Assembly (NCBI RefSeq): GCF_030929595.1
Contig: NZ_JAVFVR010000003.1
Coordinates: forward strand, 62,001-126,000
DNA: 64,000 bases
Source of the DNA: Flavobacterium sp. LHD-85
Lineage (GTDB): Bacteria; Bacteroidota; Bacteroidia; Flavobacteriales; Flavobacteriaceae
Direction of reading: 5' to 3'
In this document: piece by piece, positions 1-64,000 of the stretch
Layout: the number at the start of each line of letters is the position of its first letter
Position numbering within the stretch: the stretch's first letter is position 1
Position numbers and translations under genes: made by a program
Notes under the pieces: model-generated
The model's database searches: none
The model's input: the letters and a program-made list of their open reading frames with translations, nothing else
What the model was told of the DNA's origin: nothing

Positions 1-1624
1 TAATTAAAACTGGCAAACGTAAGTTTCCTGGTTCCAATTCGTCAATGATTTTATCAAACTTGTTCAAATCAGATTCGGCTTCGTCGAAAATGAAATCTTT
101 ATCAGCGTCTTTCAGTTTTACTTTGTATGCCTTTTTCGGATGAATGTATTGCGCAATATATGGGTCGTAATAGTTAGACTTCATAAACTCAATCATTAAT
201 GATTTAGAGAAATCTGAAAACTGATTGCTGATACTTACACCTCCAACCAAATATTTATGTTCCGGATGACGCAAAGTAGTATGGATAATACCTTTCCATA
301 GCAGGAATAAAGGCATTGGTTTTTGCTGATATTCTTTTACGATAAACGCGCGTCCCATTTCGATAGACTTATGCATCATATCATGTAATTCTGGCTCGAA
401 TCTGAAAAGATCAGTTAGGTAAAAACCTTCTATTCCATATTTTGGATAGATTTCAGAACCTAATCCCATACGATATGCACCTGCAATTTTTTTGGTTTCA
501 TCATCCCACAAAAACATATGGTGATAATATTGGTCGTATTCGTCTATGTCGATAGATTCATTTGTTCCTTCACCAACTTCACGGAAAGTGATTTCGCGCA
601 AGCGGCCAATTTCGTGCAAGATGTTCGGAATTTCTTTCGCGCTTGCAAAGAAAACCTCGTAGTTTTTGCTTTGTAAAAATCTGCTGTCGCTATCACGCAA
701 TGCCTGAACTTCATCAATCAATTTTGATTCACTTGCAGCTGTTACAATTTTTTTAGGCGCTTTAGGTATTTTAAGGCTTGCCGTGTCAATCAGTTTGGTG
801 TCTTTCTCAAACGGATTAGCCAGCATATAGGTTTTCTTTCTCAAGAATTCTGAGTATTCTTCAAAAGATTGGATTTCGTTTTGCTCGCTTACAGAAATTG
901 GTTTTCCAATACGAACTTTAATTACGCGGTCTTTTTGCGTAAGCAATTCAGAAGGCAATTTTGCAGTTCTTAAAGTATCGTCAATTTTAGAAAGCCAGTA
1001 AAATAATTTGCTGTTTTTGGCGTGAAAGTAAATCGGAACAACCGGAACTTTAGCTTTTCTGATTAGTTTTATAGCACCTTCTTCCCAAGGTTTGTCTACT
1101 ACTAATTTTCCGTCTTTGTAAGTTGAAACTTCACCTGCTGGAAAAATACCCAAAGGCTTTCCGTCGCTCAAATGGCGCAAAGTTTCTTTAATGCCAATTA
1201 CGCTCGATTTTGCATCCTTGTGATTCTCAAAAGGATTAACCGGCATAATGTATTTTTTCATCGGAACAATTCTATGTAATAAGAAATTGGCAATGATTTT
1301 GAAATTTGGTTCTCTTTCAAGCATCAATTTCAAAAGCAAAATTCCGTCAATTCCTCCAAGCGGATGATTAGAAATGGTTATATACGCACCATCTTTCGGC
1401 AGACGTTTTAAATCTTCTTCAGGGATTTCAAACTTAATTTCCATTTCGTCCAAAATTCCATTCAAAAAGTCAAGGTCTTCCAAATGTTTATTACGATCGT
1501 AAATTTTATTAAGGGTCGAGATCTTAAGAACCTTCATAAGAATCCAGCCAGAAAAGGTACCGAAAACTCCGTACTTTTCAACATTTATTGCCTTTGCAAC
1601 TTCTTTCGCGGTAACTAAACCCAT
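1..1624 (-). CDS. olsF: OlsF-like bifunctional ornithine-lipid acyltransferase (partial, C-terminus off the left edge)
   Basis: An open frame runs from an ATG at 1624 leftwards past base 1, giving 541 codons without a stop. The N-terminal half is a PlsC/LPLAT-type acyltransferase; residues around 115 read ISNHPLGGIDG, so the catalytic His and Asp are separated by five residues rather than the usual four. A later LGIFPAGEVS motif fits the second acyltransferase block. The C-terminal half resembles the GNAT-like N-acyltransferase fold of OlsB-type proteins (motifs REITFREVGEG, ELGR-like IEMGRAFI). This two-domain order is that of OlsF, which makes ornithine lipids by N- then O-acylation and is known from Flavobacterium; that assignment rests on family knowledge. 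A generic 'hemolysin-family lysophospholipid acyltransferase' label is the alternative. The gene is divergent from xth, and a minus-strand TATCTTTG lies 31 bases upstream of the ATG. The extreme C-terminus is missing from the window. Confidence 0.8.
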   Translation of the reverse strand, partial: MGLVTAKEVAKAINVEKYGVFGTFSGWILMKVLKISTLNKIYDRNKHLEDLDFLNGILDEMEIKFEIPEEDLKRLPKDGAYITISNHPLGGIDGILLLKLMLEREPNFKIIANFLLHRIVPMKKYIMPVNPFENHKDAKSSVIGIKETLRHLSDGKPLGIFPAGEVSTYKDGKLVVDKPWEEGAIKLIRKAKVPVVPIYFHAKNSKLFYWLSKIDDTLRTAKLPSELLTQKDRVIKVRIGKPISVSEQNEIQSFEEYSEFLRKKTYMLANPFEKDTKLIDTASLKIPKAPKKIVTAASESKLIDEVQALRDSDSRFLQSKNYEVFFASAKEIPNILHEIGRLREITFREVGEGTNESIDIDEYDQYYHHMFLWDDETKKIAGAYRMGLGSEIYPKYGIEGFYLTDLFRFEPELHDMMHKSIEMGRAFIVKEYQQKPMPLFLLWKGIIHTTLRHPEHKYLVGGVSISNQFSDFSKSLMIEFMKSNYYDPYIAQYIHPKKAYKVKLKDADKDFIFDEAESDLNKFDKIIDELEPGNLRLPVLI

Positions 1625-1654
1625 GTAGTACTTTTAATTTATTAGAACAGCGAA

Positions 1655-1662
1655 CAAAGATA
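1655..1662 (-). promoter_or_regulatory. Candidate -7 element for the olsF-like gene
   Basis: Read on the minus strand this is TATCTTTG, a match to the Bacteroidota -7 consensus TAnnTTTG, ending 31 bases before the ATG at 1624. I do not see a well-spaced TTG -33 element, so this is a partial match. Confidence 0.5.
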
Positions 1663-1714
1663 ACAAAAAAGTCTACTTTTCGCTGTTTCCAAGACAAACT
1701 TTGCACTTTTTTAT

Positions 1715-1722
1715 TACATTTG
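1715..1722 (+). promoter_or_regulatory. Candidate -7 element for xth
   Basis: TACATTTG matches TAnnTTTG and ends 20 bases before the ATG at 1743. It lies inside the longer open frame that begins at an upstream ATG (1701), which argues that translation really starts at 1743. Confidence 0.5.
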
Positions 1723-1742
1723 AAATCCTAAAAAAATCACTG

Positions 1743-2504
1743 ATGAAAATTATTTCTTATAATGTAAACGGAATTAGAGCGGCAATAAACAAAGGGTTTA
1801 TCGAGTGGCTGCAACAAGCAAATCCTGATGTAATATGCCTTCAGGAAATAAAAGCAACACAAGACCAAATTCCAGTTGATGATATTACAGCGGCAGGCTA
1901 TCCGTTTCAATATTACTATCCTGCTACCAAAAAAGGGTACAGCGGAGTGGCGATTCTTTCTAAAACAAAGCCGAACAATATTGTTTATGGAACAGGAATT
2001 CATCATATGGATTTTGAAGGAAGAAATCTTCGTGCAGATTTTGATGATGTTTCGGTAATGAGTTTATATCTTCCGTCTGGAACAAATATTGAAAGACTGG
2101 ATCACAAATTCATGTTCATGGATGATTTTCAAAATTATATTAATGAATTGAAACTTACGGTTCCGAATTTAATTATCTGCGGAGATTATAATATTTGTCA
2201 CGAAGCGATTGATATTCACGATCCAGTTCGTAATAAAACGGTTTCAGGATTTCTTCCAGCAGAACGCGCTTGGCTGGATGCATTTATGAAATCTGGTTTT
2301 ATTGATAGTTTCCGTCATTTCAACAAAGAACCGCATCATTATTCTTGGTGGAGTTACCGCGCGGGAGCAAGAGGAAATAACAAAGGCTGGCGTATTGATT
2401 ATAATTTGGTGAGCAATGTATTAGAGGATAGATTAAAAAGAGCTGTTATACTTCCAGACGCTATGCATTCAGATCATTGCCCTATTTTAGTCGAAATTGA
2501 CTAA
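1743..2504 (+). CDS. xth: Exodeoxyribonuclease III
   Basis: This 253-residue protein is an EEP-superfamily AP endonuclease/3'-5' exonuclease of the ExoIII type, acting in base-excision repair. Visible family motifs are ISYNVNGIRAA at the N-terminus, CLQEIKA with the metal-binding Glu, GYSGVAILSK, a CGDYNICHEAID block containing the catalytic Asp/Asn pair, GWRIDYNLVS, and the terminal SDHCPI with the catalytic His. The length agrees with the family (about 250-270). An in-frame ATG at 1701 would add 14 residues unlike the family and would overlap the likely promoter, so I chose 1743. It is a single gene divergent from the olsF-like gene and followed by an OmpA-family lipoprotein after a 102-base gap. 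Confidence 0.95.
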   Translation: MKIISYNVNGIRAAINKGFIEWLQQANPDVICLQEIKATQDQIPVDDITAAGYPFQYYYPATKKGYSGVAILSKTKPNNIVYGTGIHHMDFEGRNLRADFDDVSVMSLYLPSGTNIERLDHKFMFMDDFQNYINELKLTVPNLIICGDYNICHEAIDIHDPVRNKTVSGFLPAERAWLDAFMKSGFIDSFRHFNKEPHHYSWWSYRAGARGNNKGWRIDYNLVSNVLEDRLKRAVILPDAMHSDHCPILVEID

Positions 2505-2606
2505 TTTTTGGTATTGTTCTTGTTGAGAGAAAGGTGGTTTAAATTCAAGAATAGATTTTGAATTTTGAAATTTTAAACGCCTAAAATAAAAACCAATTAA
2601 AGTAAG

Positions 2607-3551
2607 ATGATTAAAAAAGCCTCCATCGGATTATTGGCATTAGCCTTATCCACAACGTCATGTGTTTCTAAGAAAATTTATAATGATCTGGAAACAAAAT
2701 ATTCGGATTTGAAAAAAGAAAACCGTTCTATTGCTGATGAAAACGAAAGTTTAAAGAAAGCGAAAAATCAGTTAGAAACCGATCGCGATAAATTGACTAA
2801 AGATTTAGCGACTGCTAATGATGATTTGGCCAAACAAAAAGCAGATTTAGCAGCGGCTCAAAATAAATATAAGGTTTTACAAGATTCTTATAATGCATTG
2901 GAGAAAAACAGCAATGATGCATTGGAGAAAAACATGGCTAAAAACCGCGAATTGTTAGCACAATTAGAAGCAAAAGCAAAAGCCCTTGCAGACGAAAAAG
3001 CTCGATTGGACAAAACGGCTAATCGTTTGAAAGAATTGGAAGATATGATTGCGGCCAAAGAAGAATCAATGCGCAAGCTGAAAGAAACTTTATCTAAAGC
3101 CTTAAATGGTTTTGAAGGTAAAGGTTTAACAGTGGAACAGAAAAATGGGAAAGTATATGTTTCTATGGAAAATAAATTGCTTTTCAATTCAGGAAGCTGG
3201 GCAGTTGGTGTAGAAGGAAGAAAAGCGGTTGTAGAACTTGGTAAAGTTTTAGGCGATAATCCAGATCTTTCTGTTTTAATCGAAGGACATACAGATGATG
3301 ATCCGTATGCAGGTTCTGGACCAATTGCGAACAACTGGGATTTATCAACTAAAAGAGCAACAGCAATCGTGGCTATTTTGAGCGAAAATTCAAAAATCAA
3401 TAAACAAAAATTAACAGCAGCAGGTAGAAGCGAATTTTCTCCGCTAGCTAGCAACGCAACACCAGAAGGAAAAGCAAAAAACCGTAGAATCGAAATTATC
3501 TTGACTCCAAGATTGGATGAGATTGCGGAGATGCTTAATAGTATAAACTAA
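2607..3551 (+). CDS. OmpA-family peptidoglycan-associated lipoprotein with coiled coil
   Basis: The 314-residue product starts with a lipoprotein signal peptide (hydrophobic segment, then TTSC with Cys19 as the likely lipidated residue). Residues about 25-170 are a long charged heptad-like coiled coil rich in Lys, Glu, Ala and Leu. Residues about 180-305 form an OmpA C-terminal domain: an IEGHTDDDP stretch, the NWDLSTKRA motif and terminal NRRIEI, which are the peptidoglycan (diaminopimelate)-binding elements. It probably tethers the outer membrane to the cell wall, with the coiled coil as a spacer. The gene stands alone and is closed by a strong hairpin at 3573-3603. Lack of Pal/YiaD-specific features leaves the exact subfamily open. 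Confidence 0.9.
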   Translation: MIKKASIGLLALALSTTSCVSKKIYNDLETKYSDLKKENRSIADENESLKKAKNQLETDRDKLTKDLATANDDLAKQKADLAAAQNKYKVLQDSYNALEKNSNDALEKNMAKNRELLAQLEAKAKALADEKARLDKTANRLKELEDMIAAKEESMRKLKETLSKALNGFEGKGLTVEQKNGKVYVSMENKLLFNSGSWAVGVEGRKAVVELGKVLGDNPDLSVLIEGHTDDDPYAGSGPIANNWDLSTKRATAIVAILSENSKINKQKLTAAGRSEFSPLASNATPEGKAKNRRIEIILTPRLDEIAEMLNSIN

Positions 3552-3590
3552 GGTTCAAAGGAATATAGGTTCAAAGGCTCAAAGGTTTTT
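3551..3590 (+). repeat. 8-base-periodic array (five units of AGGTTCAA type)
   Basis: Five consecutive octamers begin at the stop codon of the OmpA gene: AGGTTCAA, AGGAATAT, AGGTTCAA, AGGCTCAA, AGGTTTTT. An inverted counterpart lies at 3700-3739. See the finding on period-8 arrays. Confidence 0.7.
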
Positions 3591-3603
3591 ACTTTGAGCC
3601 TTT
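3573..3603. terminator. Hairpin terminator after the OmpA-family gene
   Basis: Perfect 12-base arms (3573-3584 and 3592-3603, AAAGGCTCAAAG and its complement) with a 7-base loop; the right arm runs into T residues. Confidence 0.75.
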
Positions 3604-3699
3604 TGCTTTTTGGAGCGTTTGAAAAAGCTTCGAGGAAAAGCTGAATATAAAAATCTTGTACTTTTTTTAACCTTTATCAAATTTCAATTTGAAAAATCC

Positions 3700-3739
3700 C
3701 TTTGTACCTTTGTGACTTTGCAACTTTGAACCTTTAAAG
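3700..3739 (+). repeat. 8-base-periodic array upstream of the aldo/keto reductase
   Basis: Five octamers without a gap: CTTTGTAC, CTTTGTGA, CTTTGCAA, CTTTGAAC, CTTTAAAG, ending 5 bases before the ATG at 3745. It contains TACCTTTG (3705-3712), a match to the -7 promoter consensus, so the array may also supply the promoter. Confidence 0.7.
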
Positions 3740-3744
3740 AAAAA

Positions 3745-4782
3745 ATGAAATACACAACATTACCCAACACCGATATAAAAGTTAGTAAAATATGCCTTGG
3801 AACTATGACTTTTGGGCAGCAGAATACAGAAGCAGAAGGGCACGAACAAATGGATTATGCTCTTGAAAGAGGAGTTAATTTTTTTGATACTGCTGAAATG
3901 TATTCCGTTCCAGCAAGTGAAGCGACTTACGGAAGCACCGAAAAAATTATTGGGACTTGGTTTAAGAAATCAGGGAATCGTGATAAAGTGATTTTGGCTT
4001 CTAAAATTGCTGGTCCAAATCCGAATTTTGGATATATGCGTGAGAAACTGGATTTTTCTCCAGCAAGCATCAAATTTGCTGTTGAGCAAAGTTTAAGACG
4101 ACTTCAAACCGATTATATCGATTTGTACCAAATGCATTGGCCAGAAAGGAAAACCAATAATTTTGGAACACGTGCTTTTCACGGACATGATGATGTTTGG
4201 GAAGATAATTTTAGAGAAATCATTGAAACTTTCGACGGATTAATCAAAGAAGGTAAAATCAAACACATTGGAGTTTCTAATGAAAACGCTTGGGGAATGA
4301 TGCGTCTTTTGGAAGAAAGCAAATACAATAATCTGCCAAGAATCAAAACCGTTCAAAATCCGTATTCTTTATTGAACCGTTTGTTTGAAGTGAATTCTGC
4401 AGAAGTTTCAAAATATGAAAATGTTGGGTTATTAGGATATTCGCCTTTAGCATTTGGTGTTTTGACTGGAAAATTCTTAACTGGAGAAAGTCACCCGAAA
4501 GCGAGAATTAATCTTTTTCCGCAATACAAACGTTACAATAGTGACCAATGTACCGAAGCGACAAAATTGTATCAGGAAATCGCAAAAAAACACGGTTTAA
4601 CGTTAACAGAATTGGCGATGGGATTTGTATTGCAACAGCCATTTTTGACAAGTGCGATTATTGGCGCTACAACTTTAGAGCAATTAAAAGAAAACATCGA
4701 CACGATAGATGTTACACTTTCTAAACAAATCTTAGCGGAAATTGATGCGGTTCAGGCTATAATTCCTGATCCTGCTCCTTAA
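3745..4782 (+). CDS. Aldo/keto reductase, Tas-like
   Basis: A 345-residue (alpha/beta)8-barrel NAD(P)H-dependent oxidoreductase of the aldo/keto reductase superfamily. The tetrad is visible: Asp48 and Tyr53 in NFFDTAEMYS, Lys87 in ILASKIAG, and the His in LYQMHWPER. IKHIGVSNENAW and the C-terminal IIGATTLEQLKENI are the conserved substrate-loop and cofactor-phosphate-binding segments. The length, the GSTEKIIGTW block and the LYQMHWPER motif are closest to the E. coli Tas group. The physiological substrate cannot be read from sequence. The gene is flanked by repeats on both sides (3551-3739 and 4811-5089) and has no operon partner. Confidence 0.9.
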   Translation: MKYTTLPNTDIKVSKICLGTMTFGQQNTEAEGHEQMDYALERGVNFFDTAEMYSVPASEATYGSTEKIIGTWFKKSGNRDKVILASKIAGPNPNFGYMREKLDFSPASIKFAVEQSLRRLQTDYIDLYQMHWPERKTNNFGTRAFHGHDDVWEDNFREIIETFDGLIKEGKIKHIGVSNENAWGMMRLLEESKYNNLPRIKTVQNPYSLLNRLFEVNSAEVSKYENVGLLGYSPLAFGVLTGKFLTGESHPKARINLFPQYKRYNSDQCTEATKLYQEIAKKHGLTLTELAMGFVLQQPFLTSAIIGATTLEQLKENIDTIDVTLSKQILAEIDAVQAIIPDPAP

Positions 4783-4810
4783 GTTTTTTTTGCCACGAAG
4801 GCGATTTTTT

Positions 4811-5089
4811 GCCACGAAGGCGCTAAGACACTAAGTTTTTTTAATCTCGCAAAGACGCAGAGTCGCAAAGTTAAAATTTTAAGTTCAATTGCTTCCAGCT
4901 TTAGCTGGATGAGACGATAAACGCAAACAAAAAGGGCTTTAGCCAAACTAGTAAAGTTTGGCTAAAGCCCTTTTTCTATTTCGATTTTATTCCCCTAGCT
5001 TAAGCTAGGGGCTATTCAAAAAAAAATGCGACTCTGCGTCTTTGCGAGATTAAAAACAAAAAAACTTTGTGTCTTAGCGCCTTCGTGGC
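4811..5089. repeat. Nested inverted-repeat element (279 bp)
   Basis: A stretch of over 300 bases without a gene holds concentric inverted repeats. The outermost arms are 4811-4831 and 5069-5089; next come 25-base perfect arms at 4842-4866 and 5028-5052, built from octamers CGCAAAGA/CGCAGAGT/CGCAAAGT. Inside are CCAGCTTTAGCTGG at 4895-4908, a perfect hairpin at 4929-4949/4955-4975, and a perfect 20-base palindrome at 4992-5011. The core (about 4885-5025) is related to 59371-59505. There is no open frame of note. Confidence 0.85.
4929..4975. terminator. Central hairpin of the nested repeat, probable bidirectional terminator
   Basis: Perfect 21-base arms (4929-4949, 4955-4975) around a 5-base loop, with an A-run on the left and a T-run on the right, between convergent genes (the reductase on plus and the GT51 gene on minus). 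Confidence 0.65.
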
Positions 5090-5098
5090 AAAAAACTT

Positions 5099-7063
5099 TT
5101 ACAAATCAAATTCATCATCAACAGCCAAAGAATCAGTTTTGACTGCTGTAGAATCTGGGACTTTAATTTTGATTAAAGATCGCGCATTTCCAGAAATATA
5201 AACTGGTAATAATCCAATCGTATCTTCAGGAACTAAAAGACCTCTTCTAAACATTAGATTCTTCAAGAATTTCTGGTTTTTAATGGCGTAATCTTTCAAA
5301 TTGCCTTCATCATTAAACTGATACATGAATTTTCTTGGTTTCGGAATAATCGTTGCCAAATACAAACATTCGTCAACATTTAATGCCGACGGACTTTTCT
5401 GAAAGTAAAAATGACTTGCTTCTCCAATTCCGTAGACATTTGGCCCCCATTCGATAATGTTGAAATATACTTCCAGCATTCTTTCTTTGCTTACAATTCG
5501 GTTGTTTTCTAAAATGTAAACTAGAAGGATTTCTTCCAGCTTTCGCGAAAGCGTTTTTTCACGAGTTAAAAAGACATTCTTAATCAACTGCATGCTAATT
5601 GTGCTGGCACCGCGAGAGAATTTCTTTGTTCTAATGTTTTTTAGAATCGATTGTTTGAAAGCTTCATTAATGAATCCGCGGTGTGAAAAGAAAGATGGAT
5701 CTTCGGTCGTTAAAACACATTTTCTTAAATAAGGGGAAATTTGATCCAAAGGCGTATAATTCGGATTAGCGTTTCCAACCAAAACAGGTCTTTGCAACAC
5801 ATTCTGAATAATCGCACGATATACAAATTCGCCATTTAGTTTGTTTAAATCGGCTTCTCCATATTTCGTAATTCGTAAATCTTCTTTGTTCAGCTTACTG
5901 TCAAAAACAAGTGTATTTGGTTTGTTTTTATTGAATTTGAAATCCAGTTTGTAATCAAAATTTCCAGTTGCCTGCATTCCCTGAAAATGCGTAAACAATC
6001 CATCAGGAAGCGAAACAATAAAATCCTGCGCTTTCATTTTCGGGATATCGACTTTTAAGGTGTAAACCGTATCTTTTTCGGTATCATAAGAAATATAAGG
6101 ACGGACTTTAATTTTGTTCAACTGCATGGTCGAAGTGCTATCGATAGAAATAAAGCTATCTCCCAATAAAAAGCGGTAATCAAAACGGGCATTTTTTATT
6201 ACCACATCTTTGCTGGCAATTTTTGGGTGATTGATTTTAAGATTGGCAATCGAAGTATAACCGTCAATATGCAATTCGCTTCCGCTTTTATCAATGTTTT
6301 GAACATTTAATCGAATAGAATCAAAACTTGCTTTTAAGTTATAACGCTCATCTAAATACGGAACGCGGATCGCGCCAGTATCTAAATTGAAAAATCGAAT
6401 ATCGGCTTTTTTATTTCTCGGATCTGCAAAACCTTTTATGTTCCAACGCTGGTCAAAATCTTTTGCCTGAACATGAAGATTGGTTTCAAGTTGTTTATTG
6501 CTTAAAACTAGTTTATCTACATCAATATTGGTTTGTTTTCCGTTATCGTCGATTTTGAATTTGAAGTTTTTCAGATCCATATCGGTAGGAACCAGATTCA
6601 ACACTTTAGATATGATTCTGTAAGCAAACGAAGCATATTTTCGTTTTTCGTTAGATTCTGTTTCTTCGCGATCTCTTTTTAGAAAGGCATCAAAATTTCG
6701 TTTTTTGCCTTTTTTTACTAACTGAATATAGCCATTGTCTATTTTTAAGGTTCCAACTTGAACATCTCCAATAAGTAAATTGCTTAAACTGATGCTAGTT
6801 TCAACATTTTTTATTTTGACAAGCGTGTCAGCATTGATTGGAGCTAAAACAACATCTGTCAATTTTATAGTTGACAAACCATCAAATGAAGCCGATTCTA
6901 CAGAAAAATTACTGTTGTACTGGACAGCCATTTTATGGGTAACTTTTGCAATGGCTTGTTTTAAAAGGGAATTACGAAAATAATACAGTCCGATGCAAAG
7001 CATTAAAATTACTATTCCCAGTATTTTTAATGCTTTGTATATTTTTTGTTTTGGAAAATTCAT
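5099..7063 (-). CDS. Monofunctional GT51 peptidoglycan glycosyltransferase with large N-terminal extracytoplasmic domain
   Basis: The 654-residue protein has one N-terminal membrane segment (about residues 13-29), then about 400 residues rich in beta-strand pattern that resemble AsmA/TamB-like repeats (FDGLSTIKLTDVVLAP, VGTLKIDNGYIQL), and a GT51 transglycosylase domain at about 425-600. GT51 motifs are all present: EDPSFFSHRGF with catalytic Glu454, RGASTISMQLIKN, RKLEE with the second Glu at 511, and YFNIIEWGPNVYGI. No penicillin-binding transpeptidase domain follows, so it should polymerise lipid II but not cross-link. The ordinary monofunctional enzyme MtgA is about 240 residues, so the long insert before the catalytic domain is unusual. 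The similarity of that insert to AsmA is inferred from pattern only. Confidence 0.85.
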   Translation of the reverse strand: MNFPKQKIYKALKILGIVILMLCIGLYYFRNSLLKQAIAKVTHKMAVQYNSNFSVESASFDGLSTIKLTDVVLAPINADTLVKIKNVETSISLSNLLIGDVQVGTLKIDNGYIQLVKKGKKRNFDAFLKRDREETESNEKRKYASFAYRIISKVLNLVPTDMDLKNFKFKIDDNGKQTNIDVDKLVLSNKQLETNLHVQAKDFDQRWNIKGFADPRNKKADIRFFNLDTGAIRVPYLDERYNLKASFDSIRLNVQNIDKSGSELHIDGYTSIANLKINHPKIASKDVVIKNARFDYRFLLGDSFISIDSTSTMQLNKIKVRPYISYDTEKDTVYTLKVDIPKMKAQDFIVSLPDGLFTHFQGMQATGNFDYKLDFKFNKNKPNTLVFDSKLNKEDLRITKYGEADLNKLNGEFVYRAIIQNVLQRPVLVGNANPNYTPLDQISPYLRKCVLTTEDPSFFSHRGFINEAFKQSILKNIRTKKFSRGASTISMQLIKNVFLTREKTLSRKLEEILLVYILENNRIVSKERMLEVYFNIIEWGPNVYGIGEASHFYFQKSPSALNVDECLYLATIIPKPRKFMYQFNDEGNLKDYAIKNQKFLKNLMFRRGLLVPEDTIGLLPVYISGNARSLIKIKVPDSTAVKTDSLAVDDEFDL

Positions 7064-7293
7064 AAAATTAGTTTGGATCGAAATTATTCAGTTTTCAAAT
7101 CTAGGATAAATTTAAATTTAAAATTATCAGCTTGTAGAGTTTTTCTTTTAAATTTTAAATAATGTGTGTAAAATATTGATACAGTAATGTTTGCGTTTGT
7201 CTGTCGATGCAATTTTGAAAAGGTATGAGCTTTTTTATTCTATTTTATTTTTCTATTTGTGGAAAACCGTAATATTATGTAGTAAATATCTTA

Positions 7294-7301
7294 TATATTT
7301 G
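7294..7301 (+). promoter_or_regulatory. Candidate -7 element for the lipoprotein gene at 7331
   Basis: TATATTTG fits TAnnTTTG and ends 29 bases before the ATG. No well-spaced TTG lies upstream. Confidence 0.45.
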
Positions 7302-7330
7302 CTTCATTAAACAATAAAAAAAACAGTCAA

Positions 7331-7816
7331 ATGAAAATTTTAAAAAAAATTATGTTTTTGTCTTTTGCAATCTGTGCATTAGTCTTGTCTTCATGCAGTA
7401 GTGATAATTCTTCTGATGATACAGATACTCCAAGTAATCAGGAAGAATTTATGAAATTTAAGTATAATGGAAAAGAATATACTTTTTCTGAACCAGGATT
7501 AATGACTTCAGAGAGTATAAATATAATGGCAAGTTCCGGAGTTGATGACACATACAAAAAAATTTCTTTATGGGCTCCTTTGAATATAACAACAGGAAGT
7601 CACCCGATAGTATATGATTTGTCAAAACTTACAACTACTTACCAGGCAACTTTTAGTTTTATGCCAGAAATAAACAATTCTAATGCTACATCTGGAACTA
7701 TAAATATAACAGCTAATGATGATAAAAAAATTGAAGGCACTTTTAGTTTTTCAGGAACTTCAAACGGAAAAGCATTTGCAGTTACCGAAGGAAGTTTTAG
7801 AATTGAAAAATGGTAA
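7331..7816 (+). CDS. Surface lipoprotein of unknown function
   Basis: I do not recognise this 161-residue protein. It starts with a typical lipoprotein signal peptide ending LSSC (Cys22). The residues behind the Cys are Ser/Asp-rich (SSDNSSDDTD), resembling the lipoprotein export signal that sends Bacteroidota lipoproteins to the cell surface. The mature part is short, rich in Thr, Ser and Asn, and looks like a single beta-sandwich, with an early YNGKEYTFSE strand and a late IEGTFSFSGTSNGKAF stretch typical of small DUF6252-like flavobacterial lipoproteins; that comparison is a guess. It is monocistronic, with a promoter-like TATATTTG upstream and a strong hairpin downstream. Confidence 0.8.
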   Translation: MKILKKIMFLSFAICALVLSSCSSDNSSDDTDTPSNQEEFMKFKYNGKEYTFSEPGLMTSESINIMASSGVDDTYKKISLWAPLNITTGSHPIVYDLSKLTTTYQATFSFMPEINNSNATSGTINITANDDKKIEGTFSFSGTSNGKAFAVTEGSFRIEKW

Positions 7817-7833
7817 GAGCTTAAAAAGTTAAT

Positions 7834-7880
7834 AAAAAATCCTGCTTATGAGAGTATCAGACTCGAGAGCAGGATTTTTT
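7834..7880. terminator. Bidirectional terminator between the lipoprotein gene and radA
   Basis: Arms 7834-7846 and 7868-7880 (AAAAAATCCTGCT and its complement) with A- and T-runs on the outside, between two convergent genes. Confidence 0.8.
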
Positions 7881-7903
7881 TTTATGTTTGTTCTTCTAGA
7901 AAA

Positions 7904-9265
7904 TTAGCCAAATAAAATACTTGCAACATCTTCAATTTTTGCAACAAGTTCAATTTTAATTCCCGTATTCTTTAAAGCTATTTTATTGTATTTGGAAACA
8001 AAGATGGTATCGAAACCTAATTTTTCAGCCTCTTGAATACGTTGGTCTACGCGATTAACAGGACGAATTTCGCCAGAAAGCCCGACTTCGCCAGCAAAAC
8101 AGAAACCTTTTCCAACCGGAATATCTTCATTAGAAGATAAAATTGCAGCAACAACGGCCAAGTCAATTGCGGGATCGTCAACAGAAATTCCGCCTGTAAC
8201 ATTCAGGAAAACGTCTTTTGCACCTAAACGAAATCCAGCTCTTTTTTCTAAAACAGCCAAAATCATGTTTAGCCTTTTGGCGTTGTAGCCTGTTGTGCTT
8301 CGTTGCGGTGTTCCGTAAACTGCGGTGCTAACCAAAGATTGTATTTCGATCATCAGCGGGCGCATGCCTTCTAAAGTTGTGGCAATTGCTGTTCCAGATA
8401 ATTCTTCGTCTTTATGTGAAATCAGAATTTCTGAAGGATTGCTGACTTCTCTTAATCCGCTTCCGAGCATTTCATAAATGCCAAGTTCAGAAGTTGAACC
8501 AAAACGGTTTTTTAGCGAACGCAAAATTCTATAAATATGATTTCTGTCTCCCTCAAACTGAAGAACGGTATCAACCATGTGTTCTAGAATTTTAGGTCCT
8601 GCGATATTTCCGTCTTTGGTAATATGGCCAATTAAGATTACTGGAATATTACTTTCTTTGGCAAATTTGATTAATTCGGCAGTGGTTTCACGAATTTGTG
8701 AAATACTTCCGGCAGTCGATTCGATATAATCAGTATGCAAAGTCTGAATGGAGTCAATTATGACTACTTCAGGCTGAATAGTTTCGATTTGTTTAAAGAT
8801 GTTCTGCGTTTTGGTTTCAGTAAGAATATAACAGTTGTCGCTGTTTGGTGTAATTCTTTCTGCACGCATTTTTATTTGTTTCTGACTTTCCTCGCCTGAA
8901 ACATATAAGGTTTTGTATGGTAATTTTAATGATACTTGAAGTAAAAGTGTACTTTTTCCGATGCCAGGTTCGCCACCCAAAAGCGTTAAAGAACCAGGAA
9001 CAAGTCCGCCACCTAAAACACGATTCAATTCGCCATCGGTAGTGTCCATTCGGACTTCCTGGGTAGAATCAATTTCGTTAATTTTTAAAGGTTTTGGTGC
9101 TTTGCTTGTTGGAGTAGGTTCACTTTTCCAAGCCACTTTATCCTGTTTCTGAATGATTTCTTCGGCAATCGTATTCCATTCTTTGCACGCGTTGCATTGC
9201 CCTTGCCATTTGGCATATTGGGTTCCGCAGTTTTGGCAGAAAAAGGAAGTTTTAACTTTTGACAT
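7904..9265 (-). CDS. radA: DNA repair protein RadA
   Basis: The 453-residue protein has the RadA/Sms architecture: an N-terminal four-Cys zinc finger (CQNCGTQYAKWQGQCNAC), a RecA-like ATPase core with Walker A GGEPGIGKSTLL, the RadA-specific KNRFGS motif (reads LKNRFGSTSE), and a C-terminal Lon-protease-like domain (VTGGISVDDPAIDLAV, GLSGEIRPV). It promotes branch migration and processing of recombination intermediates. Length is normal. Its ATG overlaps the stop of the upstream esterase gene by one base (TAATG), so the two are translationally coupled on the minus strand. Confidence 0.96.
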   Translation of the reverse strand: MSKVKTSFFCQNCGTQYAKWQGQCNACKEWNTIAEEIIQKQDKVAWKSEPTPTSKAPKPLKINEIDSTQEVRMDTTDGELNRVLGGGLVPGSLTLLGGEPGIGKSTLLLQVSLKLPYKTLYVSGEESQKQIKMRAERITPNSDNCYILTETKTQNIFKQIETIQPEVVIIDSIQTLHTDYIESTAGSISQIRETTAELIKFAKESNIPVILIGHITKDGNIAGPKILEHMVDTVLQFEGDRNHIYRILRSLKNRFGSTSELGIYEMLGSGLREVSNPSEILISHKDEELSGTAIATTLEGMRPLMIEIQSLVSTAVYGTPQRSTTGYNAKRLNMILAVLEKRAGFRLGAKDVFLNVTGGISVDDPAIDLAVVAAILSSNEDIPVGKGFCFAGEVGLSGEIRPVNRVDQRIQEAEKLGFDTIFVSKYNKIALKNTGIKIELVAKIEDVASILFG

Positions 9266-10419
9266 TATTTACTTTTTTTAGCAAGTGTATTCATTTCGTC
9301 AATTTTCTCATACATCAAGTCTTTGTTCAAATCGCCAATTGGCTCCATTTGTGAAGCATTTTGATATTTTTTTGAAGCGTGTTTAGGATCGCCCATTTTT
9401 TCGTACATCAAACCTAATTCATATTCTCCCAACATAGCTTTTGGATAATTTACATTTCCAATTTCGGCCATTTTTCCCAATTCATCGTAAGCGTTTCTTT
9501 TTAAAATAAGATTTTCCATTACTTTAAAATCGCTCATCCTAACTGGAATTTGAACTCCTAAAACCTCAGACATTGCTGCGTATTTTTTTTCTAAATATTC
9601 TGCATAACCTGTTTGAAGAACCGCAATTTTGTCGTTGTATTCGGCCGAATTTATAGGACGGTAAACTTCAAAAATCTGGTACAATGCACTTGGTATAGAA
9701 TGCAAAACTTCTGTGTAATGTGTTGCACCTTTAAAAACATCATATTTATAATTCACTAACGGATTATTGGCAATTTTAATATTGCTGTTTAATTTTTCAA
9801 TAGGCTCTTTAATTTTTTTGATATCACCTTCTCCAGCAGAAAGGTAATAGAAAATAGGGCTTTTTATTTTAGCAAATTTCTCTGCAATGCGCACTTCCAT
9901 TTTTGGAGCAAGCTCCGGGCTTAAACAGATGTAGGCATTAAAAAGCGGAATCTCTTTATATAAATAGAAATTAGCAAAACTCGCTGTTACATCGTGACCT
10001 GCAATAAGTCTGAAAGGCGAGGTGCGATATTTTTTTTCAATATATGGAATTAATTCTGCTCCGATAAATTCGAAAAACTTTGCGCCTTTTTCAAAAGGAA
10101 GGCCTTCGTTTTGATCTATTGTTGTGTCATCATAGCGTTCTTCGTCTTTGTTTTGATGAATTCCGATGATAATCATTTCTGGAATGTCATCCCAATAAGT
10201 AGCATAACTTACGGCTCCAGAAAAAGGATCAAATAAGTAATCTCCATCCAATAAATAAAGAACAGGGTATTTTTTGTCTTTGTTTGCTTCATAAGAAGCA
10301 GGAAGTCCGATCGTAATTCTGCGTTCTTCTCCCAGTTTTTCTGATTTAATATTATCGAACGTTTTTTGGGCAAACGTCGAGAACGAAATCAAAAGTGTCA
10401 GTAGGTAAACTTTTTTCAT
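9265..10419 (-). CDS. Secreted alpha/beta-hydrolase, esterase-D/putative esterase family, with C-terminal TPR-like tail
   Basis: A protein of about 384 residues with a signal peptide ending in FAQ, so exported. The first 250 residues match the 'putative esterase' (Fes/EstD-like) alpha/beta-hydrolase family: PVLYLLDGDYLFDP, MIIIGIHQNKDEERYDD, and FRLIAGHDVTASFA at the nucleophile elbow. The elbow there reads AGHDVT rather than G-x-S-x-G, so the usual Ser nucleophile is replaced by Asp, which may mean lost or altered catalysis. The C-terminal 80 residues (KMAEIGNVNYPKAMLGEYEL and on) look like one or two TPR helices. I start at the ATG at 10419 (MKKVYLL) because the longer start at 10431 adds four residues before a normal signal peptide. 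It is coupled to radA. Confidence 0.75.
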   Translation of the reverse strand: MKKVYLLTLLISFSTFAQKTFDNIKSEKLGEERRITIGLPASYEANKDKKYPVLYLLDGDYLFDPFSGAVSYATYWDDIPEMIIIGIHQNKDEERYDDTTIDQNEGLPFEKGAKFFEFIGAELIPYIEKKYRTSPFRLIAGHDVTASFANFYLYKEIPLFNAYICLSPELAPKMEVRIAEKFAKIKSPIFYYLSAGEGDIKKIKEPIEKLNSNIKIANNPLVNYKYDVFKGATHYTEVLHSIPSALYQIFEVYRPINSAEYNDKIAVLQTGYAEYLEKKYAAMSEVLGVQIPVRMSDFKVMENLILKRNAYDELGKMAEIGNVNYPKAMLGEYELGLMYEKMGDPKHASKKYQNASQMEPIGDLNKDLMYEKIDEMNTLAKKSK

Positions 10420-10623
10420 GATTTGTGGCATTTCAGTAAATTAAAAATGTATCGAAAATAGTGTAGCAATATACTATTTTATTTGCTTCTTTGTTAATTG
10501 GAGTAAAGATTGAAGCACAATGTTTTAGCGTCAGAATCTTTTTGGATTGAGACAAAAGAAGAATTCTTTGTTCAAAAATAGCTTTTGACAAAGAAAGTAA
10601 ATTCTTAAAAAAGAAAGAATTGA

Positions 10624-10974
10624 TTAGGTTAGCGAATTATCATTTTCGTTAGGGAAAATAATCCAAGGTTTGAAAGTTTTCGCTTCTTCAAAATCCAAGG
10701 TTGCATAAGAAATGATGATGATGATGTCATCTTTTTGAACTTTTCTCGCAGCTGGACCATTCAGAGTAATTTCTCCTGAATTTTTTTCGCCTTTAATAGC
10801 GTAAGTTTCAAAACGTTCGCCATTATTAATATTAACAATAGATACTTTTTCGCCTTCAATAATATTTGAAGCTTCTAGTAAAGTTTCATCAATAGTAATG
10901 CTGCCAATATAATTTAAATCGGCACCCGTTACTTTAACACGATGAATTTTTGATTTTATAACTTGAATTTGCAT
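10624..10974 (-). CDS. panD: Aspartate 1-decarboxylase (pyruvoyl enzyme)
   Basis: This 116-residue protein is PanD, which makes beta-alanine from aspartate for pantothenate and CoA synthesis. The self-cleavage site YIGSITID is present with Gly24-Ser25; Ser25 becomes the pyruvoyl group. Lys9 and the NGPAAR segment, which contains the substrate-binding Ala/Arg region, are conserved. Its length is normal. It lies 14 bases downstream of panC on the same strand, so the two form a pantothenate operon. Confidence 0.96.
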   Translation of the reverse strand: MQIQVIKSKIHRVKVTGADLNYIGSITIDETLLEASNIIEGEKVSIVNINNGERFETYAIKGEKNSGEITLNGPAARKVQKDDIIIIISYATLDFEEAKTFKPWIIFPNENDNSLT

Positions 10975-10988
10975 GATGCAAAGTTAGA

Positions 10989-11837
10989 TTAATTTAATGA
11001 AATGGTGTCAATCAGTCTTATAGAATTAACAAATACCGCTATAAATGCTCGATATTTTTTGTCATTCTCTTTCTTATCGATAGATAAAAGTGTAGATTCG
11101 TCAGCAATAACAAAATACTCAAGTTCGAACTCTTTGTTGTCTTTGAAAGAATTTTCTACAAATTCGATTGTTTCTTGCGGGCTATGATTTTGAAAAATCT
11201 CTTTTGCCTCAGTTAAAGTTTTGTAAATGATCGAAGCATCTTTTCTTTCCTCTGCTGTCAAACGTTCATTACGTGAACTCATTGCAAGCTGGTTTTCTTC
11301 CCTAAAAATTGGACATCCAACAATGTTTACTGGCAATTCTGTTTTTTCAACTAATTTTTTGACAATTTGAAGCTGCTGAAAATCTTTTTCTCCAAAGTAA
11401 GCATTGGTTGGAGTTACGATTTCGAATAGTCTTTTGACAATTGTTCCAACGCCATTAAAATGCCCAGGTCTGAATTTTCCTTCCATCTGGTTTTCTAATC
11501 CATCAAAATCAAAAGGCTGCGAAACAGTATTTCCTTCATAAATATCTTCAACTGAAGGTGCGTATAAAATAATTTTATCACTTAATGTACGCATTTTCTT
11601 AACATCTTCTTCTAGTGTCCTAGGATATTTTGCTAAATCTTCTGGGTTGTTAAATTGTGTTGGATTGACAAAAATGCTCACTACTGTGTCGTCGTTTTCT
11701 TTAAGCGAACGTTGCATTAAAGCCAAATGTCCTTGGTGTAAAGCGCCCATTGTTGGTACAAATCCGATAGTTGAATTTGCGGTTTTGATAGTTTTAAGAT
11801 AGGCTATCAACGCTGCTTTACTGTAGAAAATATGCAT
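10989..11837 (-). CDS. panC: Pantothenate synthetase
   Basis: Pantoate-beta-alanine ligase of 282 residues. The nucleotidyltransferase HxGH motif is at His34-Gln-Gly-His37 in PTMGALHQGH; other family blocks are VSIFVNPTQFN, ARPGHF-like KFRPGHFNGV, YFGEKDFQQL and the SMSSRN-like AMSSRNERL. I start at the ATG at 11837 (MHIFYSK), the usual PanC start. An in-frame ATG at 11867 overlaps a TATGTTTG promoter element on the minus strand, so it is unlikely to be used. It is co-transcribed with panD and divergent from the glycogen-synthase-like gene. Confidence 0.95.
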   Translation of the reverse strand: MHIFYSKAALIAYLKTIKTANSTIGFVPTMGALHQGHLALMQRSLKENDDTVVSIFVNPTQFNNPEDLAKYPRTLEEDVKKMRTLSDKIILYAPSVEDIYEGNTVSQPFDFDGLENQMEGKFRPGHFNGVGTIVKRLFEIVTPTNAYFGEKDFQQLQIVKKLVEKTELPVNIVGCPIFREENQLAMSSRNERLTAEERKDASIIYKTLTEAKEIFQNHSPQETIEFVENSFKDNKEFELEYFVIADESTLLSIDKKENDKKYRAFIAVFVNSIRLIDTISLN

Positions 11838-11860
11838 TGAGGTATTATTAAAATTTAGTG

Positions 11861-11868
11861 CAAACATA
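11861..11868 (-). promoter_or_regulatory. Candidate -7 element for panC-panD
   Basis: On the minus strand TATGTTTG fits TAnnTTTG and lies 24 bases before the ATG at 11837. It overlaps the alternative upstream ATG, which supports the shorter start. Confidence 0.5.
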
Positions 11869-11899
11869 ATATATTAGTTATAAACTGCATAAATTTTTG

Positions 11900-11907
11900 T
11901 AATTTTG
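11900..11907 (+). promoter_or_regulatory. Candidate -7 element for the glycogen-synthase-like gene
   Basis: TAATTTTG fits TAnnTTTG and ends 37 bases before the ATG at 11945. Together with the panC element it gives a compact divergent promoter region. Confidence 0.5.
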
Positions 11908-11944
11908 CGACGTTTTTATTACCAAAATTAAGTAAAATACTATT

Positions 11945-12751
11945 ATGAAAGATAAGAGGATATTATACGTATCATCTGAAGTCGTGCCTTATTTGGCTGA
12001 AAATGAGGTTTCTTTAATGTCTTATGACGTACCGAAAATGATTAATGATCAAGGCGGTCAGATAAGAATTTTCATGCCAAGATATGGGAATATCAATGAG
12101 AGAAGACACCAATTGCATGAAGTGATTAGACTTTCAGGGATGAATTTGGTAGTGAATGACTTAGACATGCCGTTGATTATTAAAGTAGCATCGATTCCGA
12201 AAGAAAGAATCCAGGTTTATTTTATCGATAATGATGAATATTTTAAACGTAAAGCCACTTTTACAGATGAAGAAGGTGCTTTATATCCTGATAATGACGA
12301 GAGGGCCATTTTCTTTGCAAAAGGTGTTGTAGAGACTGTAAAAAAATTAAACTGGGTTCCAGATATTATACATGTTCATGGCTGGCTTGCATCAATGCTT
12401 CCGATTTATATGAAGCATTATTATAAACATGAAGCATTGTTCTCTGAGACTAAAATCATCACTTCTGTTTACGGACAGTCATTTGATGAAAATCTAGATC
12501 TAGAAATGATCAATAAAGTTAAATTTGATGGCGTTCCTCACGATGCGGTATCAGATTTGGAAACTCCAAATTACGAGAATGTTTTAAAAGCTAGCATTTT
12601 ACATTCAGATGGTGTAATTATTGCGTCAGAAAATGTTTCTCCAAGTTTAACAAAATTTATAGAATCTTCAGGAAAACCTTTTTTACCTTTCGCCACGAAA
12701 GATGCGTTTGCTGATGCTTATACAAATTTCTACAGAACATTTGGACTTTAA
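11945..12751 (+). CDS. Glycogen/starch-synthase-like protein, N-terminal half only
   Basis: The 268-residue product matches the N-terminal Rossmann domain of GT5 glycogen synthase: YVSSEVVPYLAE at the start, IRIFMPRYGNINER, VYFIDNDEYF, DNDERAIFFAKGVVE, and IIHVHGWLASMLPIYMKH. It has no C-terminal nucleotide-binding domain (full GlgA is about 480 residues). The ADP-glucose-binding KxGGL motif, expected just after VVPY, is missing; the residues there are LAENEVSLMSYDVPK. It therefore probably does not make glycogen. The stop codon is clean, and the next gene begins 21 bases downstream, so this is not a local frameshift. The order panC / this gene / DUF4270 / glmS suggests a cell-envelope or housekeeping context. 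Confidence 0.8.
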   Translation: MKDKRILYVSSEVVPYLAENEVSLMSYDVPKMINDQGGQIRIFMPRYGNINERRHQLHEVIRLSGMNLVVNDLDMPLIIKVASIPKERIQVYFIDNDEYFKRKATFTDEEGALYPDNDERAIFFAKGVVETVKKLNWVPDIIHVHGWLASMLPIYMKHYYKHEALFSETKIITSVYGQSFDENLDLEMINKVKFDGVPHDAVSDLETPNYENVLKASILHSDGVIIASENVSPSLTKFIESSGKPFLPFATKDAFADAYTNFYRTFGL

Positions 12752-12772
12752 ATTTTAATTTTATTATTAGAC

Positions 12773-14434
12773 ATGTATAAAACTTCTTTTTTTAAGAAAT
12801 CTCTATTAGCTGTTATTGCTGTTTTTTTATATTCTTGCGACAAAGATTTTAATGCGATTGGTGAAGGTTTGGTTGGTGATGATCACTTTGGACTTGAATC
12901 TGAAAAATATGATGTTTTAGCTTTTAATCAAGAAGTTACTCCAGTTCAGTCAAATAATATGTCGCCAAATGCTCTTGGTATTTTTGATAACCCTCTTTTT
13001 GGCACAACAACTGCAAATTTTACTACTCAAGTAGGGCTTGCTTCTTATTCTCTAACAGTTGGGGAAGCTCCAGTTATTGATAGTGTTAGAGTACAGATTC
13101 CTTATTATAGTCATGTTATCTCTACTGATGATAAAGGGAATAGTAAGTATGAATTAGATTCTATTTACGGAGATAAAAATGGAAAAATTAAACTAAGTGT
13201 TTATGAATCTGGTATCCAGATGAGAAATAGTTATTTTAGTGGTGGTAGCCAATTGCCACAGTTTTATTATACAGATCAAAACGCCGATTTTTTTAATGAA
13301 AAAAAAGGGGAGAGATTAAATAATAGTACTAATAAGCTTGAAAATGATGAATTCTTTTTCAGTGCAGCAGAGTACAAAGATAGTATTACAACAGATGGCA
13401 AAAAAACGCTTAATCGAGTAAAGCCAGAAATGCGTTTGCATTTAGACACGAAGTTTTTTCAAGATAAAATACTAAAAGCCGATGCTTCGAAACTTGGAGC
13501 CGAGGATATTTTTCAAGAATATTTTAGAGGTTTGTATTTTAATGTTGAAAAGTCTGGGTCTAGTCCGAGTAATATGGCATTAATGAATTTTAGCGAAGGT
13601 AAAATTACAATTTATTACAAAGCCAAGACGGAGTCTACGACGGATCCTGACACTACTATGGAGAGTAAAACAATTGTTATGAATTTGAAGGGTGCGAGTG
13701 CGACTACATCAAATACGGCTAATTTTCTCCAAGATACTCGAAATCCAGATTACACAAGTGCTATAACTACAAATGTGAATAAAACAGAAGGAGATGAAAG
13801 GCTTTACTTGAAAGGAGGTCAAGGATCTTTGGCGATTTTAAGACTGTTTAATCAGACGGATGTTTTAAGTTATAATTCAGCTGGTGAACCAGTAACTGGA
13901 GCAAATGGGGTTCCTGACCAATTAGATGAAATTAGAAGTAATGTTGTTCATAAGAACTGGAAGGTTAACGAAGCTAATTTAGTATTTTATATTGACGCTG
14001 ATAAAATGACTGGTGCAGAAGAGCCAAATAGAGTGTATTTGTATGATTTGACAAATAATGCTGTTCTAGTAGATTATTCCGCAGATGCTGCATCGGCTTT
14101 TGGAGGGGTAATTACTTTGGGTTCTGATAAAAGAGGAAAAAGTTATAAAATGAGAATCACAAGCCATATTCGTAACTTGATAAAAGATGCAACGGCTAAA
14201 AATGTTGATTTAGGACTGGTTGTTTCCCAAAGTGTAACTACAATTTCGCTTAATGCGCTGAAGGAAAAAATTCAAATAAATAAGGAAAATCCAGATCAGG
14301 CTGCAAAATATTTTTCTGCAGTGCCTAGAACATCAGTAATGAATCCTTTGGGTACGATCTTGTTTGGAGGAAAAGCTTCTGTTCCAGATGACAAAAGATT
14401 AAAACTTGAAGTTTACTACACGAAACCAAATTAA
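12773..14434 (+). CDS. DUF4270-family lipoprotein
   Basis: A 553-residue predicted outer-membrane lipoprotein: the signal peptide ends FLYSC (Cys22) and is followed by DKDFNAIGEGLVGDDHF, the typical opening of DUF4270 proteins. The remainder is mostly beta-strand pattern with an internal NEANLVFYIDADKM segment and a C-terminal LEVYYTKPN strand. The molecular role is not known to me. It sits 21 bases after the glycogen-synthase-like gene and only 9 bases before glmS, so the three are probably co-transcribed. Confidence 0.85.
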   Translation: MYKTSFFKKSLLAVIAVFLYSCDKDFNAIGEGLVGDDHFGLESEKYDVLAFNQEVTPVQSNNMSPNALGIFDNPLFGTTTANFTTQVGLASYSLTVGEAPVIDSVRVQIPYYSHVISTDDKGNSKYELDSIYGDKNGKIKLSVYESGIQMRNSYFSGGSQLPQFYYTDQNADFFNEKKGERLNNSTNKLENDEFFFSAAEYKDSITTDGKKTLNRVKPEMRLHLDTKFFQDKILKADASKLGAEDIFQEYFRGLYFNVEKSGSSPSNMALMNFSEGKITIYYKAKTESTTDPDTTMESKTIVMNLKGASATTSNTANFLQDTRNPDYTSAITTNVNKTEGDERLYLKGGQGSLAILRLFNQTDVLSYNSAGEPVTGANGVPDQLDEIRSNVVHKNWKVNEANLVFYIDADKMTGAEEPNRVYLYDLTNNAVLVDYSADAASAFGGVITLGSDKRGKSYKMRITSHIRNLIKDATAKNVDLGLVVSQSVTTISLNALKEKIQINKENPDQAAKYFSAVPRTSVMNPLGTILFGGKASVPDDKRLKLEVYYTKPN

Positions 14435-14443
14435 TAAATATAT

Positions 14444-16294
14444 ATGTGTGGAATTGTTGGATATATCGGTCACCGAGAGGCTTATCCTATTGTAATAAAA
14501 GGATTAAAGCGTCTTGAGTACAGAGGATATGATAGTGCCGGCGTTATGTTGTATGACGAAGAGGCAGGCATTAAAGTTTGCAAAACAAAAGGTAAAGTTT
14601 CCGATCTTGAGACTAAAGCCAGTGAAGGTTTTACAATAAACGGAAATATTGGAATTGGACACACGCGTTGGGCAACTCACGGTGTTCCAAATGACGTGAA
14701 TTCACACCCTCATCTTTCTAATTCTGGAGATTTGGCTATTATCCATAACGGAATTATCGAGAATTATGCGCCTTTGAAAGAGGAGCTTATCAAAAGAGGT
14801 TATACTTTTAAATCGGATACAGATACTGAGGTTTTAGTTAATTTAATAGAAGAAGTTCAAAAGAAAGAAAATATTAAATTAGGTAAAGCAGTTCAGATAG
14901 CATTAAACCAAGTTGTTGGTGCGTATGCAATTGCTGTTTTTGATAAAAAGAATCCAAATGAACTTGTAGCGGCGAGATTAGGAAGTCCGTTGGCGATTGG
15001 AGTTGGAGAAGGAGAATATTTTGTTGCTTCTGATGCTTCACCGTTTATTGAATATACTTCTAATGCAGTTTATTTGGAAGATGGTGAAATGGCTAATATC
15101 AGATTGCATAAGCCTATTAAAATTAGAAAAATTCAGGATGACTCTTTAGTAGATCCTTATATTCAAGAACTTCAAATGAATTTGGAGCAGATTGAAAAAG
15201 GAGGGTATGATCATTTCATGCTTAAAGAAATCTATGAGCAACCAAGTGTAATTAAAGATACTTACAGAGGAAGACTTCATGCAAATGAAGGAATTGTTCA
15301 GATGGCTGGTGTTGAAGATAACTTGGAGAAATTCTTAAACGCAAAACGTATTCTTATCGTAGCGTGCGGAACTTCTTGGCACGCAGGTTTAGTAGCAGAG
15401 TATATCTTTGAGGAATTTACCCGTATTCCTGTTGAAGTAGAGTATGCTTCTGAATTTAGATACAGAAATCCAATTATCAATAAAGATGACGTAGTTATCG
15501 CTATTTCGCAATCTGGTGAAACTGCAGATACTATGGCGGCTATTAAATTGGCTAAAGAAAACGGAGCATTTGTATTTGGAGTTTGTAACGTTGTGGGGTC
15601 TTCTATTTCTAGAGAGAGCCATGCAGGTGCTTATACACATGCAGGACCAGAAATTGGAGTAGCTTCTACAAAAGCATTTACTACTCAGATTACAGTATTA
15701 ACGATGATTGCTTTACGTTTAGGAAAAGCAAAAGGAACATTGTCAAATACAGATTTCCATACTTACCTTCAAGAATTGGAAATTATTCCTGAGAAAGTTG
15801 CTGAAGCATTAGAAACTAATGATAAAGCAAAAGAAATTGCTGCTGCATTTAAAGATTCGCCAAACTGTCTTTATTTAGGTAGAGGATATAATTTCCCGGT
15901 TGCTTTAGAAGGTGCGTTGAAATTAAAAGAGATTTCATATATCCACGCTGAAGGATATCCTGCAGCAGAGATGAAACATGGTCCGATTGCGTTAATTGAC
16001 GAACTTATGCCAGTTATTGTGATTGCTCCAAAGCAAGGGCATTACGATAAAATTGTAAGTAATATTCAAGAAATTAAATCAAGAAGTGGTAAAATTATCG
16101 CTGTAGTTACAAAAGGTGATACTCAAGTTCGGGAATTGGCAGATTATGTAATCGAAATTCCAGAAACTTCAGATGCATTATCGCCATTAGTTACAACAAT
16201 TCCGTTGCAACTGCTTTCTTATTACATTGCCGTAATGAGAGGCTGTAATGTTGACCAACCTCGTAACTTAGCGAAGTCGGTTACAGTAGAATAG
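14444..16294 (+). CDS. glmS: Glutamine-fructose-6-phosphate aminotransferase (isomerizing)
   Basis: GlmS makes glucosamine 6-phosphate for peptidoglycan and LPS precursors. The protein is 616 residues, normal length. The N-terminal glutaminase domain has the catalytic Cys2 (MCGIVGYIG), GHTRWATHG and the HNGIIEN motif. Two SIS sugar-isomerase domains follow (ACGTSWHAGL, SQSGETADT, GRGYNFPVALEGALKLKEIS), and the C-terminus ends DQPRNLAKSVTVE as in the family. It is the last gene of the unit beginning at 11945 and is closed by a strong hairpin. Confidence 0.98.
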   Translation: MCGIVGYIGHREAYPIVIKGLKRLEYRGYDSAGVMLYDEEAGIKVCKTKGKVSDLETKASEGFTINGNIGIGHTRWATHGVPNDVNSHPHLSNSGDLAIIHNGIIENYAPLKEELIKRGYTFKSDTDTEVLVNLIEEVQKKENIKLGKAVQIALNQVVGAYAIAVFDKKNPNELVAARLGSPLAIGVGEGEYFVASDASPFIEYTSNAVYLEDGEMANIRLHKPIKIRKIQDDSLVDPYIQELQMNLEQIEKGGYDHFMLKEIYEQPSVIKDTYRGRLHANEGIVQMAGVEDNLEKFLNAKRILIVACGTSWHAGLVAEYIFEEFTRIPVEVEYASEFRYRNPIINKDDVVIAISQSGETADTMAAIKLAKENGAFVFGVCNVVGSSISRESHAGAYTHAGPEIGVASTKAFTTQITVLTMIALRLGKAKGTLSNTDFHTYLQELEIIPEKVAEALETNDKAKEIAAAFKDSPNCLYLGRGYNFPVALEGALKLKEISYIHAEGYPAAEMKHGPIALIDELMPVIVIAPKQGHYDKIVSNIQEIKSRSGKIIAVVTKGDTQVRELADYVIEIPETSDALSPLVTTIPLQLLSYYIAVMRGCNVDQPRNLAKSVTVE

Positions 16295-16605
16295 ATTCTA
16301 TTTTAAAAATATAAAATATGTTAAAAAAGCGAGATTTAAGTCTCGCTTTTTTTTATTGTCAAAAATTTTTTTGAGCATATGTATTTTTATGAATTTTTCA
16401 GTTTTTTGAGAAAAATTTATATGTATGCATAGTAAACTGATTTTTCTTTAGGTTTTATTTGTTTTTATTTTAATAAATTGAATTAGTAAATAGTTAAAAT
16501 ATTGTGTAAAATGGTGATAAATATTAATTTTATTTAACGTTTTTTTATGCATATTAAAATATTTGTGTATTTTGGCTATATATACTAACAAAAAACTAAC
16601 CCAAA
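16295..16605. other. Intergenic region between glmS and the TonB receptor gene
   Basis: A 311-base gap. It holds the glmS terminator (16323-16352) and then about 230 bases of very AT-rich sequence. GTATTTTGG at 16567-16575 is one base short of a TAnnTTTG promoter. I see no open frame or RNA. Confidence 0.5.
16323..16352 (+). terminator. glmS terminator
   Basis: Arms 16323-16334 and 16341-16352 (AAAAAAGCGAGA and complement), 6-base loop, followed by a T-tract. Confidence 0.85.
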
Positions 16606-19434
16606 ATGAGAGTCTACTTGCTAATTATGTTGTTATTCAGCGGAATATCCTTTGCGCAGAATACAATTACAGGTTCGGTTACGGATGGTAACAAACAATC
16701 TATTCCAGGTGCTAATGTTGTTGTTGTAGGAGAAAACACCGGTGCTTCTACAGATTTTGACGGATCGTTTAAATTAACTACTAATGCTAAGTTGCCTTTT
16801 TCTGTAAAGGTTACTGCGGTAGGATTTGAATCTAAAACGGTAAGTGTAACGGCAGCAAATCAAAAAGTAAATGTAATTTTAAAAGGTGAAGAAACGAAAT
16901 TGGATGAAATTGTAGTTTCGGCATCAAGAACACCAGAGAGAGTTCTAGAATCTCCTGTAACTATTGAGAGAATGGGTGTGCAAGAAATTAAAAGAACAGC
17001 TTCTCCTTCTTTTTATGATGGTTTGGAAAACATGAAAGAAGTGCAGATGAATACGAGTAGTATGTCGTTTAAGTCAATCAATACGAGGGGATTTGCGACG
17101 GTAGCAAATACTCGTTTCATGCAGTTGGTAGATGGAATGGATAATGCATCTCCATTATTGAATTTCGTTTTAGGAAACATGATTGGGGTTTCGGAAATCG
17201 ATGTTCAAAGTGTAGAATTGCTTCCTGGAGCTTCGTCTGCTTTATATGGAGCCAATGCCTTTAATGGTATTTTGTTTATGACTAGTAAAAGTCCGTTTAC
17301 AAATCAAGGTGTTTCGGCTTATTTAAAATATGGAGTAACTTCACAAGAAGCAGCGGGCACAAATGGTTATTACGATTTTGGTGTTCGCTTCGCTCGAGCT
17401 TTTAATAAATATATCGCTGCTAAAGCAAACTTTACTTATATGCAGGCTACAGATTGGTATGCTACAAATTATGATGATAAGACAAGAGCAGGTATTGATA
17501 GAACAAATCCTAGCTATGATGGAATCAACGTTTATGGAGATGAGGCTGCGACAAATATAAAAGGTGTTGGCCAGAAGTTAGAGGCAATGGGGTTAATTCC
17601 GGCTGGAGCATCTAATCTTTTGCCAAATTCTATGGTTAGTAGAACGGGATATAATGAGATTGATTTAACAGATAATAAAGCGGCAAATATGAAAGTTGAT
17701 TTTTCTTTGCATGCAAGGCCTTTTGGAGATGAAAGATTGGAAGTGATCTGGCAAAGTAAAATTGGTACTGGAAATGCTGTGTATCAAGGAGCAAACAGAT
17801 ATTATTTGAATAACTTTTTTATGTACCAGAATAAATTAGAACTTAAAGGGAAAAACTTTTTTGTGAGAGGTTATATGACTGGTGAAGATGGGGGAAAATC
17901 TTATGATATGATTTTTACTGGTATCAATGTAAATAGAAAATGGAAAGACGATAATACGTGGTTTGGTCAATATGCAGGAGCGTTTATTCAAGGAGCTTTA
18001 GGGGGTATGACGCCAGAACAGGCTCATGCAACTGCAAGATCTACGGCTGATACAGGTCGTTTTTTGCCTGGTACTGCAGAGTTTAAAAATGCTTTTAATC
18101 AGGTTATAAGTGATCCAGATGTTTTAAGTGGATCTAAATTGGTTGATAATTCAAAAATGTATCACTCAGATGCAAATTATAATTTTAGAGATATAATAAA
18201 ATTTGCCGAAATTCAAGTTGGAGGTTCTTTTAGAGCATATGAGTTAAATTCTCACGGAAGAATCTATACCGATGCTAATAGTCAGATAAATTACAATGAG
18301 TATGGTGCATATGCACAATTGATGAAAAAATTTATGGACGACAGATTGAAGTTTACAGGATCTCTTCGTTATGATAAATCTAAGAACTTCGACGGTAATT
18401 TTTCTCCACGTTTGTCTCTTGTGTATTCTGCCGGAGAAAAAAGAAATCACAATTTCAGAGGGTCTTTCCAAACAGGTTTTAGAAACCCTACAACACAAGA
18501 CCAATATATAGGATTTAATATTGGAAATGCAGTATTACTTGGTTCTGCTCCTGATAACTTGACAAGGTTTAATGAAACTTTTACTCTGAGTGCAGAAGGT
18601 CAGGGTTATACAGGAAGTCCGACAAAAGTTATGAATGGTAATGATGCTTATGGGAATTCTTATATAGCAAGTTCAGTAACTGCATTTTCTGCAATGGCAG
18701 GAACAGACCCGGTTGCGGCGGCAGCGCTACTAAAAAAGTCTAGAGCAAATTATGTGAAACCTGAAGAAGTAAAAGCTTTTGAGTTAGGGTATCGTTCAGT
18801 TTTTGATGGTACATCGATAGATATTAATGGGTACTATAATATTTACAACAACTTTATTGGTAATTTAAATGTCGTTTCTCCTTTCTATGGAACTGCTCAG
18901 GATAATCCTAATATTGCTGCAGGAACTTCTGATCCGGGAGTTCAGTCAATTAGAGCGCTTCAAAATGGAGAATATAGAACATATCAATTATATACTAATT
19001 CAGATGTGGAAATAAACTCATTAGGATTTGGAGTTGGACTTTCAAGAAAAATTATTGCTGATTTTGAATTGGGAGTGAATTATAACTATGCTCAGTTCGA
19101 TTTTGATCAAGCAAAAGACCCAAGTTTTGAGCCTGGATTTAATACGCCAAAACATAGAATTAAAATGTCAATTGGAAATGATAAGCTGTTTAAGAATTTC
19201 GGATTTAATGTTAGCGGAAGATGGAACAGTGAATATTTATGGCAAGCTGGTTTTGCTGATGGTATAATTAAAGAAGCGACTGTAATTGATGCTCAGATAA
19301 ATTATGGAATTCCAAAATTGAAATCAGTTGTAAAATTAGGAGCAGCTAATATTGGCGGAAAAGAATACTACCAAGTAATTGGAGCTGGATTAATCGGACA
19401 GCAGTATTTTGCTTCTTGGACTATTAACCCATAA
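16606..19434 (+). CDS. TonB-dependent outer-membrane receptor with carboxypeptidase-regulatory-like domain
   Basis: A 942-residue receptor with a signal peptide ending ISFAQ. Residues about 19-95 form a CarboxypepD_reg-like domain (ITGSVTDGNKQSIPGANVVV, DFDGSFKL). A TonB plug follows (EIVVSASRTPERVLESPVT, VQSVELLPGASSALYGANAFNG), and the rest is a 22-strand-type beta-barrel (SLRYDKSKNFDGNFSPR, FRGSFQTGFRNPTTQDQYIG). It moves a ligand across the outer membrane with TonB energy. No SusD gene follows; instead an SGNH-hydrolase lipoprotein starts 84 bases downstream, so the pair probably handles a lipid-like or esterified substrate. This substrate is inference only. Confidence 0.93.
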   Translation: MRVYLLIMLLFSGISFAQNTITGSVTDGNKQSIPGANVVVVGENTGASTDFDGSFKLTTNAKLPFSVKVTAVGFESKTVSVTAANQKVNVILKGEETKLDEIVVSASRTPERVLESPVTIERMGVQEIKRTASPSFYDGLENMKEVQMNTSSMSFKSINTRGFATVANTRFMQLVDGMDNASPLLNFVLGNMIGVSEIDVQSVELLPGASSALYGANAFNGILFMTSKSPFTNQGVSAYLKYGVTSQEAAGTNGYYDFGVRFARAFNKYIAAKANFTYMQATDWYATNYDDKTRAGIDRTNPSYDGINVYGDEAATNIKGVGQKLEAMGLIPAGASNLLPNSMVSRTGYNEIDLTDNKAANMKVDFSLHARPFGDERLEVIWQSKIGTGNAVYQGANRYYLNNFFMYQNKLELKGKNFFVRGYMTGEDGGKSYDMIFTGINVNRKWKDDNTWFGQYAGAFIQGALGGMTPEQAHATARSTADTGRFLPGTAEFKNAFNQVISDPDVLSGSKLVDNSKMYHSDANYNFRDIIKFAEIQVGGSFRAYELNSHGRIYTDANSQINYNEYGAYAQLMKKFMDDRLKFTGSLRYDKSKNFDGNFSPRLSLVYSAGEKRNHNFRGSFQTGFRNPTTQDQYIGFNIGNAVLLGSAPDNLTRFNETFTLSAEGQGYTGSPTKVMNGNDAYGNSYIASSVTAFSAMAGTDPVAAAALLKKSRANYVKPEEVKAFELGYRSVFDGTSIDINGYYNIYNNFIGNLNVVSPFYGTAQDNPNIAAGTSDPGVQSIRALQNGEYRTYQLYTNSDVEINSLGFGVGLSRKIIADFELGVNYNYAQFDFDQAKDPSFEPGFNTPKHRIKMSIGNDKLFKNFGFNVSGRWNSEYLWQAGFADGIIKEATVIDAQINYGIPKLKSVVKLGAANIGGKEYYQVIGAGLIGQQYFASWTINP

Positions 19435-19518
19435 TTGATTGTAAACTCTAAGTCAAATTCATTATTTATGTTTCTGAATGCCAAGTTTAGAAGCGAATAA
19501 TTATAAAAAATATAAATT

Positions 19519-21072
19519 ATGATAAAAAATTTCAAGTGGCTTTTATTGGTTTCGTTAACCTTTATGGCTTGTAATAGTGATGATGAAGTGGCTCCGGTGG
19601 TAGAGTCATCTGATGGTAAGGCTTTGACTGCAGGAAGTGCTGATTTTTCTAAGTATGTTGCTTTAGGAGATTCTTTTGCGGCAGGATTTAGTGATAATGC
19701 GCTTTTTATTAAAGGTCAGGAAGGAGCATATCCAAATATTTTGGCGCAGCAATTTGCTTTGGTAGGAGGAGGTGAGTTTAAAACGCCTTTTGCAAGTGAT
19801 AATATAGGAGGGTTATTATTAGGAGGAAATGTTATCGCTGGTCAGCGTTTATATTTTAATACGACTGTAACGCCAACCCATCCAGAATCGACGGTAGATC
19901 CTATTGTGGGGGTGCCAACTACTGAAGTTACAGCGCATTTGTCTGGATCTTTTAATAATTTAGGAGTTCCTGGTGCTAAAAGTTTTCATTTGTTGGCGCC
20001 TGGTTATGGTAATGCGGCGGGTGTAATGGCAGGAACTGCAAATCCTTATTTTGCGCGTTTTGCATCTAGCGCAACAACTACAGTTTTAGCAGATGCTTTA
20101 AGTCAGAATCCAACTTTCTTTTCTTTGTGGATTGGAGGAAATGACGAATTAGGTTATGCGACTGCAGGTGGAGATCCTACGGTAAATCCTTTAACGCCTC
20201 CAGCAACTTTTGATGCGGCTTACAAAGGTTTGGTTACTCAATTGGTTGCGGGTGGAAGAAAAGGAGTTGTAGCAAATCTTCCAAATATTTCGACTCTTCC
20301 TCATTTTCGTGTAATAGCTTATAATCAATTAAAGCAATCTAATTTAAGTGTTAATGGAGTTAGCTTGGTTGGTACTTTGAATGCACAATTGTATGGGCCA
20401 TTGCATAATGCATTGGCTTATTTAGGTCAAGGTGACAGAATTAAACTTTTGTCTGCAACAGGAAATAATCCATTACTTATTGTAGATGAAAATTTACCAG
20501 ATTTATCGGCAAATTTAAAAGCTGTGCTGATGGGTGGTGGATTAGATGCTGGTACCGCAACAGCAATGGGAATGGTTTTTGGAAGAGCAAGACAAGCATT
20601 GCCTACAGATTTGATTGTTTTAGGCGCTTCTTCTAGAATTGGAAAAGTTCCAACGGTAGCTGCCGACGGGGTTGCTTCGCCTTCGCCTTCTTTGTCTCAA
20701 TTAGGAGTTACTTTCCCTTTGCCAGACAGATATGTTTTATTGCCATCTGAAGTAGCAGAAATAGGCGTAGCTACTGCTGCTTATAATCTGACTATAAAAA
20801 CTGTTGCTGAGGCAAATGGTTTAGCGATTGTTGATGCTGAATCAATCATGGCAGATTTAAATAAGCCAAACGGAGTTACAATGAATAATTTTACATTGAA
20901 AGCGACATTTGTTACTGGTGGTATGTTTTCTTTAGACGGAGTCCACCCTTCACCAAGAGGATATGCTTTTATAGCTAATAAATTTATCCAGGTTATTAAT
21001 GCTAAATATGGTTCAAATTTAAAAGGAGTAGATATTGGTAATTATCCAGTTTTGTTTCCTGCAAAATTATAA
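19519..21072 (+). CDS. SGNH/GDSL-hydrolase surface lipoprotein
   Basis: The 517-residue protein begins with a lipoprotein signal peptide ending FMAC (Cys18), followed by NSDDE, an acidic surface-export signature. The SGNH blocks are visible: YVALGDSFAAGFSD (block I, nucleophile Ser), NNLGVPGAKS (block II Gly), WIGGNDELG (block III Asn) and SLDGVHPSPRGYAF (block V Asp and His). It should therefore be an active esterase or lipase exposed on the cell. It follows the TonB-dependent receptor by 84 bases and is probably co-transcribed; the hydrolase may release the molecule that the receptor takes up. A strong hairpin follows. Confidence 0.9.
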   Translation: MIKNFKWLLLVSLTFMACNSDDEVAPVVESSDGKALTAGSADFSKYVALGDSFAAGFSDNALFIKGQEGAYPNILAQQFALVGGGEFKTPFASDNIGGLLLGGNVIAGQRLYFNTTVTPTHPESTVDPIVGVPTTEVTAHLSGSFNNLGVPGAKSFHLLAPGYGNAAGVMAGTANPYFARFASSATTTVLADALSQNPTFFSLWIGGNDELGYATAGGDPTVNPLTPPATFDAAYKGLVTQLVAGGRKGVVANLPNISTLPHFRVIAYNQLKQSNLSVNGVSLVGTLNAQLYGPLHNALAYLGQGDRIKLLSATGNNPLLIVDENLPDLSANLKAVLMGGGLDAGTATAMGMVFGRARQALPTDLIVLGASSRIGKVPTVAADGVASPSPSLSQLGVTFPLPDRYVLLPSEVAEIGVATAAYNLTIKTVAEANGLAIVDAESIMADLNKPNGVTMNNFTLKATFVTGGMFSLDGVHPSPRGYAFIANKFIQVINAKYGSNLKGVDIGNYPVLFPAKL

Positions 21073-21092
21073 TCAAAACTATTTTAAGTTTC

Positions 21093-21129
21093 AAAAAACC
21101 GCTCATTTATACCAATGAAGCGGTTTTTT
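21093..21129 (+). terminator. Terminator of the receptor/SGNH-hydrolase unit
   Basis: Arms 21093-21103 and 21119-21129 (AAAAAACCGCT and complement) with a T-tract after the right arm. Confidence 0.8.
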
Positions 21130-21217
21130 TCTTTTATTAAAAAAATGCTGTTTTTGTTGTTTTTTGGGCAAGTTTTATGAATCAAACAAAATCATGCTAT
21201 TTTTTATGAAAAAAAAA

Positions 21218-21247
21218 TTGATTTTATATTTTAAAAAATTATCTTTG
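21218..21247 (+). promoter_or_regulatory. Promoter of atpD-atpC
   Basis: TTG at 21218-21220, 19 bases, then TATCTTTG at 21240-21247: an almost ideal Bacteroidota promoter (TTG-N19-TAnnTTTG), 61 bases before the atpD ATG. Confidence 0.7.
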
Positions 21248-21305
21248 CGCTCTGAAAAAAGAGGTATTTTCGATAAACCTAAATAGCTATTTAATAAATA
21301 CATAA

Positions 21306-22820
<1,515 letters not shown>

Positions 22821-22854
22821 TAATCAAGCAGAGCTTGATAAAATCAAAAAAATA

Positions 22855-22890
22855 AAAATTCCAAATTCCAAGATTGGGATTTGGAATTTT
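22855..22890 (+). repeat. AATTCCAAAT hairpin in the atpD-atpC gap
   Basis: A 16-base stem (22855-22870 and 22875-22890, one G-U pair) with a 4-base loop between two genes that must be co-expressed. The same repeat family makes the hairpin at 58127-58178. Confidence 0.75.
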
Positions 22891-22916
22891 ATAATTTGGA
22901 ATTTTAAAAAATAGTT

Positions 22917-23198
22917 ATGATTTTAGAAATAGTATCACCAGAAGCGAAATTATTTTCAGGAGAGGTAACATCAGTTACTTTGCCAGGAGTTAATGGAAGC
23001 TTTCAGATTTTAAATCATCACGCGCCAATTGTTTCAATCTTAGAAGAAGGAACAATTAAAATTGCAGCTCCAAGCTTCAGTTTTTCTAAGGAGGCTGCTG
23101 ATAAATTTACGAGAGTTAATGACCAAACTTATACTTTAGGGATTAAGTCAGGAACAATCGAAATGAAAAACAATAAGATAATTGTTTTAGTAGACTAA
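22917..23198 (+). CDS. atpC: F1Fo ATP synthase subunit epsilon (short form)
   Basis: A 93-residue epsilon subunit: MILEIVSPEAKLFSGEVTSV, LPGVNGSFQILNHHAPIVS and a KSGTIEMKNNKIIVLVD end match the N-terminal beta-sandwich domain. The C-terminal two-helix domain, which inhibits ATP hydrolysis in E. coli (139 residues), is absent. This short form is common in Flavobacteriia, so it is probably complete, but the inhibitory function is likely lost. It sits 96 bases after atpD, separated by a hairpin. Confidence 0.95.
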   Translation: MILEIVSPEAKLFSGEVTSVTLPGVNGSFQILNHHAPIVSILEEGTIKIAAPSFSFSKEAADKFTRVNDQTYTLGIKSGTIEMKNNKIIVLVD

Positions 23199-23220
23199 AA
23201 CGATTTCCAAAATAAGCTGA

Positions 23221-23246
23221 AAAGCCAGACAGTATTGTCTGGCTTT
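23221..23246 (+). terminator. atpC terminator
   Basis: Arms AAAGCCAGAC (23221-23230) and complement (23237-23246), 6-base loop, followed by a T-tract. Confidence 0.85.
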
Positions 23247-23265
23247 TTTTATTTTATTACTTTTG
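23235..23265 (+). promoter_or_regulatory. Candidate promoter for the NAD(P)-binding protein gene
   Basis: TTG (23235-23237), 20 bases, TACTTTTG (23258-23265). The -33 element lies within the atpC terminator hairpin, and the gene starts 124 bases downstream, so this is a possible rather than a firm promoter. Confidence 0.35.
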
Positions 23266-23388
23266 AACTATTAAAATCTCTTTATAAAATACTTGCTCGA
23301 TAGTAAAAACTCAGTGAGTTTTTACAGTTTTGCTTCATCGTTAGTAAATGGGGCTCAATTTTTATGTCAAATTTTATAAAGAATATAT

Positions 23389-24027
23389 ATGAAAAATATA
23401 TCAAAAGTCGCTGTTCTTGGCGGCGGCGGAAGAACTGGGAAATATCTTGTAAACCAGTTATTAGAAAACGGATTTAGTGTAAAACTTCTTTTAAGAAATC
23501 CAGACAATTTTACTATTCAAAATTCAAGAATAGAAATTATCAAAGGTGATGCTATCAATGAAGATTTTATAAATATATTGCTTAAGGATTGTCAGGCAGT
23601 ATTAAGTACAATTGGACAAAGGCCTGGAGAACCAATGGTCGCAAGTCAGGCAACGAAAAATATTCTAAAAGCGATGGACAAACTTGATATTCAAAGGTAT
23701 GTTTTGCTGGCTGGGCTGAATATTGATACGCCATTTGATAAAAAAAGTCCCAAAACAATTATGGCGACTGATTGGATGAAAACGAATTTTCCTGAAATTC
23801 AAAAAGACAGACAATTTACTTATAATCTTTTGACTGAAAGTAAAATAGACTGGACGCAAGTTCGAGTTCCGTTAATCATTTTTTCAGATGAAACTGCTCA
23901 AATCTCTGTAAACTTGGAAGATTGTTTGGGAGAAAAAATTTCGGCTTTTGATATTTCGAAGTTTATAGTGAAAGAGATGGTCGAATCACATTATATCAGA
24001 CAATCTCCTTTTATTAGTGCAATTTAA
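23389..24027 (+). CDS. NAD(P)H-binding Rossmann protein (atypical SDR, NmrA/SDR_a5-like)
   Basis: A 212-residue cytoplasmic protein with the N-terminal dinucleotide motif VAVLGGGGRTGKYLVNQLL, then LLRNPDNF, IIKGDAIN and AVLSTIGQRPGEP. These match atypical short-chain dehydrogenases of the NAD(P)H-binding type (YwnB/BLVRB-like). No YxxxK catalytic pair is obvious, so it may be a redox sensor or a flavin/NADPH reductase. The gene stands alone between atpC and the BioF-like gene. The specific reaction cannot be stated. Confidence 0.8.
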   Translation: MKNISKVAVLGGGGRTGKYLVNQLLENGFSVKLLLRNPDNFTIQNSRIEIIKGDAINEDFINILLKDCQAVLSTIGQRPGEPMVASQATKNILKAMDKLDIQRYVLLAGLNIDTPFDKKSPKTIMATDWMKTNFPEIQKDRQFTYNLLTESKIDWTQVRVPLIIFSDETAQISVNLEDCLGEKISAFDISKFIVKEMVESHYIRQSPFISAI

Positions 24028-24072
24028 ATCTTAAATTTATACAGCGGTTCTTTTAGTATCCGCTGTTTTATT

Positions 24073-24100
24073 TTGATGTAATTTCAATTGCATAACTTTG
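24073..24100 (+). promoter_or_regulatory. Promoter of the BioF-like gene, close to the start codon
   Basis: TTG (24073-24075), 17 bases, TAACTTTG (24093-24100). The -7 element ends only 4 bases before the ATG at 24105, so transcription would begin at or next to the start codon. Confidence 0.55.
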
Positions 24101-24104
24101 TTTT

Positions 24105-25241
24105 ATGAAAATACCTGAAAATCTTAACCAGAAAATCGAATATAGAAAGAAGAATGATCTTTTTAGGAAACTCCCTGTTTTTACTAATTTGGTAGATTTT
24201 TCTTCAAATGATTATATCGGATTTTCTAAATCAGAAATTATTTTCAAGCACACTCATGCTTATTTATTGGAAAATGAAATGCTTCAAAATGGAGCAACTG
24301 GTTCAAGATTGATTACAGGAAACCATTCTCTTTATCAAATTGCCGAAAATTATATAGCGCAATTTCATGAGGCAGAAACTGCTTTAATTTTTGGTTCGGG
24401 ATATAATGCCAATTTGGGTTTTTTTAGTGCTGTACCGCAAGAAAATGATGTTGTTTTGTACGATGAATTATGTCATGCTTCAATAAAAGATGGAATTGCA
24501 ATGACGAGCGCTCAATCGCATCATTTTATCCATAATGATATTGAAGATTTGGAACGTCTTATCCTTAAATTCCCAACTACCAATATTTACATTGTAACAG
24601 AAACTGTTTTTTCGATGGATGGTGATAGTCCGAATCTCGAAGAACTGATTCAGCTTTCAGAAAAGTACCATTGTTATTTGGTTGCTGATGAAGCTCATGC
24701 TTTGGGGGTTTTTGGAGAAAAAGGAGAAGGCTTGACACAGTATTTGCAATTGCACGATCGTTTTTTTGCTCGAATAGTGACTTTTGGTAAAGGTTTAGGA
24801 TGTCAGGGCGCGGCTGTTTTAGGATCTGTAGAGCTAAAAGAATATCTTGTGAATTTTGCAAGAAGCTTTATTTTTAGTACAGGTTTGTCTCCGCATTCTG
24901 TTGCAACAATTTTTACAGCTTATCAGCAATTAGAAATTGAAAAAGAAACGAGAGAAAAGCTTCGTCAGAATATTGTGTTTTTTAATCAGCAGAAAAATTT
25001 GCTGGGTTTAAAACCAATGTTTGTTCATAGTAAATCTCCAATACATTCTGCTATAGTTCCAGGAAATGAAAATGTGAAAAAATTGGCGCAGGAGCTTCAA
25101 GATAAAGGATTTGATGTACAAGCGATCCTTTCGCCAATTGTTTCAGAGGGTCAGGAACGTCTGCGTTTTTGTATCCACAGTTATAATTCGCAGGAAGAAA
25201 TTAATCTGCTTTTAGAACTAGTTCGAGACTTTGTTTTTTAA
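24105..25241 (+). CDS. Alpha-oxoamine synthase, 8-amino-7-oxononanoate synthase-like (BioF family)
   Basis: A 378-residue PLP enzyme of the fold-type I alpha-oxoamine synthase group. Motifs are FSSNDYIGFSK, GATGSRLITGNH, the glycine-rich FGSGYNANLG, DELCHASIKDG, ETVFSMDGDSPNLEEL, VADEAHALGVFGEKGEG, and the Schiff-base Lys229 in TFGKGLGCQGA. This is closest to BioF, which joins pimeloyl-thioester and alanine in biotin synthesis. Other oxoamine synthases (KBL, serine palmitoyltransferase) share these motifs, and no bioD/bioA/bioB is adjacent here, so I leave the symbol open. A promoter lies almost at the ATG. Confidence 0.85.
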   Translation: MKIPENLNQKIEYRKKNDLFRKLPVFTNLVDFSSNDYIGFSKSEIIFKHTHAYLLENEMLQNGATGSRLITGNHSLYQIAENYIAQFHEAETALIFGSGYNANLGFFSAVPQENDVVLYDELCHASIKDGIAMTSAQSHHFIHNDIEDLERLILKFPTTNIYIVTETVFSMDGDSPNLEELIQLSEKYHCYLVADEAHALGVFGEKGEGLTQYLQLHDRFFARIVTFGKGLGCQGAAVLGSVELKEYLVNFARSFIFSTGLSPHSVATIFTAYQQLEIEKETREKLRQNIVFFNQQKNLLGLKPMFVHSKSPIHSAIVPGNENVKKLAQELQDKGFDVQAILSPIVSEGQERLRFCIHSYNSQEEINLLLELVRDFVF

Positions 25242-25345
25242 ATTCGGATTTTCTTCAAAATCCAAAATTTCAAAAAATAGTGAAGTTTTTTGTAACGTTT
25301 CGTTTATTCGATTACTTACAAGGTGTAATCAAATAAAAACTACTC

Positions 25346-26209
25346 ATGAAAACTAGATTTCAATTTATAATTACAATACTTGCACTTTTCTTTGTTTGTA
25401 CTATTTCTGCCCAGACAAAAACTTCAAAACTTGAAAATTCTCTTCTTTGGGAGATTTCAGGAAAAGGGCTTCAAAAACCTTCTTATTTGTATGGAACGAT
25501 TCATATGATTTGTTCTAAAGATTATTTTTTATCTGAAAAAGCCAAAAATGCTTTTGAGAAATCGGATAAATTGTTTTTAGAAATCAACTTTACAGATCCG
25601 AACGAAATGAGCCAAATGCAGCAATTGGCAATGGGAAAAGAACCTTTAAGTAAAAAGCTAACTTCAGAACAATTGGCTAAACTAGATTCAATTTTAAAAA
25701 AGAGTACTGGAATGTCGGTACAGCAAGTAGATAGTTTTAGTCTTTTGACTGTTTTGAGTTTGATTTCTATTAAAAGTTTTGGCTGTTTAGATTTAAAATT
25801 TTATGAAATGGAGTTGTCAGATGCAGCCAAAAAAAGAAATATCTCTATTGCTGGATTAGAATTTGTCAAGGCTCAATTTGAGATTCTTGAGAATGCTTAT
25901 TCTAATGATGAAATGCTGACACTTTTGGAAGAGTCTACTCCTGAAGAAACAGTTGAATTGGTCGATGCTTATAAAAATGAAAACATTGAAGCAATGTATG
26001 AGTTTAGCACAGATAAACGATTTACAAGTGAGAAAACTAAAAAGAAGATTCTTGACGATAGAAATTTAAACTGGGTAAAACAAATACCTGAGTTAGCAAA
26101 GCAAAATAGTGTTTTTATTGCTGTTGGAGCAGGGCATTTAGGAGGTGAGTTGGGAGTTATTAATTTATTGAGGAAAGAAGGATATACTGTAAAACCTGTA
26201 ATGAATTAA
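25346..26209 (+). CDS. TraB/GumN-family secreted protein
   Basis: The 287-residue protein has a signal peptide ending TISAQ, so it is exported. The TraB/GumN (Tiki-like) family signatures are visible: LYGTIHMI near the N-terminus, the FLEINFTDPNEM strand, and the C-terminal FIAVGAGHLGGELGVINLLRKEGY stretch with its Gly-His. Related proteins are putative metalloproteases; activity here is inferred from family only. The next gene, an ECF sigma factor, begins 7 bases after the stop and is probably co-transcribed. Confidence 0.88.
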   Translation: MKTRFQFIITILALFFVCTISAQTKTSKLENSLLWEISGKGLQKPSYLYGTIHMICSKDYFLSEKAKNAFEKSDKLFLEINFTDPNEMSQMQQLAMGKEPLSKKLTSEQLAKLDSILKKSTGMSVQQVDSFSLLTVLSLISIKSFGCLDLKFYEMELSDAAKKRNISIAGLEFVKAQFEILENAYSNDEMLTLLEESTPEETVELVDAYKNENIEAMYEFSTDKRFTSEKTKKKILDDRNLNWVKQIPELAKQNSVFIAVGAGHLGGELGVINLLRKEGYTVKPVMN

Positions 26210-26216
26210 ATCTGTT

Positions 26217-26720
26217 TTGAAAGAGAAAGAACATGAGTTTTTAAATCGGATGGAAAGCCATAAAGGAATTTTGCATAAAGTTTCTAAAATGTATATGGAT
26301 ACTTCCGATGATCAGCAGGATCTGTTTCAGGAGATTATATGCCAGCTTTGGAAATCGTATGATACTTTTCGGAATGAAAGCCAGTTTTCGACTTGGATGT
26401 ATAGAGTAGCAGTAAATACGGCAATTGTCTTTTTAAAGAAAGAAAAAAGGAAGGTGGATAAATATGAGATGCCTTCTGAGAATGTGAAAGAAGACGAAAG
26501 TGATTTCTATATAAAAGAAAGTCAACTGGATCATTTTTATAAAGCTGTGCAAAAATTAGAAAAAATCGATAAAGCCATCATTTTTTATCAGCTAGAAGGT
26601 TTCTCTCATAAGGAAATAGGAGAGAATTTAGGAATTTCTGAAGGGAATGCTAGGGTAAAATTAAATAGAGCTAAAGAAAAATTAAAAGAAATTATTAAAA
26701 ATCAGGGATATGGATTTTAA
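26217..26720 (+). CDS. ECF-type RNA polymerase sigma factor
   Basis: A 167-residue extracytoplasmic-function sigma-70 factor. Region 2 is recognisable (MDTSDDQQDLFQEIICQLWKS, QFSTWMYRVAVNTAIVFLKK) and region 4 is a helix-turn-helix (IIFYQLEGFSHKEIGENLGI followed by SEGNARVKLNRAKEKL). The frame opens with TTG at 26217, 7 bases after the TraB/GumN stop; an in-frame ATG at 26250 would cut 11 residues and still leave region 2 whole, so the exact start is uncertain. The last 11 bases overlap the following membrane-protein gene, suggesting a regulator pair. Confidence 0.92.
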   Translation: MKEKEHEFLNRMESHKGILHKVSKMYMDTSDDQQDLFQEIICQLWKSYDTFRNESQFSTWMYRVAVNTAIVFLKKEKRKVDKYEMPSENVKEDESDFYIKESQLDHFYKAVQKLEKIDKAIIFYQLEGFSHKEIGENLGISEGNARVKLNRAKEKLKEIIKNQGYGF

Positions 26721-27324
26721 CGATATACAAAATGCGTGGAATAACGAAAGACCCGAAAATGTTATTTTGCCAACAAATTTAGAAAAGATTCAATCTGCTA
26801 ATACGCCATTAGATAAAATTAGAAAAAACCTGAAGAATGAATTTGTGTATCAAATTGTATCTATGATTTTTCTCGGAACAATTCCAATAATTTGCCAGTT
26901 TAACTCGCAGATGTTTTTTTTATATTATTTAATTTACAGCTTGTTTTTAGCAGTTTGTGTGTATTATTTAGTAAAATTATATTTCTTTTTTAAAAGGCTG
27001 AATGCAACAACATTGAGAACAAAAGACAGTTTGTATGAGACGTATTTTGATATTAGACTGAATATGGAATTGTATAAAACATTTGGTTTTTCGCTAACGC
27101 CTTTCTTAGTTGTTTATTTATTGGGGTTCTATTTTTATGGCCTTTCCAAAACTTCTGGGTTCTTGAATTATGAGTTTTCTAACGGGCAATTATTTGGTCT
27201 TTTTGCCATCATTGTTTTTACAATACTTTGTATGGGAATTTCGTTAGAATGGTGGGTTCAAAAGTTTTATGGGAAATACGCCAAAGAGATAAAAAAGGTA
27301 ATTGACGAATTGAAAGAAGAATGA
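26710..27324 (+). CDS. Four-helix membrane protein, candidate anti-sigma partner
   Basis: A 204-residue protein that I do not recognise by family. It has a soluble N-terminus of about 45 residues (DFNDIQNAWNNERPEN, as in flavobacterial sigma-linked proteins) and four predicted membrane segments at about 48-66, 70-88, 135-152 and 162-182. It ends with a basic, charged tail. Its start overlaps the sigma-factor gene by 11 bases, so the two are translationally coupled, and a role as anti-sigma factor is a reasonable inference. No zinc-binding anti-sigma HxxxCxxC motif is seen. A terminator follows at 27333. Confidence 0.7.
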   Translation: MDFNDIQNAWNNERPENVILPTNLEKIQSANTPLDKIRKNLKNEFVYQIVSMIFLGTIPIICQFNSQMFFLYYLIYSLFLAVCVYYLVKLYFFFKRLNATTLRTKDSLYETYFDIRLNMELYKTFGFSLTPFLVVYLLGFYFYGLSKTSGFLNYEFSNGQLFGLFAIIVFTILCMGISLEWWVQKFYGKYAKEIKKVIDELKEE

Positions 27325-27332
27325 AAAATAAA

Positions 27333-27355
27333 AAACCCATCGTAAAGATGGGTTT
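27333..27355. terminator. Bidirectional terminator between the sigma operon and the cargo cluster
   Basis: Arms AAACCCATC (27333-27341) and complement (27347-27355), 5-base loop, between convergent genes. Confidence 0.75.
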
Positions 27356-27362
27356 CTTGTTC

Positions 27363-30300
27363 TTAGTTAAATATGATTTTTTTGTTGACTATATGACCAT
27401 TCTCTAGGATTACTTTTGCTAATAAAACCTGATTGCTAGAATATAAATTTTCAATTTTTAGTTCTTTGGAGTCAATTTTGTTCTTGTTGTAAAGCAATTG
27501 TCCACCCATAGTATAAATCTGTACTTCTTTAATATTTTCAGTTCCGCTGCTCACATTTATTACTTTTGATTTTGTGGCTACCAAGACTCCATTTGCTGTA
27601 TTTTCAAAATCATCAGTACCTAATGTTTTATTTGTGTAACGAAGAACAAAACGATCTGTAAAAGTTCCGATGGCAGTTTTGAAAGTATAATTTGAAGCTC
27701 TCAGGTCTGTTATAGTGCCTGTTGTTTTGTCTTCCAGATAAACGGCTTGCTGGCCAAAAAATCCATCTGCGTGATCTATCGAGATTGTAAGCTGAGTTTC
27801 GGCAACCGATTTATAGCCAAGAGGAATTCTTTCTGTATTGTCAAAAGGCAAACTTCTCGCTTGTATGGATAGCTTTTGTGCCTCATTGATGGTGTAGAAG
27901 TCTACATAAGAGTTTCCTGCCAATGCAACTGCATCATAATTGTAGTCGAAACTGTTTGTTGCCCCCTCTGCGTATCCGATCAATATTTGTTTGTATGCAT
28001 CTTCGGCATTGCTTAGGTTTAACCATAGGCGGTTTACTTCAATTGCAGCTTCTTTTGCTGTAGTTTTAAAAAATTGCGTATTCTGCGCTTTTATACGTTG
28101 CCCATTATTAAATTTAATTAAAGTAACTTTTGGTTTTATAAAGAAACCTTGCCCTACACCAATATATCCCGAAGGAGTCTCGCCTCCAGTTGTAGCTCTT
28201 GTTGCTCCAAGTAATGTGAATACTGCATAATCTGGGCTGCTGTATCTATAGGTAGTGGTTCCTTCTACTTTTTGAGGCAGCGACATATGCGTCCAGAAGT
28301 ATAATGCTCCAACATCTCCATTATCAATAATAAATTTTCGGCCATCGATAGCAGATGGGTAAGGGTTTCCGACAAGAAGATATTTATCTGCAGTAGTTGA
28401 AATTGGAACATCTCCATTATTAGGTGTTCCATAGAATTTTCCAGTAAAGTCAGCAGGGGCATCATTGCTGTAAGACTGTGGGCCTCTTATGCTATAACCT
28501 TTTCCAGGTAGCATTGTCATTGTTCCGTACAGATTCGTTGCCCACTTGAAATCAGAAGACCAATAGGAATATTTGTCAAATAAAGTTTCTGGAGATAAAG
28601 TATTCATTTTAAAATCTGGGTTGTCTACAGGCGATGACCAATACGTCAAGTCAAAACGGCGAATTTTGGTTGTTCTTTCTATTTGAAAAGCAGTACTGCT
28701 TCCAGTAAACATGTTTTTATTTGTTGATGTTTGAAGAAATGACCCGCCAGATTGAACAAGTAATTTCCCGCCAGTTCCTACGTTTATATTTTCATCAACA
28801 GTTAAAGTAATATCTTTTGGAACTGTTAATGTAATATTCGGATTTATGGTGCAAGAACAAACGGTAAGGTCTGAACTTAATACAATGTCAGATTTAATTA
28901 TAATTGAGCTATTAGCGCTAGGAGTTCCAGTTCCGTTGTAATCTGTTTCAATTTTAATAAAATTCAAATTCAGTCTTGCGCTTTGTTTATAATCTTTTAA
29001 ACGAATTTCAACTTTAGAATCTTTGCCTAGAGCTCTAGGACTGGTTAATATATTGTTTGCAGGAGCATTGTCGTTAATGTTTCCTGGTGATGTATAAACT
29101 GGAGTAGTCGCATTTTCGTCATCAATGAAAATTTGTACTTGGTCATCACAGTTCGTAATTTGTATCTGGTATGTTCCGCAAGGAAATCCTTGTCTTTTGT
29201 AAACCAAAGTAAAGTAATCTTGAGGCACAGGAGCTCCTTGCCATCCAGATGCAGCAGGATTAAAAGAAGGTGATTCTGCAAGAGCAAATGAATCTGTTGT
29301 GTTAATGTTTACAGGGTTTACGCTATAGTATCCAGCATAACTTCCTTGGGGAATTGTAAAATTATTGCCAGAAGCTGCCGTTGTAAATCCGTAAACTTTC
29401 CATAAATTATCCCCGAATGGGTAAGGCGCAGTATTGCTTCCTGCTATTAACCCCATAGAGAACTGTATTCTAGAATCGGTTGTTTTTTCGTAATATTCTA
29501 AGTCAAAAGTATATTCTACTCCAGCTGTCAATTGCATATTTACTGCCTTTTGAGAATAATTTACACCAGACCATTGATCAATTATTATGGTAGTTCCGGA
29601 AGCTGTAGTTAAATACAAACGATAATAATCGTCACCTCCAACAGTGATATTGTAAGTGCCCGTTACATCAACTTTGGCTTTCATTTTATAGCGAACAAAG
29701 AAATAGTCTGAAGGAGTTTCGCACAATTGTGCATTTAACCCAGTAACAGTTCCTTGTACAATATCGCGATTAAATAGTTTGTTTTCTTCAACTTGTCCAA
29801 TATAGGTCATGTTTGAAATCGGAATGGTAGTAGGCGTTGCAGGATTTGGGTCTGCAGGAGTGCCAGTTGGTGGCAAAGTTGTTGTTTTATACACATATCC
29901 GATCCATTTATTATCTCCGTATTTAATTTGGTCACCTGGATTGCAAACAGGTGCTGTAGCATTAACAGTTACAGTAGCAGAAGAATAATTAGAATTAGTG
30001 TTTTTAAGAGTGTATGTAAATGTTGCAGATCCAGCAAAATTTGCTGCTGGTGTAAAGGTTACATTGTTAAGGCCGTTTACAGTTACAGTGCCATTACTAG
30101 GTTGTGTTACCGTTATGGCTTCTAGAGGATAACCACCAATAACATCATTATCTAAAATAGGAATGGTTACAGCCTGATTTGATGGAGTTGAAACAACATC
30201 GTTCTTTGCTGTTAAGGTAAAAACATCTTCTATTGTTCCTGTGATTACTGGGCCTTCAGGACTTCCATTACCATTTTTAATTTCAAAAGTATTGTAGCTA

Positions 30301-31637
30301 GCATAAACATAAAATCTAATGTACAAAGTTTCTCCAGGCGATAAAGTGTTTAGGCCTGATGCGATATTATTAGTTAACGGCGTCCATGATGAGGCAGCAT
30401 TACTTTCTGGTATTAATGTCTGAGCACCACTTGTAAAATCTGAATTCTTAGAATATTTTACTAGAAACTTTTGATTCTTTCCTCTGTAAGTAAAATTAAA
30501 TTGTTTAAGATTTAATTTGTGTTTAGAATCGGGTGCGATTTTAAATTGAATATACTTAGTTTCGTCTGCTGTATTTACAACATTAGGGTTATTAGAAGGA
30601 GTAGGCCAGCCGTTAGTTTCAAAAAATGCATTATTTATGTTATGAAATGTATAATTTAAACTTATGTTAGTGCCCGCTTTTGTAATTGGAGAGTTCGGGT
30701 CTACATATTGTTTGGTTACGGGATTAAAAGTATCATCGGCTCCATCCCAAAGCGATAGAAACTCTGTTGTGTCTTGATTTACTGTTACTTTTATGGATCC
30801 TGTAGATGTTTCCGTTGCATTTGAGATGGTGTAGTTGAAAACAGAAGTACCAATAAATCCTGCAGCAGGGTTAAAAGTTATAGTTTTATCAGGATTAAGT
30901 ATCGCTGTTCCTTCGGCAGCAGATGGAGGTGTAGAAATGACTAAAGTGTTTACGTTGGCTTTGTTTACGTCATTGCTTAGCGGATTTATATTAACTGCTA
31001 CATCTTTTGTAGTGGTAACGTAATCGTTGATAGCTAATATTTTAGTAGCATCAAAGCTTAATACTTCACCATTGATGGTAGGTACAACATTATTGATTCC
31101 AGTTCTAATTTGGAAGTCATTATTAGTGTAATAAGCATAAATTCTAATATAAACTTTTTCAGTAGGTAAAACAGGGTTTATTTCTTCAGAAAAATTCAAT
31201 GTGTATTGTATCCAATCACTCGTAACTGATGTTGCTGTAAGAAGATTATAAACACCAGATGAGAAATCAGATTGTTTAGAGTATTTAATTGTATATTTTT
31301 GAGAACCTGGAGATTTACACTCAAAAACGAATGTGCTTAAATTTACCTTGCTTCCTGTTTTAGGCCCCAGAGCAAATTGTACATATTTTGTCAGATCATA
31401 TTGGCCACCTTTGTTTAGAGGTGTTGGCCAGCCACTACTCTTAAAAAAAGTATTAGCAGCATTGTTAGAGTCGTATAAATTACTTACAGTTGCTGATAAA
31501 TCATAACCGTTAATTGTTCCTACTAATGGAACAGGAGCATATCTATTGCCAGAATCTGCTGCGTCCCATTTTACTAAAGCAGTTTGAGCAAATCCAAAAA
31601 AAGGCAATAATAAGAATAAAAGTAGAGTTTTTTTCAT
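27363..31637 (-). CDS. Giant secreted protein with cadherin-like and PA14-like domains and a T9SS type C sorting signal (cargo 1)
   Basis: The 1424-residue product has a signal peptide ending FFGFAQ. Ectodomain: two copies of a roughly 170-residue unit (about 18-195 and 290-475, each with a WPTP and KYIQF/KYVQF motif and a KYSK-x-SDF stretch), each followed by a cadherin-like/Ig domain of the NDV type (PLSNDVNKAN, ILDNDVIGGY). A PA14-like domain follows at about 580-740. Residues about 990-1345 are a module shared with three neighbouring genes (RRFDLTYWSSP, LSPETLFDKYSYW, LLVGNPYPSAIDG, YFWTHMSLP, RFVLRYTNKTLG). The last 80 residues are a T9SS type C sorting signal ending NKKIIFN. It is likely a surface adhesin exported by T9SS. 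DNA for the shared module is nearly identical to that of cargo 2 in inverted orientation. Confidence 0.88.
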   Translation of the reverse strand: MKKTLLLFLLLPFFGFAQTALVKWDAADSGNRYAPVPLVGTINGYDLSATVSNLYDSNNAANTFFKSSGWPTPLNKGGQYDLTKYVQFALGPKTGSKVNLSTFVFECKSPGSQKYTIKYSKQSDFSSGVYNLLTATSVTSDWIQYTLNFSEEINPVLPTEKVYIRIYAYYTNNDFQIRTGINNVVPTINGEVLSFDATKILAINDYVTTTKDVAVNINPLSNDVNKANVNTLVISTPPSAAEGTAILNPDKTITFNPAAGFIGTSVFNYTISNATETSTGSIKVTVNQDTTEFLSLWDGADDTFNPVTKQYVDPNSPITKAGTNISLNYTFHNINNAFFETNGWPTPSNNPNVVNTADETKYIQFKIAPDSKHKLNLKQFNFTYRGKNQKFLVKYSKNSDFTSGAQTLIPESNAASSWTPLTNNIASGLNTLSPGETLYIRFYVYASYNTFEIKNGNGSPEGPVITGTIEDVFTLTAKNDVVSTPSNQAVTIPILDNDVIGGYPLEAITVTQPSNGTVTVNGLNNVTFTPAANFAGSATFTYTLKNTNSNYSSATVTVNATAPVCNPGDQIKYGDNKWIGYVYKTTTLPPTGTPADPNPATPTTIPISNMTYIGQVEENKLFNRDIVQGTVTGLNAQLCETPSDYFFVRYKMKAKVDVTGTYNITVGGDDYYRLYLTTASGTTIIIDQWSGVNYSQKAVNMQLTAGVEYTFDLEYYEKTTDSRIQFSMGLIAGSNTAPYPFGDNLWKVYGFTTAASGNNFTIPQGSYAGYYSVNPVNINTTDSFALAESPSFNPAASGWQGAPVPQDYFTLVYKRQGFPCGTYQIQITNCDDQVQIFIDDENATTPVYTSPGNINDNAPANNILTSPRALGKDSKVEIRLKDYKQSARLNLNFIKIETDYNGTGTPSANSSIIIKSDIVLSSDLTVCSCTINPNITLTVPKDITLTVDENINVGTGGKLLVQSGGSFLQTSTNKNMFTGSSTAFQIERTTKIRRFDLTYWSSPVDNPDFKMNTLSPETLFDKYSYWSSDFKWATNLYGTMTMLPGKGYSIRGPQSYSNDAPADFTGKFYGTPNNGDVPISTTADKYLLVGNPYPSAIDGRKFIIDNGDVGALYFWTHMSLPQKVEGTTTYRYSSPDYAVFTLLGATRATTGGETPSGYIGVGQGFFIKPKVTLIKFNNGQRIKAQNTQFFKTTAKEAAIEVNRLWLNLSNAEDAYKQILIGYAEGATNSFDYNYDAVALAGNSYVDFYTINEAQKLSIQARSLPFDNTERIPLGYKSVAETQLTISIDHADGFFGQQAVYLEDKTTGTITDLRASNYTFKTAIGTFTDRFVLRYTNKTLGTDDFENTANGVLVATKSKVINVSSGTENIKEVQIYTMGGQLLYNKNKIDSKELKIENLYSSNQVLLAKVILENGHIVNKKIIFN
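27601..28670 (-). repeat. Long inverted repeat, left copy (C-terminal module of cargo 1)
   Basis: This block reads, on the minus strand, nearly the same as 36208-37286 on the plus strand. Comparing line by line, the 900 bases 27601-28500 differ at about 30 sites (about 97% identity), with one uninterrupted identical run of about 160 bases. The match fades towards 28670 and stops sharply at 27600, right after the codons for LGTDDFEN. Confidence 0.9.
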
Positions 31638-32045
31638 GTTAAATGTTTTTTATCAATTTGTTATGCTGGCATAGGACTTCCGAACCAAACAAAGGTATAT
31701 ACATTTACGAGCTCAATCTTGGCGCGGTTTTGAGAACCCCCATATAATCGATGAACTAAAAAAATACTCGATGAAGCACATTAAAAATTTTAATGTTAGA
31801 CAAATATTCTTATAAAATGCTTGATGTTATTATAAGAATATTTGTGTTAAATTAAATTTTTTAAGACTGTTTTTTGAAATTTTAGACTGAAAAACGTCTA
31901 GTTGGTTGTAAAAACTACAAAAAGGGAATATTTTATAACGAAAAGTTGTTATGATTTTTGCAGTATTTTAATGCAATTTTAAAGGGAAATGAATGCTTTA
32001 GGAAAGCATAGGAGAAAACTTTTTTTTAAGAGAGAATAAGCAGGT
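31638..32045. other. Intergenic region between cargo 1 and recX
   Basis: A 408-base gap. It contains the cargo 1 promoter and its short leader. The remainder (31740-32045) is AT-rich with no open frame, RNA or convincing hairpin that I can support. CTCGATGA/ATCGATGA-like words recur at 31746-31780. Confidence 0.4.
31690..31716 (-). promoter_or_regulatory. Candidate promoter of cargo 1
   Basis: On the minus strand TTG (31716-31714), 16 bases, then TACCTTTG (31697-31690), 52 bases before the ATG at 31637. Confidence 0.5.
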
Positions 32046-32528
32046 TTATTTTTCTTCTAGATCTTTAACTTTTTCGTAAACAAGATTGCTCTCATAACCT
32101 CTTCGCAACATATAGTCGCAGAATTTTTTGCGCTTTTTAAGTTGGTTAGGTTCAGAAATGCTATTCCAACATCTTTCTGATAAGTTTTCGAAAGTTTCGA
32201 AATATTCTTCGGCGGAAATTTCTTTCAAAGCCAAGGTAATATTCGTTGATGAAATGTTTCTTAGCTTAAGTTCATTTGTGATTCTAATTTTACCCCAATG
32301 TTTAATTCGGTGTTTGCCTCTCGCAAAGCTACAAGCAAAACGGGTTTCGTTTAGAAAATTTCCTTCAATAAGCTGTACGACAATACTGTCAATCTCGTCA
32401 CGAGTCATTTTTAGGTCATATAATTTTGAAACTACTTCATCATGACAACGCTCTTGATAGGCACAAAAATGCTCTAACTTTTGTAAAGCTTCTTTGATGG
32501 TGAAAGTATTATTCGTGGGGTTTTTCAT
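32046..32528 (-). CDS. recX: RecX-family regulatory protein
   Basis: A 160-residue all-helical protein of the RecX family, which binds and inhibits RecA filaments. It shows the three repeats of the family: FTIKEALQKLEHFCAYQERC followed by EVVSKLYDLKM, then FLNETRFACSFARGKHRIKHWG, a hallmark RecX segment, and IRITNELKLR, ending in YMLRRGYESNLVYEKVKDL. Length is normal. recA is not nearby. It lies alone between two divergent giant cargo genes and inside the segment bounded by the long inverted repeat. Confidence 0.92.
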   Translation of the reverse strand: MKNPTNNTFTIKEALQKLEHFCAYQERCHDEVVSKLYDLKMTRDEIDSIVVQLIEGNFLNETRFACSFARGKHRIKHWGKIRITNELKLRNISSTNITLALKEISAEEYFETFENLSERCWNSISEPNQLKKRKKFCDYMLRRGYESNLVYEKVKDLEEK

Positions 32529-32620
32529 TCGTTTTAACGTTTAAATTAAAAAATTCGCCAGTTGTTATAAATTAATTCTAAAATTTGTTAATGTTTTATA
32601 AAAAGAAATAAATTATAACC

Positions 32621-32650
32621 TTGTGTATTAGGCTAATTTAAATATTTTTG
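32621..32650 (+). promoter_or_regulatory. Promoter of cargo 2
   Basis: TTG (32621-32623), 19 bases, TATTTTTG (32643-32650), a near-ideal match, giving a leader of about 155 bases before the ATG at 32812. Confidence 0.6.
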
Positions 32651-32811
32651 TACGGAATTTTAACATTTGAAATTATGACCTAAGATGTCAGAATTTAACA
32701 TTTTAAGGTTCAGATAATTACTAAAAAGAACATTGTTCTTTTTTTGGAAAAAATGCCATTTTTTGCTTTAAGCAAACCAAAAACAAATTTAAAACAAATA
32801 CCTACTGTTAT

Positions 32812-35800
32812 ATGATGAGAAAATTACTTTACTCGTTTTTACTAATATTTTTTTATTCTTCTTCTTTTGCCCAGATTGTATTCACAGATAATACTCCAGG
32901 TACACGAAGTTGGGCAGTTCCACAAGGTGCTACCGAAGTTACCGTTGAAATATGGGGTGCTGGTGGAGCTGGTGGAGGTTCGAGAAATAATAATGTTGGT
33001 GGTAGCGGCGGCGGCGGCGGCGGTTATTCTTTAAAGACATTTTCAGTAACAGCTGGTCAAAATATTAATTACACTATTGGGAGTGGTGGAACTGGAAGTA
33101 CTAGTAATGGAACTGTTGGAAGTGCGACATCGCTAACTTATACAGCTTCAAATTCGCTTGTGGCTAATGGAGGAGGACGAGGTCTTCAAGATAATGATAC
33201 AACTGCTGGCGGAGCTGGTGGTACAGCAACAGGTGGATCAACTAATTTGAGAGGCGCAAACGGAAATGATAGTAGTACAATTGGAGGAAATGGTGGCAAT
33301 AGTGGGAATACTTCAAATACTGGAGGTATAGGAAGAGCAAATGCTAACGGAGAAAATGGAATTATACCTGGCGGCGGCGGCGGCGGCGGCGAAAGAAACG
33401 GTAACAACAATCGATCGGGAGGAGATGGTGCAAATGGGCAAGTAAGAATTACATATACTCCAAGTTATCAATACCAAATTATATCTTCAAATACTGGATC
33501 TACAACATGGTGTGCAGGAGAAACCAGAAATGTTTCAGTTACTATAAAAAATACTGGTTCGAAGGCTTGGACAGATACGCCTTCGGCAGATTTTAATATT
33601 GGAATAAAGTGGAATACCAATGGCACGAGTTGGACTGATTATAATGTAAGAGTCGATGCTGGAAATTTGGCTCCGGGTGATACTAAAACATACATTTTTA
33701 CAATTACTGCAGCCAATAGTGGAGGTGCAACAAACGGTACTCCTTTAGCGGCAGGAATAAATAATCTTACTTTTGATGTTGTGTATGAGCTAGTCGCTTG
33801 GTTTGGAGATAATCATAACGGAGTAGGGCCAGGTAATGCTGTACTAAAAACGGGAGATCAAACTATAGTAGCAACGCCAGCAAATAAGACTATTGCAGCG
33901 ACAGCTTCAACAGTTTGCTCAGGTTCAGGTACAACTATTACTGTTGCTAATTCAGAAGTTGGCGTTAATTATCAATTAAGAAATGCAAGTAATGCTAATG
34001 TAGGAACCCCAGTTGCCGGTTCAGGCGGAGTTATTAGTTTGCCTACAGGTAATTTAACGACAGCTACTACTTTTAATGTATTAGCGACATTAACTTGTGG
34101 AAATTCGGCACAAATGACAGGTACTGCTACAGTAAACGTAAGTCAACTCCCTACATCAGCTAATGCTGGTCCAGATCAAACAGGAAATTATACTTTTTTT
34201 ACATTGGCAGCTAATACCCCTACGGTTGGTACAGGAGCTTGGTCAGTAGCTAGCGGACCAAATACTTCGGCAGGTCAATTTAATAGTGTTTCTAGCCCAA
34301 CAAGTAGATTTACTCCTGCGGTTTCTGGAACATATGTTTTGAATTGGACAATAAGTAATGGTAGTTGCACATCTACGGATCAAGTAATCATTTCGACTTG
34401 TATTAGCAATTTAATAAAAAACGGTGATTTTAGTAGAGGAACGGAGGATTGGTCTAGAGCAACTACAAAAGGATCCTATGTTGAAGTCTATGACGAAAGT
34501 GTTTATTTTTCAAATGGAAATAATGATATTACTGCAGAATTGGATTCACAGGCTTCATTAGGACAAAATGTAGCCGTTGTTCCGGGGGTTCCTTATACTT
34601 TAAGTTTTCTTTACGCTCGAAGACCAGGATCTTCACCTACTACTGCACTTGATTTTAAAATTATAGATGGATCAAATACCACATCAAGAAATTTTACAAC
34701 TAGTGATACTACTAACACACCAGTATTTTTTAGTTTTCCATTTACACCGACAAGCTCATCAATATGGATTGAATTTTACAATTCTCTAGAAACCACTACT
34801 CTTGGGACGATTATTGATAATATTGTTTTGATTCCGAGTTCGCAAGTGGTTCCAATTGCTACGACAACGCCTAAAGGGAATTATAAAACGTTAGAAGCTT
34901 GTGAAGGAGTGCCTATTCAATTAGATGTTGAGAATGTTTCGGCAAGTGGTGTAACTTATTCTTGGACGAGTACAACTCCAGGAGTGACATTTTCGTCAAC
35001 TACTGCTAAAAATCCAACAATAACTTGTACAGGAACAGGAATTAAGAATGCAACAGTTGTGGTAACCACTGCAGGTGGATGTTCAAGTACTGCTTCTACG
35101 ACATATGTTAATATAAAAGCTGCCCCAATAGTTTATAATGTGACAGGGGGAGGATCTTACTGTATTGGTGATACTGGAGTTGCTGTCGGTCTCTCTAGTT
35201 CAACTACAGGGGTAAGCTATCAATTGAAATTGAATGGAAATGATAGTGGAAGTCCTATGTCTGGAACAACAGGATCGGCAATTAATTTTGGATTAAAGAC
35301 AACAGCGGGTACTTATACTGTAGTTGCTACTAATGCATCTCCAAATAGTTGTGCTTTAAATATGAACGGAAGCGCTGTAATTACTATAGATCCAGTTTCT
35401 GTTGGAGGAAGCGTTTCTGGTAGTACAACAGTTTGTTCAGGAACCAATAGTACTACTTTGACATTAAGTGGTCATACAGGATCAGTTACAAAATGGCAAT
35501 CTTCACCATCGAGTAATTTTTCACCAGTTACTGATATTCCTAATTCTGCGAATACATCTTTAGTAGTAGATAATTTGACAGCAACTACTTATTATAGAGC
35601 TGTGGTTAAAAGTGGTTCATGTTCTACTGCTGATAGTGGTACGGGAACAATAACTGTAAATCCAAGACCTACAGCCCCAACAATTACAAAAAACAACGAT
35701 GTAGCTTGTAATACTTTAGGAAGTATTACAATTACAGATCTATCAGGAAATTGGACTGTTAAAAGAACAGGTGTAACAACTCTGCCAAAAGATTACCCAG

Positions 35801-37530
35801 GATCAGGTAATTCTTTAGATATCCATGATTTAGTAGCAGACACTTATAGTTTTACTGTTACAAACGACTTAAATTGTACTTCAAATTCAGCGACGATTAC
35901 CATAGCTGATACTAGTTCTAATACAGATTGGGGACCTACAGGATGGACAAATGGGGAACCTGATGGAAGCAAAAGTGTTACGATTTCGTCTTTAGCAAAT
36001 GGTCAGCCTTTTTCACTGGCTAAGCCAAATATAACAGCATGTTCTTTAACAATTACAGTTGGATCAGATGTAATTATCCCATCGGGAGTAACTTTGGAAA
36101 TCACAAATAAGGTAACAAGTAATGGTAAATTGGTGTTTGAGAGCGGCTCAAGCTTAGTACAAACCACCAATGTGCAAAATAGTGGAGATATTGTATATAA
36201 AAGAGAAACCAAAATTCGTCGTTTTGATTTGACGTATTGGTCAAGTCCTATTACTTCAACGAAACAAGATGGTTTTATGATGAAAGATTTATCTCCGGAA
36301 ACTTTATTTGACAAATATTCCTATTGGTCTTCTGATTTCAAGTGGGCAACCAATCTGTATGGTACTATGGAAATGAAACCTGGGAAAGGCTATAGCATTA
36401 GAGGCCCGCAGTCTTACAGCAATGATGCCCCTGCTGACTTTACTGGAAAATTCTATGGAATACCTAATAATGGAGACGTTCCAATTTCAACTACTGCAGA
36501 TAAATATCTTCTTGTCGGAAACCCTTACCCATCTGCTATCGATGGCCGAAAATTTATTGCTGATAATGGAGATGTTGGAGCATTATACTTCTGGACGCAT
36601 ATGTCGCTGCCAAAAAAAGTAGACGGAACCACTACCTATAGATACAGCAGCCCAGATTATGCAGTATTCACATTACTTGGAGCAACAAGAGCTACAACTG
36701 GAGGCGAGACTCCTTCGGGATATATTAGTGTAGGGCAAGGTTTCTTTATAAAACCAAAAGTTACTTTAATTAAATTTAATAATGGGCAACGTGTAAAAGC
36801 AGAGAATTCACAGTTTTTTAAAACTACAGCAAAAGAAGCTGCAATTGAAGTAAACCGCTTATGGTTAAACCTAAGCAATGCCGAAGATGCATACAAACAA
36901 ATATTGATCGGATACGCGGAAGGCGCAACAAACAGTTTCGACTACAATTATGATGCAGTTACATTAGCTGGAAACTCTTACGTAGACTTCTATACCATCA
37001 ATGAGACACAAAAGCTATCCATACAAGCGAGAAGTTTGCCTTTTGACAATACAGAAAGAATTCCTCTTGGCTATAAATCGGTTGCCGAAACTCAGCTTAC
37101 AATCTCGATAGATCACGCAGATGGATTTTTTGGCCAGCAAGCCGTTTATCTGGAAGACAAAACAACGGGCACTATAACAGACCTGAGAGCTTCAAATTAT
37201 ACTTTCAAAACTGGCATCGGAACTTTTACAGATCGTTTTGTTCTTCGTTACACAAATAAAACATTAGGTACTGATGATTTTGAAAACCTTGAGAATAGTG
37301 TTATGGTTTCAGTAAAAAACAAAATAGTAAATATTACTTCTTCTAAAGAAACAATTAAAGAGGTAAATATTTTTGATGTAGGAGCGCAATTGTTATACAG
37401 CAAGAATAAAGTAAATTCTTCTGAATTGCAGATTACTAATTTGCGTTCTAGCGATCAGGTTTTGTTAGTTAAAATAACGCTAGAAAACGGGTCTACAATT
37501 ACTAAAAAAGTGATTTTTTCAAATTTGTAA
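32812..37530 (+). CDS. Giant secreted glycine-rich/Ig/CBM-like protein with T9SS type C sorting signal (cargo 2)
   Basis: The 1572-residue product has a signal peptide ending SSSFAQ; an ATG one codon later (MRKLL) is equally possible. Residues about 25-215 are a glycine-rich domain (VEIWGAGGAGGG, two poly-Gly tracts encoded by GGC runs). A region with CARDB/NBR1-like pattern follows (VSVTIKNTGSKAW), then several Ig/PKD-like domains and a CBM4-like segment at about 533-685 (NLIKNGDFSRGTEDW). Residues about 1133-1491 are the module shared with the neighbouring cargo genes, and the last 80 residues are a T9SS type C sorting signal (LENGSTITKKVIFSNL end). It is probably an adhesin or biofilm protein on the cell surface. 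Promoter at 32621-32650. Confidence 0.88.
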   Translation: MMRKLLYSFLLIFFYSSSFAQIVFTDNTPGTRSWAVPQGATEVTVEIWGAGGAGGGSRNNNVGGSGGGGGGYSLKTFSVTAGQNINYTIGSGGTGSTSNGTVGSATSLTYTASNSLVANGGGRGLQDNDTTAGGAGGTATGGSTNLRGANGNDSSTIGGNGGNSGNTSNTGGIGRANANGENGIIPGGGGGGGERNGNNNRSGGDGANGQVRITYTPSYQYQIISSNTGSTTWCAGETRNVSVTIKNTGSKAWTDTPSADFNIGIKWNTNGTSWTDYNVRVDAGNLAPGDTKTYIFTITAANSGGATNGTPLAAGINNLTFDVVYELVAWFGDNHNGVGPGNAVLKTGDQTIVATPANKTIAATASTVCSGSGTTITVANSEVGVNYQLRNASNANVGTPVAGSGGVISLPTGNLTTATTFNVLATLTCGNSAQMTGTATVNVSQLPTSANAGPDQTGNYTFFTLAANTPTVGTGAWSVASGPNTSAGQFNSVSSPTSRFTPAVSGTYVLNWTISNGSCTSTDQVIISTCISNLIKNGDFSRGTEDWSRATTKGSYVEVYDESVYFSNGNNDITAELDSQASLGQNVAVVPGVPYTLSFLYARRPGSSPTTALDFKIIDGSNTTSRNFTTSDTTNTPVFFSFPFTPTSSSIWIEFYNSLETTTLGTIIDNIVLIPSSQVVPIATTTPKGNYKTLEACEGVPIQLDVENVSASGVTYSWTSTTPGVTFSSTTAKNPTITCTGTGIKNATVVVTTAGGCSSTASTTYVNIKAAPIVYNVTGGGSYCIGDTGVAVGLSSSTTGVSYQLKLNGNDSGSPMSGTTGSAINFGLKTTAGTYTVVATNASPNSCALNMNGSAVITIDPVSVGGSVSGSTTVCSGTNSTTLTLSGHTGSVTKWQSSPSSNFSPVTDIPNSANTSLVVDNLTATTYYRAVVKSGSCSTADSGTGTITVNPRPTAPTITKNNDVACNTLGSITITDLSGNWTVKRTGVTTLPKDYPGSGNSLDIHDLVADTYSFTVTNDLNCTSNSATITIADTSSNTDWGPTGWTNGEPDGSKSVTISSLANGQPFSLAKPNITACSLTITVGSDVIIPSGVTLEITNKVTSNGKLVFESGSSLVQTTNVQNSGDIVYKRETKIRRFDLTYWSSPITSTKQDGFMMKDLSPETLFDKYSYWSSDFKWATNLYGTMEMKPGKGYSIRGPQSYSNDAPADFTGKFYGIPNNGDVPISTTADKYLLVGNPYPSAIDGRKFIADNGDVGALYFWTHMSLPKKVDGTTTYRYSSPDYAVFTLLGATRATTGGETPSGYISVGQGFFIKPKVTLIKFNNGQRVKAENSQFFKTTAKEAAIEVNRLWLNLSNAEDAYKQILIGYAEGATNSFDYNYDAVTLAGNSYVDFYTINETQKLSIQARSLPFDNTERIPLGYKSVAETQLTISIDHADGFFGQQAVYLEDKTTGTITDLRASNYTFKTGIGTFTDRFVLRYTNKTLGTDDFENLENSVMVSVKNKIVNITSSKETIKEVNIFDVGAQLLYSKNKVNSSELQITNLRSSDQVLLVKITLENGSTITKKVIFSNL
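33007..33024 (+). repeat. GGC trinucleotide tract 1 in cargo 2
   Basis: Five GGC codons followed by GGT encode six consecutive Gly. Such a GC-only run stands out in this AT-rich DNA and is in frame. Confidence 0.85.
33370..33390 (+). repeat. GGC trinucleotide tract 2 in cargo 2
   Basis: Seven perfect GGC codons in a row encode seven Gly within the glycine-rich domain; slippage would change length by whole residues. Confidence 0.9.
36208..37286 (+). repeat. Long inverted repeat, right copy (C-terminal module of cargo 2)
   Basis: Partner of 27601-28670. The nearly identical core is 36387-37286 (about 30 differences in 900 bases). This copy is 9 bases longer, because of three extra codons after the RRFDLTYWSSP motif. 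Both copies are in the same reading frame of their genes. Confidence 0.9.
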
Positions 37531-37663
37531 TAAAAAAACATCTTATAATTTAAAAGTCCATTCTTATTAAAAGAATGGATTTTTTTTATATGTAAATATC
37601 CCTAAATCTTGGTATTGTATTTTTAATTAATGCTTTATAATTTAGTTTAATTCTTACAAATAT

Positions 37664-37671
37664 TAACTTTG
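37664..37671 (+). promoter_or_regulatory. Candidate -7 element of cargo 3
   Basis: TAACTTTG ends 11 bases before the TTG start codon at 37683, so the leader would be only a few bases long. Confidence 0.45.
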
Positions 37672-37682
37672 ATTATATTGTT

Positions 37683-40600
37683 TTGATTAAAAACTTATTT
37701 TACTCATTAATCCTAATTTCACTATCTGCTCAAACTGTTTTTTCGCAGCAAGGTAAAGTAGACAGTTCTTTTAATGTTCTCGACGATGGACAAATTGGCG
37801 ATGGATTTGATGGTACGGTAAGGACACTTCTTCTTCAGCGTGATGGAACTTTACTCGTGGGAGGTGACTATTTGAATTTGAATGGAACACCAGCGTCATA
37901 TCTTACCCGTTTAAATTTAGACGGTTCTATAGATGAAAGTTTCGATACTGGGACAGGTTTTAATGGTAAAATTTATGCTTCTTGTTTACAGTCAGATGGG
38001 AAAATTATAGTTGGCGGAAACTTTACAAGCTATAACGGAATTAGTGCGGGAAGAATAATCCGTCTAAATGAAGATGGTTCTTATGATGCGACTTTTAATA
38101 CAATAATTGGAGCAACTACAGGAATTGTTTATGATATTGTCTTGCAGCCTGATGGGAAGATAATTATTGTTGGAAGTTTTACAAAGTATAATAATAGTAC
38201 AGTAAACAGAGTGGCACGTTTATTACCAAACGGAACACTCGATTCTACTTTTTTAACAGGTTCTGGATCTGCATTAAACGTTACACATGCAAAAGTTTTA
38301 TCAGATCAGAAAATACTTCTCACAGGCAATTTTTCAGCATTTAATGGTGTTTCTGCTAATCGGATAATTCGACTAAATGCTAATGGAACTTTTGATTCTA
38401 CTTTCAATATCGGTACAGGTTTTAATGATGATGTTAATGCCATAGCCTTACAGTCTGATGGGAAAATGGTTTTAGGAGGTAACTTCACGCTTTTTAATAC
38501 AGTTGTAGCAAATAGAATTATTCGATTGAACGAGGATGGAACTAAAGATGAAAGTTTTGTAACGGGTTCTGGCTTTAGTAAAGAAGGAGTTTCAACAATT
38601 AGAATTAATAAAAATGGTGATATCATGGTTGGAGGATCCTTTACAGGATTTTACAATGGCACAGAAGCAGTAAGATTAATTCTTCTCCAATCTGATGGAA
38701 GTATAAAACCTAATTTTGATATTGGCTCTGGGCCTGCTTCTGCTTCAGTTTTTGCTTTAGAATTTGATGAAGAAGATTCTTGGTTTGCTGGAGGTTCTTT
38801 CACTGTTTTTAATGGTCAAAATCAAGGGAGATTGGTGAAAATTAGTACCGATGGCGAACATGACATTTCATATTTGGCTTCTGGTATTGGATTTGATAAT
38901 TCTGTTCTTAGTGTTCTTCCGCTTCCCAATAGAAAGATAATTGTGGGAGGCAATTTTAAAAAATTTAATGGAAATGTCACTCCCAAAATTGCTTGTCTTT
39001 TAGAAAACGGAATGATTGATCCTGCTTTTAATACTACGGGAAGCAATAATCTAGTAAAAACTACAGTATTGCAAACCGATGGAAAGATTGTTTTAGGAGG
39101 TAATTTTACAAAATATAATGACCTAATTAATAATCGCATTGTTAGGATTTTTCCAAATGGTGAAATTGATAATTCTTTTAGCTGTGGAGATGGATTTAAT
39201 GCACAAGTTTATACATTGGCAATTCAATCCGATCAAAAAATAATTGCGGCAGGATCATTTACAAAGTATAAAGGATCAACAGTTAATGCCAATAAAATTA
39301 CAAGAATACTGCCAGACGGAACAAAGGATCCAGATTTTAATATTGGCTCAGGAGCCGATGATACTGTTGAAAGCTTGGTTTTGCAATCGGATGGGAAGAT
39401 TTTGGTAGGAGGACATTTTAAAACTTTTAATGGATTCCCTTGTGCAGGTTTAGTAAGGTTGAATCCAGATGGAAGTATTGACACAAATTTTAATATCGGG
39501 AATGGCTTTGATAAATATGTGTATACAATTGCATTACAATCTGATAACAAGATTATTGTTGGAGGTTCTTTTTTGGTTTTTAATAACAATTCACAAAGAA
39601 AAATTATCCGATTAAATAGTGACGGTAGTTTTGATGGGACATTTAATTCTGGTGCGGGTTTTAGCAAAGGAGATGTTAGAACTATTCTAGTACAGCCAGA
39701 TGACAGAATTTTGGTGGGAGGATCTTTTTCAGGAACCTATAATACTATTCCTTCTTCTAGATTTATTCGTTTACTGCCTTCAGGATCGTATGATAATTCT
39801 TTTGCAGTACCATTAAATAATGCACTGTTAGCAATGAAATTTGATGAAGATTATAAATTGATAATTGGAGGAAATTTTAACTCCGTTTCTGGTATTTCAA
39901 AACATAGAATTGCTCGTTTAAAGTTTTGTGTTAATACAACAATTTGGAACGGAACTTCATGGTCAAATGGGTTTCCTTCTGCAGGAAAAGATGTTTATTT
40001 TAAAGAAAATTTTCCCAATTTGACGACAGCTAATATTTGCGGCTGTACTATCGAAAAAGGAAAAACAGTCACATTACTTGAAAATAACACACTCAGTATT
40101 GAGTTTTCTTATACGGGTGAAGGAATACTTGTTTTAGAAAATTCTGCTAGTTTGTATCAAGATGACGATGATATTGTAAATACCGGAATTGTTCATGTAA
40201 AAAGAAAAACAAAGCCAATAATTAGATTCGATCTCACCTATTGGTCTTCTCCAGTGGCTGATATGAAATTATTCGAATTTTCGCCTGAAACACTTTTCGA
40301 TAAATATTCCTGGTATGATCCGATTGCAGGATGGAAAACAAATCTTAATGGAAGTATGACTATGATTTCTGGAAATGGATATAGCGTTAGAGGTCCACAA
40401 AGTTTTTCTACTGTAGAAAGAGCAGTATTTGAAGGTGTTTTTAAGGGAATTCCAAATAATGGTAAAATAGAAGTTGAGTTTATTGCTGCAGATCGATTTT
40501 ATTTAGTAGGCAATCCATATCCGAGCGCCATAAGCGCAGATGATTTTTTAAGAGAGAATGCTCCAAAAACAAAAGGGGCGCTATATTTTTGGACACATAA

Positions 40601-41552
40601 TACGCCACCTAGAATTACTACACCAGGTACTACTACCTATCGTTATAGCAACGATGATTTTGCAGTTTATAATTTATTAGGTGGCGTTGGTACAAGTGCA
40701 GCTTTAAGCTCTGGAGTGAATAATGATACACCTGATGGCATAATCGCATCGGGACAAGGTTTTTTTGTGAAAAGTAATCAAACTGGATATCTAGAGTTTA
40801 ACAATAACATGAGAGTTCGGGATCAAAACACCTCTTTTTTTCGTCCAGCTTTGAATACACAATTGAAATCTGCTTACGAAAAGCACAGGTTTTGGTTGAA
40901 CATTAAAAATAATGAAAATGAATTTAAACAAATTCTGTTAGGCTATGCAGTTGGCGCCTCCAATTCTTTAGATTTAAATTATGATGCAGAATATTTAAGT
41001 TCAAGTATGTCATTAGATTTTTATAGTATAGTTGAAAATAAAAAATTGATAATTCAAGGTCGGGAATTGCCTTTTTTAGAAAACGATTCAATTTTTATAG
41101 GTTATAAAACTATTGTTAAGGATAATTTCAAAATTGAAATAGATCATCAAGATCAATTTTTTAATGATAAGCCTATTTTTTTAGTGGATAAAGAATTAAA
41201 TAGAACGCATAATCTTTCTGAAGGACCATATCAGTTTGATTCTGAAATAGGCACTTTTAATAATCGTTTCTCAATAACTTACATTAATAAAGCTTTGGGA
41301 AATAAAACTTTTGAAAAGAATTCAAATAACGTTTTAATTTCGGTTAGAAACCGAACGATAAATATTGAATCTGATAAAGAGAGCCTGAAAGAGGTGATAA
41401 TATTTGATGTTTCTGGGAATCAATTGTATAGGAGAGATAAGCTTGAAACTAAAAATCTGTCGATTCAAAACTTGTTTTCTTCGCATCAGGTTTTAGTGGT
41501 AAAAGCCATTTTTGAAAATGGAAAATCAACTTCAAAAAAGGTTATTTTCTAA
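37683..41552 (+). CDS. Secreted Delta-60-repeat protein with T9SS type C sorting signal (cargo 3)
   Basis: The 1289-residue protein opens with TTG (no in-frame ATG precedes the signal peptide, which ends TVFSQ). Residues about 35-740 hold 14 Delta-60 repeats of about 51 residues, each with a core like LQSDGKIIVGGNF and a later RLNxDGSxDxxF; these probably make one or two beta-propellers. Residues about 848-1205 are the shared module (RFDLTYWSSPV, FSPETLFDKYSW, YLVGNPYPSAISA, YFWTHNTPPR), and the C-terminus is a T9SS type C sorting signal ending KKVIF. It starts about 150 bases after cargo 2 and is transcribed the same way, but has its own -7 element. It is likely surface-bound; function is unknown. 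Confidence 0.88.
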   Translation: MIKNLFYSLILISLSAQTVFSQQGKVDSSFNVLDDGQIGDGFDGTVRTLLLQRDGTLLVGGDYLNLNGTPASYLTRLNLDGSIDESFDTGTGFNGKIYASCLQSDGKIIVGGNFTSYNGISAGRIIRLNEDGSYDATFNTIIGATTGIVYDIVLQPDGKIIIVGSFTKYNNSTVNRVARLLPNGTLDSTFLTGSGSALNVTHAKVLSDQKILLTGNFSAFNGVSANRIIRLNANGTFDSTFNIGTGFNDDVNAIALQSDGKMVLGGNFTLFNTVVANRIIRLNEDGTKDESFVTGSGFSKEGVSTIRINKNGDIMVGGSFTGFYNGTEAVRLILLQSDGSIKPNFDIGSGPASASVFALEFDEEDSWFAGGSFTVFNGQNQGRLVKISTDGEHDISYLASGIGFDNSVLSVLPLPNRKIIVGGNFKKFNGNVTPKIACLLENGMIDPAFNTTGSNNLVKTTVLQTDGKIVLGGNFTKYNDLINNRIVRIFPNGEIDNSFSCGDGFNAQVYTLAIQSDQKIIAAGSFTKYKGSTVNANKITRILPDGTKDPDFNIGSGADDTVESLVLQSDGKILVGGHFKTFNGFPCAGLVRLNPDGSIDTNFNIGNGFDKYVYTIALQSDNKIIVGGSFLVFNNNSQRKIIRLNSDGSFDGTFNSGAGFSKGDVRTILVQPDDRILVGGSFSGTYNTIPSSRFIRLLPSGSYDNSFAVPLNNALLAMKFDEDYKLIIGGNFNSVSGISKHRIARLKFCVNTTIWNGTSWSNGFPSAGKDVYFKENFPNLTTANICGCTIEKGKTVTLLENNTLSIEFSYTGEGILVLENSASLYQDDDDIVNTGIVHVKRKTKPIIRFDLTYWSSPVADMKLFEFSPETLFDKYSWYDPIAGWKTNLNGSMTMISGNGYSVRGPQSFSTVERAVFEGVFKGIPNNGKIEVEFIAADRFYLVGNPYPSAISADDFLRENAPKTKGALYFWTHNTPPRITTPGTTTYRYSNDDFAVYNLLGGVGTSAALSSGVNNDTPDGIIASGQGFFVKSNQTGYLEFNNNMRVRDQNTSFFRPALNTQLKSAYEKHRFWLNIKNNENEFKQILLGYAVGASNSLDLNYDAEYLSSSMSLDFYSIVENKKLIIQGRELPFLENDSIFIGYKTIVKDNFKIEIDHQDQFFNDKPIFLVDKELNRTHNLSEGPYQFDSEIGTFNNRFSITYINKALGNKTFEKNSNNVLISVRNRTINIESDKESLKEVIIFDVSGNQLYRRDKLETKNLSIQNLFSSHQVLVVKAIFENGKSTSKKVIF

Positions 41553-42003
41553 ATAAAGTTAAATTGCCTTGTAGAATTCTTTTATCAACTCTGTTAGTTT
41601 CTTTTTTAAGTGTAAGTTGTTGTTAATGAGTTGATTAATTTTTCTGTTTTTTAAAATTAACAGTTTATTCTTATTTTTTATATTTTCTTCTGATCAGGTG
41701 TTAAAATAAAGGGTTTAATACTATATTGTGGATTTCAATGTAAATAAAATCGTACCTTGTAGTTTAATTAAATCGATTAAAAGCATTTTAAACCGATAAA
41801 ATGCTTTCTCTATAAGCCTTTCGATTAAATTTTTTCTTCAAAAATCATAGTTAAAAAGACTGTTATTTATCTGCCGTAAATTGATTGTAAAATGGGATTA
41901 TATCTTTAATTCTACATTCTTAAAGTTTTTGTTTCCTTTTCTATTTTGCAATTAATCTTGTTTTGAGTTTGAATTTATTTTTCAATTACTAAAATGCCAC
42001 AAG
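41553..42003. other. Intergenic region between cargo 3 and cargo 4
   Basis: A 451-base AT-rich gap with no open frame that I can support. It holds a perfect hairpin at 41780-41807 and a weak promoter-like TATCTTTA at 41900-41907. Confidence 0.4.
41780..41807. other. Perfect hairpin upstream of cargo 4
   Basis: 11-base arms AAAGCATTTTA (41780-41790) and complement (41797-41807) with a 6-base loop. No T-tract follows, so it may be a regulatory or RNA-stability element rather than a terminator. Confidence 0.5.
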
Positions 42004-45000
42004 ATGAAAAAAGATTTACTTACTACGCTGAGTTTTTTCAGCTTTTCAACTTTAGTAACTTATAGCGAGAAACCATTAAAATCAAGTAGGAGATTAAGAA
42101 TTCTGCTAGTTTTAGTTTTATCAATTTTTTATACTACTTCAAAAGCGCAAACCTTAGTGCATTCAGTTCCGACTAGCAATCCTTCTTTCCCGCTTCCGGC
42201 AGGTATGGACGAAGTTACTGTTGAAGCTTGGGGTGCTGGGGGTGCTGGAGGTGGAGCTTTATTTGGAGGAGGAAATGGAAGAGGTGCTGCGGGTGGTGCT
42301 GGAGGAGCATATGCAAGAGGAAAAATTACAGGACTAACTGCACAAACGTTAAATGTAGTTGTTGCAAAAGCTACTGCTGGAGGATCAGGAAATGGAGCTA
42401 AAGGAGAAGATTCGTATATAAATGGTTTTGCGGGACTCTTTTTTGCACCAGGCGGAAGAGGAGGGGATGCCAATCCAGCAACTGGACCTACTCCAGGGGC
42501 CGTACCCATAACTACAGGAGCAATTGGAAGTATAACGACAGCAAATGGTGGAGCTTCAGGAGCTGGGGCAACAACACTATTAGGTCTGCTTCTTTCATCA
42601 GGAAAGGGGGGAGATGCAGGAAATTTGGGAACAAATATGGGAGGGACTGGAGGAGTTGGTTACGTTAGTGTACTAGGTGCAAATGGTCCAGGAGAAGCGG
42701 GGAAGGAGTTTGGTGGCGGAGGAGCTGGAGCAGCAAGTAACACAAGTTTACAAAACGGAGGAGGTGGTGCAAGAGGCCACGTTAATATTACTTATACTTG
42801 TAAAACGTATAGCTTTACTTCGATATCTGCTCCAAATATTTGTACAGGAACAACCACACAAGTACAGTTAACAGGAACAGCAGCAAGTCTACCAGCTGGT
42901 ACATATACAGTAACTTATAGTAGAAGTCAACCAAATGCAGTTGGACAAACAGCGCCAATGGTTATTACAAATGCAGGATCTGGAAGTTTTACTGCATCGG
43001 GATTGAATGTTTTAGGCAGTAGTACTATTACAGTTACATCTTTGACTTCAGTAGATTGTACTTCGTCTATTAGTGCACCTAATTCTGTAACTATTACAGT
43101 TAGTGCCCCGCCTACAATAGCTTTAGGGGCAACTACTGCCATATGTGCGAGCGCAAGTCTTCAAAATGTAGCATTACCTTATACGGGAGTTACAAATACA
43201 CCAACAAACTATAGTATAACATGGAGCGGAAGCCCTGCAAATAATTTTCTGCCAGTAACAAATGCTGTTTTACCGGCAAGTCCAATAAATATTGCCGTTC
43301 CTGCTGGAACTGCTGCTGGTACATATACAGGAGCATTAACAGTTAGTAATGCGGCAGGGTGTGTGTCTGCAGCTCCCACGAATTTTACCATTACTGTAAA
43401 TCCTTTGCCAACAATAACATTGGCTCCTACAACCGCAGTTTGTATAAGTTCTAATGTGCAGGCTACAACATTGCCTTATACAGCAGTTACTAATTCTCCA
43501 ACAACATATAGCATAACTTGGAATGCAAGCCCGACAAATACTTTTGCGCCGGTCTCAAATGTGGCTTTGCCTGCAAGTCCTATTAGTATTTCTGTACCTG
43601 CCAATACAGCAGCAGGAACATATACAGGAACATTAACGGTTAGCAATGCGAATGGATGCATATCATCGGCAAACAATTTTACTGTTACGGTAAATCCGTT
43701 GCCTACAATAACATTAGGCAGCACTACAGCAGTATGTACCAGCGTGAATGCTCAAAGTACAACATTGTCTTATAGTGCCACATCAAACTCTCCAACAACT
43801 TATAGCATTGTTTGGAATGCCAGTCCGACAAATACTTTTGCACCAGTCTCAAATATGGCCTTGCCAGCAAGTCCGATTAACATTCCTGTACCTGCCAATA
43901 CAGCAGCAGGAACATATACCGGAACATTAACGGTTAGCAATGCAAATGGATGTGTATCATCGGCAAATAATTTTACTGTAACTGTAAATCCATTGCCTAC
44001 AATAACATTAGGCAGCACTACAGCAGTATGCGCCAGTTCGAATGTGCAAAGTGCGACATTGCCTTATAGTGCTGTGTCAAACTCTCCAACAACTTATAGC
44101 ATTGTTTGGAATGCCAGTCTAACAAATACTTTTGCATCAGTCTCAAATGTGGCTTTGCCTGCAAGTCCTATTAGTATTTCCGTACCTGCCAATACAGCGG
44201 CAGGAACTTATACAGGGACATTAACGGTTAATAATGCAAATGGATGCGTATCATTGGCAAACAATTTTACGATAACAGTTAATTCGGTTCCAGCAATTAC
44301 TACATCAGGAAATTTGATTCCAGTTTGTCAAAGTGTATCATCACAAACTGCTTCTTTACCATATTCTGCTGTGACAGGCTCGCCAATAAACTATTCTATA
44401 GATTGGGCAACATTAAATGATCAAGGAATTACCGCTTTCTCTTTCAATTCTGGAGGAGGAAATATCAATAATATTAATGTTCCAGCAAATGCAGCAGCGG
44501 GAACTTATAACGGAGTGATGACAATTTTTTCCTCAAACGGATGCTCGACGACACAAGCAGTTTCTTTGACAATTAATAATCTTCCAACTATAAGTACGGC
44601 GGGAATTTTCACTCCTGTTTGTCAAAGTTCATTGGCGCAGACTACTACATTAAGTTATAATTCTACAACAGGTTCTCCTGTTAGCTATGAAATTGATTGG
44701 ATTGCTTTGACAGATCAAGGAGCTACACCATTCGCTTTTAGTTCTGGGTCAGGAGATATTATAAATGTTGATGTTCCAGCAAATACTACTTCTGGTACTT
44801 ACAACGGCATAATGACTATTACAACTTCAAGCGGCTGTTTAGCAAGCCAAAATGTTTCTTTGACTGTAAATCCAGTTTCGGTTGCGCCAACGGCCTCTGT
44901 AACACAACAGCCAAGTTGTGTAAATAATACTGGTGTTATTACGGTTACTTCGCCAGCATCTGGAACAGGATATACTTATAGTGTAGATGGGGTAGATTTT

Positions 45001-46800
45001 AGTAATACTTCTGGTATATTCACAGGTTTGTCTTCTGGGGGCTACAATGTTCGGGTGAAAAATACGACAACAGGTTGCGAATCAGATGCGACACCAATTA
45101 CAATAAATGCTTCTATTACTAAAGTTTGGAATGGAAATGTTGATGCCAATTGGGCAAATGGTGCCAATTGGGCGCCAACAGGAGTTCCCGTTGCTTCTGA
45201 TTGCATAGAGATTTCAAATAACGGTATTAATCCGATTATTTCAGGAACTGATGGAAGTTTTTTTGCCAGCAGATTAACGATTCAGAATAATGGATTTTTA
45301 ATTGTTGAAGAAACAAATTCAATAACAGTAACCAATGAAGTAAGTGTACTTGGTAATGGAGTTTTGATTTTTGAGAATAATTCAAGTTTAGTTCAGACTG
45401 CCGATGTAGCTAATGTTGGCAATATAACTTACAGAAGAAAAACATCAGTGCGCCGATTTGATCTTACCTTTTGGTCGTCTCCAGTAGCAGGTATTACGAT
45501 GAACGAATTTTCGCCAGAAACTTTATTCGATAAATACTCTTACTGGTCTTCTGAATTTAAATGGGCTACCAATTTGTACGGTACAATGGAAATGGAAGCA
45601 GGAAGAGGTTATAGCATTAGAGGGCCACAATCTTTTGCTACTGGAACAGCGAGTGTTTTTCCAGGGGAATTTATAGGAGTGCCAAATAATGGAACAATTC
45701 AAGGCCCTCCAGCGGCGGCAGAAAAGTTTTGCTTTTTTGGTAATCCATATCCTTCGGCAATTTATGCAGATCTATTTATTCGTGATAATGCGGCTAATTT
45801 TTATGGAACACTATTTTTTTGGACTCATAACACGCCTCCTCGAATAACCGTTCCAGGAACTACTACTTATCGTTATACTAGTGATGATTATGCAATATAC
45901 AATTTGTCAGGAGATACTTCAGTTGGTAATTTAATTGGTGATGGTGCGTCATCACCAGGAAATCAAACTCCGCCAAAGGGGTATATAGCTGCTGGACAAG
46001 CATTTTTTGCAAAAGCTAGAACCGGACAAAGAGGTGTTTTTACAAATTCAATGCGAGTGCCTAGCAATAATAGCCAATTTTATAAATCTGCGTTAGTTAT
46101 AGAGAAACATCGCGTATGGCTAAATTTTACCAATACGCAAGGAGCTTTTAAGCAATTGCTAATTGGATATATAACAGGGGCGACAAATTCTTTTGATTTT
46201 AATTATGATGCGGTTACATTAAATGGAAACCCTTATGTAGATTTTTATAGCATCAATGAAGGCAATAAACTAGTTATTCAAGGAAGAGCAGTGCCTTTTG
46301 CTGTAACAGATAGCATTCCGTTAGGATATAAGTCTACTATTGAAAAAGGTGATTTCACAATCGCTATCGATCATACAGATGGAGATTTGAGCAATCAGGA
46401 TATTTATTTGGAAGATAAAGTGACACATACTGTACATAATCTTAAATCTGGAGGATATACGTTTACATCGGTACCGGGAACTTTTTTAGATCGTTTTATC
46501 TTGCGTTACAAAAATCCAAACGAGGACAAATCGTTGGGCAATGAAGATTTTGAAAACCAAAATCAGAAAATTTTTGTTTCAGTTAAAGATAAAAACATTA
46601 AACTTCAATCTGTTTCTGAGCTGGAAAATCTTCAAGAAGTGGCTATTTATGATGTGGGCGGTAAATTACTATACAATAAAAAACAAATTGAAAATAGGGA
46701 ATGGCTCATACCGAATTTTCAATCAGGACCCCAAATTTTATTGGTTAAAACAACTTTAGACAACGGACAAAAAGTGACAAGAAAAATTGTCTTTAGATAA
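42004..46800 (+). CDS. Giant secreted glycine-rich protein with six 98-residue repeats and T9SS type C sorting signal (cargo 4)
   Basis: The 1598-residue product has an extended leader: a hydrophobic stretch at about 5-20, then RRLRILLVLVLSIFYTTSKAQ at 29-49 as the likely signal peptide. Residues about 55-260 are a glycine-rich domain like that of cargo 2 (VEAWGAGGAGGG). Residues about 369-958 are six tandem Ig-like repeats of 98 residues (PLPTITLGSTTAVC, then YSIxWNASPTNTF, VPANTAAGTYTGTLTVSNANG). Residues about 1149-1510 are the shared cargo module, and the last 85 residues are a T9SS type C sorting signal ending TRKIVFR. Repeats at the DNA level have an exact 294-base period. Likely an adhesin exported by T9SS. 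Confidence 0.87.
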   Translation: MKKDLLTTLSFFSFSTLVTYSEKPLKSSRRLRILLVLVLSIFYTTSKAQTLVHSVPTSNPSFPLPAGMDEVTVEAWGAGGAGGGALFGGGNGRGAAGGAGGAYARGKITGLTAQTLNVVVAKATAGGSGNGAKGEDSYINGFAGLFFAPGGRGGDANPATGPTPGAVPITTGAIGSITTANGGASGAGATTLLGLLLSSGKGGDAGNLGTNMGGTGGVGYVSVLGANGPGEAGKEFGGGGAGAASNTSLQNGGGGARGHVNITYTCKTYSFTSISAPNICTGTTTQVQLTGTAASLPAGTYTVTYSRSQPNAVGQTAPMVITNAGSGSFTASGLNVLGSSTITVTSLTSVDCTSSISAPNSVTITVSAPPTIALGATTAICASASLQNVALPYTGVTNTPTNYSITWSGSPANNFLPVTNAVLPASPINIAVPAGTAAGTYTGALTVSNAAGCVSAAPTNFTITVNPLPTITLAPTTAVCISSNVQATTLPYTAVTNSPTTYSITWNASPTNTFAPVSNVALPASPISISVPANTAAGTYTGTLTVSNANGCISSANNFTVTVNPLPTITLGSTTAVCTSVNAQSTTLSYSATSNSPTTYSIVWNASPTNTFAPVSNMALPASPINIPVPANTAAGTYTGTLTVSNANGCVSSANNFTVTVNPLPTITLGSTTAVCASSNVQSATLPYSAVSNSPTTYSIVWNASLTNTFASVSNVALPASPISISVPANTAAGTYTGTLTVNNANGCVSLANNFTITVNSVPAITTSGNLIPVCQSVSSQTASLPYSAVTGSPINYSIDWATLNDQGITAFSFNSGGGNINNINVPANAAAGTYNGVMTIFSSNGCSTTQAVSLTINNLPTISTAGIFTPVCQSSLAQTTTLSYNSTTGSPVSYEIDWIALTDQGATPFAFSSGSGDIINVDVPANTTSGTYNGIMTITTSSGCLASQNVSLTVNPVSVAPTASVTQQPSCVNNTGVITVTSPASGTGYTYSVDGVDFSNTSGIFTGLSSGGYNVRVKNTTTGCESDATPITINASITKVWNGNVDANWANGANWAPTGVPVASDCIEISNNGINPIISGTDGSFFASRLTIQNNGFLIVEETNSITVTNEVSVLGNGVLIFENNSSLVQTADVANVGNITYRRKTSVRRFDLTFWSSPVAGITMNEFSPETLFDKYSYWSSEFKWATNLYGTMEMEAGRGYSIRGPQSFATGTASVFPGEFIGVPNNGTIQGPPAAAEKFCFFGNPYPSAIYADLFIRDNAANFYGTLFFWTHNTPPRITVPGTTTYRYTSDDYAIYNLSGDTSVGNLIGDGASSPGNQTPPKGYIAAGQAFFAKARTGQRGVFTNSMRVPSNNSQFYKSALVIEKHRVWLNFTNTQGAFKQLLIGYITGATNSFDFNYDAVTLNGNPYVDFYSINEGNKLVIQGRAVPFAVTDSIPLGYKSTIEKGDFTIAIDHTDGDLSNQDIYLEDKVTHTVHNLKSGGYTFTSVPGTFLDRFILRYKNPNEDKSLGNEDFENQNQKIFVSVKDKNIKLQSVSELENLQEVAIYDVGGKLLYNKKQIENREWLIPNFQSGPQILLVKTTLDNGQKVTRKIVFR
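43108..44877 (+). repeat. Tandem repeat array, six units of about 294 bp
   Basis: Equivalent positions recur at 43110, 43407, 43701, 43995, 44289 and 44583, i.e. one step of 297 then four of exactly 294 bases. Units 2-4 (43405-44286) are closely similar in DNA, while units 1, 5 and 6 are more diverged. All are in frame, 98 residues each. Confidence 0.9.
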
Positions 46801-46903
46801 ATAAAACAATAGGAATTTGTTTTTTAAATACTGGAAAACAAAATCATCTCGCGAGATTTTTTTTACCCTTTCAATTTGTTTTAACGGCATTTTACTAAAT
46901 AAA

Positions 46904-46936
46904 AAATTGCTTATAGCTAAGAGCTATAAGCAATTT
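46904..46936. terminator. Terminator after cargo 4
   Basis: Perfect 15-base arms (46904-46918 and 46922-46936, AAATTGCTTATAGCT and complement) with a 3-base loop, between convergent genes. Confidence 0.7.
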
Positions 46937-47023
46937 AAAAAGATCTAAAAAGAGGATAGAACTCTTTTAGTTAAATTTTTGATTTAATCGAATTAAAAAT
47001 GATTGCAATCGGTTAATTAAAAA

Positions 47024-47470
47024 TCAATCTGCAGCATATTTATTATTCCAATATAGCATCATCATTAAAGTAACTATTACAGAAGAAGCGATTCCTTCAA
47101 ATAATAGACAGATGCAATAAGTTGGCACTGATGGATTTCCTCCGAACATGAAAGTTTCAGACAAAGTTCTAACATAAGCATCCCCGCCTCGGGCATAACT
47201 GTAAACCAATAATCCAAAAATACTTAGTGCAACACCAACCACAGAGGTAGTCATTGCAGAAATGGCATTAGATAGAAAATCGGTTTCTCCTTCATGAAAA
47301 TTCATCTGCATTGTCCTATTAACACCGTAGAATATAAAGAAAACATTCAGTGTTCTCAAATAAAACAAATCTGCTAAACCCAGTACATTCATTAATAAAA
47401 AATAAATGCCAATTCCGAGGAAAATCAAAAACCCGTTGATAATTTCTTTAGGTAATTTCATAGTGGTCAT
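47024..47470 (-). CDS. Four-helix membrane protein of unknown function
   Basis: I do not recognise this 148-residue protein. It has four predicted membrane segments at about 12-30, 37-50, 68-92 and 118-140. Between segments 2 and 3 is a polar loop with HEGETDFLSNAISAM, and before segment 4 a GGDAYVRTLSETFMFGG loop. It opens with MTTMK, and an in-frame ATG three codons in is an alternative start. It is a single gene with 90 bases to ribF, which is on the same strand upstream; co-transcription is possible. Confidence 0.75.
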   Translation of the reverse strand: MTTMKLPKEIINGFLIFLGIGIYFLLMNVLGLADLFYLRTLNVFFIFYGVNRTMQMNFHEGETDFLSNAISAMTTSVVGVALSIFGLLVYSYARGGDAYVRTLSETFMFGGNPSVPTYCICLLFEGIASSVIVTLMMMLYWNNKYAAD

Positions 47471-47560
47471 TTTTTTAGAAGTTAATAGTAAATGTTTGAA
47501 AAACAGTATTCTATCAAATTTACTAAAAAAATGACTACGATGATTTAAAAACGGTAAAAA

Positions 47561-48508
47561 CTATGCTGTATGGTCTTTTAATGAAGAGTTTATAAAAGCC
47601 AGAGAATTAATCTGATCTTGATGAAGCTGTGCTTTTAAGGCATCTACTGAACTAAATTTTTGTTCTTCGCGAATATAATGCAATAAAGAAACCTCAATAT
47701 TCTGATCGTAAATGTCTTTGTCAAAATTAAATAAGTGCACTTCGATGGTTTGTTTGTCACCACTAACAGTCGGATTGAAGCCAATATTCATCATGCCAAA
47801 AACAGTTTCTTTGTTTATAGTAGCTTTGACAACATAAACACCAATTTTTGGGATTAATTTATAATCTTCTTCAATGTGAATGTTCGCTGTTGGAAAACCA
47901 ATTGTTCTTCCAAGCTGTTTTCCTTTTACGACCGTTCCGTTTAGGAAATAGCTGTAGCCTAAATATTCGTTGGCCAAAGCCATATTTCCTTCGTTTAAAG
48001 CTTTTCTGATTTTGGTTGAACTAACCGAAACATCTTGAATTTCTTCAGCAGAAATCTGCTCTACTTCAAATCCGTATTCTAATCCAAAAGCAATTAAATC
48101 ATCAATATTTGCAGTTCTATTGCGACCAAAGCGATGATCATGTCCAATGATGATTTTTTGAATCTGAAATTTCTCTACTAAAATGGTACGAACGAATTCT
48201 TCAGCAGTTAATCTTGAAAAACTTTCATTAAAAGGATGGACAACTAAGTTCTCGATACCTGTGGCCTCTAAAAGTCTTATTTTTTCGCCAATAGTGTTTA
48301 GTAATCTAATTTCCGATTTTTCCTGAAGAACCATTCGCGGATGCGGAAAAAAGGTTAGGACCAGACTTTCATATTTTCCATTTTCAGTATTCTGAGTAAT
48401 ACGTTCCAGAATTTTTTTATGACCAATATGCACGCCATCAAAGGTGCCAAGAGTTAAAATTGTTTTCTTGGTTGACTGAAAATCGTTTATAGAATGAAAG
48501 AGCTTCAA
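47561..48508 (-). CDS. ribF: Bifunctional riboflavin kinase / FAD synthetase
   Basis: RibF of 315 residues converts riboflavin to FMN and FAD. The N-terminal adenylyltransferase domain has LGTFDGVHIGHKKIL (HxGH), LTFFPHPRMVL, IIGHDHRFGRNR and VSSTKIRKAL, which replaces the usual ISST-x-IR. The C-terminal flavokinase domain carries GRTIGFPTANI and the GVYVVKA and GMMNIGFNPTV blocks. Length is normal. It stands alone, divergent from the metalloprotease gene; no FMN riboswitch was recognised upstream. Confidence 0.97.
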   Translation of the reverse strand: MKLFHSINDFQSTKKTILTLGTFDGVHIGHKKILERITQNTENGKYESLVLTFFPHPRMVLQEKSEIRLLNTIGEKIRLLEATGIENLVVHPFNESFSRLTAEEFVRTILVEKFQIQKIIIGHDHRFGRNRTANIDDLIAFGLEYGFEVEQISAEEIQDVSVSSTKIRKALNEGNMALANEYLGYSYFLNGTVVKGKQLGRTIGFPTANIHIEEDYKLIPKIGVYVVKATINKETVFGMMNIGFNPTVSGDKQTIEVHLFNFDKDIYDQNIEVSLLHYIREEQKFSSVDALKAQLHQDQINSLAFINSSLKDHTA

Positions 48509-48674
48509 AACAAATTATTTAAGATGCTGCAAATTTATACTATTCTCTTTTAAATTTAATACTATGCCAAATTGAATTTTAACGTATAATCTATCTTTTT
48601 GTAAAAATAAGCCGACTAGTCGATTAAATAGCAATAATTGTCGTGTAGATAATATGATTTCAAATTAATTGAAG

Positions 48675-48682
48675 TAATTTTG
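48675..48682 (+). promoter_or_regulatory. Candidate -7 element of the metalloprotease gene
   Basis: TAATTTTG fits TAnnTTTG and ends 19 bases before the ATG at 48702. Confidence 0.45.
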
Positions 48683-48701
48683 ATTAATATATTTTAAGGG
48701 T

Positions 48702-51371
48702 ATGAGAAAACAACTACTTTGTATGTTTCTGATTTTTTGTTCTGCAAATATTAATGCACAAGATGTTTTATGGCAGAAAGTAACTTCTTCATCAGCTTTA
48801 AGAAAGGCGGATGGTGTCAGTTCCAATAAATTATATTATAAATTAAATGCTAGTCTTCTTAGTTCGAAGTTAGCTTCAGCATCAAATAAAACAGCAAAAA
48901 ACACAGCATCAGAAATTACGATCCCGAATACTGATGGAATTTTGGAACGTTTTTCGGTTTGGGAATCCTCTAATTTTGATCCGGAATTACAAGCCAAATA
49001 TCCAGAAATTAGGTCTTATGAAGGCCGTGGAATTGACGATAAAAATGCTAAAATACATTTTAGCGTTGCCCCAATCGGAATGCAGACTATGGTTTTGAGA
49101 ACAGCAAAGCCAACAGAATATATTGAACAAAACCCAGACAATAAATCCGAATATGTTTTGTTTAAATCGACAGATAACGCAACGTCAAAAATGTTGTTAG
49201 ACTGTAAAACAACCGATTTTGTTTCTGTTAATAAAACTTCAACTACCGCAAAAACAGCATCTAATGCCAAACAGTTTAAAACGCTTCGATTGGCATTGTC
49301 CTGCACAGGAGAATATACAGCTTATTTTGGCGGAACAAAAACAGGAGCTTTAGCTGGAATGAATGCCACTTTAACGCGAGTGAATGGTATTTTTAATAGA
49401 GATCTTGCGGTGCAATTAATTTTAATTGCAAACAATGATGCTGTTATTTATACAGATGCCTCGACAGATCCTTATTCTATTGCATCGGTGGGCGCGGCAG
49501 ATGGAGGGACCTGGGCTAAAGAAGTGCAGACTACATTAACCAATGTTATTGGTGAAGCCAATTATGATATCGGACATTTGTTTGGAGCTTCTGGTGGAGG
49601 AGGAAATGCTGGTTGTATTGGCTGTATATGCGAGAGTCCAACTTCTAGCCAACCAATAGGAAAGGGGAGCGCGTTTACATCTCCAGCCGACGCAAAACCA
49701 CAAGGAGATAATTTTGATATAGATTTTGTTGCTCATGAAATGGGACATCAGCTTGGAGGTACACATACTTTTTCTTTTCAAAATGAAGGTTATGGAGCAT
49801 GTTATGAACCTGGAAGTGGGTCAACTATTATGGGATATGCAGGTGTAACAAAAGGTTATAATATACAAGATCATTCAGATGACTATTTTTCTTATGCAAG
49901 TATTAGCCAGATACAAAATAATCTAGCAGGGAAAACTTGTCCTGTTTCAATACCTATAACTACTAATAATCCACCTGATATTAAGGCTGGTTTAGATTAT
50001 ACAATTCCAATTAGTACACCATTTATTTTAACGGGAACAGGTTCTGATTCTGAAGGGAATGCCATAACATACACTTGGGAACAATACGATAGCGCGACAA
50101 CAGCTTTTGCTGGTAATAGTTTTGCATCTGCAACAAAAACAGATGGACCAATGTTTAGATCTTTACCGCCAACATCTTCTCCGGTTCGTTATATGCCTGC
50201 TTTAAGTTCGGTGTTAAATAATCAGTTGACAACAACTTGGGAATCTGTTTCTTCTATTGCAAAGACAATGAATTTTACGCTTACAGGAAGAGACAATGCC
50301 GCTGCAGGAAATGGACAAACCAATACTGATGCAATGGTTGTGACCGTAAGCGCCTCAGCTGGACCATTTGCCGTAACTTCACAAACAGACGATAATCTGG
50401 GGTGGGCAAAAGGGTCTGCACAAACAATTACGTGGAGTGTAAATAACACAAATGCATTACCCGGATCATCAAGCGTAAATATAAAATTATCTGTAGATGG
50501 CGGATTAACATATCCAGTGGTTTTAGCGGCTAATACTCCAAATGATGGTTCTGAAACGATATTGGTTCCAGAAATTGACGCCTCGACCAATTGCAGACTT
50601 CTAATAGAGCCAGTTAATAATATTTATTATGCTATAAATTCGAAACCTTTTGCAGTAGGATATACGGTTTCAACATCTTGTGCTTCATATAATTTTGGCG
50701 GTGGATATTCAACAGGTGATAATGTAAATGTAAACAAAACCGTTTCTGTGCCTGCTTCTTCTGGATCGGTTTCAGATGTCAATGTTTCGGTAAATGTAAC
50801 ACACGCGAGATTTTCAGATTTGACGATGCAAATCATAAGTCCGAACGGAACAATAGTGACTTTATTTAACAAAAATTGTGGAAGTACAAATTCAACTTTT
50901 GCATTGCAGTTTGATGATAGCGGGACAGCTTTAAACTGTAATACAACTACTAGCCAGATTGTTATTCCATCTACTGCTCTAAGTGCTTTTAATGGAGAAA
51001 ACCCTCAAGGAAATTGGACTTTTAGAGTTCTTGATGATACAGTTGGTGCTTTGGGAACAATAAATTCTGCATCAGTAAATATTTGTTCTAAAACCTATAC
51101 ACTAGGAAATGACGATTTTGAAAATGTTGATTTTGTTGCGTATCCAAATCCAAACAAAGGAACTTTTACAGTACAATTTGAAAGAGATTCAGTAAGCGAG
51201 ATTAAAGTTTACGTTAATGATATTAATGGAAAATATGTTTACGATAGAACTTTTCAAGGTTCAGGCTATTTTATTCAAGATATTCAATTGCCAGATGTGC
51301 CTTCAGGTCTTTATTTTGTAACGGTTACTGATGGCAACAGAAAAGAAGTGAAAAAAATATTGGTGAATTAA
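48702..51371 (+). CDS. Secreted reprolysin-like zinc metalloprotease with P-domain and T9SS type A sorting signal
   Basis: The 889-residue protein has a signal peptide ending NINAQ. A propeptide of about 180 residues precedes the catalytic domain, which carries the zinc site HEMGHQLGGTH (His345, Glu346, His349, His355) and a downstream SGSTIMGYAG Met-turn, as in M12B/reprolysin-like peptidases. A Cys-rich NAGCIGCICESP loop lies before the zinc site. A proprotein-convertase P-domain follows at about 660-800 (VSVNVTHARFSDLTMQIISP, NPQGNWTFRV). The end is a T9SS type A sorting domain (YPNPNKGTFTV, with KKILVN at the terminus). It should be an extracellular protease. Promoter -7 at 48675. Confidence 0.93.
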   Translation: MRKQLLCMFLIFCSANINAQDVLWQKVTSSSALRKADGVSSNKLYYKLNASLLSSKLASASNKTAKNTASEITIPNTDGILERFSVWESSNFDPELQAKYPEIRSYEGRGIDDKNAKIHFSVAPIGMQTMVLRTAKPTEYIEQNPDNKSEYVLFKSTDNATSKMLLDCKTTDFVSVNKTSTTAKTASNAKQFKTLRLALSCTGEYTAYFGGTKTGALAGMNATLTRVNGIFNRDLAVQLILIANNDAVIYTDASTDPYSIASVGAADGGTWAKEVQTTLTNVIGEANYDIGHLFGASGGGGNAGCIGCICESPTSSQPIGKGSAFTSPADAKPQGDNFDIDFVAHEMGHQLGGTHTFSFQNEGYGACYEPGSGSTIMGYAGVTKGYNIQDHSDDYFSYASISQIQNNLAGKTCPVSIPITTNNPPDIKAGLDYTIPISTPFILTGTGSDSEGNAITYTWEQYDSATTAFAGNSFASATKTDGPMFRSLPPTSSPVRYMPALSSVLNNQLTTTWESVSSIAKTMNFTLTGRDNAAAGNGQTNTDAMVVTVSASAGPFAVTSQTDDNLGWAKGSAQTITWSVNNTNALPGSSSVNIKLSVDGGLTYPVVLAANTPNDGSETILVPEIDASTNCRLLIEPVNNIYYAINSKPFAVGYTVSTSCASYNFGGGYSTGDNVNVNKTVSVPASSGSVSDVNVSVNVTHARFSDLTMQIISPNGTIVTLFNKNCGSTNSTFALQFDDSGTALNCNTTTSQIVIPSTALSAFNGENPQGNWTFRVLDDTVGALGTINSASVNICSKTYTLGNDDFENVDFVAYPNPNKGTFTVQFERDSVSEIKVYVNDINGKYVYDRTFQGSGYFIQDIQLPDVPSGLYFVTVTDGNRKEVKKILVN

Positions 51372-51388
51372 TTTTTGAATTTCAAAGT

Positions 51389-52069
51389 TTAATGTGCCAT
51401 TGCCATACAGAGTATGCTAATCTTAACGCCTGGTATTTTTAGCAAAGCTTTTGAGCATGCTTCAAGTGTTGCACCTGTTGTAAGCACGTCGTCAACAATT
51501 AAAAAATGTTTGTTGTGATCAGATTCACTGAATTTGACATCAAAAATGTTTTCGATATTTTCAGATCTTCCTAAAAGGTTTTTCTTGGATTGTGTTTTAG
51601 TATATAGTTTTCGGATCAAGATATTTTCTGCAAAAGGAATTTCAAAACCCGATGCGATTGCTTTTCCAAAAGTGGTAACCTGATTATAGCCACGTTCCTT
51701 AAATTTTCTTTTATGAAGCGGGACAGGAATTATAGCATCGAAAGGAATTTCAAAAGAAACTTCTTTTAAATCTTCGGCATACCAATTTCCTAAAACAGTT
51801 CCAATTTCCTGATGTCCTTTGTATTTTAAATTGTGAATTAACTCTTGAACCATTCCTTTTTTATTAAAATACAAAAATGCCGATGCAAATTGAATATCGA
51901 TTTTGCCATAGAACTTTTTTACAGCTTCATTTTTAGGATTTAAATGATATTGGGTTAGAGGCATTTCGTGTCGGCAGACGGTACAGAAAACCGTTTCATT
52001 CTGAAGTAAAAGTGAGTGGCATGCGCTACAGACTTTAGGGAAAAATAGATTTATTAGATAATTAATCAC
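51389..52069 (-). CDS. ComF-family phosphoribosyltransferase-like protein
   Basis: A 226-residue ComF/GntX-family protein. The N-terminus has a four-Cys zinc-binding motif (CSACHSLLLQNETVFCTVC). The type I phosphoribosyltransferase part has PVPLHKRKFKERGYNQ and the PRPP loop FLIVDDVLTTGATLEAC. Family members such as ComFC take part in uptake and processing of transforming DNA. The gene is single, convergent with the metalloprotease gene and divergent from glyS. Its substrate is unknown. Confidence 0.92.
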   Translation of the reverse strand: MINYLINLFFPKVCSACHSLLLQNETVFCTVCRHEMPLTQYHLNPKNEAVKKFYGKIDIQFASAFLYFNKKGMVQELIHNLKYKGHQEIGTVLGNWYAEDLKEVSFEIPFDAIIPVPLHKRKFKERGYNQVTTFGKAIASGFEIPFAENILIRKLYTKTQSKKNLLGRSENIENIFDVKFSESDHNKHFLIVDDVLTTGATLEACSKALLKIPGVKISILCMAMAH

Positions 52070-52152
52070 AAAAAGAGAGATTTTATTTACAAAAGTAACA
52101 AAATCAAAGCTTCAATCTTTATAATTTTTCTTTTTTATAAAGCTAGTTTTTA

Positions 52153-52160
52153 TATTTTTG
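52153..52160 (+). promoter_or_regulatory. Candidate -7 element of glyS
   Basis: TATTTTTG ends only 7 bases before the glyS ATG at 52168, so the mRNA leader would be a few bases at most. Confidence 0.5.
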
Positions 52161-52167
52161 CATCACT

Positions 52168-53709
52168 ATGGCAAAACAAGAAGATATATTTAAGAATGTG
52201 GTTTCGCACGCAAAAGAGTACGGATTTATTTTTCCGTCAAGCGAAGTTTACGATGGTTTAAGTGCTGTATACGATTACGCACAAAACGGTGTCGAATTAA
52301 AAAAGAATATCCGTGAATATTGGTGGAAATCAATGGTTCAGATGAATGAGAATATTGTCGGCCTTGATGCTGCAATATTGATGCATCCAACAACTTGGAA
52401 AGCTTCTGGTCACGTTGATGCTTTCAATGATCCATTAATTGATAATAAAGATTCTAAGAAAAGATATAGAGCTGACGTTTTGGTTGAAGATTTTGCTGAA
52501 AAAATTCACCAAAAAGCGCAAAAAGAAATTGACAAAGCAAAAGCTCGTTTTGGCGACGCATTCAACGAACAAGAGTTTATAACTACAAATGCTCGTGTAA
52601 TTGAATACTTGGCTAAAGAAAAAGAAATCAGAGAGCGTTTAGGTCGTTCTTTGGGAGCAGGTGATTTGGCCGATGTGAAAGCATTGATCGAAGAACTTGA
52701 AATTGCTGATCCTGAAACAGGTTCTAAAAACTGGACAGAAGTAAAACAATTTAACTTGATGTTCGGAACAAAATTAGGTGCATCTGCAGAGAATGCAATG
52801 GATTTATATTTGCGTCCAGAAACGGCTCAAGGTATTTTTGTGAACTTTTTAAATGTTCAGAAATCGGGTCGTATGAAAGTTCCTTTTGGAATTGCTCAAA
52901 CAGGTAAAGCATTTAGAAATGAAATTGTAGCAAGACAATTTATTTTCCGTATGCGTGAGTTCGAACAAATGGAAATGCAGTTTTTTGTGCGTCCAGGAGA
53001 AGAAATGAAATCTTATGAGTACTGGAAAGAAACACGTTTAAAATGGCACTTGTCTTTAGGATTAGGAAAAGAAAATTACCGTTTTCACGATCACGAGAAA
53101 TTGGCGCACTACGCAAACGCAGCTGCTGATATCGAATTTAATTTCCCATTCGGATTTAAAGAATTGGAAGGAATTCACTCCCGTACAGATTTTGACTTAA
53201 AAGCACACGAAGAATATTCTGGAAGAAAATTACAATATTTTGATCCAGAATTAAACGAAAACTATGTTCCTTATGTAGTAGAAACTTCTGTTGGTTTGGA
53301 TCGTATGTTCTTGGCAGTTTTTGCAACTTCATTAAAAGAAGAAACATTAGAGGACGGTTCTACAAGAACAGTTTTAAAATTGCCAGCAGTTTTAGCACCA
53401 ACTAAAGCGGCAGTATTGCCATTAGTTAAAAAAGATGGTTTGCCAGAAGTTTCAAGAAAAATCATCGAAGATTTGAAATGGGATTTCAATGTGGCTTATG
53501 ATGAAAAAGATGCTGTTGGACGTCGTTACAGAAGACAAGATGCTTTAGGAACGCCTTTCTGTATCACAGTAGATCATCAGACGCTTGAAGACGAAACTGT
53601 AACAATTCGTCATAGAGATACAATGAAACAAGACCGTGTAAAAATTACTGAATTAAGAGGTATTATCGAAAACGAAGTTTCGATGAAAAACTGGTTAATG
53701 AAAATGTAA
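52168..53709 (+). CDS. glyS: Glycyl-tRNA synthetase (single-chain, alpha2 type)
   Basis: The 513-residue class II synthetase is of the eukaryote/archaeal-like GlyRS type that Bacteroidota use instead of the separate alpha and beta chains. Motifs: FPSSEVYDGLSAVYDYAQNG at the start, LYLRPETAQGIFVNF, AQTGKAFRNEIVARQFIFRMREFEQMEMQ (motif 2 area; the key run FRNE-x-F is conserved), VETSVGLDRMFLA (motif 3) and the anticodon-binding domain with VGRRYRRQDALGTPF near the end. It is monocistronic, followed by a hairpin. Confidence 0.98.
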   Translation: MAKQEDIFKNVVSHAKEYGFIFPSSEVYDGLSAVYDYAQNGVELKKNIREYWWKSMVQMNENIVGLDAAILMHPTTWKASGHVDAFNDPLIDNKDSKKRYRADVLVEDFAEKIHQKAQKEIDKAKARFGDAFNEQEFITTNARVIEYLAKEKEIRERLGRSLGAGDLADVKALIEELEIADPETGSKNWTEVKQFNLMFGTKLGASAENAMDLYLRPETAQGIFVNFLNVQKSGRMKVPFGIAQTGKAFRNEIVARQFIFRMREFEQMEMQFFVRPGEEMKSYEYWKETRLKWHLSLGLGKENYRFHDHEKLAHYANAAADIEFNFPFGFKELEGIHSRTDFDLKAHEEYSGRKLQYFDPELNENYVPYVVETSVGLDRMFLAVFATSLKEETLEDGSTRTVLKLPAVLAPTKAAVLPLVKKDGLPEVSRKIIEDLKWDFNVAYDEKDAVGRRYRRQDALGTPFCITVDHQTLEDETVTIRHRDTMKQDRVKITELRGIIENEVSMKNWLMKM

Positions 53710-53730
53710 TCTTTACAAGTTATACTATAG

Positions 53731-53759
53731 ATCCCAAATTCCGTAAAGGAGTTTGGGAT
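53731..53759 (+). terminator. glyS terminator
   Basis: 12-base stem (53731-53742 and 53748-53759, one G-U pair), 5-base loop, followed by TTTTTATTTTTC. Confidence 0.8.
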
Positions 53760-53978
53760 TTTTATTTTTCGAAATAAGCATTTTATCGGCTTTTTTTGCA
53801 TTTCATCCTTATGTATCAACATTTTAGTGTAATGTATTAACAATGAAGTGTTTAAGGTGTTTAAATCCGTAATTTTAAATCTGTATTACTACAAAGACCA
53901 ATTTTTTTTCTTCACATAGCAATTAAAAGTATTTTTTTGATTATGATTGCGCAGTGAGAAAACCAATAAGACCCAAAA

Positions 53979-54797
53979 TTGAAAAAGTATTCGTATATAA
54001 TAATTGATGATGTTGCTGAGAGTATTTTGAAAACCAAAACAACGGCTTCAGGTTTTTCAGAATTATCTTTTAAAGCATCGGCATCAAATTTTCAGGAAGG
54101 TTTAGAATTGGTTTTAGAACACAAACCGGATTTGGTTTTTCTCGAAATTGAACCCGAAAATTTATCCAGTAATCTGTCTTTGGTTTTTATAAGTGAATTA
54201 CATCGTTTCTTTCAGGAAATTCCAAAAATTATAATTACTACAAATAAAAAAGACAAAGCTTTTGAGGCTATTCAATACGGCGTATTTGATTATCTTTTAA
54301 AACCCGTTACGCATATTGATCTGCTGAAAACGATTTTGAAGCTTAAAAAAGCAAATTTTGAGGCAAAAACAATAGGTTCAACAGAAGAACCGACTTCTAT
54401 TGTAATTGACAATATAAATAACGTAACGATTCCTCAAAATATTCAAAAAGCATTAACCATCTGCATAAAATCTTATGGTGATTACCGTTATTTAAATGCT
54501 GATGATATTTGTTATTTTCAGGCAGATAATAATTCAACAGATATTTATTTGAATACTGGCGAAATGATTACGGCGTTTAAAACGTTAAAACATTTTGAGA
54601 GTGTTTTGACGTATCCTTTTATCCGTATTCACAACAGTTATGTAATTAATCGAAACTATATTTCGAGGATTCATAGCGGAAACTCAATCTGTTACATAAA
54701 AAATTCCACAAAAAAGATTCCTTTTTCTAAAACCTATAGAGCAAATGTTGAGCAGATAATTGCCGATTTTGCAGCAGGAAATTACCTAGAAGTCTAA
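53979..54797 (+). CDS. LytTR-family regulator with an altered receiver domain
   Basis: The 272-residue protein opens with TTG (no closer ATG fits). Residues 4-120 form a response-regulator receiver: Asp10-Asp11 in YIIIDDVAES, the Thr in IIITTN and Lys in DYLLKPV are present, but the phospho-acceptor position reads VFLEIEPEN, so Glu56 stands where Asp is expected. Residues about 165-270 are a LytTR DNA-binding domain (DDICYFQADNNSTDIYL, FIRIHNSYVINRNYISRI, IPFSKTYRANVE). It may act without phosphorylation. It is followed by a small secreted protein and a histidine kinase on the same strand. Confidence 0.88.
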   Translation: MKKYSYIIIDDVAESILKTKTTASGFSELSFKASASNFQEGLELVLEHKPDLVFLEIEPENLSSNLSLVFISELHRFFQEIPKIIITTNKKDKAFEAIQYGVFDYLLKPVTHIDLLKTILKLKKANFEAKTIGSTEEPTSIVIDNINNVTIPQNIQKALTICIKSYGDYRYLNADDICYFQADNNSTDIYLNTGEMITAFKTLKHFESVLTYPFIRIHNSYVINRNYISRIHSGNSICYIKNSTKKIPFSKTYRANVEQIIADFAAGNYLEV

Positions 54798-54973
54798 AAA
54801 TTAGACAATTACATTAATTTGCTATCCATTGACTATCAATTGGGTACGATCTACCACAAACTCGATTTTTCTTATAAATTTTTTTCAGTCTTGGTGTTAG
54901 TTTTACACTCTGATTCGCAAGTAAACAGCGAATTATCTCCAAAAATTAAAATAAACTTTAAAACCCTCAGGTC

Positions 54974-55243
54974 ATGAAAAAAACAGCTTTAACAATCGGA
55001 TTATTCTCTTTAGTAGCAGTAGCAACTTCTTTTGCATCAACAGAAGTTCCAACATATTTAGCATCTAACGATTCTATTAAAGTTTTACCAGTAGATGGTA
55101 CAACTACAACTGGCGGTGGTGCAGCAGGTGGAGTTATTAGAAAACATGATTTTCATGGTGGTGCAGAATCATTCCAGAAAAACAGTAATGCAAACTTTGC
55201 AAGTGTTAATCAAGCTTTCGGACACGATAAAAAAATAGATTAA
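54974..55243 (+). CDS. Small secreted protein of unknown function (89 aa)
   Basis: I do not recognise this protein. It has a signal peptide (MKKTALTIGLFSLVAVATSFAS, cleaved near residue 22) and a mature part of about 67 residues with a Gly/Thr-rich stretch (GTTTTGGGAAGGV) and then a His-bearing segment (RKHDFHGGAESF). It has no Cys, ruling out disulfides. It lies between the LytTR regulator and the histidine kinase, all on the plus strand, so a role as ligand or accessory to the kinase is possible but unproven. A terminator hairpin directly follows, so it has its own 3' end. Confidence 0.7.
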   Translation: MKKTALTIGLFSLVAVATSFASTEVPTYLASNDSIKVLPVDGTTTTGGGAAGGVIRKHDFHGGAESFQKNSNANFASVNQAFGHDKKID

Positions 55244-55265
55244 AAGAAATAAAAAATATATAATC

Positions 55266-55290
55266 AAAGCTGTCAATTTTTGGCAGCTTT
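55266..55290 (+). terminator. Terminator after the small secreted protein gene
   Basis: Ten-base stem AAAGCTGTCA (55266-55275) with 55281-55290, one G-U pair, followed by a T-tract. Confidence 0.75.
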
Positions 55291-55337
55291 TTTTGTGTCT
55301 ATAGTTTTACTATTTTTGATAAAATTCAAAGGCACAA

Positions 55338-57389
55338 TTGAAGAAACTAAAAAAAATACTGCTGTTTTTATTCTTTGTTGTATTGGCATGTACCAAGAAA
55401 GCAGAAAACTTAGAGATGACTTCTTCGAGAGACAGCCTTCCTACTTATCTTACTTTAGCAAATGAGGTTGACCTGCCTTTACACATTAAACAAAAATACG
55501 CTCAGAAAGCGTTAAGTATCATTTTACAACAAAAAGATGATTCGCTTAATAAAGTAAATCTTTTTAAGGTTGCTAATCGTTATTATAATATGAGCGATTG
55601 GAAAGCCTATCTTAAAACAACTAAATTAATTTTAGAAAGAGCTCGGGTATCAAAGGATTCGGCACATATGGCAAAAGCCTATGTTTATTTAGGCGATTAC
55701 TATTTATCTCAGTCTATTTCTGATAGTGCTTTTATGAATTATTATAAAGCCGAAAAGACGTATCAGAAAATTAATGATCAATTAAATTTGGTCAAGACTT
55801 TTTTAAATAAAGCTAATTTGCAATATAACGAAGGTGATTTTTTTGAAAGTGAAATAACAGTTTTTAAAGCTTTGAGTGTTTTAAAATTAAAGAAAGATGT
55901 CAATGAATTGCTTTATGAAAGCTATAATTTGTTGGGTATTCTGTATAATGAAAGAGAAGAATTTACCAAAGCTTTAGAATTTCAGAATAAAGCCTTGAAT
56001 ATTTTGGATGATAAAAAAATCCCTTCAGACTTTCAGTATAAAGCCGCATCTTTAAATAACTTGGGTTACATATATATGCGTATGGGGAATTATAAACGTG
56101 CCAAAGTTTTTTTTGAAAAAGGTCTCCAAGAGAAAAATCTCTTCATTAATAGATCAAGTTTGTATGCAATTTTACTTGATAATTTAGGATACGCTAAGTT
56201 GAAACTAAATGAATCCAATCAGATGCCAAAGCTGTTTTATGAATCTTTAAGAATTAGAGACAGTCTTGATCTTACTTCTGGAATGGTATCAAGTAAAATA
56301 CACTTGTCAGAGTATTACGCTTTAAAAAAAGATACACTGAAAGCGATTCAATTTTCAAAACAAGCTTTGATATTATCTCGTAAAACCACAAGGATTATTA
56401 ATACTTTAGAAGCTCTTAAACAGACTGCAGCAGTTGATCCTAAAAACGCTTCTCAATATTCTAAGGAATATATTGAACTTAACGAAAAAATGTTAAAAGC
56501 AGAACGCAAAATGGGGGAAAAATTCTCCCGTATAGAATACGAGACCAACGAAATTAAAGATCAAAATTCTAATCTTCAGGAAAAGAATAAAACTTTGGTT
56601 TATGTATTTAGTATTTGTACATTGCTGGGGTTGTTCTTTTATGTTTACAAAACACAGCAAGCCAGAAACCGTGAGCTGCTTTTTAAACAACAGCAGCAGA
56701 TAGCAAACGAAGATATTTACAATTTGATGATTTCGAAGCAGAACGAAATTGAGCTTACGCGAATAAAAGAAAAGAAAAGGGTTGCTCAGGAATTGCATGA
56801 TGGTGTCTTAGGACGTATGTTTGGCATTAGGATAAGTTTGGATAGTTTGGATAAAGTAGACGAATTTGAAGCTATTTCTAAGAGAAAAAAATATCTTGAC
56901 GAATTGAAAAATGTTGAACAGGATATTCGAGAAATTTCGCATGACTTAAATAGAGAAAAATCGGAATTAATTAATAATTTTGTTTCGATTTTGAACAAAC
57001 TATTTGAAGATCAGATAAATACGTATAGTTCGAAATTGATTACCGTTTTTGATCCTGAGATTAAGTGGGATTTGATAAGCAATATTGTAAAAATCAATTT
57101 GTACAGAATTGTTCAGGAGGGACTTCAGAATTGTAATAAATATGCTAAGGCTGATATTATTAGAGTAGAGTTTAAAAATGAAAATGATGATTTGGTTTTG
57201 ACTATCGAAGATGACGGAATTGGATTTAATACCAGAAAAACTAAAAACGGAATTGGTCTGCATAATATAGAATATAGAGCAACAGAGTGTAAGGGAACAG
57301 TTACGATAAAATCTGCCAAAGGAGAAGGAACAATTCTCATCATAAAAGTCCCATTAGAGCCAAATAATAACCTGCATAATGACATTTGA
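55338..57389 (+). CDS. TPR-containing sensor histidine kinase (HisKA_3 type)
   Basis: The 683-residue protein opens with TTG at 55338. It has an N-terminal signal/membrane segment ending VVLAC, a possible lipobox. Residues about 60-390 are tetratricopeptide repeats (LGDYYLSQSISDSAFMNYYK, NNLGYIYMRMGNYKRAKVFF) that would lie outside the membrane. A membrane helix follows at about 413-433, then a coiled coil, then HisKA_3 with ELHDGVLGRMF (phospho-acceptor His487), and HATPase_c (LVLTIEDDGIGF, GIGLHNIEYRATEC). It probably senses through the TPR domain and phosphorylates the response regulator whose gene overlaps it by 11 bases. Confidence 0.93.
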   Translation: MKKLKKILLFLFFVVLACTKKAENLEMTSSRDSLPTYLTLANEVDLPLHIKQKYAQKALSIILQQKDDSLNKVNLFKVANRYYNMSDWKAYLKTTKLILERARVSKDSAHMAKAYVYLGDYYLSQSISDSAFMNYYKAEKTYQKINDQLNLVKTFLNKANLQYNEGDFFESEITVFKALSVLKLKKDVNELLYESYNLLGILYNEREEFTKALEFQNKALNILDDKKIPSDFQYKAASLNNLGYIYMRMGNYKRAKVFFEKGLQEKNLFINRSSLYAILLDNLGYAKLKLNESNQMPKLFYESLRIRDSLDLTSGMVSSKIHLSEYYALKKDTLKAIQFSKQALILSRKTTRIINTLEALKQTAAVDPKNASQYSKEYIELNEKMLKAERKMGEKFSRIEYETNEIKDQNSNLQEKNKTLVYVFSICTLLGLFFYVYKTQQARNRELLFKQQQQIANEDIYNLMISKQNEIELTRIKEKKRVAQELHDGVLGRMFGIRISLDSLDKVDEFEAISKRKKYLDELKNVEQDIREISHDLNREKSELINNFVSILNKLFEDQINTYSSKLITVFDPEIKWDLISNIVKINLYRIVQEGLQNCNKYAKADIIRVEFKNENDDLVLTIEDDGIGFNTRKTKNGIGLHNIEYRATECKGTVTIKSAKGEGTILIIKVPLEPNNNLHNDI

Positions 57390-58077
57390 TTTAACAGCCT
57401 CAGTTCCACAATTAGTCAAAAAGAATATTTTAATAGTAGACGACCATCCGTTTATTATTGAAGGATACAAGAATGCCATAACTCGTTATAATCCAAAAAA
57501 GTATGATTTTTTAATTTCACAAGCACACGATTGCAGATCGGGTTATGATATCATAGAAAATGATAACGCACCAGAGTTTGATATTGCTTTTTTGGATATC
57601 AGTATGCCTCCTTATGAAGAAAAAGAAATTTTTTCGGGTGAAGATCTTGCGATGCTGCTTTTGAGAAAAATGCCATCATGCAAGATTATTCTTTTGACGA
57701 TGTACACGGAATTGCTGAAAATTAAAACCATTATCAGGACAATTCAACCGAACGGGTTGATTATTAAAAATGACCTTACTTTTGACGAATTGCTTTTGGC
57801 TTTTGATAAAGTAATGAAAAATGAAAAATATTACAGCCAGTCGGTTGTAAAGATGCTTAATCAATCCACGCATAATGCAATCGAGATTGATCAGTACGAT
57901 AAACAGATACTAATTCATTTGGATCGAGGAACTCCAATTCATGAAATGCTCGAGAATATTCCGATTTCCTTGAATGCGATTGTGAAACGAAAAAAACATT
58001 TAATGGAATTGCTAAAAATAAAAAGCGGTTCTGATCGCGATTTAATTAAAGAAGCGAAAAGTAAGGGGCTTTTTTAG
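57379..58077 (+). CDS. NarL-like response regulator with a divergent output domain
   Basis: A 232-residue protein. The receiver (about 15-145) has Asp21-Asp22 in ILIVDDHPF, phospho-acceptor Asp73 in AFLDISMPP, Thr in IILLTMYT and Lys in LIIKND, so it looks functional. The rest (about 175-232) resembles a LuxR-type helix-turn-helix, but weakly (DKQILIHLDRGTPIHEML). An insert in the receiver (PPYEEKEIFSGED) is longer than usual. It overlaps the histidine-kinase gene by 11 bases and is the likely partner of that kinase. Confidence 0.88.
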   Translation: MTFDLTASVPQLVKKNILIVDDHPFIIEGYKNAITRYNPKKYDFLISQAHDCRSGYDIIENDNAPEFDIAFLDISMPPYEEKEIFSGEDLAMLLLRKMPSCKIILLTMYTELLKIKTIIRTIQPNGLIIKNDLTFDELLLAFDKVMKNEKYYSQSVVKMLNQSTHNAIEIDQYDKQILIHLDRGTPIHEMLENIPISLNAIVKRKKHLMELLKIKSGSDRDLIKEAKSKGLF

Positions 58078-58126
58078 GGAAAAAATCCCAATGTTGAAAT
58101 TCCAAATTCCAATAAAAAAGCGAAAT

Positions 58127-58178
58127 AAAAAAATCCAAATTCCAATACTCATGTCATTATTGGAATTTGGATTTTTTT
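58127..58178. terminator. AATTCCAAAT-family hairpin, bidirectional terminator
   Basis: Perfect 20-base arms (58127-58146 and 58159-58178) with a 12-base loop, A-run on the left and T-run on the right, between two convergent genes. Related in sequence to the hairpin between atpD and atpC. Confidence 0.8.
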
Positions 58179-58199
58179 ATTATTGGAATTTTCTAAAAT

Positions 58200-59246
58200 T
58201 TATTCGCTAAGGGCATCCCATCCGCGGGCTTTTAAGGCAATTTTTGTATTGGCACGAGTTACAAGATGGATTCCTTCATTTTCTTCTGTCATATGTCCTA
58301 TAACAGAGAAATTCGGGTTTCCTTTTATTTTGTCGAAATCATTAATATCAATTGTAAACAAAAGTTCGTAATCTTCACCGCCGTTTATGGCAACCGTTGT
58401 ACTGTCGATATTAAATTCTTCGCAAGTAGAAATAAACTGAGGATCTAATGGCAGTTTATCTTCATACAAATTACAACCCACTTTAGATTGCTTGCAGATA
58501 TGAATAATCTCAGAAGATAATCCGTCTGAAATATCAATCATTGCGGTTGGTTTTATATCTAAAGCATGAAGCAAAGTTCGAACATCTTTTCGTGCTTCAG
58601 GTTTCAATTGGCGTTCTACCAAATAAGTATAAGGATCTAAATCGGGTTGATTGTTTGGGTTAACCTGGAAAACTTGTTTTTCGCGTTCTAAAACTTGCAA
58701 ACCCATGTACGCAGCACCAAGATCTCCTGTTACAACCAATAAGTCTGTTTTTTGAGCTCCGTTTCTGTAAACCAATTCATTTTCGTCAGCTTCTCCAATG
58801 GCAGTGATGCTGATAATTAATCCTTTTTGAGATGAGGTTGTATCTCCGCCTATAACATCAACTTTATATTCTTTTGTAGCATGTGTAATCCCTGCAAACA
58901 ATTCTTCTAAAGCTTCAAGTGGAAAACGATTCGAAACAGCAACCGAAACCGTAATTTGAGTCGGTTTTGCATTCATCGCGCAAATATCAGAAACATTCAC
59001 AACAACTGCTTTGTATCCTAAATGTTTCAAAGGCATGTAAGCCAAATCAAAATGAACTCCTTCAATTAATAAATCGGTCGAAACTACTACTTTTTTGTCT
59101 TTAAAATCAAGAACAGCAGCATCATCGCCAATACTTTTTAAAGTAGATTCCTGAGTAACGTCAAAGTTTTTGGTTAAATGGTCAATTAAACCGAATTCGC
59201 CCAATTGAGCTATACTAGTTCTCTGCTGATTTTTATCTTCAATCAT
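58200..59246 (-). CDS. thiL: Thiamine-monophosphate kinase
   Basis: ThiL of 348 residues phosphorylates thiamine phosphate to thiamine diphosphate. Motifs: IGDDAAVLDF, VVSTDLLIEGVHF, LKHLGYKAVVVNVSDICAMNA, DVIGGDTTSS, TGDLGAAYMGL, MIDISDGLSSEIIHIC and NGGEDYELLFTI, all characteristic of the PurM-like fold of ThiL. It starts MIEDKNQQRTSIAQLG. Length is as expected. TAACTTTG, a minus-strand -7 match, lies at 59267-59260, inside an 8-base-periodic array. Confidence 0.96.
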   Translation of the reverse strand: MIEDKNQQRTSIAQLGEFGLIDHLTKNFDVTQESTLKSIGDDAAVLDFKDKKVVVSTDLLIEGVHFDLAYMPLKHLGYKAVVVNVSDICAMNAKPTQITVSVAVSNRFPLEALEELFAGITHATKEYKVDVIGGDTTSSQKGLIISITAIGEADENELVYRNGAQKTDLLVVTGDLGAAYMGLQVLEREKQVFQVNPNNQPDLDPYTYLVERQLKPEARKDVRTLLHALDIKPTAMIDISDGLSSEIIHICKQSKVGCNLYEDKLPLDPQFISTCEEFNIDSTTVAINGGEDYELLFTIDINDFDKIKGNPNFSVIGHMTEENEGIHLVTRANTKIALKARGWDALSE

Positions 59247-59270
59247 TTCTGTTAAGTTCCAAAGTTATTA

Positions 59271-59333
59271 AGGTGCAAAGGTACAAAGGATTTTTTTAAA
59301 GATGCTAAGATTCTGAGATGCTAAGGTTCTAAG
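59271..59333 (+). repeat. 8-base-periodic arrays downstream of the thiL start
   Basis: Units AGGTGCAA and AGGTACAA (59271-59286), then GATGCTAA, GATTCTGA, GATGCTAA, GGTTCTAA (59301-59332). A further CTAAGGTTCTAAG occurs at about 59544. Confidence 0.7.
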
Positions 59334-59370
59334 TTTTTTTGTAGCAGATTTATATTGCTGCCTAAAAAAT

Positions 59371-59505
59371 CAATTGCCTCCTGCTTTAGCTGAAGGTCAG
59401 CTTAATTCGAATATAAAAGGCTTTAGCTGAACATTAAAGTTTTGGCTAAAGCCTCTTTTGATAATCATTTATTTCCCCCAGCTAAAGCTGGAGGCAATTC
59501 AAAAA
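59371..59505. repeat. Second copy of the nested hairpin element
   Basis: Order and words match the core of 4885-5025: CAATTGC followed by CCTGCTTTAGCTG on the left, a central hairpin around GGCTTTAGC / GGCTAAAGCC, and CCCCCAGCTAAAGCTGGAGG on the right, then an A-run. The sequences differ at a number of sites but preserve the stems. Confidence 0.75.
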
Positions 59506-59573
59506 AATAAATTAGCGCAGTATCTCTATGGCGGTGCGTTTCTACTAAGGTTCTAAGTTTTTTTATTCTGTAG

Positions 59574-59654
59574 AGACGCGCTGCAATGCGTCTCCCTCGT
59601 GTAAACAATTGCGTGTAGATTTCCGATGTGTTAGACGCACTGTTGTGCGTCTAA
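59574..59654. repeat. Two GACGC-type hairpins
   Basis: AGACGC...GCGTCT at 59574-59593 and a perfect 10-base stem TTAGACGCAC / GTGCGTCTAA with a 4-base loop at 59631-59654. Neither has a T-tract. The sequences resemble dispersed intergenic repeats rather than terminators. Confidence 0.6.
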
Positions 59655-59721
59655 TATGTGCTGAAGAATATTTTTAAAATATTTTTTTTGCTGCTGACAA
59701 ACTGTTGTCACCAGCCCATTT

Positions 59722-59729
59722 TACTTTTG
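59722..59729 (+). promoter_or_regulatory. Candidate -7 element of the first DinB gene
   Basis: TACTTTTG fits TAnnTTTG and ends 30 bases before the ATG at 59760. Confidence 0.5.
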
Positions 59730-59759
59730 AAGTATTAAAAATATTTAAACTTTAAAACC

Positions 59760-60239
59760 ATGAAAACATTAGAAGCACAAGTTATTACTTCAGAAGATTT
59801 ATTAAAACACTGGCAAGGACACAGAGCACTTACACGTCGTTTAATTGAGATTTTCCCAGAGAAAGATTTCTTTGAATTTTCAATTGCCGGCATGAGACCT
59901 TTCTCAAAATTAGTAGATGAGCTTTTGGCTATTGCGGTTCCAGGTTTAAAAGGAATTGTAACAAAAGAAACTGCACCATTCTCAGAAGGAACTGAAAAAT
60001 TGATTTTTAAAGCGCAATATCTTGAAAAATGGGATGAGGCTACAGAAGAAATCAATAAATATTGGGAACAATTATCGGTTGAAGATTTTAGCGAAACCTT
60101 TAATCTTTTTGGACAATATGAATTTCCTGTAATTCAGAATATTTTATATTTTATCGATAATGAAGTACATCACCGTGGACAAGCTTATGTGTATTTAAGA
60201 GCTTTAAATATCGAACCACCATTTTTCTGGGAAAGATAA
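59760..60239 (+). CDS. DinB-family protein 1
   Basis: A 159-residue four-helix-bundle protein of the DinB/YfiT superfamily, whose members bind a metal through three His. One His lies in the first helix (LLKHWQGHRALTRRL) and others in the conserved EVHHRGQAYVYLRAL near the C-terminus, which supplies the HHRGQ motif. Related proteins include thiol transferases (e.g. bacillithiol S-transferase), but the reaction cannot be stated here. Closely followed by a second DinB-family gene (47-base gap), so the pair is probably co-transcribed. Confidence 0.88.
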   Translation: MKTLEAQVITSEDLLKHWQGHRALTRRLIEIFPEKDFFEFSIAGMRPFSKLVDELLAIAVPGLKGIVTKETAPFSEGTEKLIFKAQYLEKWDEATEEINKYWEQLSVEDFSETFNLFGQYEFPVIQNILYFIDNEVHHRGQAYVYLRALNIEPPFFWER

Positions 60240-60286
60240 TTGATAATTTTTTATTAACTTAATATCAGAAATCTAAAACTAAGATT

Positions 60287-60784
60287 ATGAGTTTAAAAAA
60301 GATAATGTCCAATTTTGCAGATTATAATTTATGGGTAAACCAGCAGTTTGTAAACTGGCTTTCGCCAAAAGCTGATGAATTGCTTTATGCAGAAATGCAA
60401 TCGAGTTTTCCGACCATTATGAAAACGCTAGACCATATCTGGTCTACAGAAGAATATTGGTTTTCTGTAATTTCTGAAAATGAAATGACAGTAAAGAAAC
60501 CTGAAAGCGAATTGTCAAAAGAAGAAATATTTGAAGGATTGCTCAATTCATCTACAAGATTGAAACATCTTATCAACTCATTGTCAGAAGAAGATTTGAT
60601 AAAAGAAGTTAAAATTACGAATCCGTGGTTTGAGTGCGAATTGCCAATTTCAGAATATTTAATTCAAGTTATCAATCATGGCACTTATCATAGAGGACAG
60701 ATTGTAACCATGGGAAGAAATATCGGAATTACAGATGCTTCCAACACCGATTACAATTTTTATAATGTGATAAAACAGAAATAA
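60287..60784 (+). CDS. DinB-family protein 2
   Basis: The 165-residue protein has the DinB fold: FADYNLWVNQQFVNWL in the first helix, LDHIWSTEEYWF with the first metal His, and the NHGTYHRGQIVTMGRNIG segment with the other two (HxxxHRGQ). It differs considerably from its neighbour at 59760, so the pair is not a recent duplication. The in-frame ATG at 60305 (MSNFADYN) is an alternative start; I kept 60287. A strong terminator follows. Confidence 0.88.
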   Translation: MSLKKIMSNFADYNLWVNQQFVNWLSPKADELLYAEMQSSFPTIMKTLDHIWSTEEYWFSVISENEMTVKKPESELSKEEIFEGLLNSSTRLKHLINSLSEEDLIKEVKITNPWFECELPISEYLIQVINHGTYHRGQIVTMGRNIGITDASNTDYNFYNVIKQK

Positions 60785-60788
60785 ATGA

Positions 60789-60822
60789 AAAAACTCCTGA
60801 GATACTGCTCTCAGGAGTTTTT
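60789..60822. terminator. Bidirectional terminator between the DinB pair and the WYL regulator
   Basis: Perfect 14-base arms (60789-60802 and 60809-60822, AAAAACTCCTGAGA and complement), 6-base loop, A-run and T-run on the outside, between convergent genes. Confidence 0.85.
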
Positions 60823-61782
60823 TTATAAAAGTCTTTTTCTGTTGATTTCCAATAATTGCAGAACATTGGTTTTTAATATTTCAGGTTCAAGAATTTCTGC
60901 ATAATCTCCATACATCAAAAACCATCTCGGAAAAGCGTTATTAATATCTCTGGACATAAAAGTCATTTCGATTTTTTCGCCAACTTCTTTCTGCGAAATA
61001 AAACCATGATATTTTCTTTCGGTTGCTAAATATCTGGCTATTTTACGGTCAATTAAAATACGGACTTTCGTCGTTGGATGAGTTTCAGTTTTAGTCAAAT
61101 AAGTTTCCAGAGCATCATGTTCGATCGTAAAATCAGCATCTGTTTTTTTAATTCCCTGAATTCTGTCGGTTCTAAACTGTCGGTAATCTTTTCTAAGATG
61201 GCAATAACCCAGAAAATACCAATTATTATTGTCATGAAAAACTCCTACAGGTTCAAGATTACGTTCAGTGACTTCGTCTTTTTCAAAAGTTTTATAGGTC
61301 AAGAGAATTTGCTTTTTCTCTGCAATGCCTTCAAAAAGAACAGCCAAAGTGTTGGGCGAATTATCATTAAACATCGGTTCCGCATTCTGCATTACAATTC
61401 TCGATTCGATGTTCGAAAGATAATCTTTGTCATTACTTCTCAAAACAGCTTTCAGTTTGTACATTGCCGACGCATAATGCGTTCCCAAAGAAGGATCGGT
61501 AAACTTTTGCATTAATTTTTCGGCAGCAATAAAACTGCTTACTTCTTCGCGAGTAAACATAACCGGCGGAAGACGATAACCATCCATCAAAGCATAACCA
61601 ACTCCGGCCTCGCTGTAAATAGGAACACCAGACGCTTCCAGAGTTCTAATGTCTCGATATATTGTTCGCAAACTGCACTCAAAACGATCGGCCAATTCTT
61701 GTGCTTTTACAATCTTTTTAGATTGCAATTGAATAAGAATAGCTACAATTCGGTCAAATCGTTTTGGGGTTTCGTCGAGCAT
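60823..61782 (-). CDS. YafY-family HTH/WYL transcriptional regulator
   Basis: A 319-residue regulator with an N-terminal winged helix-turn-helix (RFDRIVAILIQLQSKKIVKA, ELADRFECSLRTIYRDIRTL) and a C-terminal WYL domain (NLEPVGVFHDNNNWYFLGYC, YRQFRTDRIQGIKKT) of the type that binds nucleotide or other ligands. Length is standard. It is convergent with the DinB pair, which could be its target only by proximity. Upstream of its ATG lies an 8-base-periodic array at 61789-61820. Confidence 0.93.
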   Translation of the reverse strand: MLDETPKRFDRIVAILIQLQSKKIVKAQELADRFECSLRTIYRDIRTLEASGVPIYSEAGVGYALMDGYRLPPVMFTREEVSSFIAAEKLMQKFTDPSLGTHYASAMYKLKAVLRSNDKDYLSNIESRIVMQNAEPMFNDNSPNTLAVLFEGIAEKKQILLTYKTFEKDEVTERNLEPVGVFHDNNNWYFLGYCHLRKDYRQFRTDRIQGIKKTDADFTIEHDALETYLTKTETHPTTKVRILIDRKIARYLATERKYHGFISQKEVGEKIEMTFMSRDINNAFPRWFLMYGDYAEILEPEILKTNVLQLLEINRKRLL

Positions 61783-61788
61783 TTTTTT

Positions 61789-61820
61789 AAGATTCTAAGG
61801 TTCTAAATTGCTAAGTTTAT
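61789..61820 (+). repeat. 8-base-periodic array upstream of the WYL regulator
   Basis: Units AAGATTCT, AAGGTTCT, AAATTGCT, AAGTTTAT lie without gaps, starting 7 bases upstream of the regulator ATG (minus strand). Confidence 0.65.
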
Positions 61821-61879
61821 AAGCTTTTTTGTAGCTGTAAAGATTCAAAGATACAAATGAAAAAAGTAAAGCGAATAAA

Positions 61880-61908
61880 AAAAGCTGTTCTAAACTAGAA
61901 CAGCTTTT
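61880..61908 (-). terminator. Terminator of the outer-membrane barrel gene
   Basis: 13-base arms (61880-61892 and 61896-61908) with a 3-base loop, flanked by an A-run on the left, which is a T-tract on the minus strand. Confidence 0.75.
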
Positions 61909-61929
61909 ATGTATAATCGTGGGAACGAA

Positions 61930-62547
61930 TTAAAATCTAAACAATAATCCGAATTTTGGTTGATCGAAGATGTTTTCAAATAAATTGATGTTTAATTGGA
62001 AAGTATCTGAAGATGGACCGTTTTCTGGAGAAACACTGTTGTATGATAATAAATTAGCAAGAGTAAAAGTAACTGCAATGTTTTTAGTTAAGAAGTAATT
62101 TAAACCAACATTGATATTGGCCGTTAGACTATTGCTATCATCTGTGCCAGTAATTGGACTTTCGTATTTATTTCTGCCGTATCCTAAACCTACTTCTCCA
62201 TAAGCTTTGAATCGTTTTTTATCGAGTTCCAATACATAATATCTTGCGAAACCACCGATTCCGAAAATATTAGTTTTTTCATCGGTTGCTTCAACTTTAT
62301 TGCTAGAATAGCTCAATTGTCCTCCAACGGCAAATTTATCATTAAGAAAATATCCAAATTTGGGATTAAAAGCATAATAGTCTTGATCGCCTCCCGTACT
62401 AATTTGTATTGCACCTTCAATAAACATATCGCCATGGCTAAAAGTGATACCTTTTGCAGTGTTCATTTCTGCATCAACTTGATCTTGCTGAGCATTTGCA
62501 AAGTAAAATGTAAATAACGCTAGAATAACAGAAAATTTGGTTTTCAT
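61930..62547 (-). CDS. Outer-membrane beta-barrel protein
   Basis: A 205-residue protein with a signal peptide ending YFANAQ. The mature part consists of alternating-residue strands such as GDMFIEGAIQISTG, FAVGGQLSYSSNKVEATD, KAYGEVGLGYGRNKYES and LTANINVGLNYFLTKN, ending in an aromatic residue (PKFGLLFRF). This is the OmpW/OMP_b-brl pattern of an eight-stranded barrel in the outer membrane. No ligand or channel function can be assigned. It stands alone upstream of the WYL regulator, with its own terminator. Confidence 0.9.
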   Translation of the reverse strand: MKTKFSVILALFTFYFANAQQDQVDAEMNTAKGITFSHGDMFIEGAIQISTGGDQDYYAFNPKFGYFLNDKFAVGGQLSYSSNKVEATDEKTNIFGIGGFARYYVLELDKKRFKAYGEVGLGYGRNKYESPITGTDDSNSLTANINVGLNYFLTKNIAVTFTLANLLSYNSVSPENGPSSDTFQLNINLFENIFDQPKFGLLFRF

Positions 62548-62717
62548 AATCTTTTATTTTTTAAAGTTGTAAGATTAAAAATACAATTTTATCTTAAATT
62601 TAACTTTAAGTTTTTGTAAAAGCGTTAAAAAACAATCGATTAAGTTAATATTTTAATAAAACGTAAGTTTTGGATTACACTTTTTAAAATATCAGAAATA
62701 GATTATATTCAAACAAA

Positions 62718-62745
62718 AAACCCGACAACTTTCGTCATCGGGTTT
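62718..62745 (-). terminator. lepA terminator
   Basis: Arms AAACCCGA (62718-62725) and complement (62738-62745) with a 12-base loop and a run of A on the left, which reads as a T-tract on the minus strand. Confidence 0.7.
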
Positions 62746-62786
62746 AGTCTATTATCTATGTTCTTTACTCTTTTATCTAAAAAAGA

Positions 62787-64000
62787 CTAGTCATTCAATT
62801 TCAAAACAGCCATAAACGCTTCTTGCGGAATCTCTACGTTTCCTACTTGACGCATACGTTTTTTACCTTTTTTCTGTTTTTCAAGAAGTTTACGCTTACG
62901 CGAAATATCTCCACCATAACATTTTGCGGTAACGTCTTTACGAAGTGCTTTAATCGTTTCACGAGCGATAATTTTAGCTCCAATTGCAGCCTGAATCGGA
63001 ATGTCGAATTGCTGTCTCGGAATTAACTCGCGTAATTTCTCGGTCATTTTTTTACCGATGTTGTAAGCGTTATCTTCGTGAATCAATGCAGAAAGTGCAT
63101 CAACAGTTTGAGCATTTAAAAGAACGTCAAGTTTAACTAATTTTGAAGTTCTCATTCCGATAGGAGAATAATCGAAAGAAGCGTAACCTTTAGAAACTGT
63201 TTTCAAACGATCATAAAAATCGAATACAATTTCCGCCAAAGGCATGTCAAAGTTTAACTCAACACGTTCTGTTGTTAAGTAGGTTTGGTTGGTAATTAAA
63301 CCACGTTTTTCGATACATAAACTCATTACGTTTCCAACAAAGTCAGATTTAGTAATGATCGTAGCTTTAATAAAAGGCTCTTCAACTCTGTCTAGTTTTG
63401 AAGGCTCTGGTAAATCTGAAGGGTTGTTTACAACAATAGCTTTTTCTGGCTCTTTTTTAGTGTAAGCCAAATATGAAACGTTAGGAACCGTGGTAATTAC
63501 AGTCATGTCAAACTCACGCTCTAAACGTTCTTGGATAATTTCCATGTGAAGCATTCCTAAGAATCCGCAACGGAAACCAAATCCTAATGCCGCCGAACTT
63601 TCAGGAGTAAATACTAATGAAGCATCGTTCAACTGTAATTTCTCCATCGAAGAACGCAAATCCTCGTAATCTTCTGTATCAACAGGATAAATTCCGGCAA
63701 ATACCATTGGTTTTACATCCTCAAAACCAGTAATCATATTGGTAGTTGGTACTTTTGCATCTGTAATAGTATCACCAACTTTTACTTCGCGAGCTTCTTT
63801 AATTCCAGAAATCAAATAACCAACATCTCCTGCCGAAACTACATTTTTAGGAACCTGATTTAATTTTAAAGTTCCAATTTCGTCAGCGAAATATTCGTTG
63901 TCAGTAGCCATGAATTTAATTTTCTGGCCTTTTTTGATTTCACCATTTACAACTCTAAAGATTACCTCAATTCCGCGGAACGGATTGTAAACTGAGTCAA
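62787..64000 (-). CDS. lepA: Elongation factor 4 (LepA), N-terminus off the right edge
   Basis: An open frame enters from the right edge and gives about 403 residues of LepA (full length about 598). The first codons visible read [21 protein letters not shown], so the ATG at 63911 is an internal Met, not the start. Family features: [52 protein letters not shown], and the LepA-specific C-terminus with [20 protein letters not shown]. LepA is a translational GTPase; the GTP-binding domain lies outside the window. It has a hairpin terminator. Confidence 0.97.

Follow-up and report, generated by a model that had tools for sequence, protein, structure and literature searches.

Likely gene conversion at a C-terminal module shared by two RemA/RemZ-related genes of Flavobacterium, and probable occasional inversion of the recX segment between its copies

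Two divergent genes of Flavobacterium sp. LHD-85 carry, near their 3′ ends, near-identical copies of one sequence that form an inverted repeat around a recX-like gene. The repeat corresponds to a C-terminal module common to two RemA/RemZ-related, predicted-secreted proteins; we consider it probable that gene conversion keeps its copies alike and that they occasionally let homologous recombination invert the recX segment. The DNA analysed here (the window, 64,000 nucleotides) comes from a genome of 5.6 Mb that, among named organisms, is closest to species of Flavobacterium. It contains the following features:

24105..27324, plus strand: conserved flank F, used as orientation marker (aminotransferase, TraB/PrgY/gumN-family protein, sigma-70-like factor and a small ORF without Pfam match)
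27363..31637, minus strand: cargo 1 (1424 residues), with an Ig/cadherin-like and PA14 ectodomain, the shared module and sorting tail T1
27366..27629, minus strand: tail T1, position-specific
27630..28679, minus strand: cargo-1 module (arm 1), probable donor type in the conversion
27721..27880: longest exact shared run (160 nt), arm-1 copy
32046..32528, minus strand: recX-like gene between the arms, the survey anchor (PF02631, E = 6.6e-12; PF21981, E = 3.8e-6)
32812..37530, plus strand: cargo 2 (1572 residues), with a Gly-rich and DUF642-like ectodomain, the shared module and sorting tail T2
36199..37257, plus strand: cargo-2 module (arm 2), replaced by a cargo-1-type module
37007..37166: longest exact shared run, arm-2 copy
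37258..37527, plus strand: tail T2, position-specific
37683..41552, plus strand: conserved flank R, used as orientation marker (cargo 3, a DUF5122 beta-propeller cargo)
42004..46800, plus strand: cargo 4, RemZ-like (RemZ, E = 3.9e-235), with a more distant copy of the module

Cargo 1 and cargo 2 are transcribed away from the recX-like gene that lies between them, and the products of both share the same order of parts: a hydrophobic, signal-peptide-like N-terminus (read by eye), a variable ectodomain, a module of ~350 residues and a tail of 88-90 residues. The recX-like gene belongs to a family of RecA regulators; all of its NCBIfam RecX matches fall below the cut-off.

The inverted arms (27555-28614 and 36273-37332) extend over 1,060 nt at 94% identity, with an additional 44-nt extension, and are 7,658 nt apart, which bears out the near-identical inverted repeat of ~1.07 kb reported in a preliminary description of this DNA. 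The same holds for its count of about 30 differences in a 900-base core, for its identical run of about 160 bases and for its placement of both arms in the same frame of their genes: a codon alignment of the arm core yields 27 differences in 855 bases, with 14 synonymously differing codons and both arms in frame, and the longest exact run is 160 nt. Its statement that the last ~80 codons of the two genes share almost nothing has to be corrected, as the tails are 58% identical in protein and both match the sorting-domain model. When the module was searched against the DNA of its own genome, four matches were returned, all within this cluster; the two other than the arms reach only 75% and 66%.

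A profile built from 25 modules with their tails found two sequences in the PDB, RemA and RemZ. Residues 900-1423 of cargo 1 match RemA (8gl6_D, E = 7.4e-141), and cargo 1 matches RemZ with E = 5.4e-137. The best stretch of cargo 2 comprises residues 868-1570 and matches RemZ (8gl8_D, E = 4.3e-180), while residues 1010-1569 match RemA (E = 1.9e-159). These best stretches form the C-terminal part of the cargos, and judged by sequence both proteins are related to RemA/RemZ in their C-terminal third. The tails of cargo 1 and cargo 2 score 48.4 and 53.3 bits against NF033708 (cut-off 40), and we predict that the two proteins are cargos of type IX secretion (T9SS) with a RemA-type C-terminal domain. 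NCBIfam labels the window tails type C; the tail of RemZ is called Type A in PMC10994853, and that of RemA Type A in PMC12618676. An AlphaFold model of module plus tail is of mediocre quality (mean pLDDT 65.4), and Foldseek returned two matches to it at E ≤0.001, both covering the tail alone (the C-terminal domains of RemA and RemZ).

The window cargos are like RemA (Fjoh_0808, a gliding adhesin) and its homologue RemZ (Fjoh_0803) of Flavobacterium johnsoniae in sharing the same C-terminal module and tail, ~440 residues in all. The ectodomains, however, differ from that of RemA, since the best matches begin at residue 900 in cargo 1 and at residue 1010 in cargo 2, and no Pfam lectin domain is present. 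RemA is described as an adhesin with a lectin domain that is involved in gliding (PMC12618676). According to Pfam, neither cargo 1 nor cargo 2 contains the ectodomain lectin domain expected of a RemA orthologue, and the lectin match of the G175 cargo R1 is absent from both. G175 is one of the genomes in which the recX segment is inverted (arm identity 96%). Its right-hand cargo, a protein of 1436 amino acids, aligns to RemA (8gl6_D) from residue 1 to 1436 with 3,204 bits, and the displayed part of the alignment is identical. Because of this end-to-end alignment, G175 is very likely an F. johnsoniae genome, and the RemA gene of F. johnsoniae very likely carries one of the arms.

The high identity of the arms, taken alone, would also be expected if the cargo-2 module were part of a freshly duplicated gene. 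We reject such a recent duplication as extremely improbable, because relatives have a cargo-2 gene with a T2-type tail at the same place; the gene has thus long been at this position, and it is the module that has changed. The cargo-2 module (M2) has only 65-68% DNA identity to the same position in 12 of 15 relatives, those in which it aligned (in 6 of the 12 the alignment spans just 34-63% of the module; G049, G269 and G362 gave no alignment), while the adjacent T2 has 74-83% in the same 12; M2 has thus been replaced by a cargo-1-type module. The two window modules, M1 and M2, are 81.0% and 78.6% identical to the cargo-1 module of G256, versus 63.1% and 63.5% to its cargo-2 module. The replacement of M2 is common to the window genome, F. 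tagetis and F. tyrosinilyticum, and is not found in the other relatives. Within these three genomes the arms are 94.1%, 92.5% and 96.5% identical, respectively, and the window arms are 86.8-90.1% identical to either module of the other two species; in a module tree the window arms pair with each other, as do those of F. tyrosinilyticum, but not those of F. tagetis.

The high identity of the window arms stops sharply, the tract starting near 28.6 kb and ending near 27.6 kb (arm-1 coordinates), and both sister species have similar edges. A tract with its edges inside otherwise orthologous genes is what gene conversion would leave. The tails have kept to their positions: cargo-1 tails of 8 named relatives (L070 was left out of this comparison) are 74-93% identical to T1 and 56-62% to T2, and cargo-2 tails of 9 named relatives are 71-87% identical to T2 and 52-59% to T1. 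From these alignments, conversion at the module appears nearly certain. The gene conversion between the arms that was claimed earlier is hence well supported, by the replacement of M2, by arms that are nearest to each other, by the tract edges, and by the concerted evolution of arms across the genus described below. Most of the ectodomain of cargo 1 (29001-31637) has a separate affinity, being 95% identical in DNA to that of G405, versus 67% for the module, 77% for the tail and 74% for the cargo-3 propeller. Such a pattern points to a passage of ectodomains, too, from one species to another, the joint lying close to the module.

To survey the genus, we used recX as an anchor. A match was found in 375 of 398 genomes. 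Of the 76 genomes that ranked best, 74 were analysed, namely the window genome and 73 others; the remaining two, G306 and G252, have recX ~300 bases from the end of a contig and were passed over. In 47 of the 74 loci recX is enclosed by a full inverted module pair. Pairs involving partial modules were excluded from the pair statistics; G269, G414 and G054 thereby each lost near-identical inverted pieces, and G274 lost a same-side piece (89.6%, 653 nt). Identities were scaled down where the alignment was shorter than 1 kb. On this basis, identity of at least 85% is reached by 16 of 91 full inverted pairs (14 of 47 genomes), compared with 2 of 45 same-side pairs (2 of 40 genomes; Fisher p = 0.034 on pairs, kinship ignored). 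Where a genome has both kinds, the best inverted pair is the closer one in 30 of 37 cases. A same-strand pair that spans recX in G335 (92.6%) falls in neither class.

Of the 21 full inverted pairs with at least 80% identity, 19 (in 16 of 18 genomes) consist of arms that are more alike than either is to any full module from the other species sampled. The arms of G351, for example, have 98.2% identity to each other versus 69.4% to the nearest module of another species; the exceptions are G385 and G249, in each of which the arms resemble modules of the other's species more than they resemble one another. On the rpoBC tree, the homogenised state (85%) undergoes 10 changes. These comparisons support the view that other Flavobacterium species gained near-identical arms independently.

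Recombination between modules in direct orientation may also have left a trace. The ectodomain of a G042 cargo (locus L082) aligns over 1,232 residues with the inner cargos of G362 (66% identity) and G372 (70%), while its tail is closer to the outer cargos of these two genomes (78-79%) than to the inner ones (61-62%). The G042 gene would thus combine an inner-cargo ectodomain with an outer-cargo tail, as would be expected after a deletion between modules in direct orientation. Such recombination removes a gene, which may be why direct repeats are rarer. Among the contigs examined, six ends lie inside modules (G379, G147, G414 twice, G343 and G054); in two genomes only, G414 (L095) and G054 (L114), does the module at the contig end have a near-identical module piece (98-99.5%) elsewhere on that contig.

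The orientation of the recX segment was scored relative to the flank F genes and, at the opposite end, the propeller cargo, the ancestral orientation being taken from the majority. It is normal in 48 of the 74 genomes including the window (31 with both flanks), inverted in 7 and unscored in 19, so that 7 of 55 scorable genomes are inverted (G304, G175, G118, G222, G351, G283 and G358). Six of these seven show both flanks, G222, G351 and G283 once the loci had been extended, and G358 shows one. The orientation is also normal in four named species beyond the 74 (F. ustbae, F. tistrianum, F. tagetis and F. tyrosinilyticum). The comparison with related genomes proposed in the preliminary description does, then, reveal the opposite arrangement. 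The inversion between arms that it envisaged gains support as an evolutionary event in other species but not for the present one, in which the segment has the majority orientation and each ectodomain carries its expected, unswapped tail. No inverted form of the window species was seen; there is no same-species strain among the best 120 of 3,630 matches to module plus tail (top match 91%), and a further search gave no usable strain variants among 120 of 194 matches listed.

The inversion state changes six times on the rpoBC tree, which comes from a quick search and is not optimal (a better likelihood was obtained with G175 and G222 held together), and five times on the recX tree, where four changes are forced by well-supported branches. 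A single clade of the seven inverted genomes is rejected by AU tests with p = 2.9e-79 (rpoBC) and p = 1.05e-5 (recX). The count of independent inversions could be smaller if the locus was transferred between species. Evolutionary inversion at the recX locus is, in our estimate, very likely.

All seven inverted segments contain recX and are bounded on both sides by module-bearing genes. The arms also tend to be closer in inverted genomes (7 versus 37 genomes, Mann-Whitney p = 0.0035, kinship ignored), with an independent-pair test of arm identity against inversion giving a median p of 0.5 from too few informative pairs. Both features speak against a reading in which the modules undergo conversion only and the inversions seen elsewhere are rare rearrangements that owe nothing to them. 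We regard this reading as quite unlikely. It would account for the window, whose orientation and tail pairing are the common ones, and for the finding that, among the 14 normal genomes whose modules reach 75% identity in protein, 13 have tails of less than 80% identity, as if conversion stopped at the module edge without surviving crossover products. Tails at least 80% alike occur in 5 of 6 inverted genomes versus 1 of 14 normal ones (Fisher p = 0.0022, kinship ignored). Inversion may be tolerated when the tails are interchangeable, or the tails may have been converted later. A tail test for breakpoints was correct in 37 of 39 and 37 of 40 cases on normal genomes, and gave scores near ties for most inverted genomes, in which it placed no breakpoints inside modules. 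Arms of at least 80% identity are present in 12 of 37 normal genomes, and G283 is inverted though its arms are only 72% identical, so that near-identity of the arms is unneeded today.

Some of the draft assemblies end inside a module, as G414 does at both ends with 98% identity, and collapsed repeat reads might in principle have set the likeness or the orientation of the arms. An assembly artefact of this kind is nonetheless very improbable, given that differences are found all along the window arms, where exact runs do not exceed 160 nt, and that the single-contig genomes G351, G175 and G283 are all inverted.

We propose that homologous recombination at the modules mostly results in conversion and occasionally in inversion. 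The agent would be RecA-type homologous recombination, with crossovers inside the modules, or inside modules and tails. In the window, such an inversion would turn ~7.6 kb and, in addition, part of each arm, leaving each ectodomain fused in frame to the ~90-residue sorting tail of the other gene. Conversion, inversion and apparent deletion could in this way be explained by a single process. The 'ectodomain-swapping' of the preliminary description goes too far: each ectodomain would be rejoined in frame, but from the geometry it keeps its own upstream region, and only about the last 90 residues would be exchanged, plus any near-identical portion of the module beyond the crossover.

As both upstream regions, with the putative promoters, lie inside the segment, neither gene should be silenced by inversion. 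With little more than the tails changing places, the segment would not act as an on/off switch, and a promoter switch of that type is ruled out by the geometry, each gene keeping its upstream region. We also set aside a site-specific inverton; no recombinase, specifically none of the integrase, resolvase or invertase families, occurs among the Pfam matches for 39 ORFs out of the 50 listed in the window.

An exchange of tails could in principle matter, because the C-terminal domain dictates the localisation of chimeric cargos in F. johnsoniae (PMC12618676). In that study, most exchanges were cross-class, between SprB (Type B) and RemA or AmyB (Type A), and the RemA and AmyB domains, both Type A, differed in outcome when fused to SprB. 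This directing role of C-terminal domains, the recurrence of inversion across species and the concerted arms would all suit phase or antigenic variation of a programmed kind. In this more far-reaching version of the explanation given above, inversion would be frequent within populations and selected for re-pairing ectodomains and tails. We consider such a programme unlikely: no dedicated recombinase was found among the Pfam matches of those 39 ORFs, and geometry leaves both genes with their upstream regions, so that the tails alone would change. A wider proposal, put forward tentatively and with considerable doubt, is that the remA-type locus is a genus-wide adhesin-shuffling island. In it the conserved module, adjacent to the export signal, would serve as recombination joint, conversion would maintain the inverted copies as interchangeable, inversion would re-pair ectodomains and sorting tails, new ectodomains would arrive through deletion between direct repeats and through exchange across species, and the recX gene within the inverting segment would tune the recombination by which that segment moves.

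In the sap locus of Campylobacter fetus, the shared part is at the 5′ end of the genes, and one promoter is moved, which determines the choice of the expressed gene; in the window, by contrast, the shared part lies near the 3′ end. What the proposed mechanism has in common with sap (PMC5634654) is inversion between surface-protein genes, there of the surface layer and linked to antigenic variation. The vpma locus of Mycoplasma agalactiae is alike in combining inversion with hybrid surface-protein genes, but relies on the site-specific recombinase Xer1 and a single promoter (PMC5634654). Within the same genus, F. psychrophilum has type IX-linked adhesin genes as inverted repeats with inversion between isolates; this inversion, however, measures ~1.9 Mb, the repeats are 10 kb long with three genes (adhesin/PorP-SprF), and the genes are different ones (PMC5808330).

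A literature search found no report of inversion or conversion at the RemA locus among the matches listed (titles and the starts of abstracts), most subscription papers being beyond its reach. Each part of the proposal is of a known kind, and their combination at this locus is absent from the literature among those matches. If recurrent conversion and inversion do rearrange the genes of flavobacterial gliding adhesins, ectodomains and export tails would be interchangeable parts, orthology assigned between species would be misleading, and F. johnsoniae, a laboratory model that is not pathogenic, would offer a direct test bed for the diversification of adhesins by homologous recombination alone.

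Further features of the window deserve mention. Cargo 4 contains four direct repeats of ~300 nt (43084-44268), of which the other three are 67-83% identical to the reference copy. The cargo cluster is adjoined by a reprolysin-like metallopeptidase with a Por secretion tail (48702-51371). At 7904-9265, 18 kb from the nearer arm, a protein matches the KaiC/AAA, zinc-ribbon, ChlI and Lon_C families of Pfam, a domain make-up that we take to be that of the homologous-recombination protein RadA/Sms.
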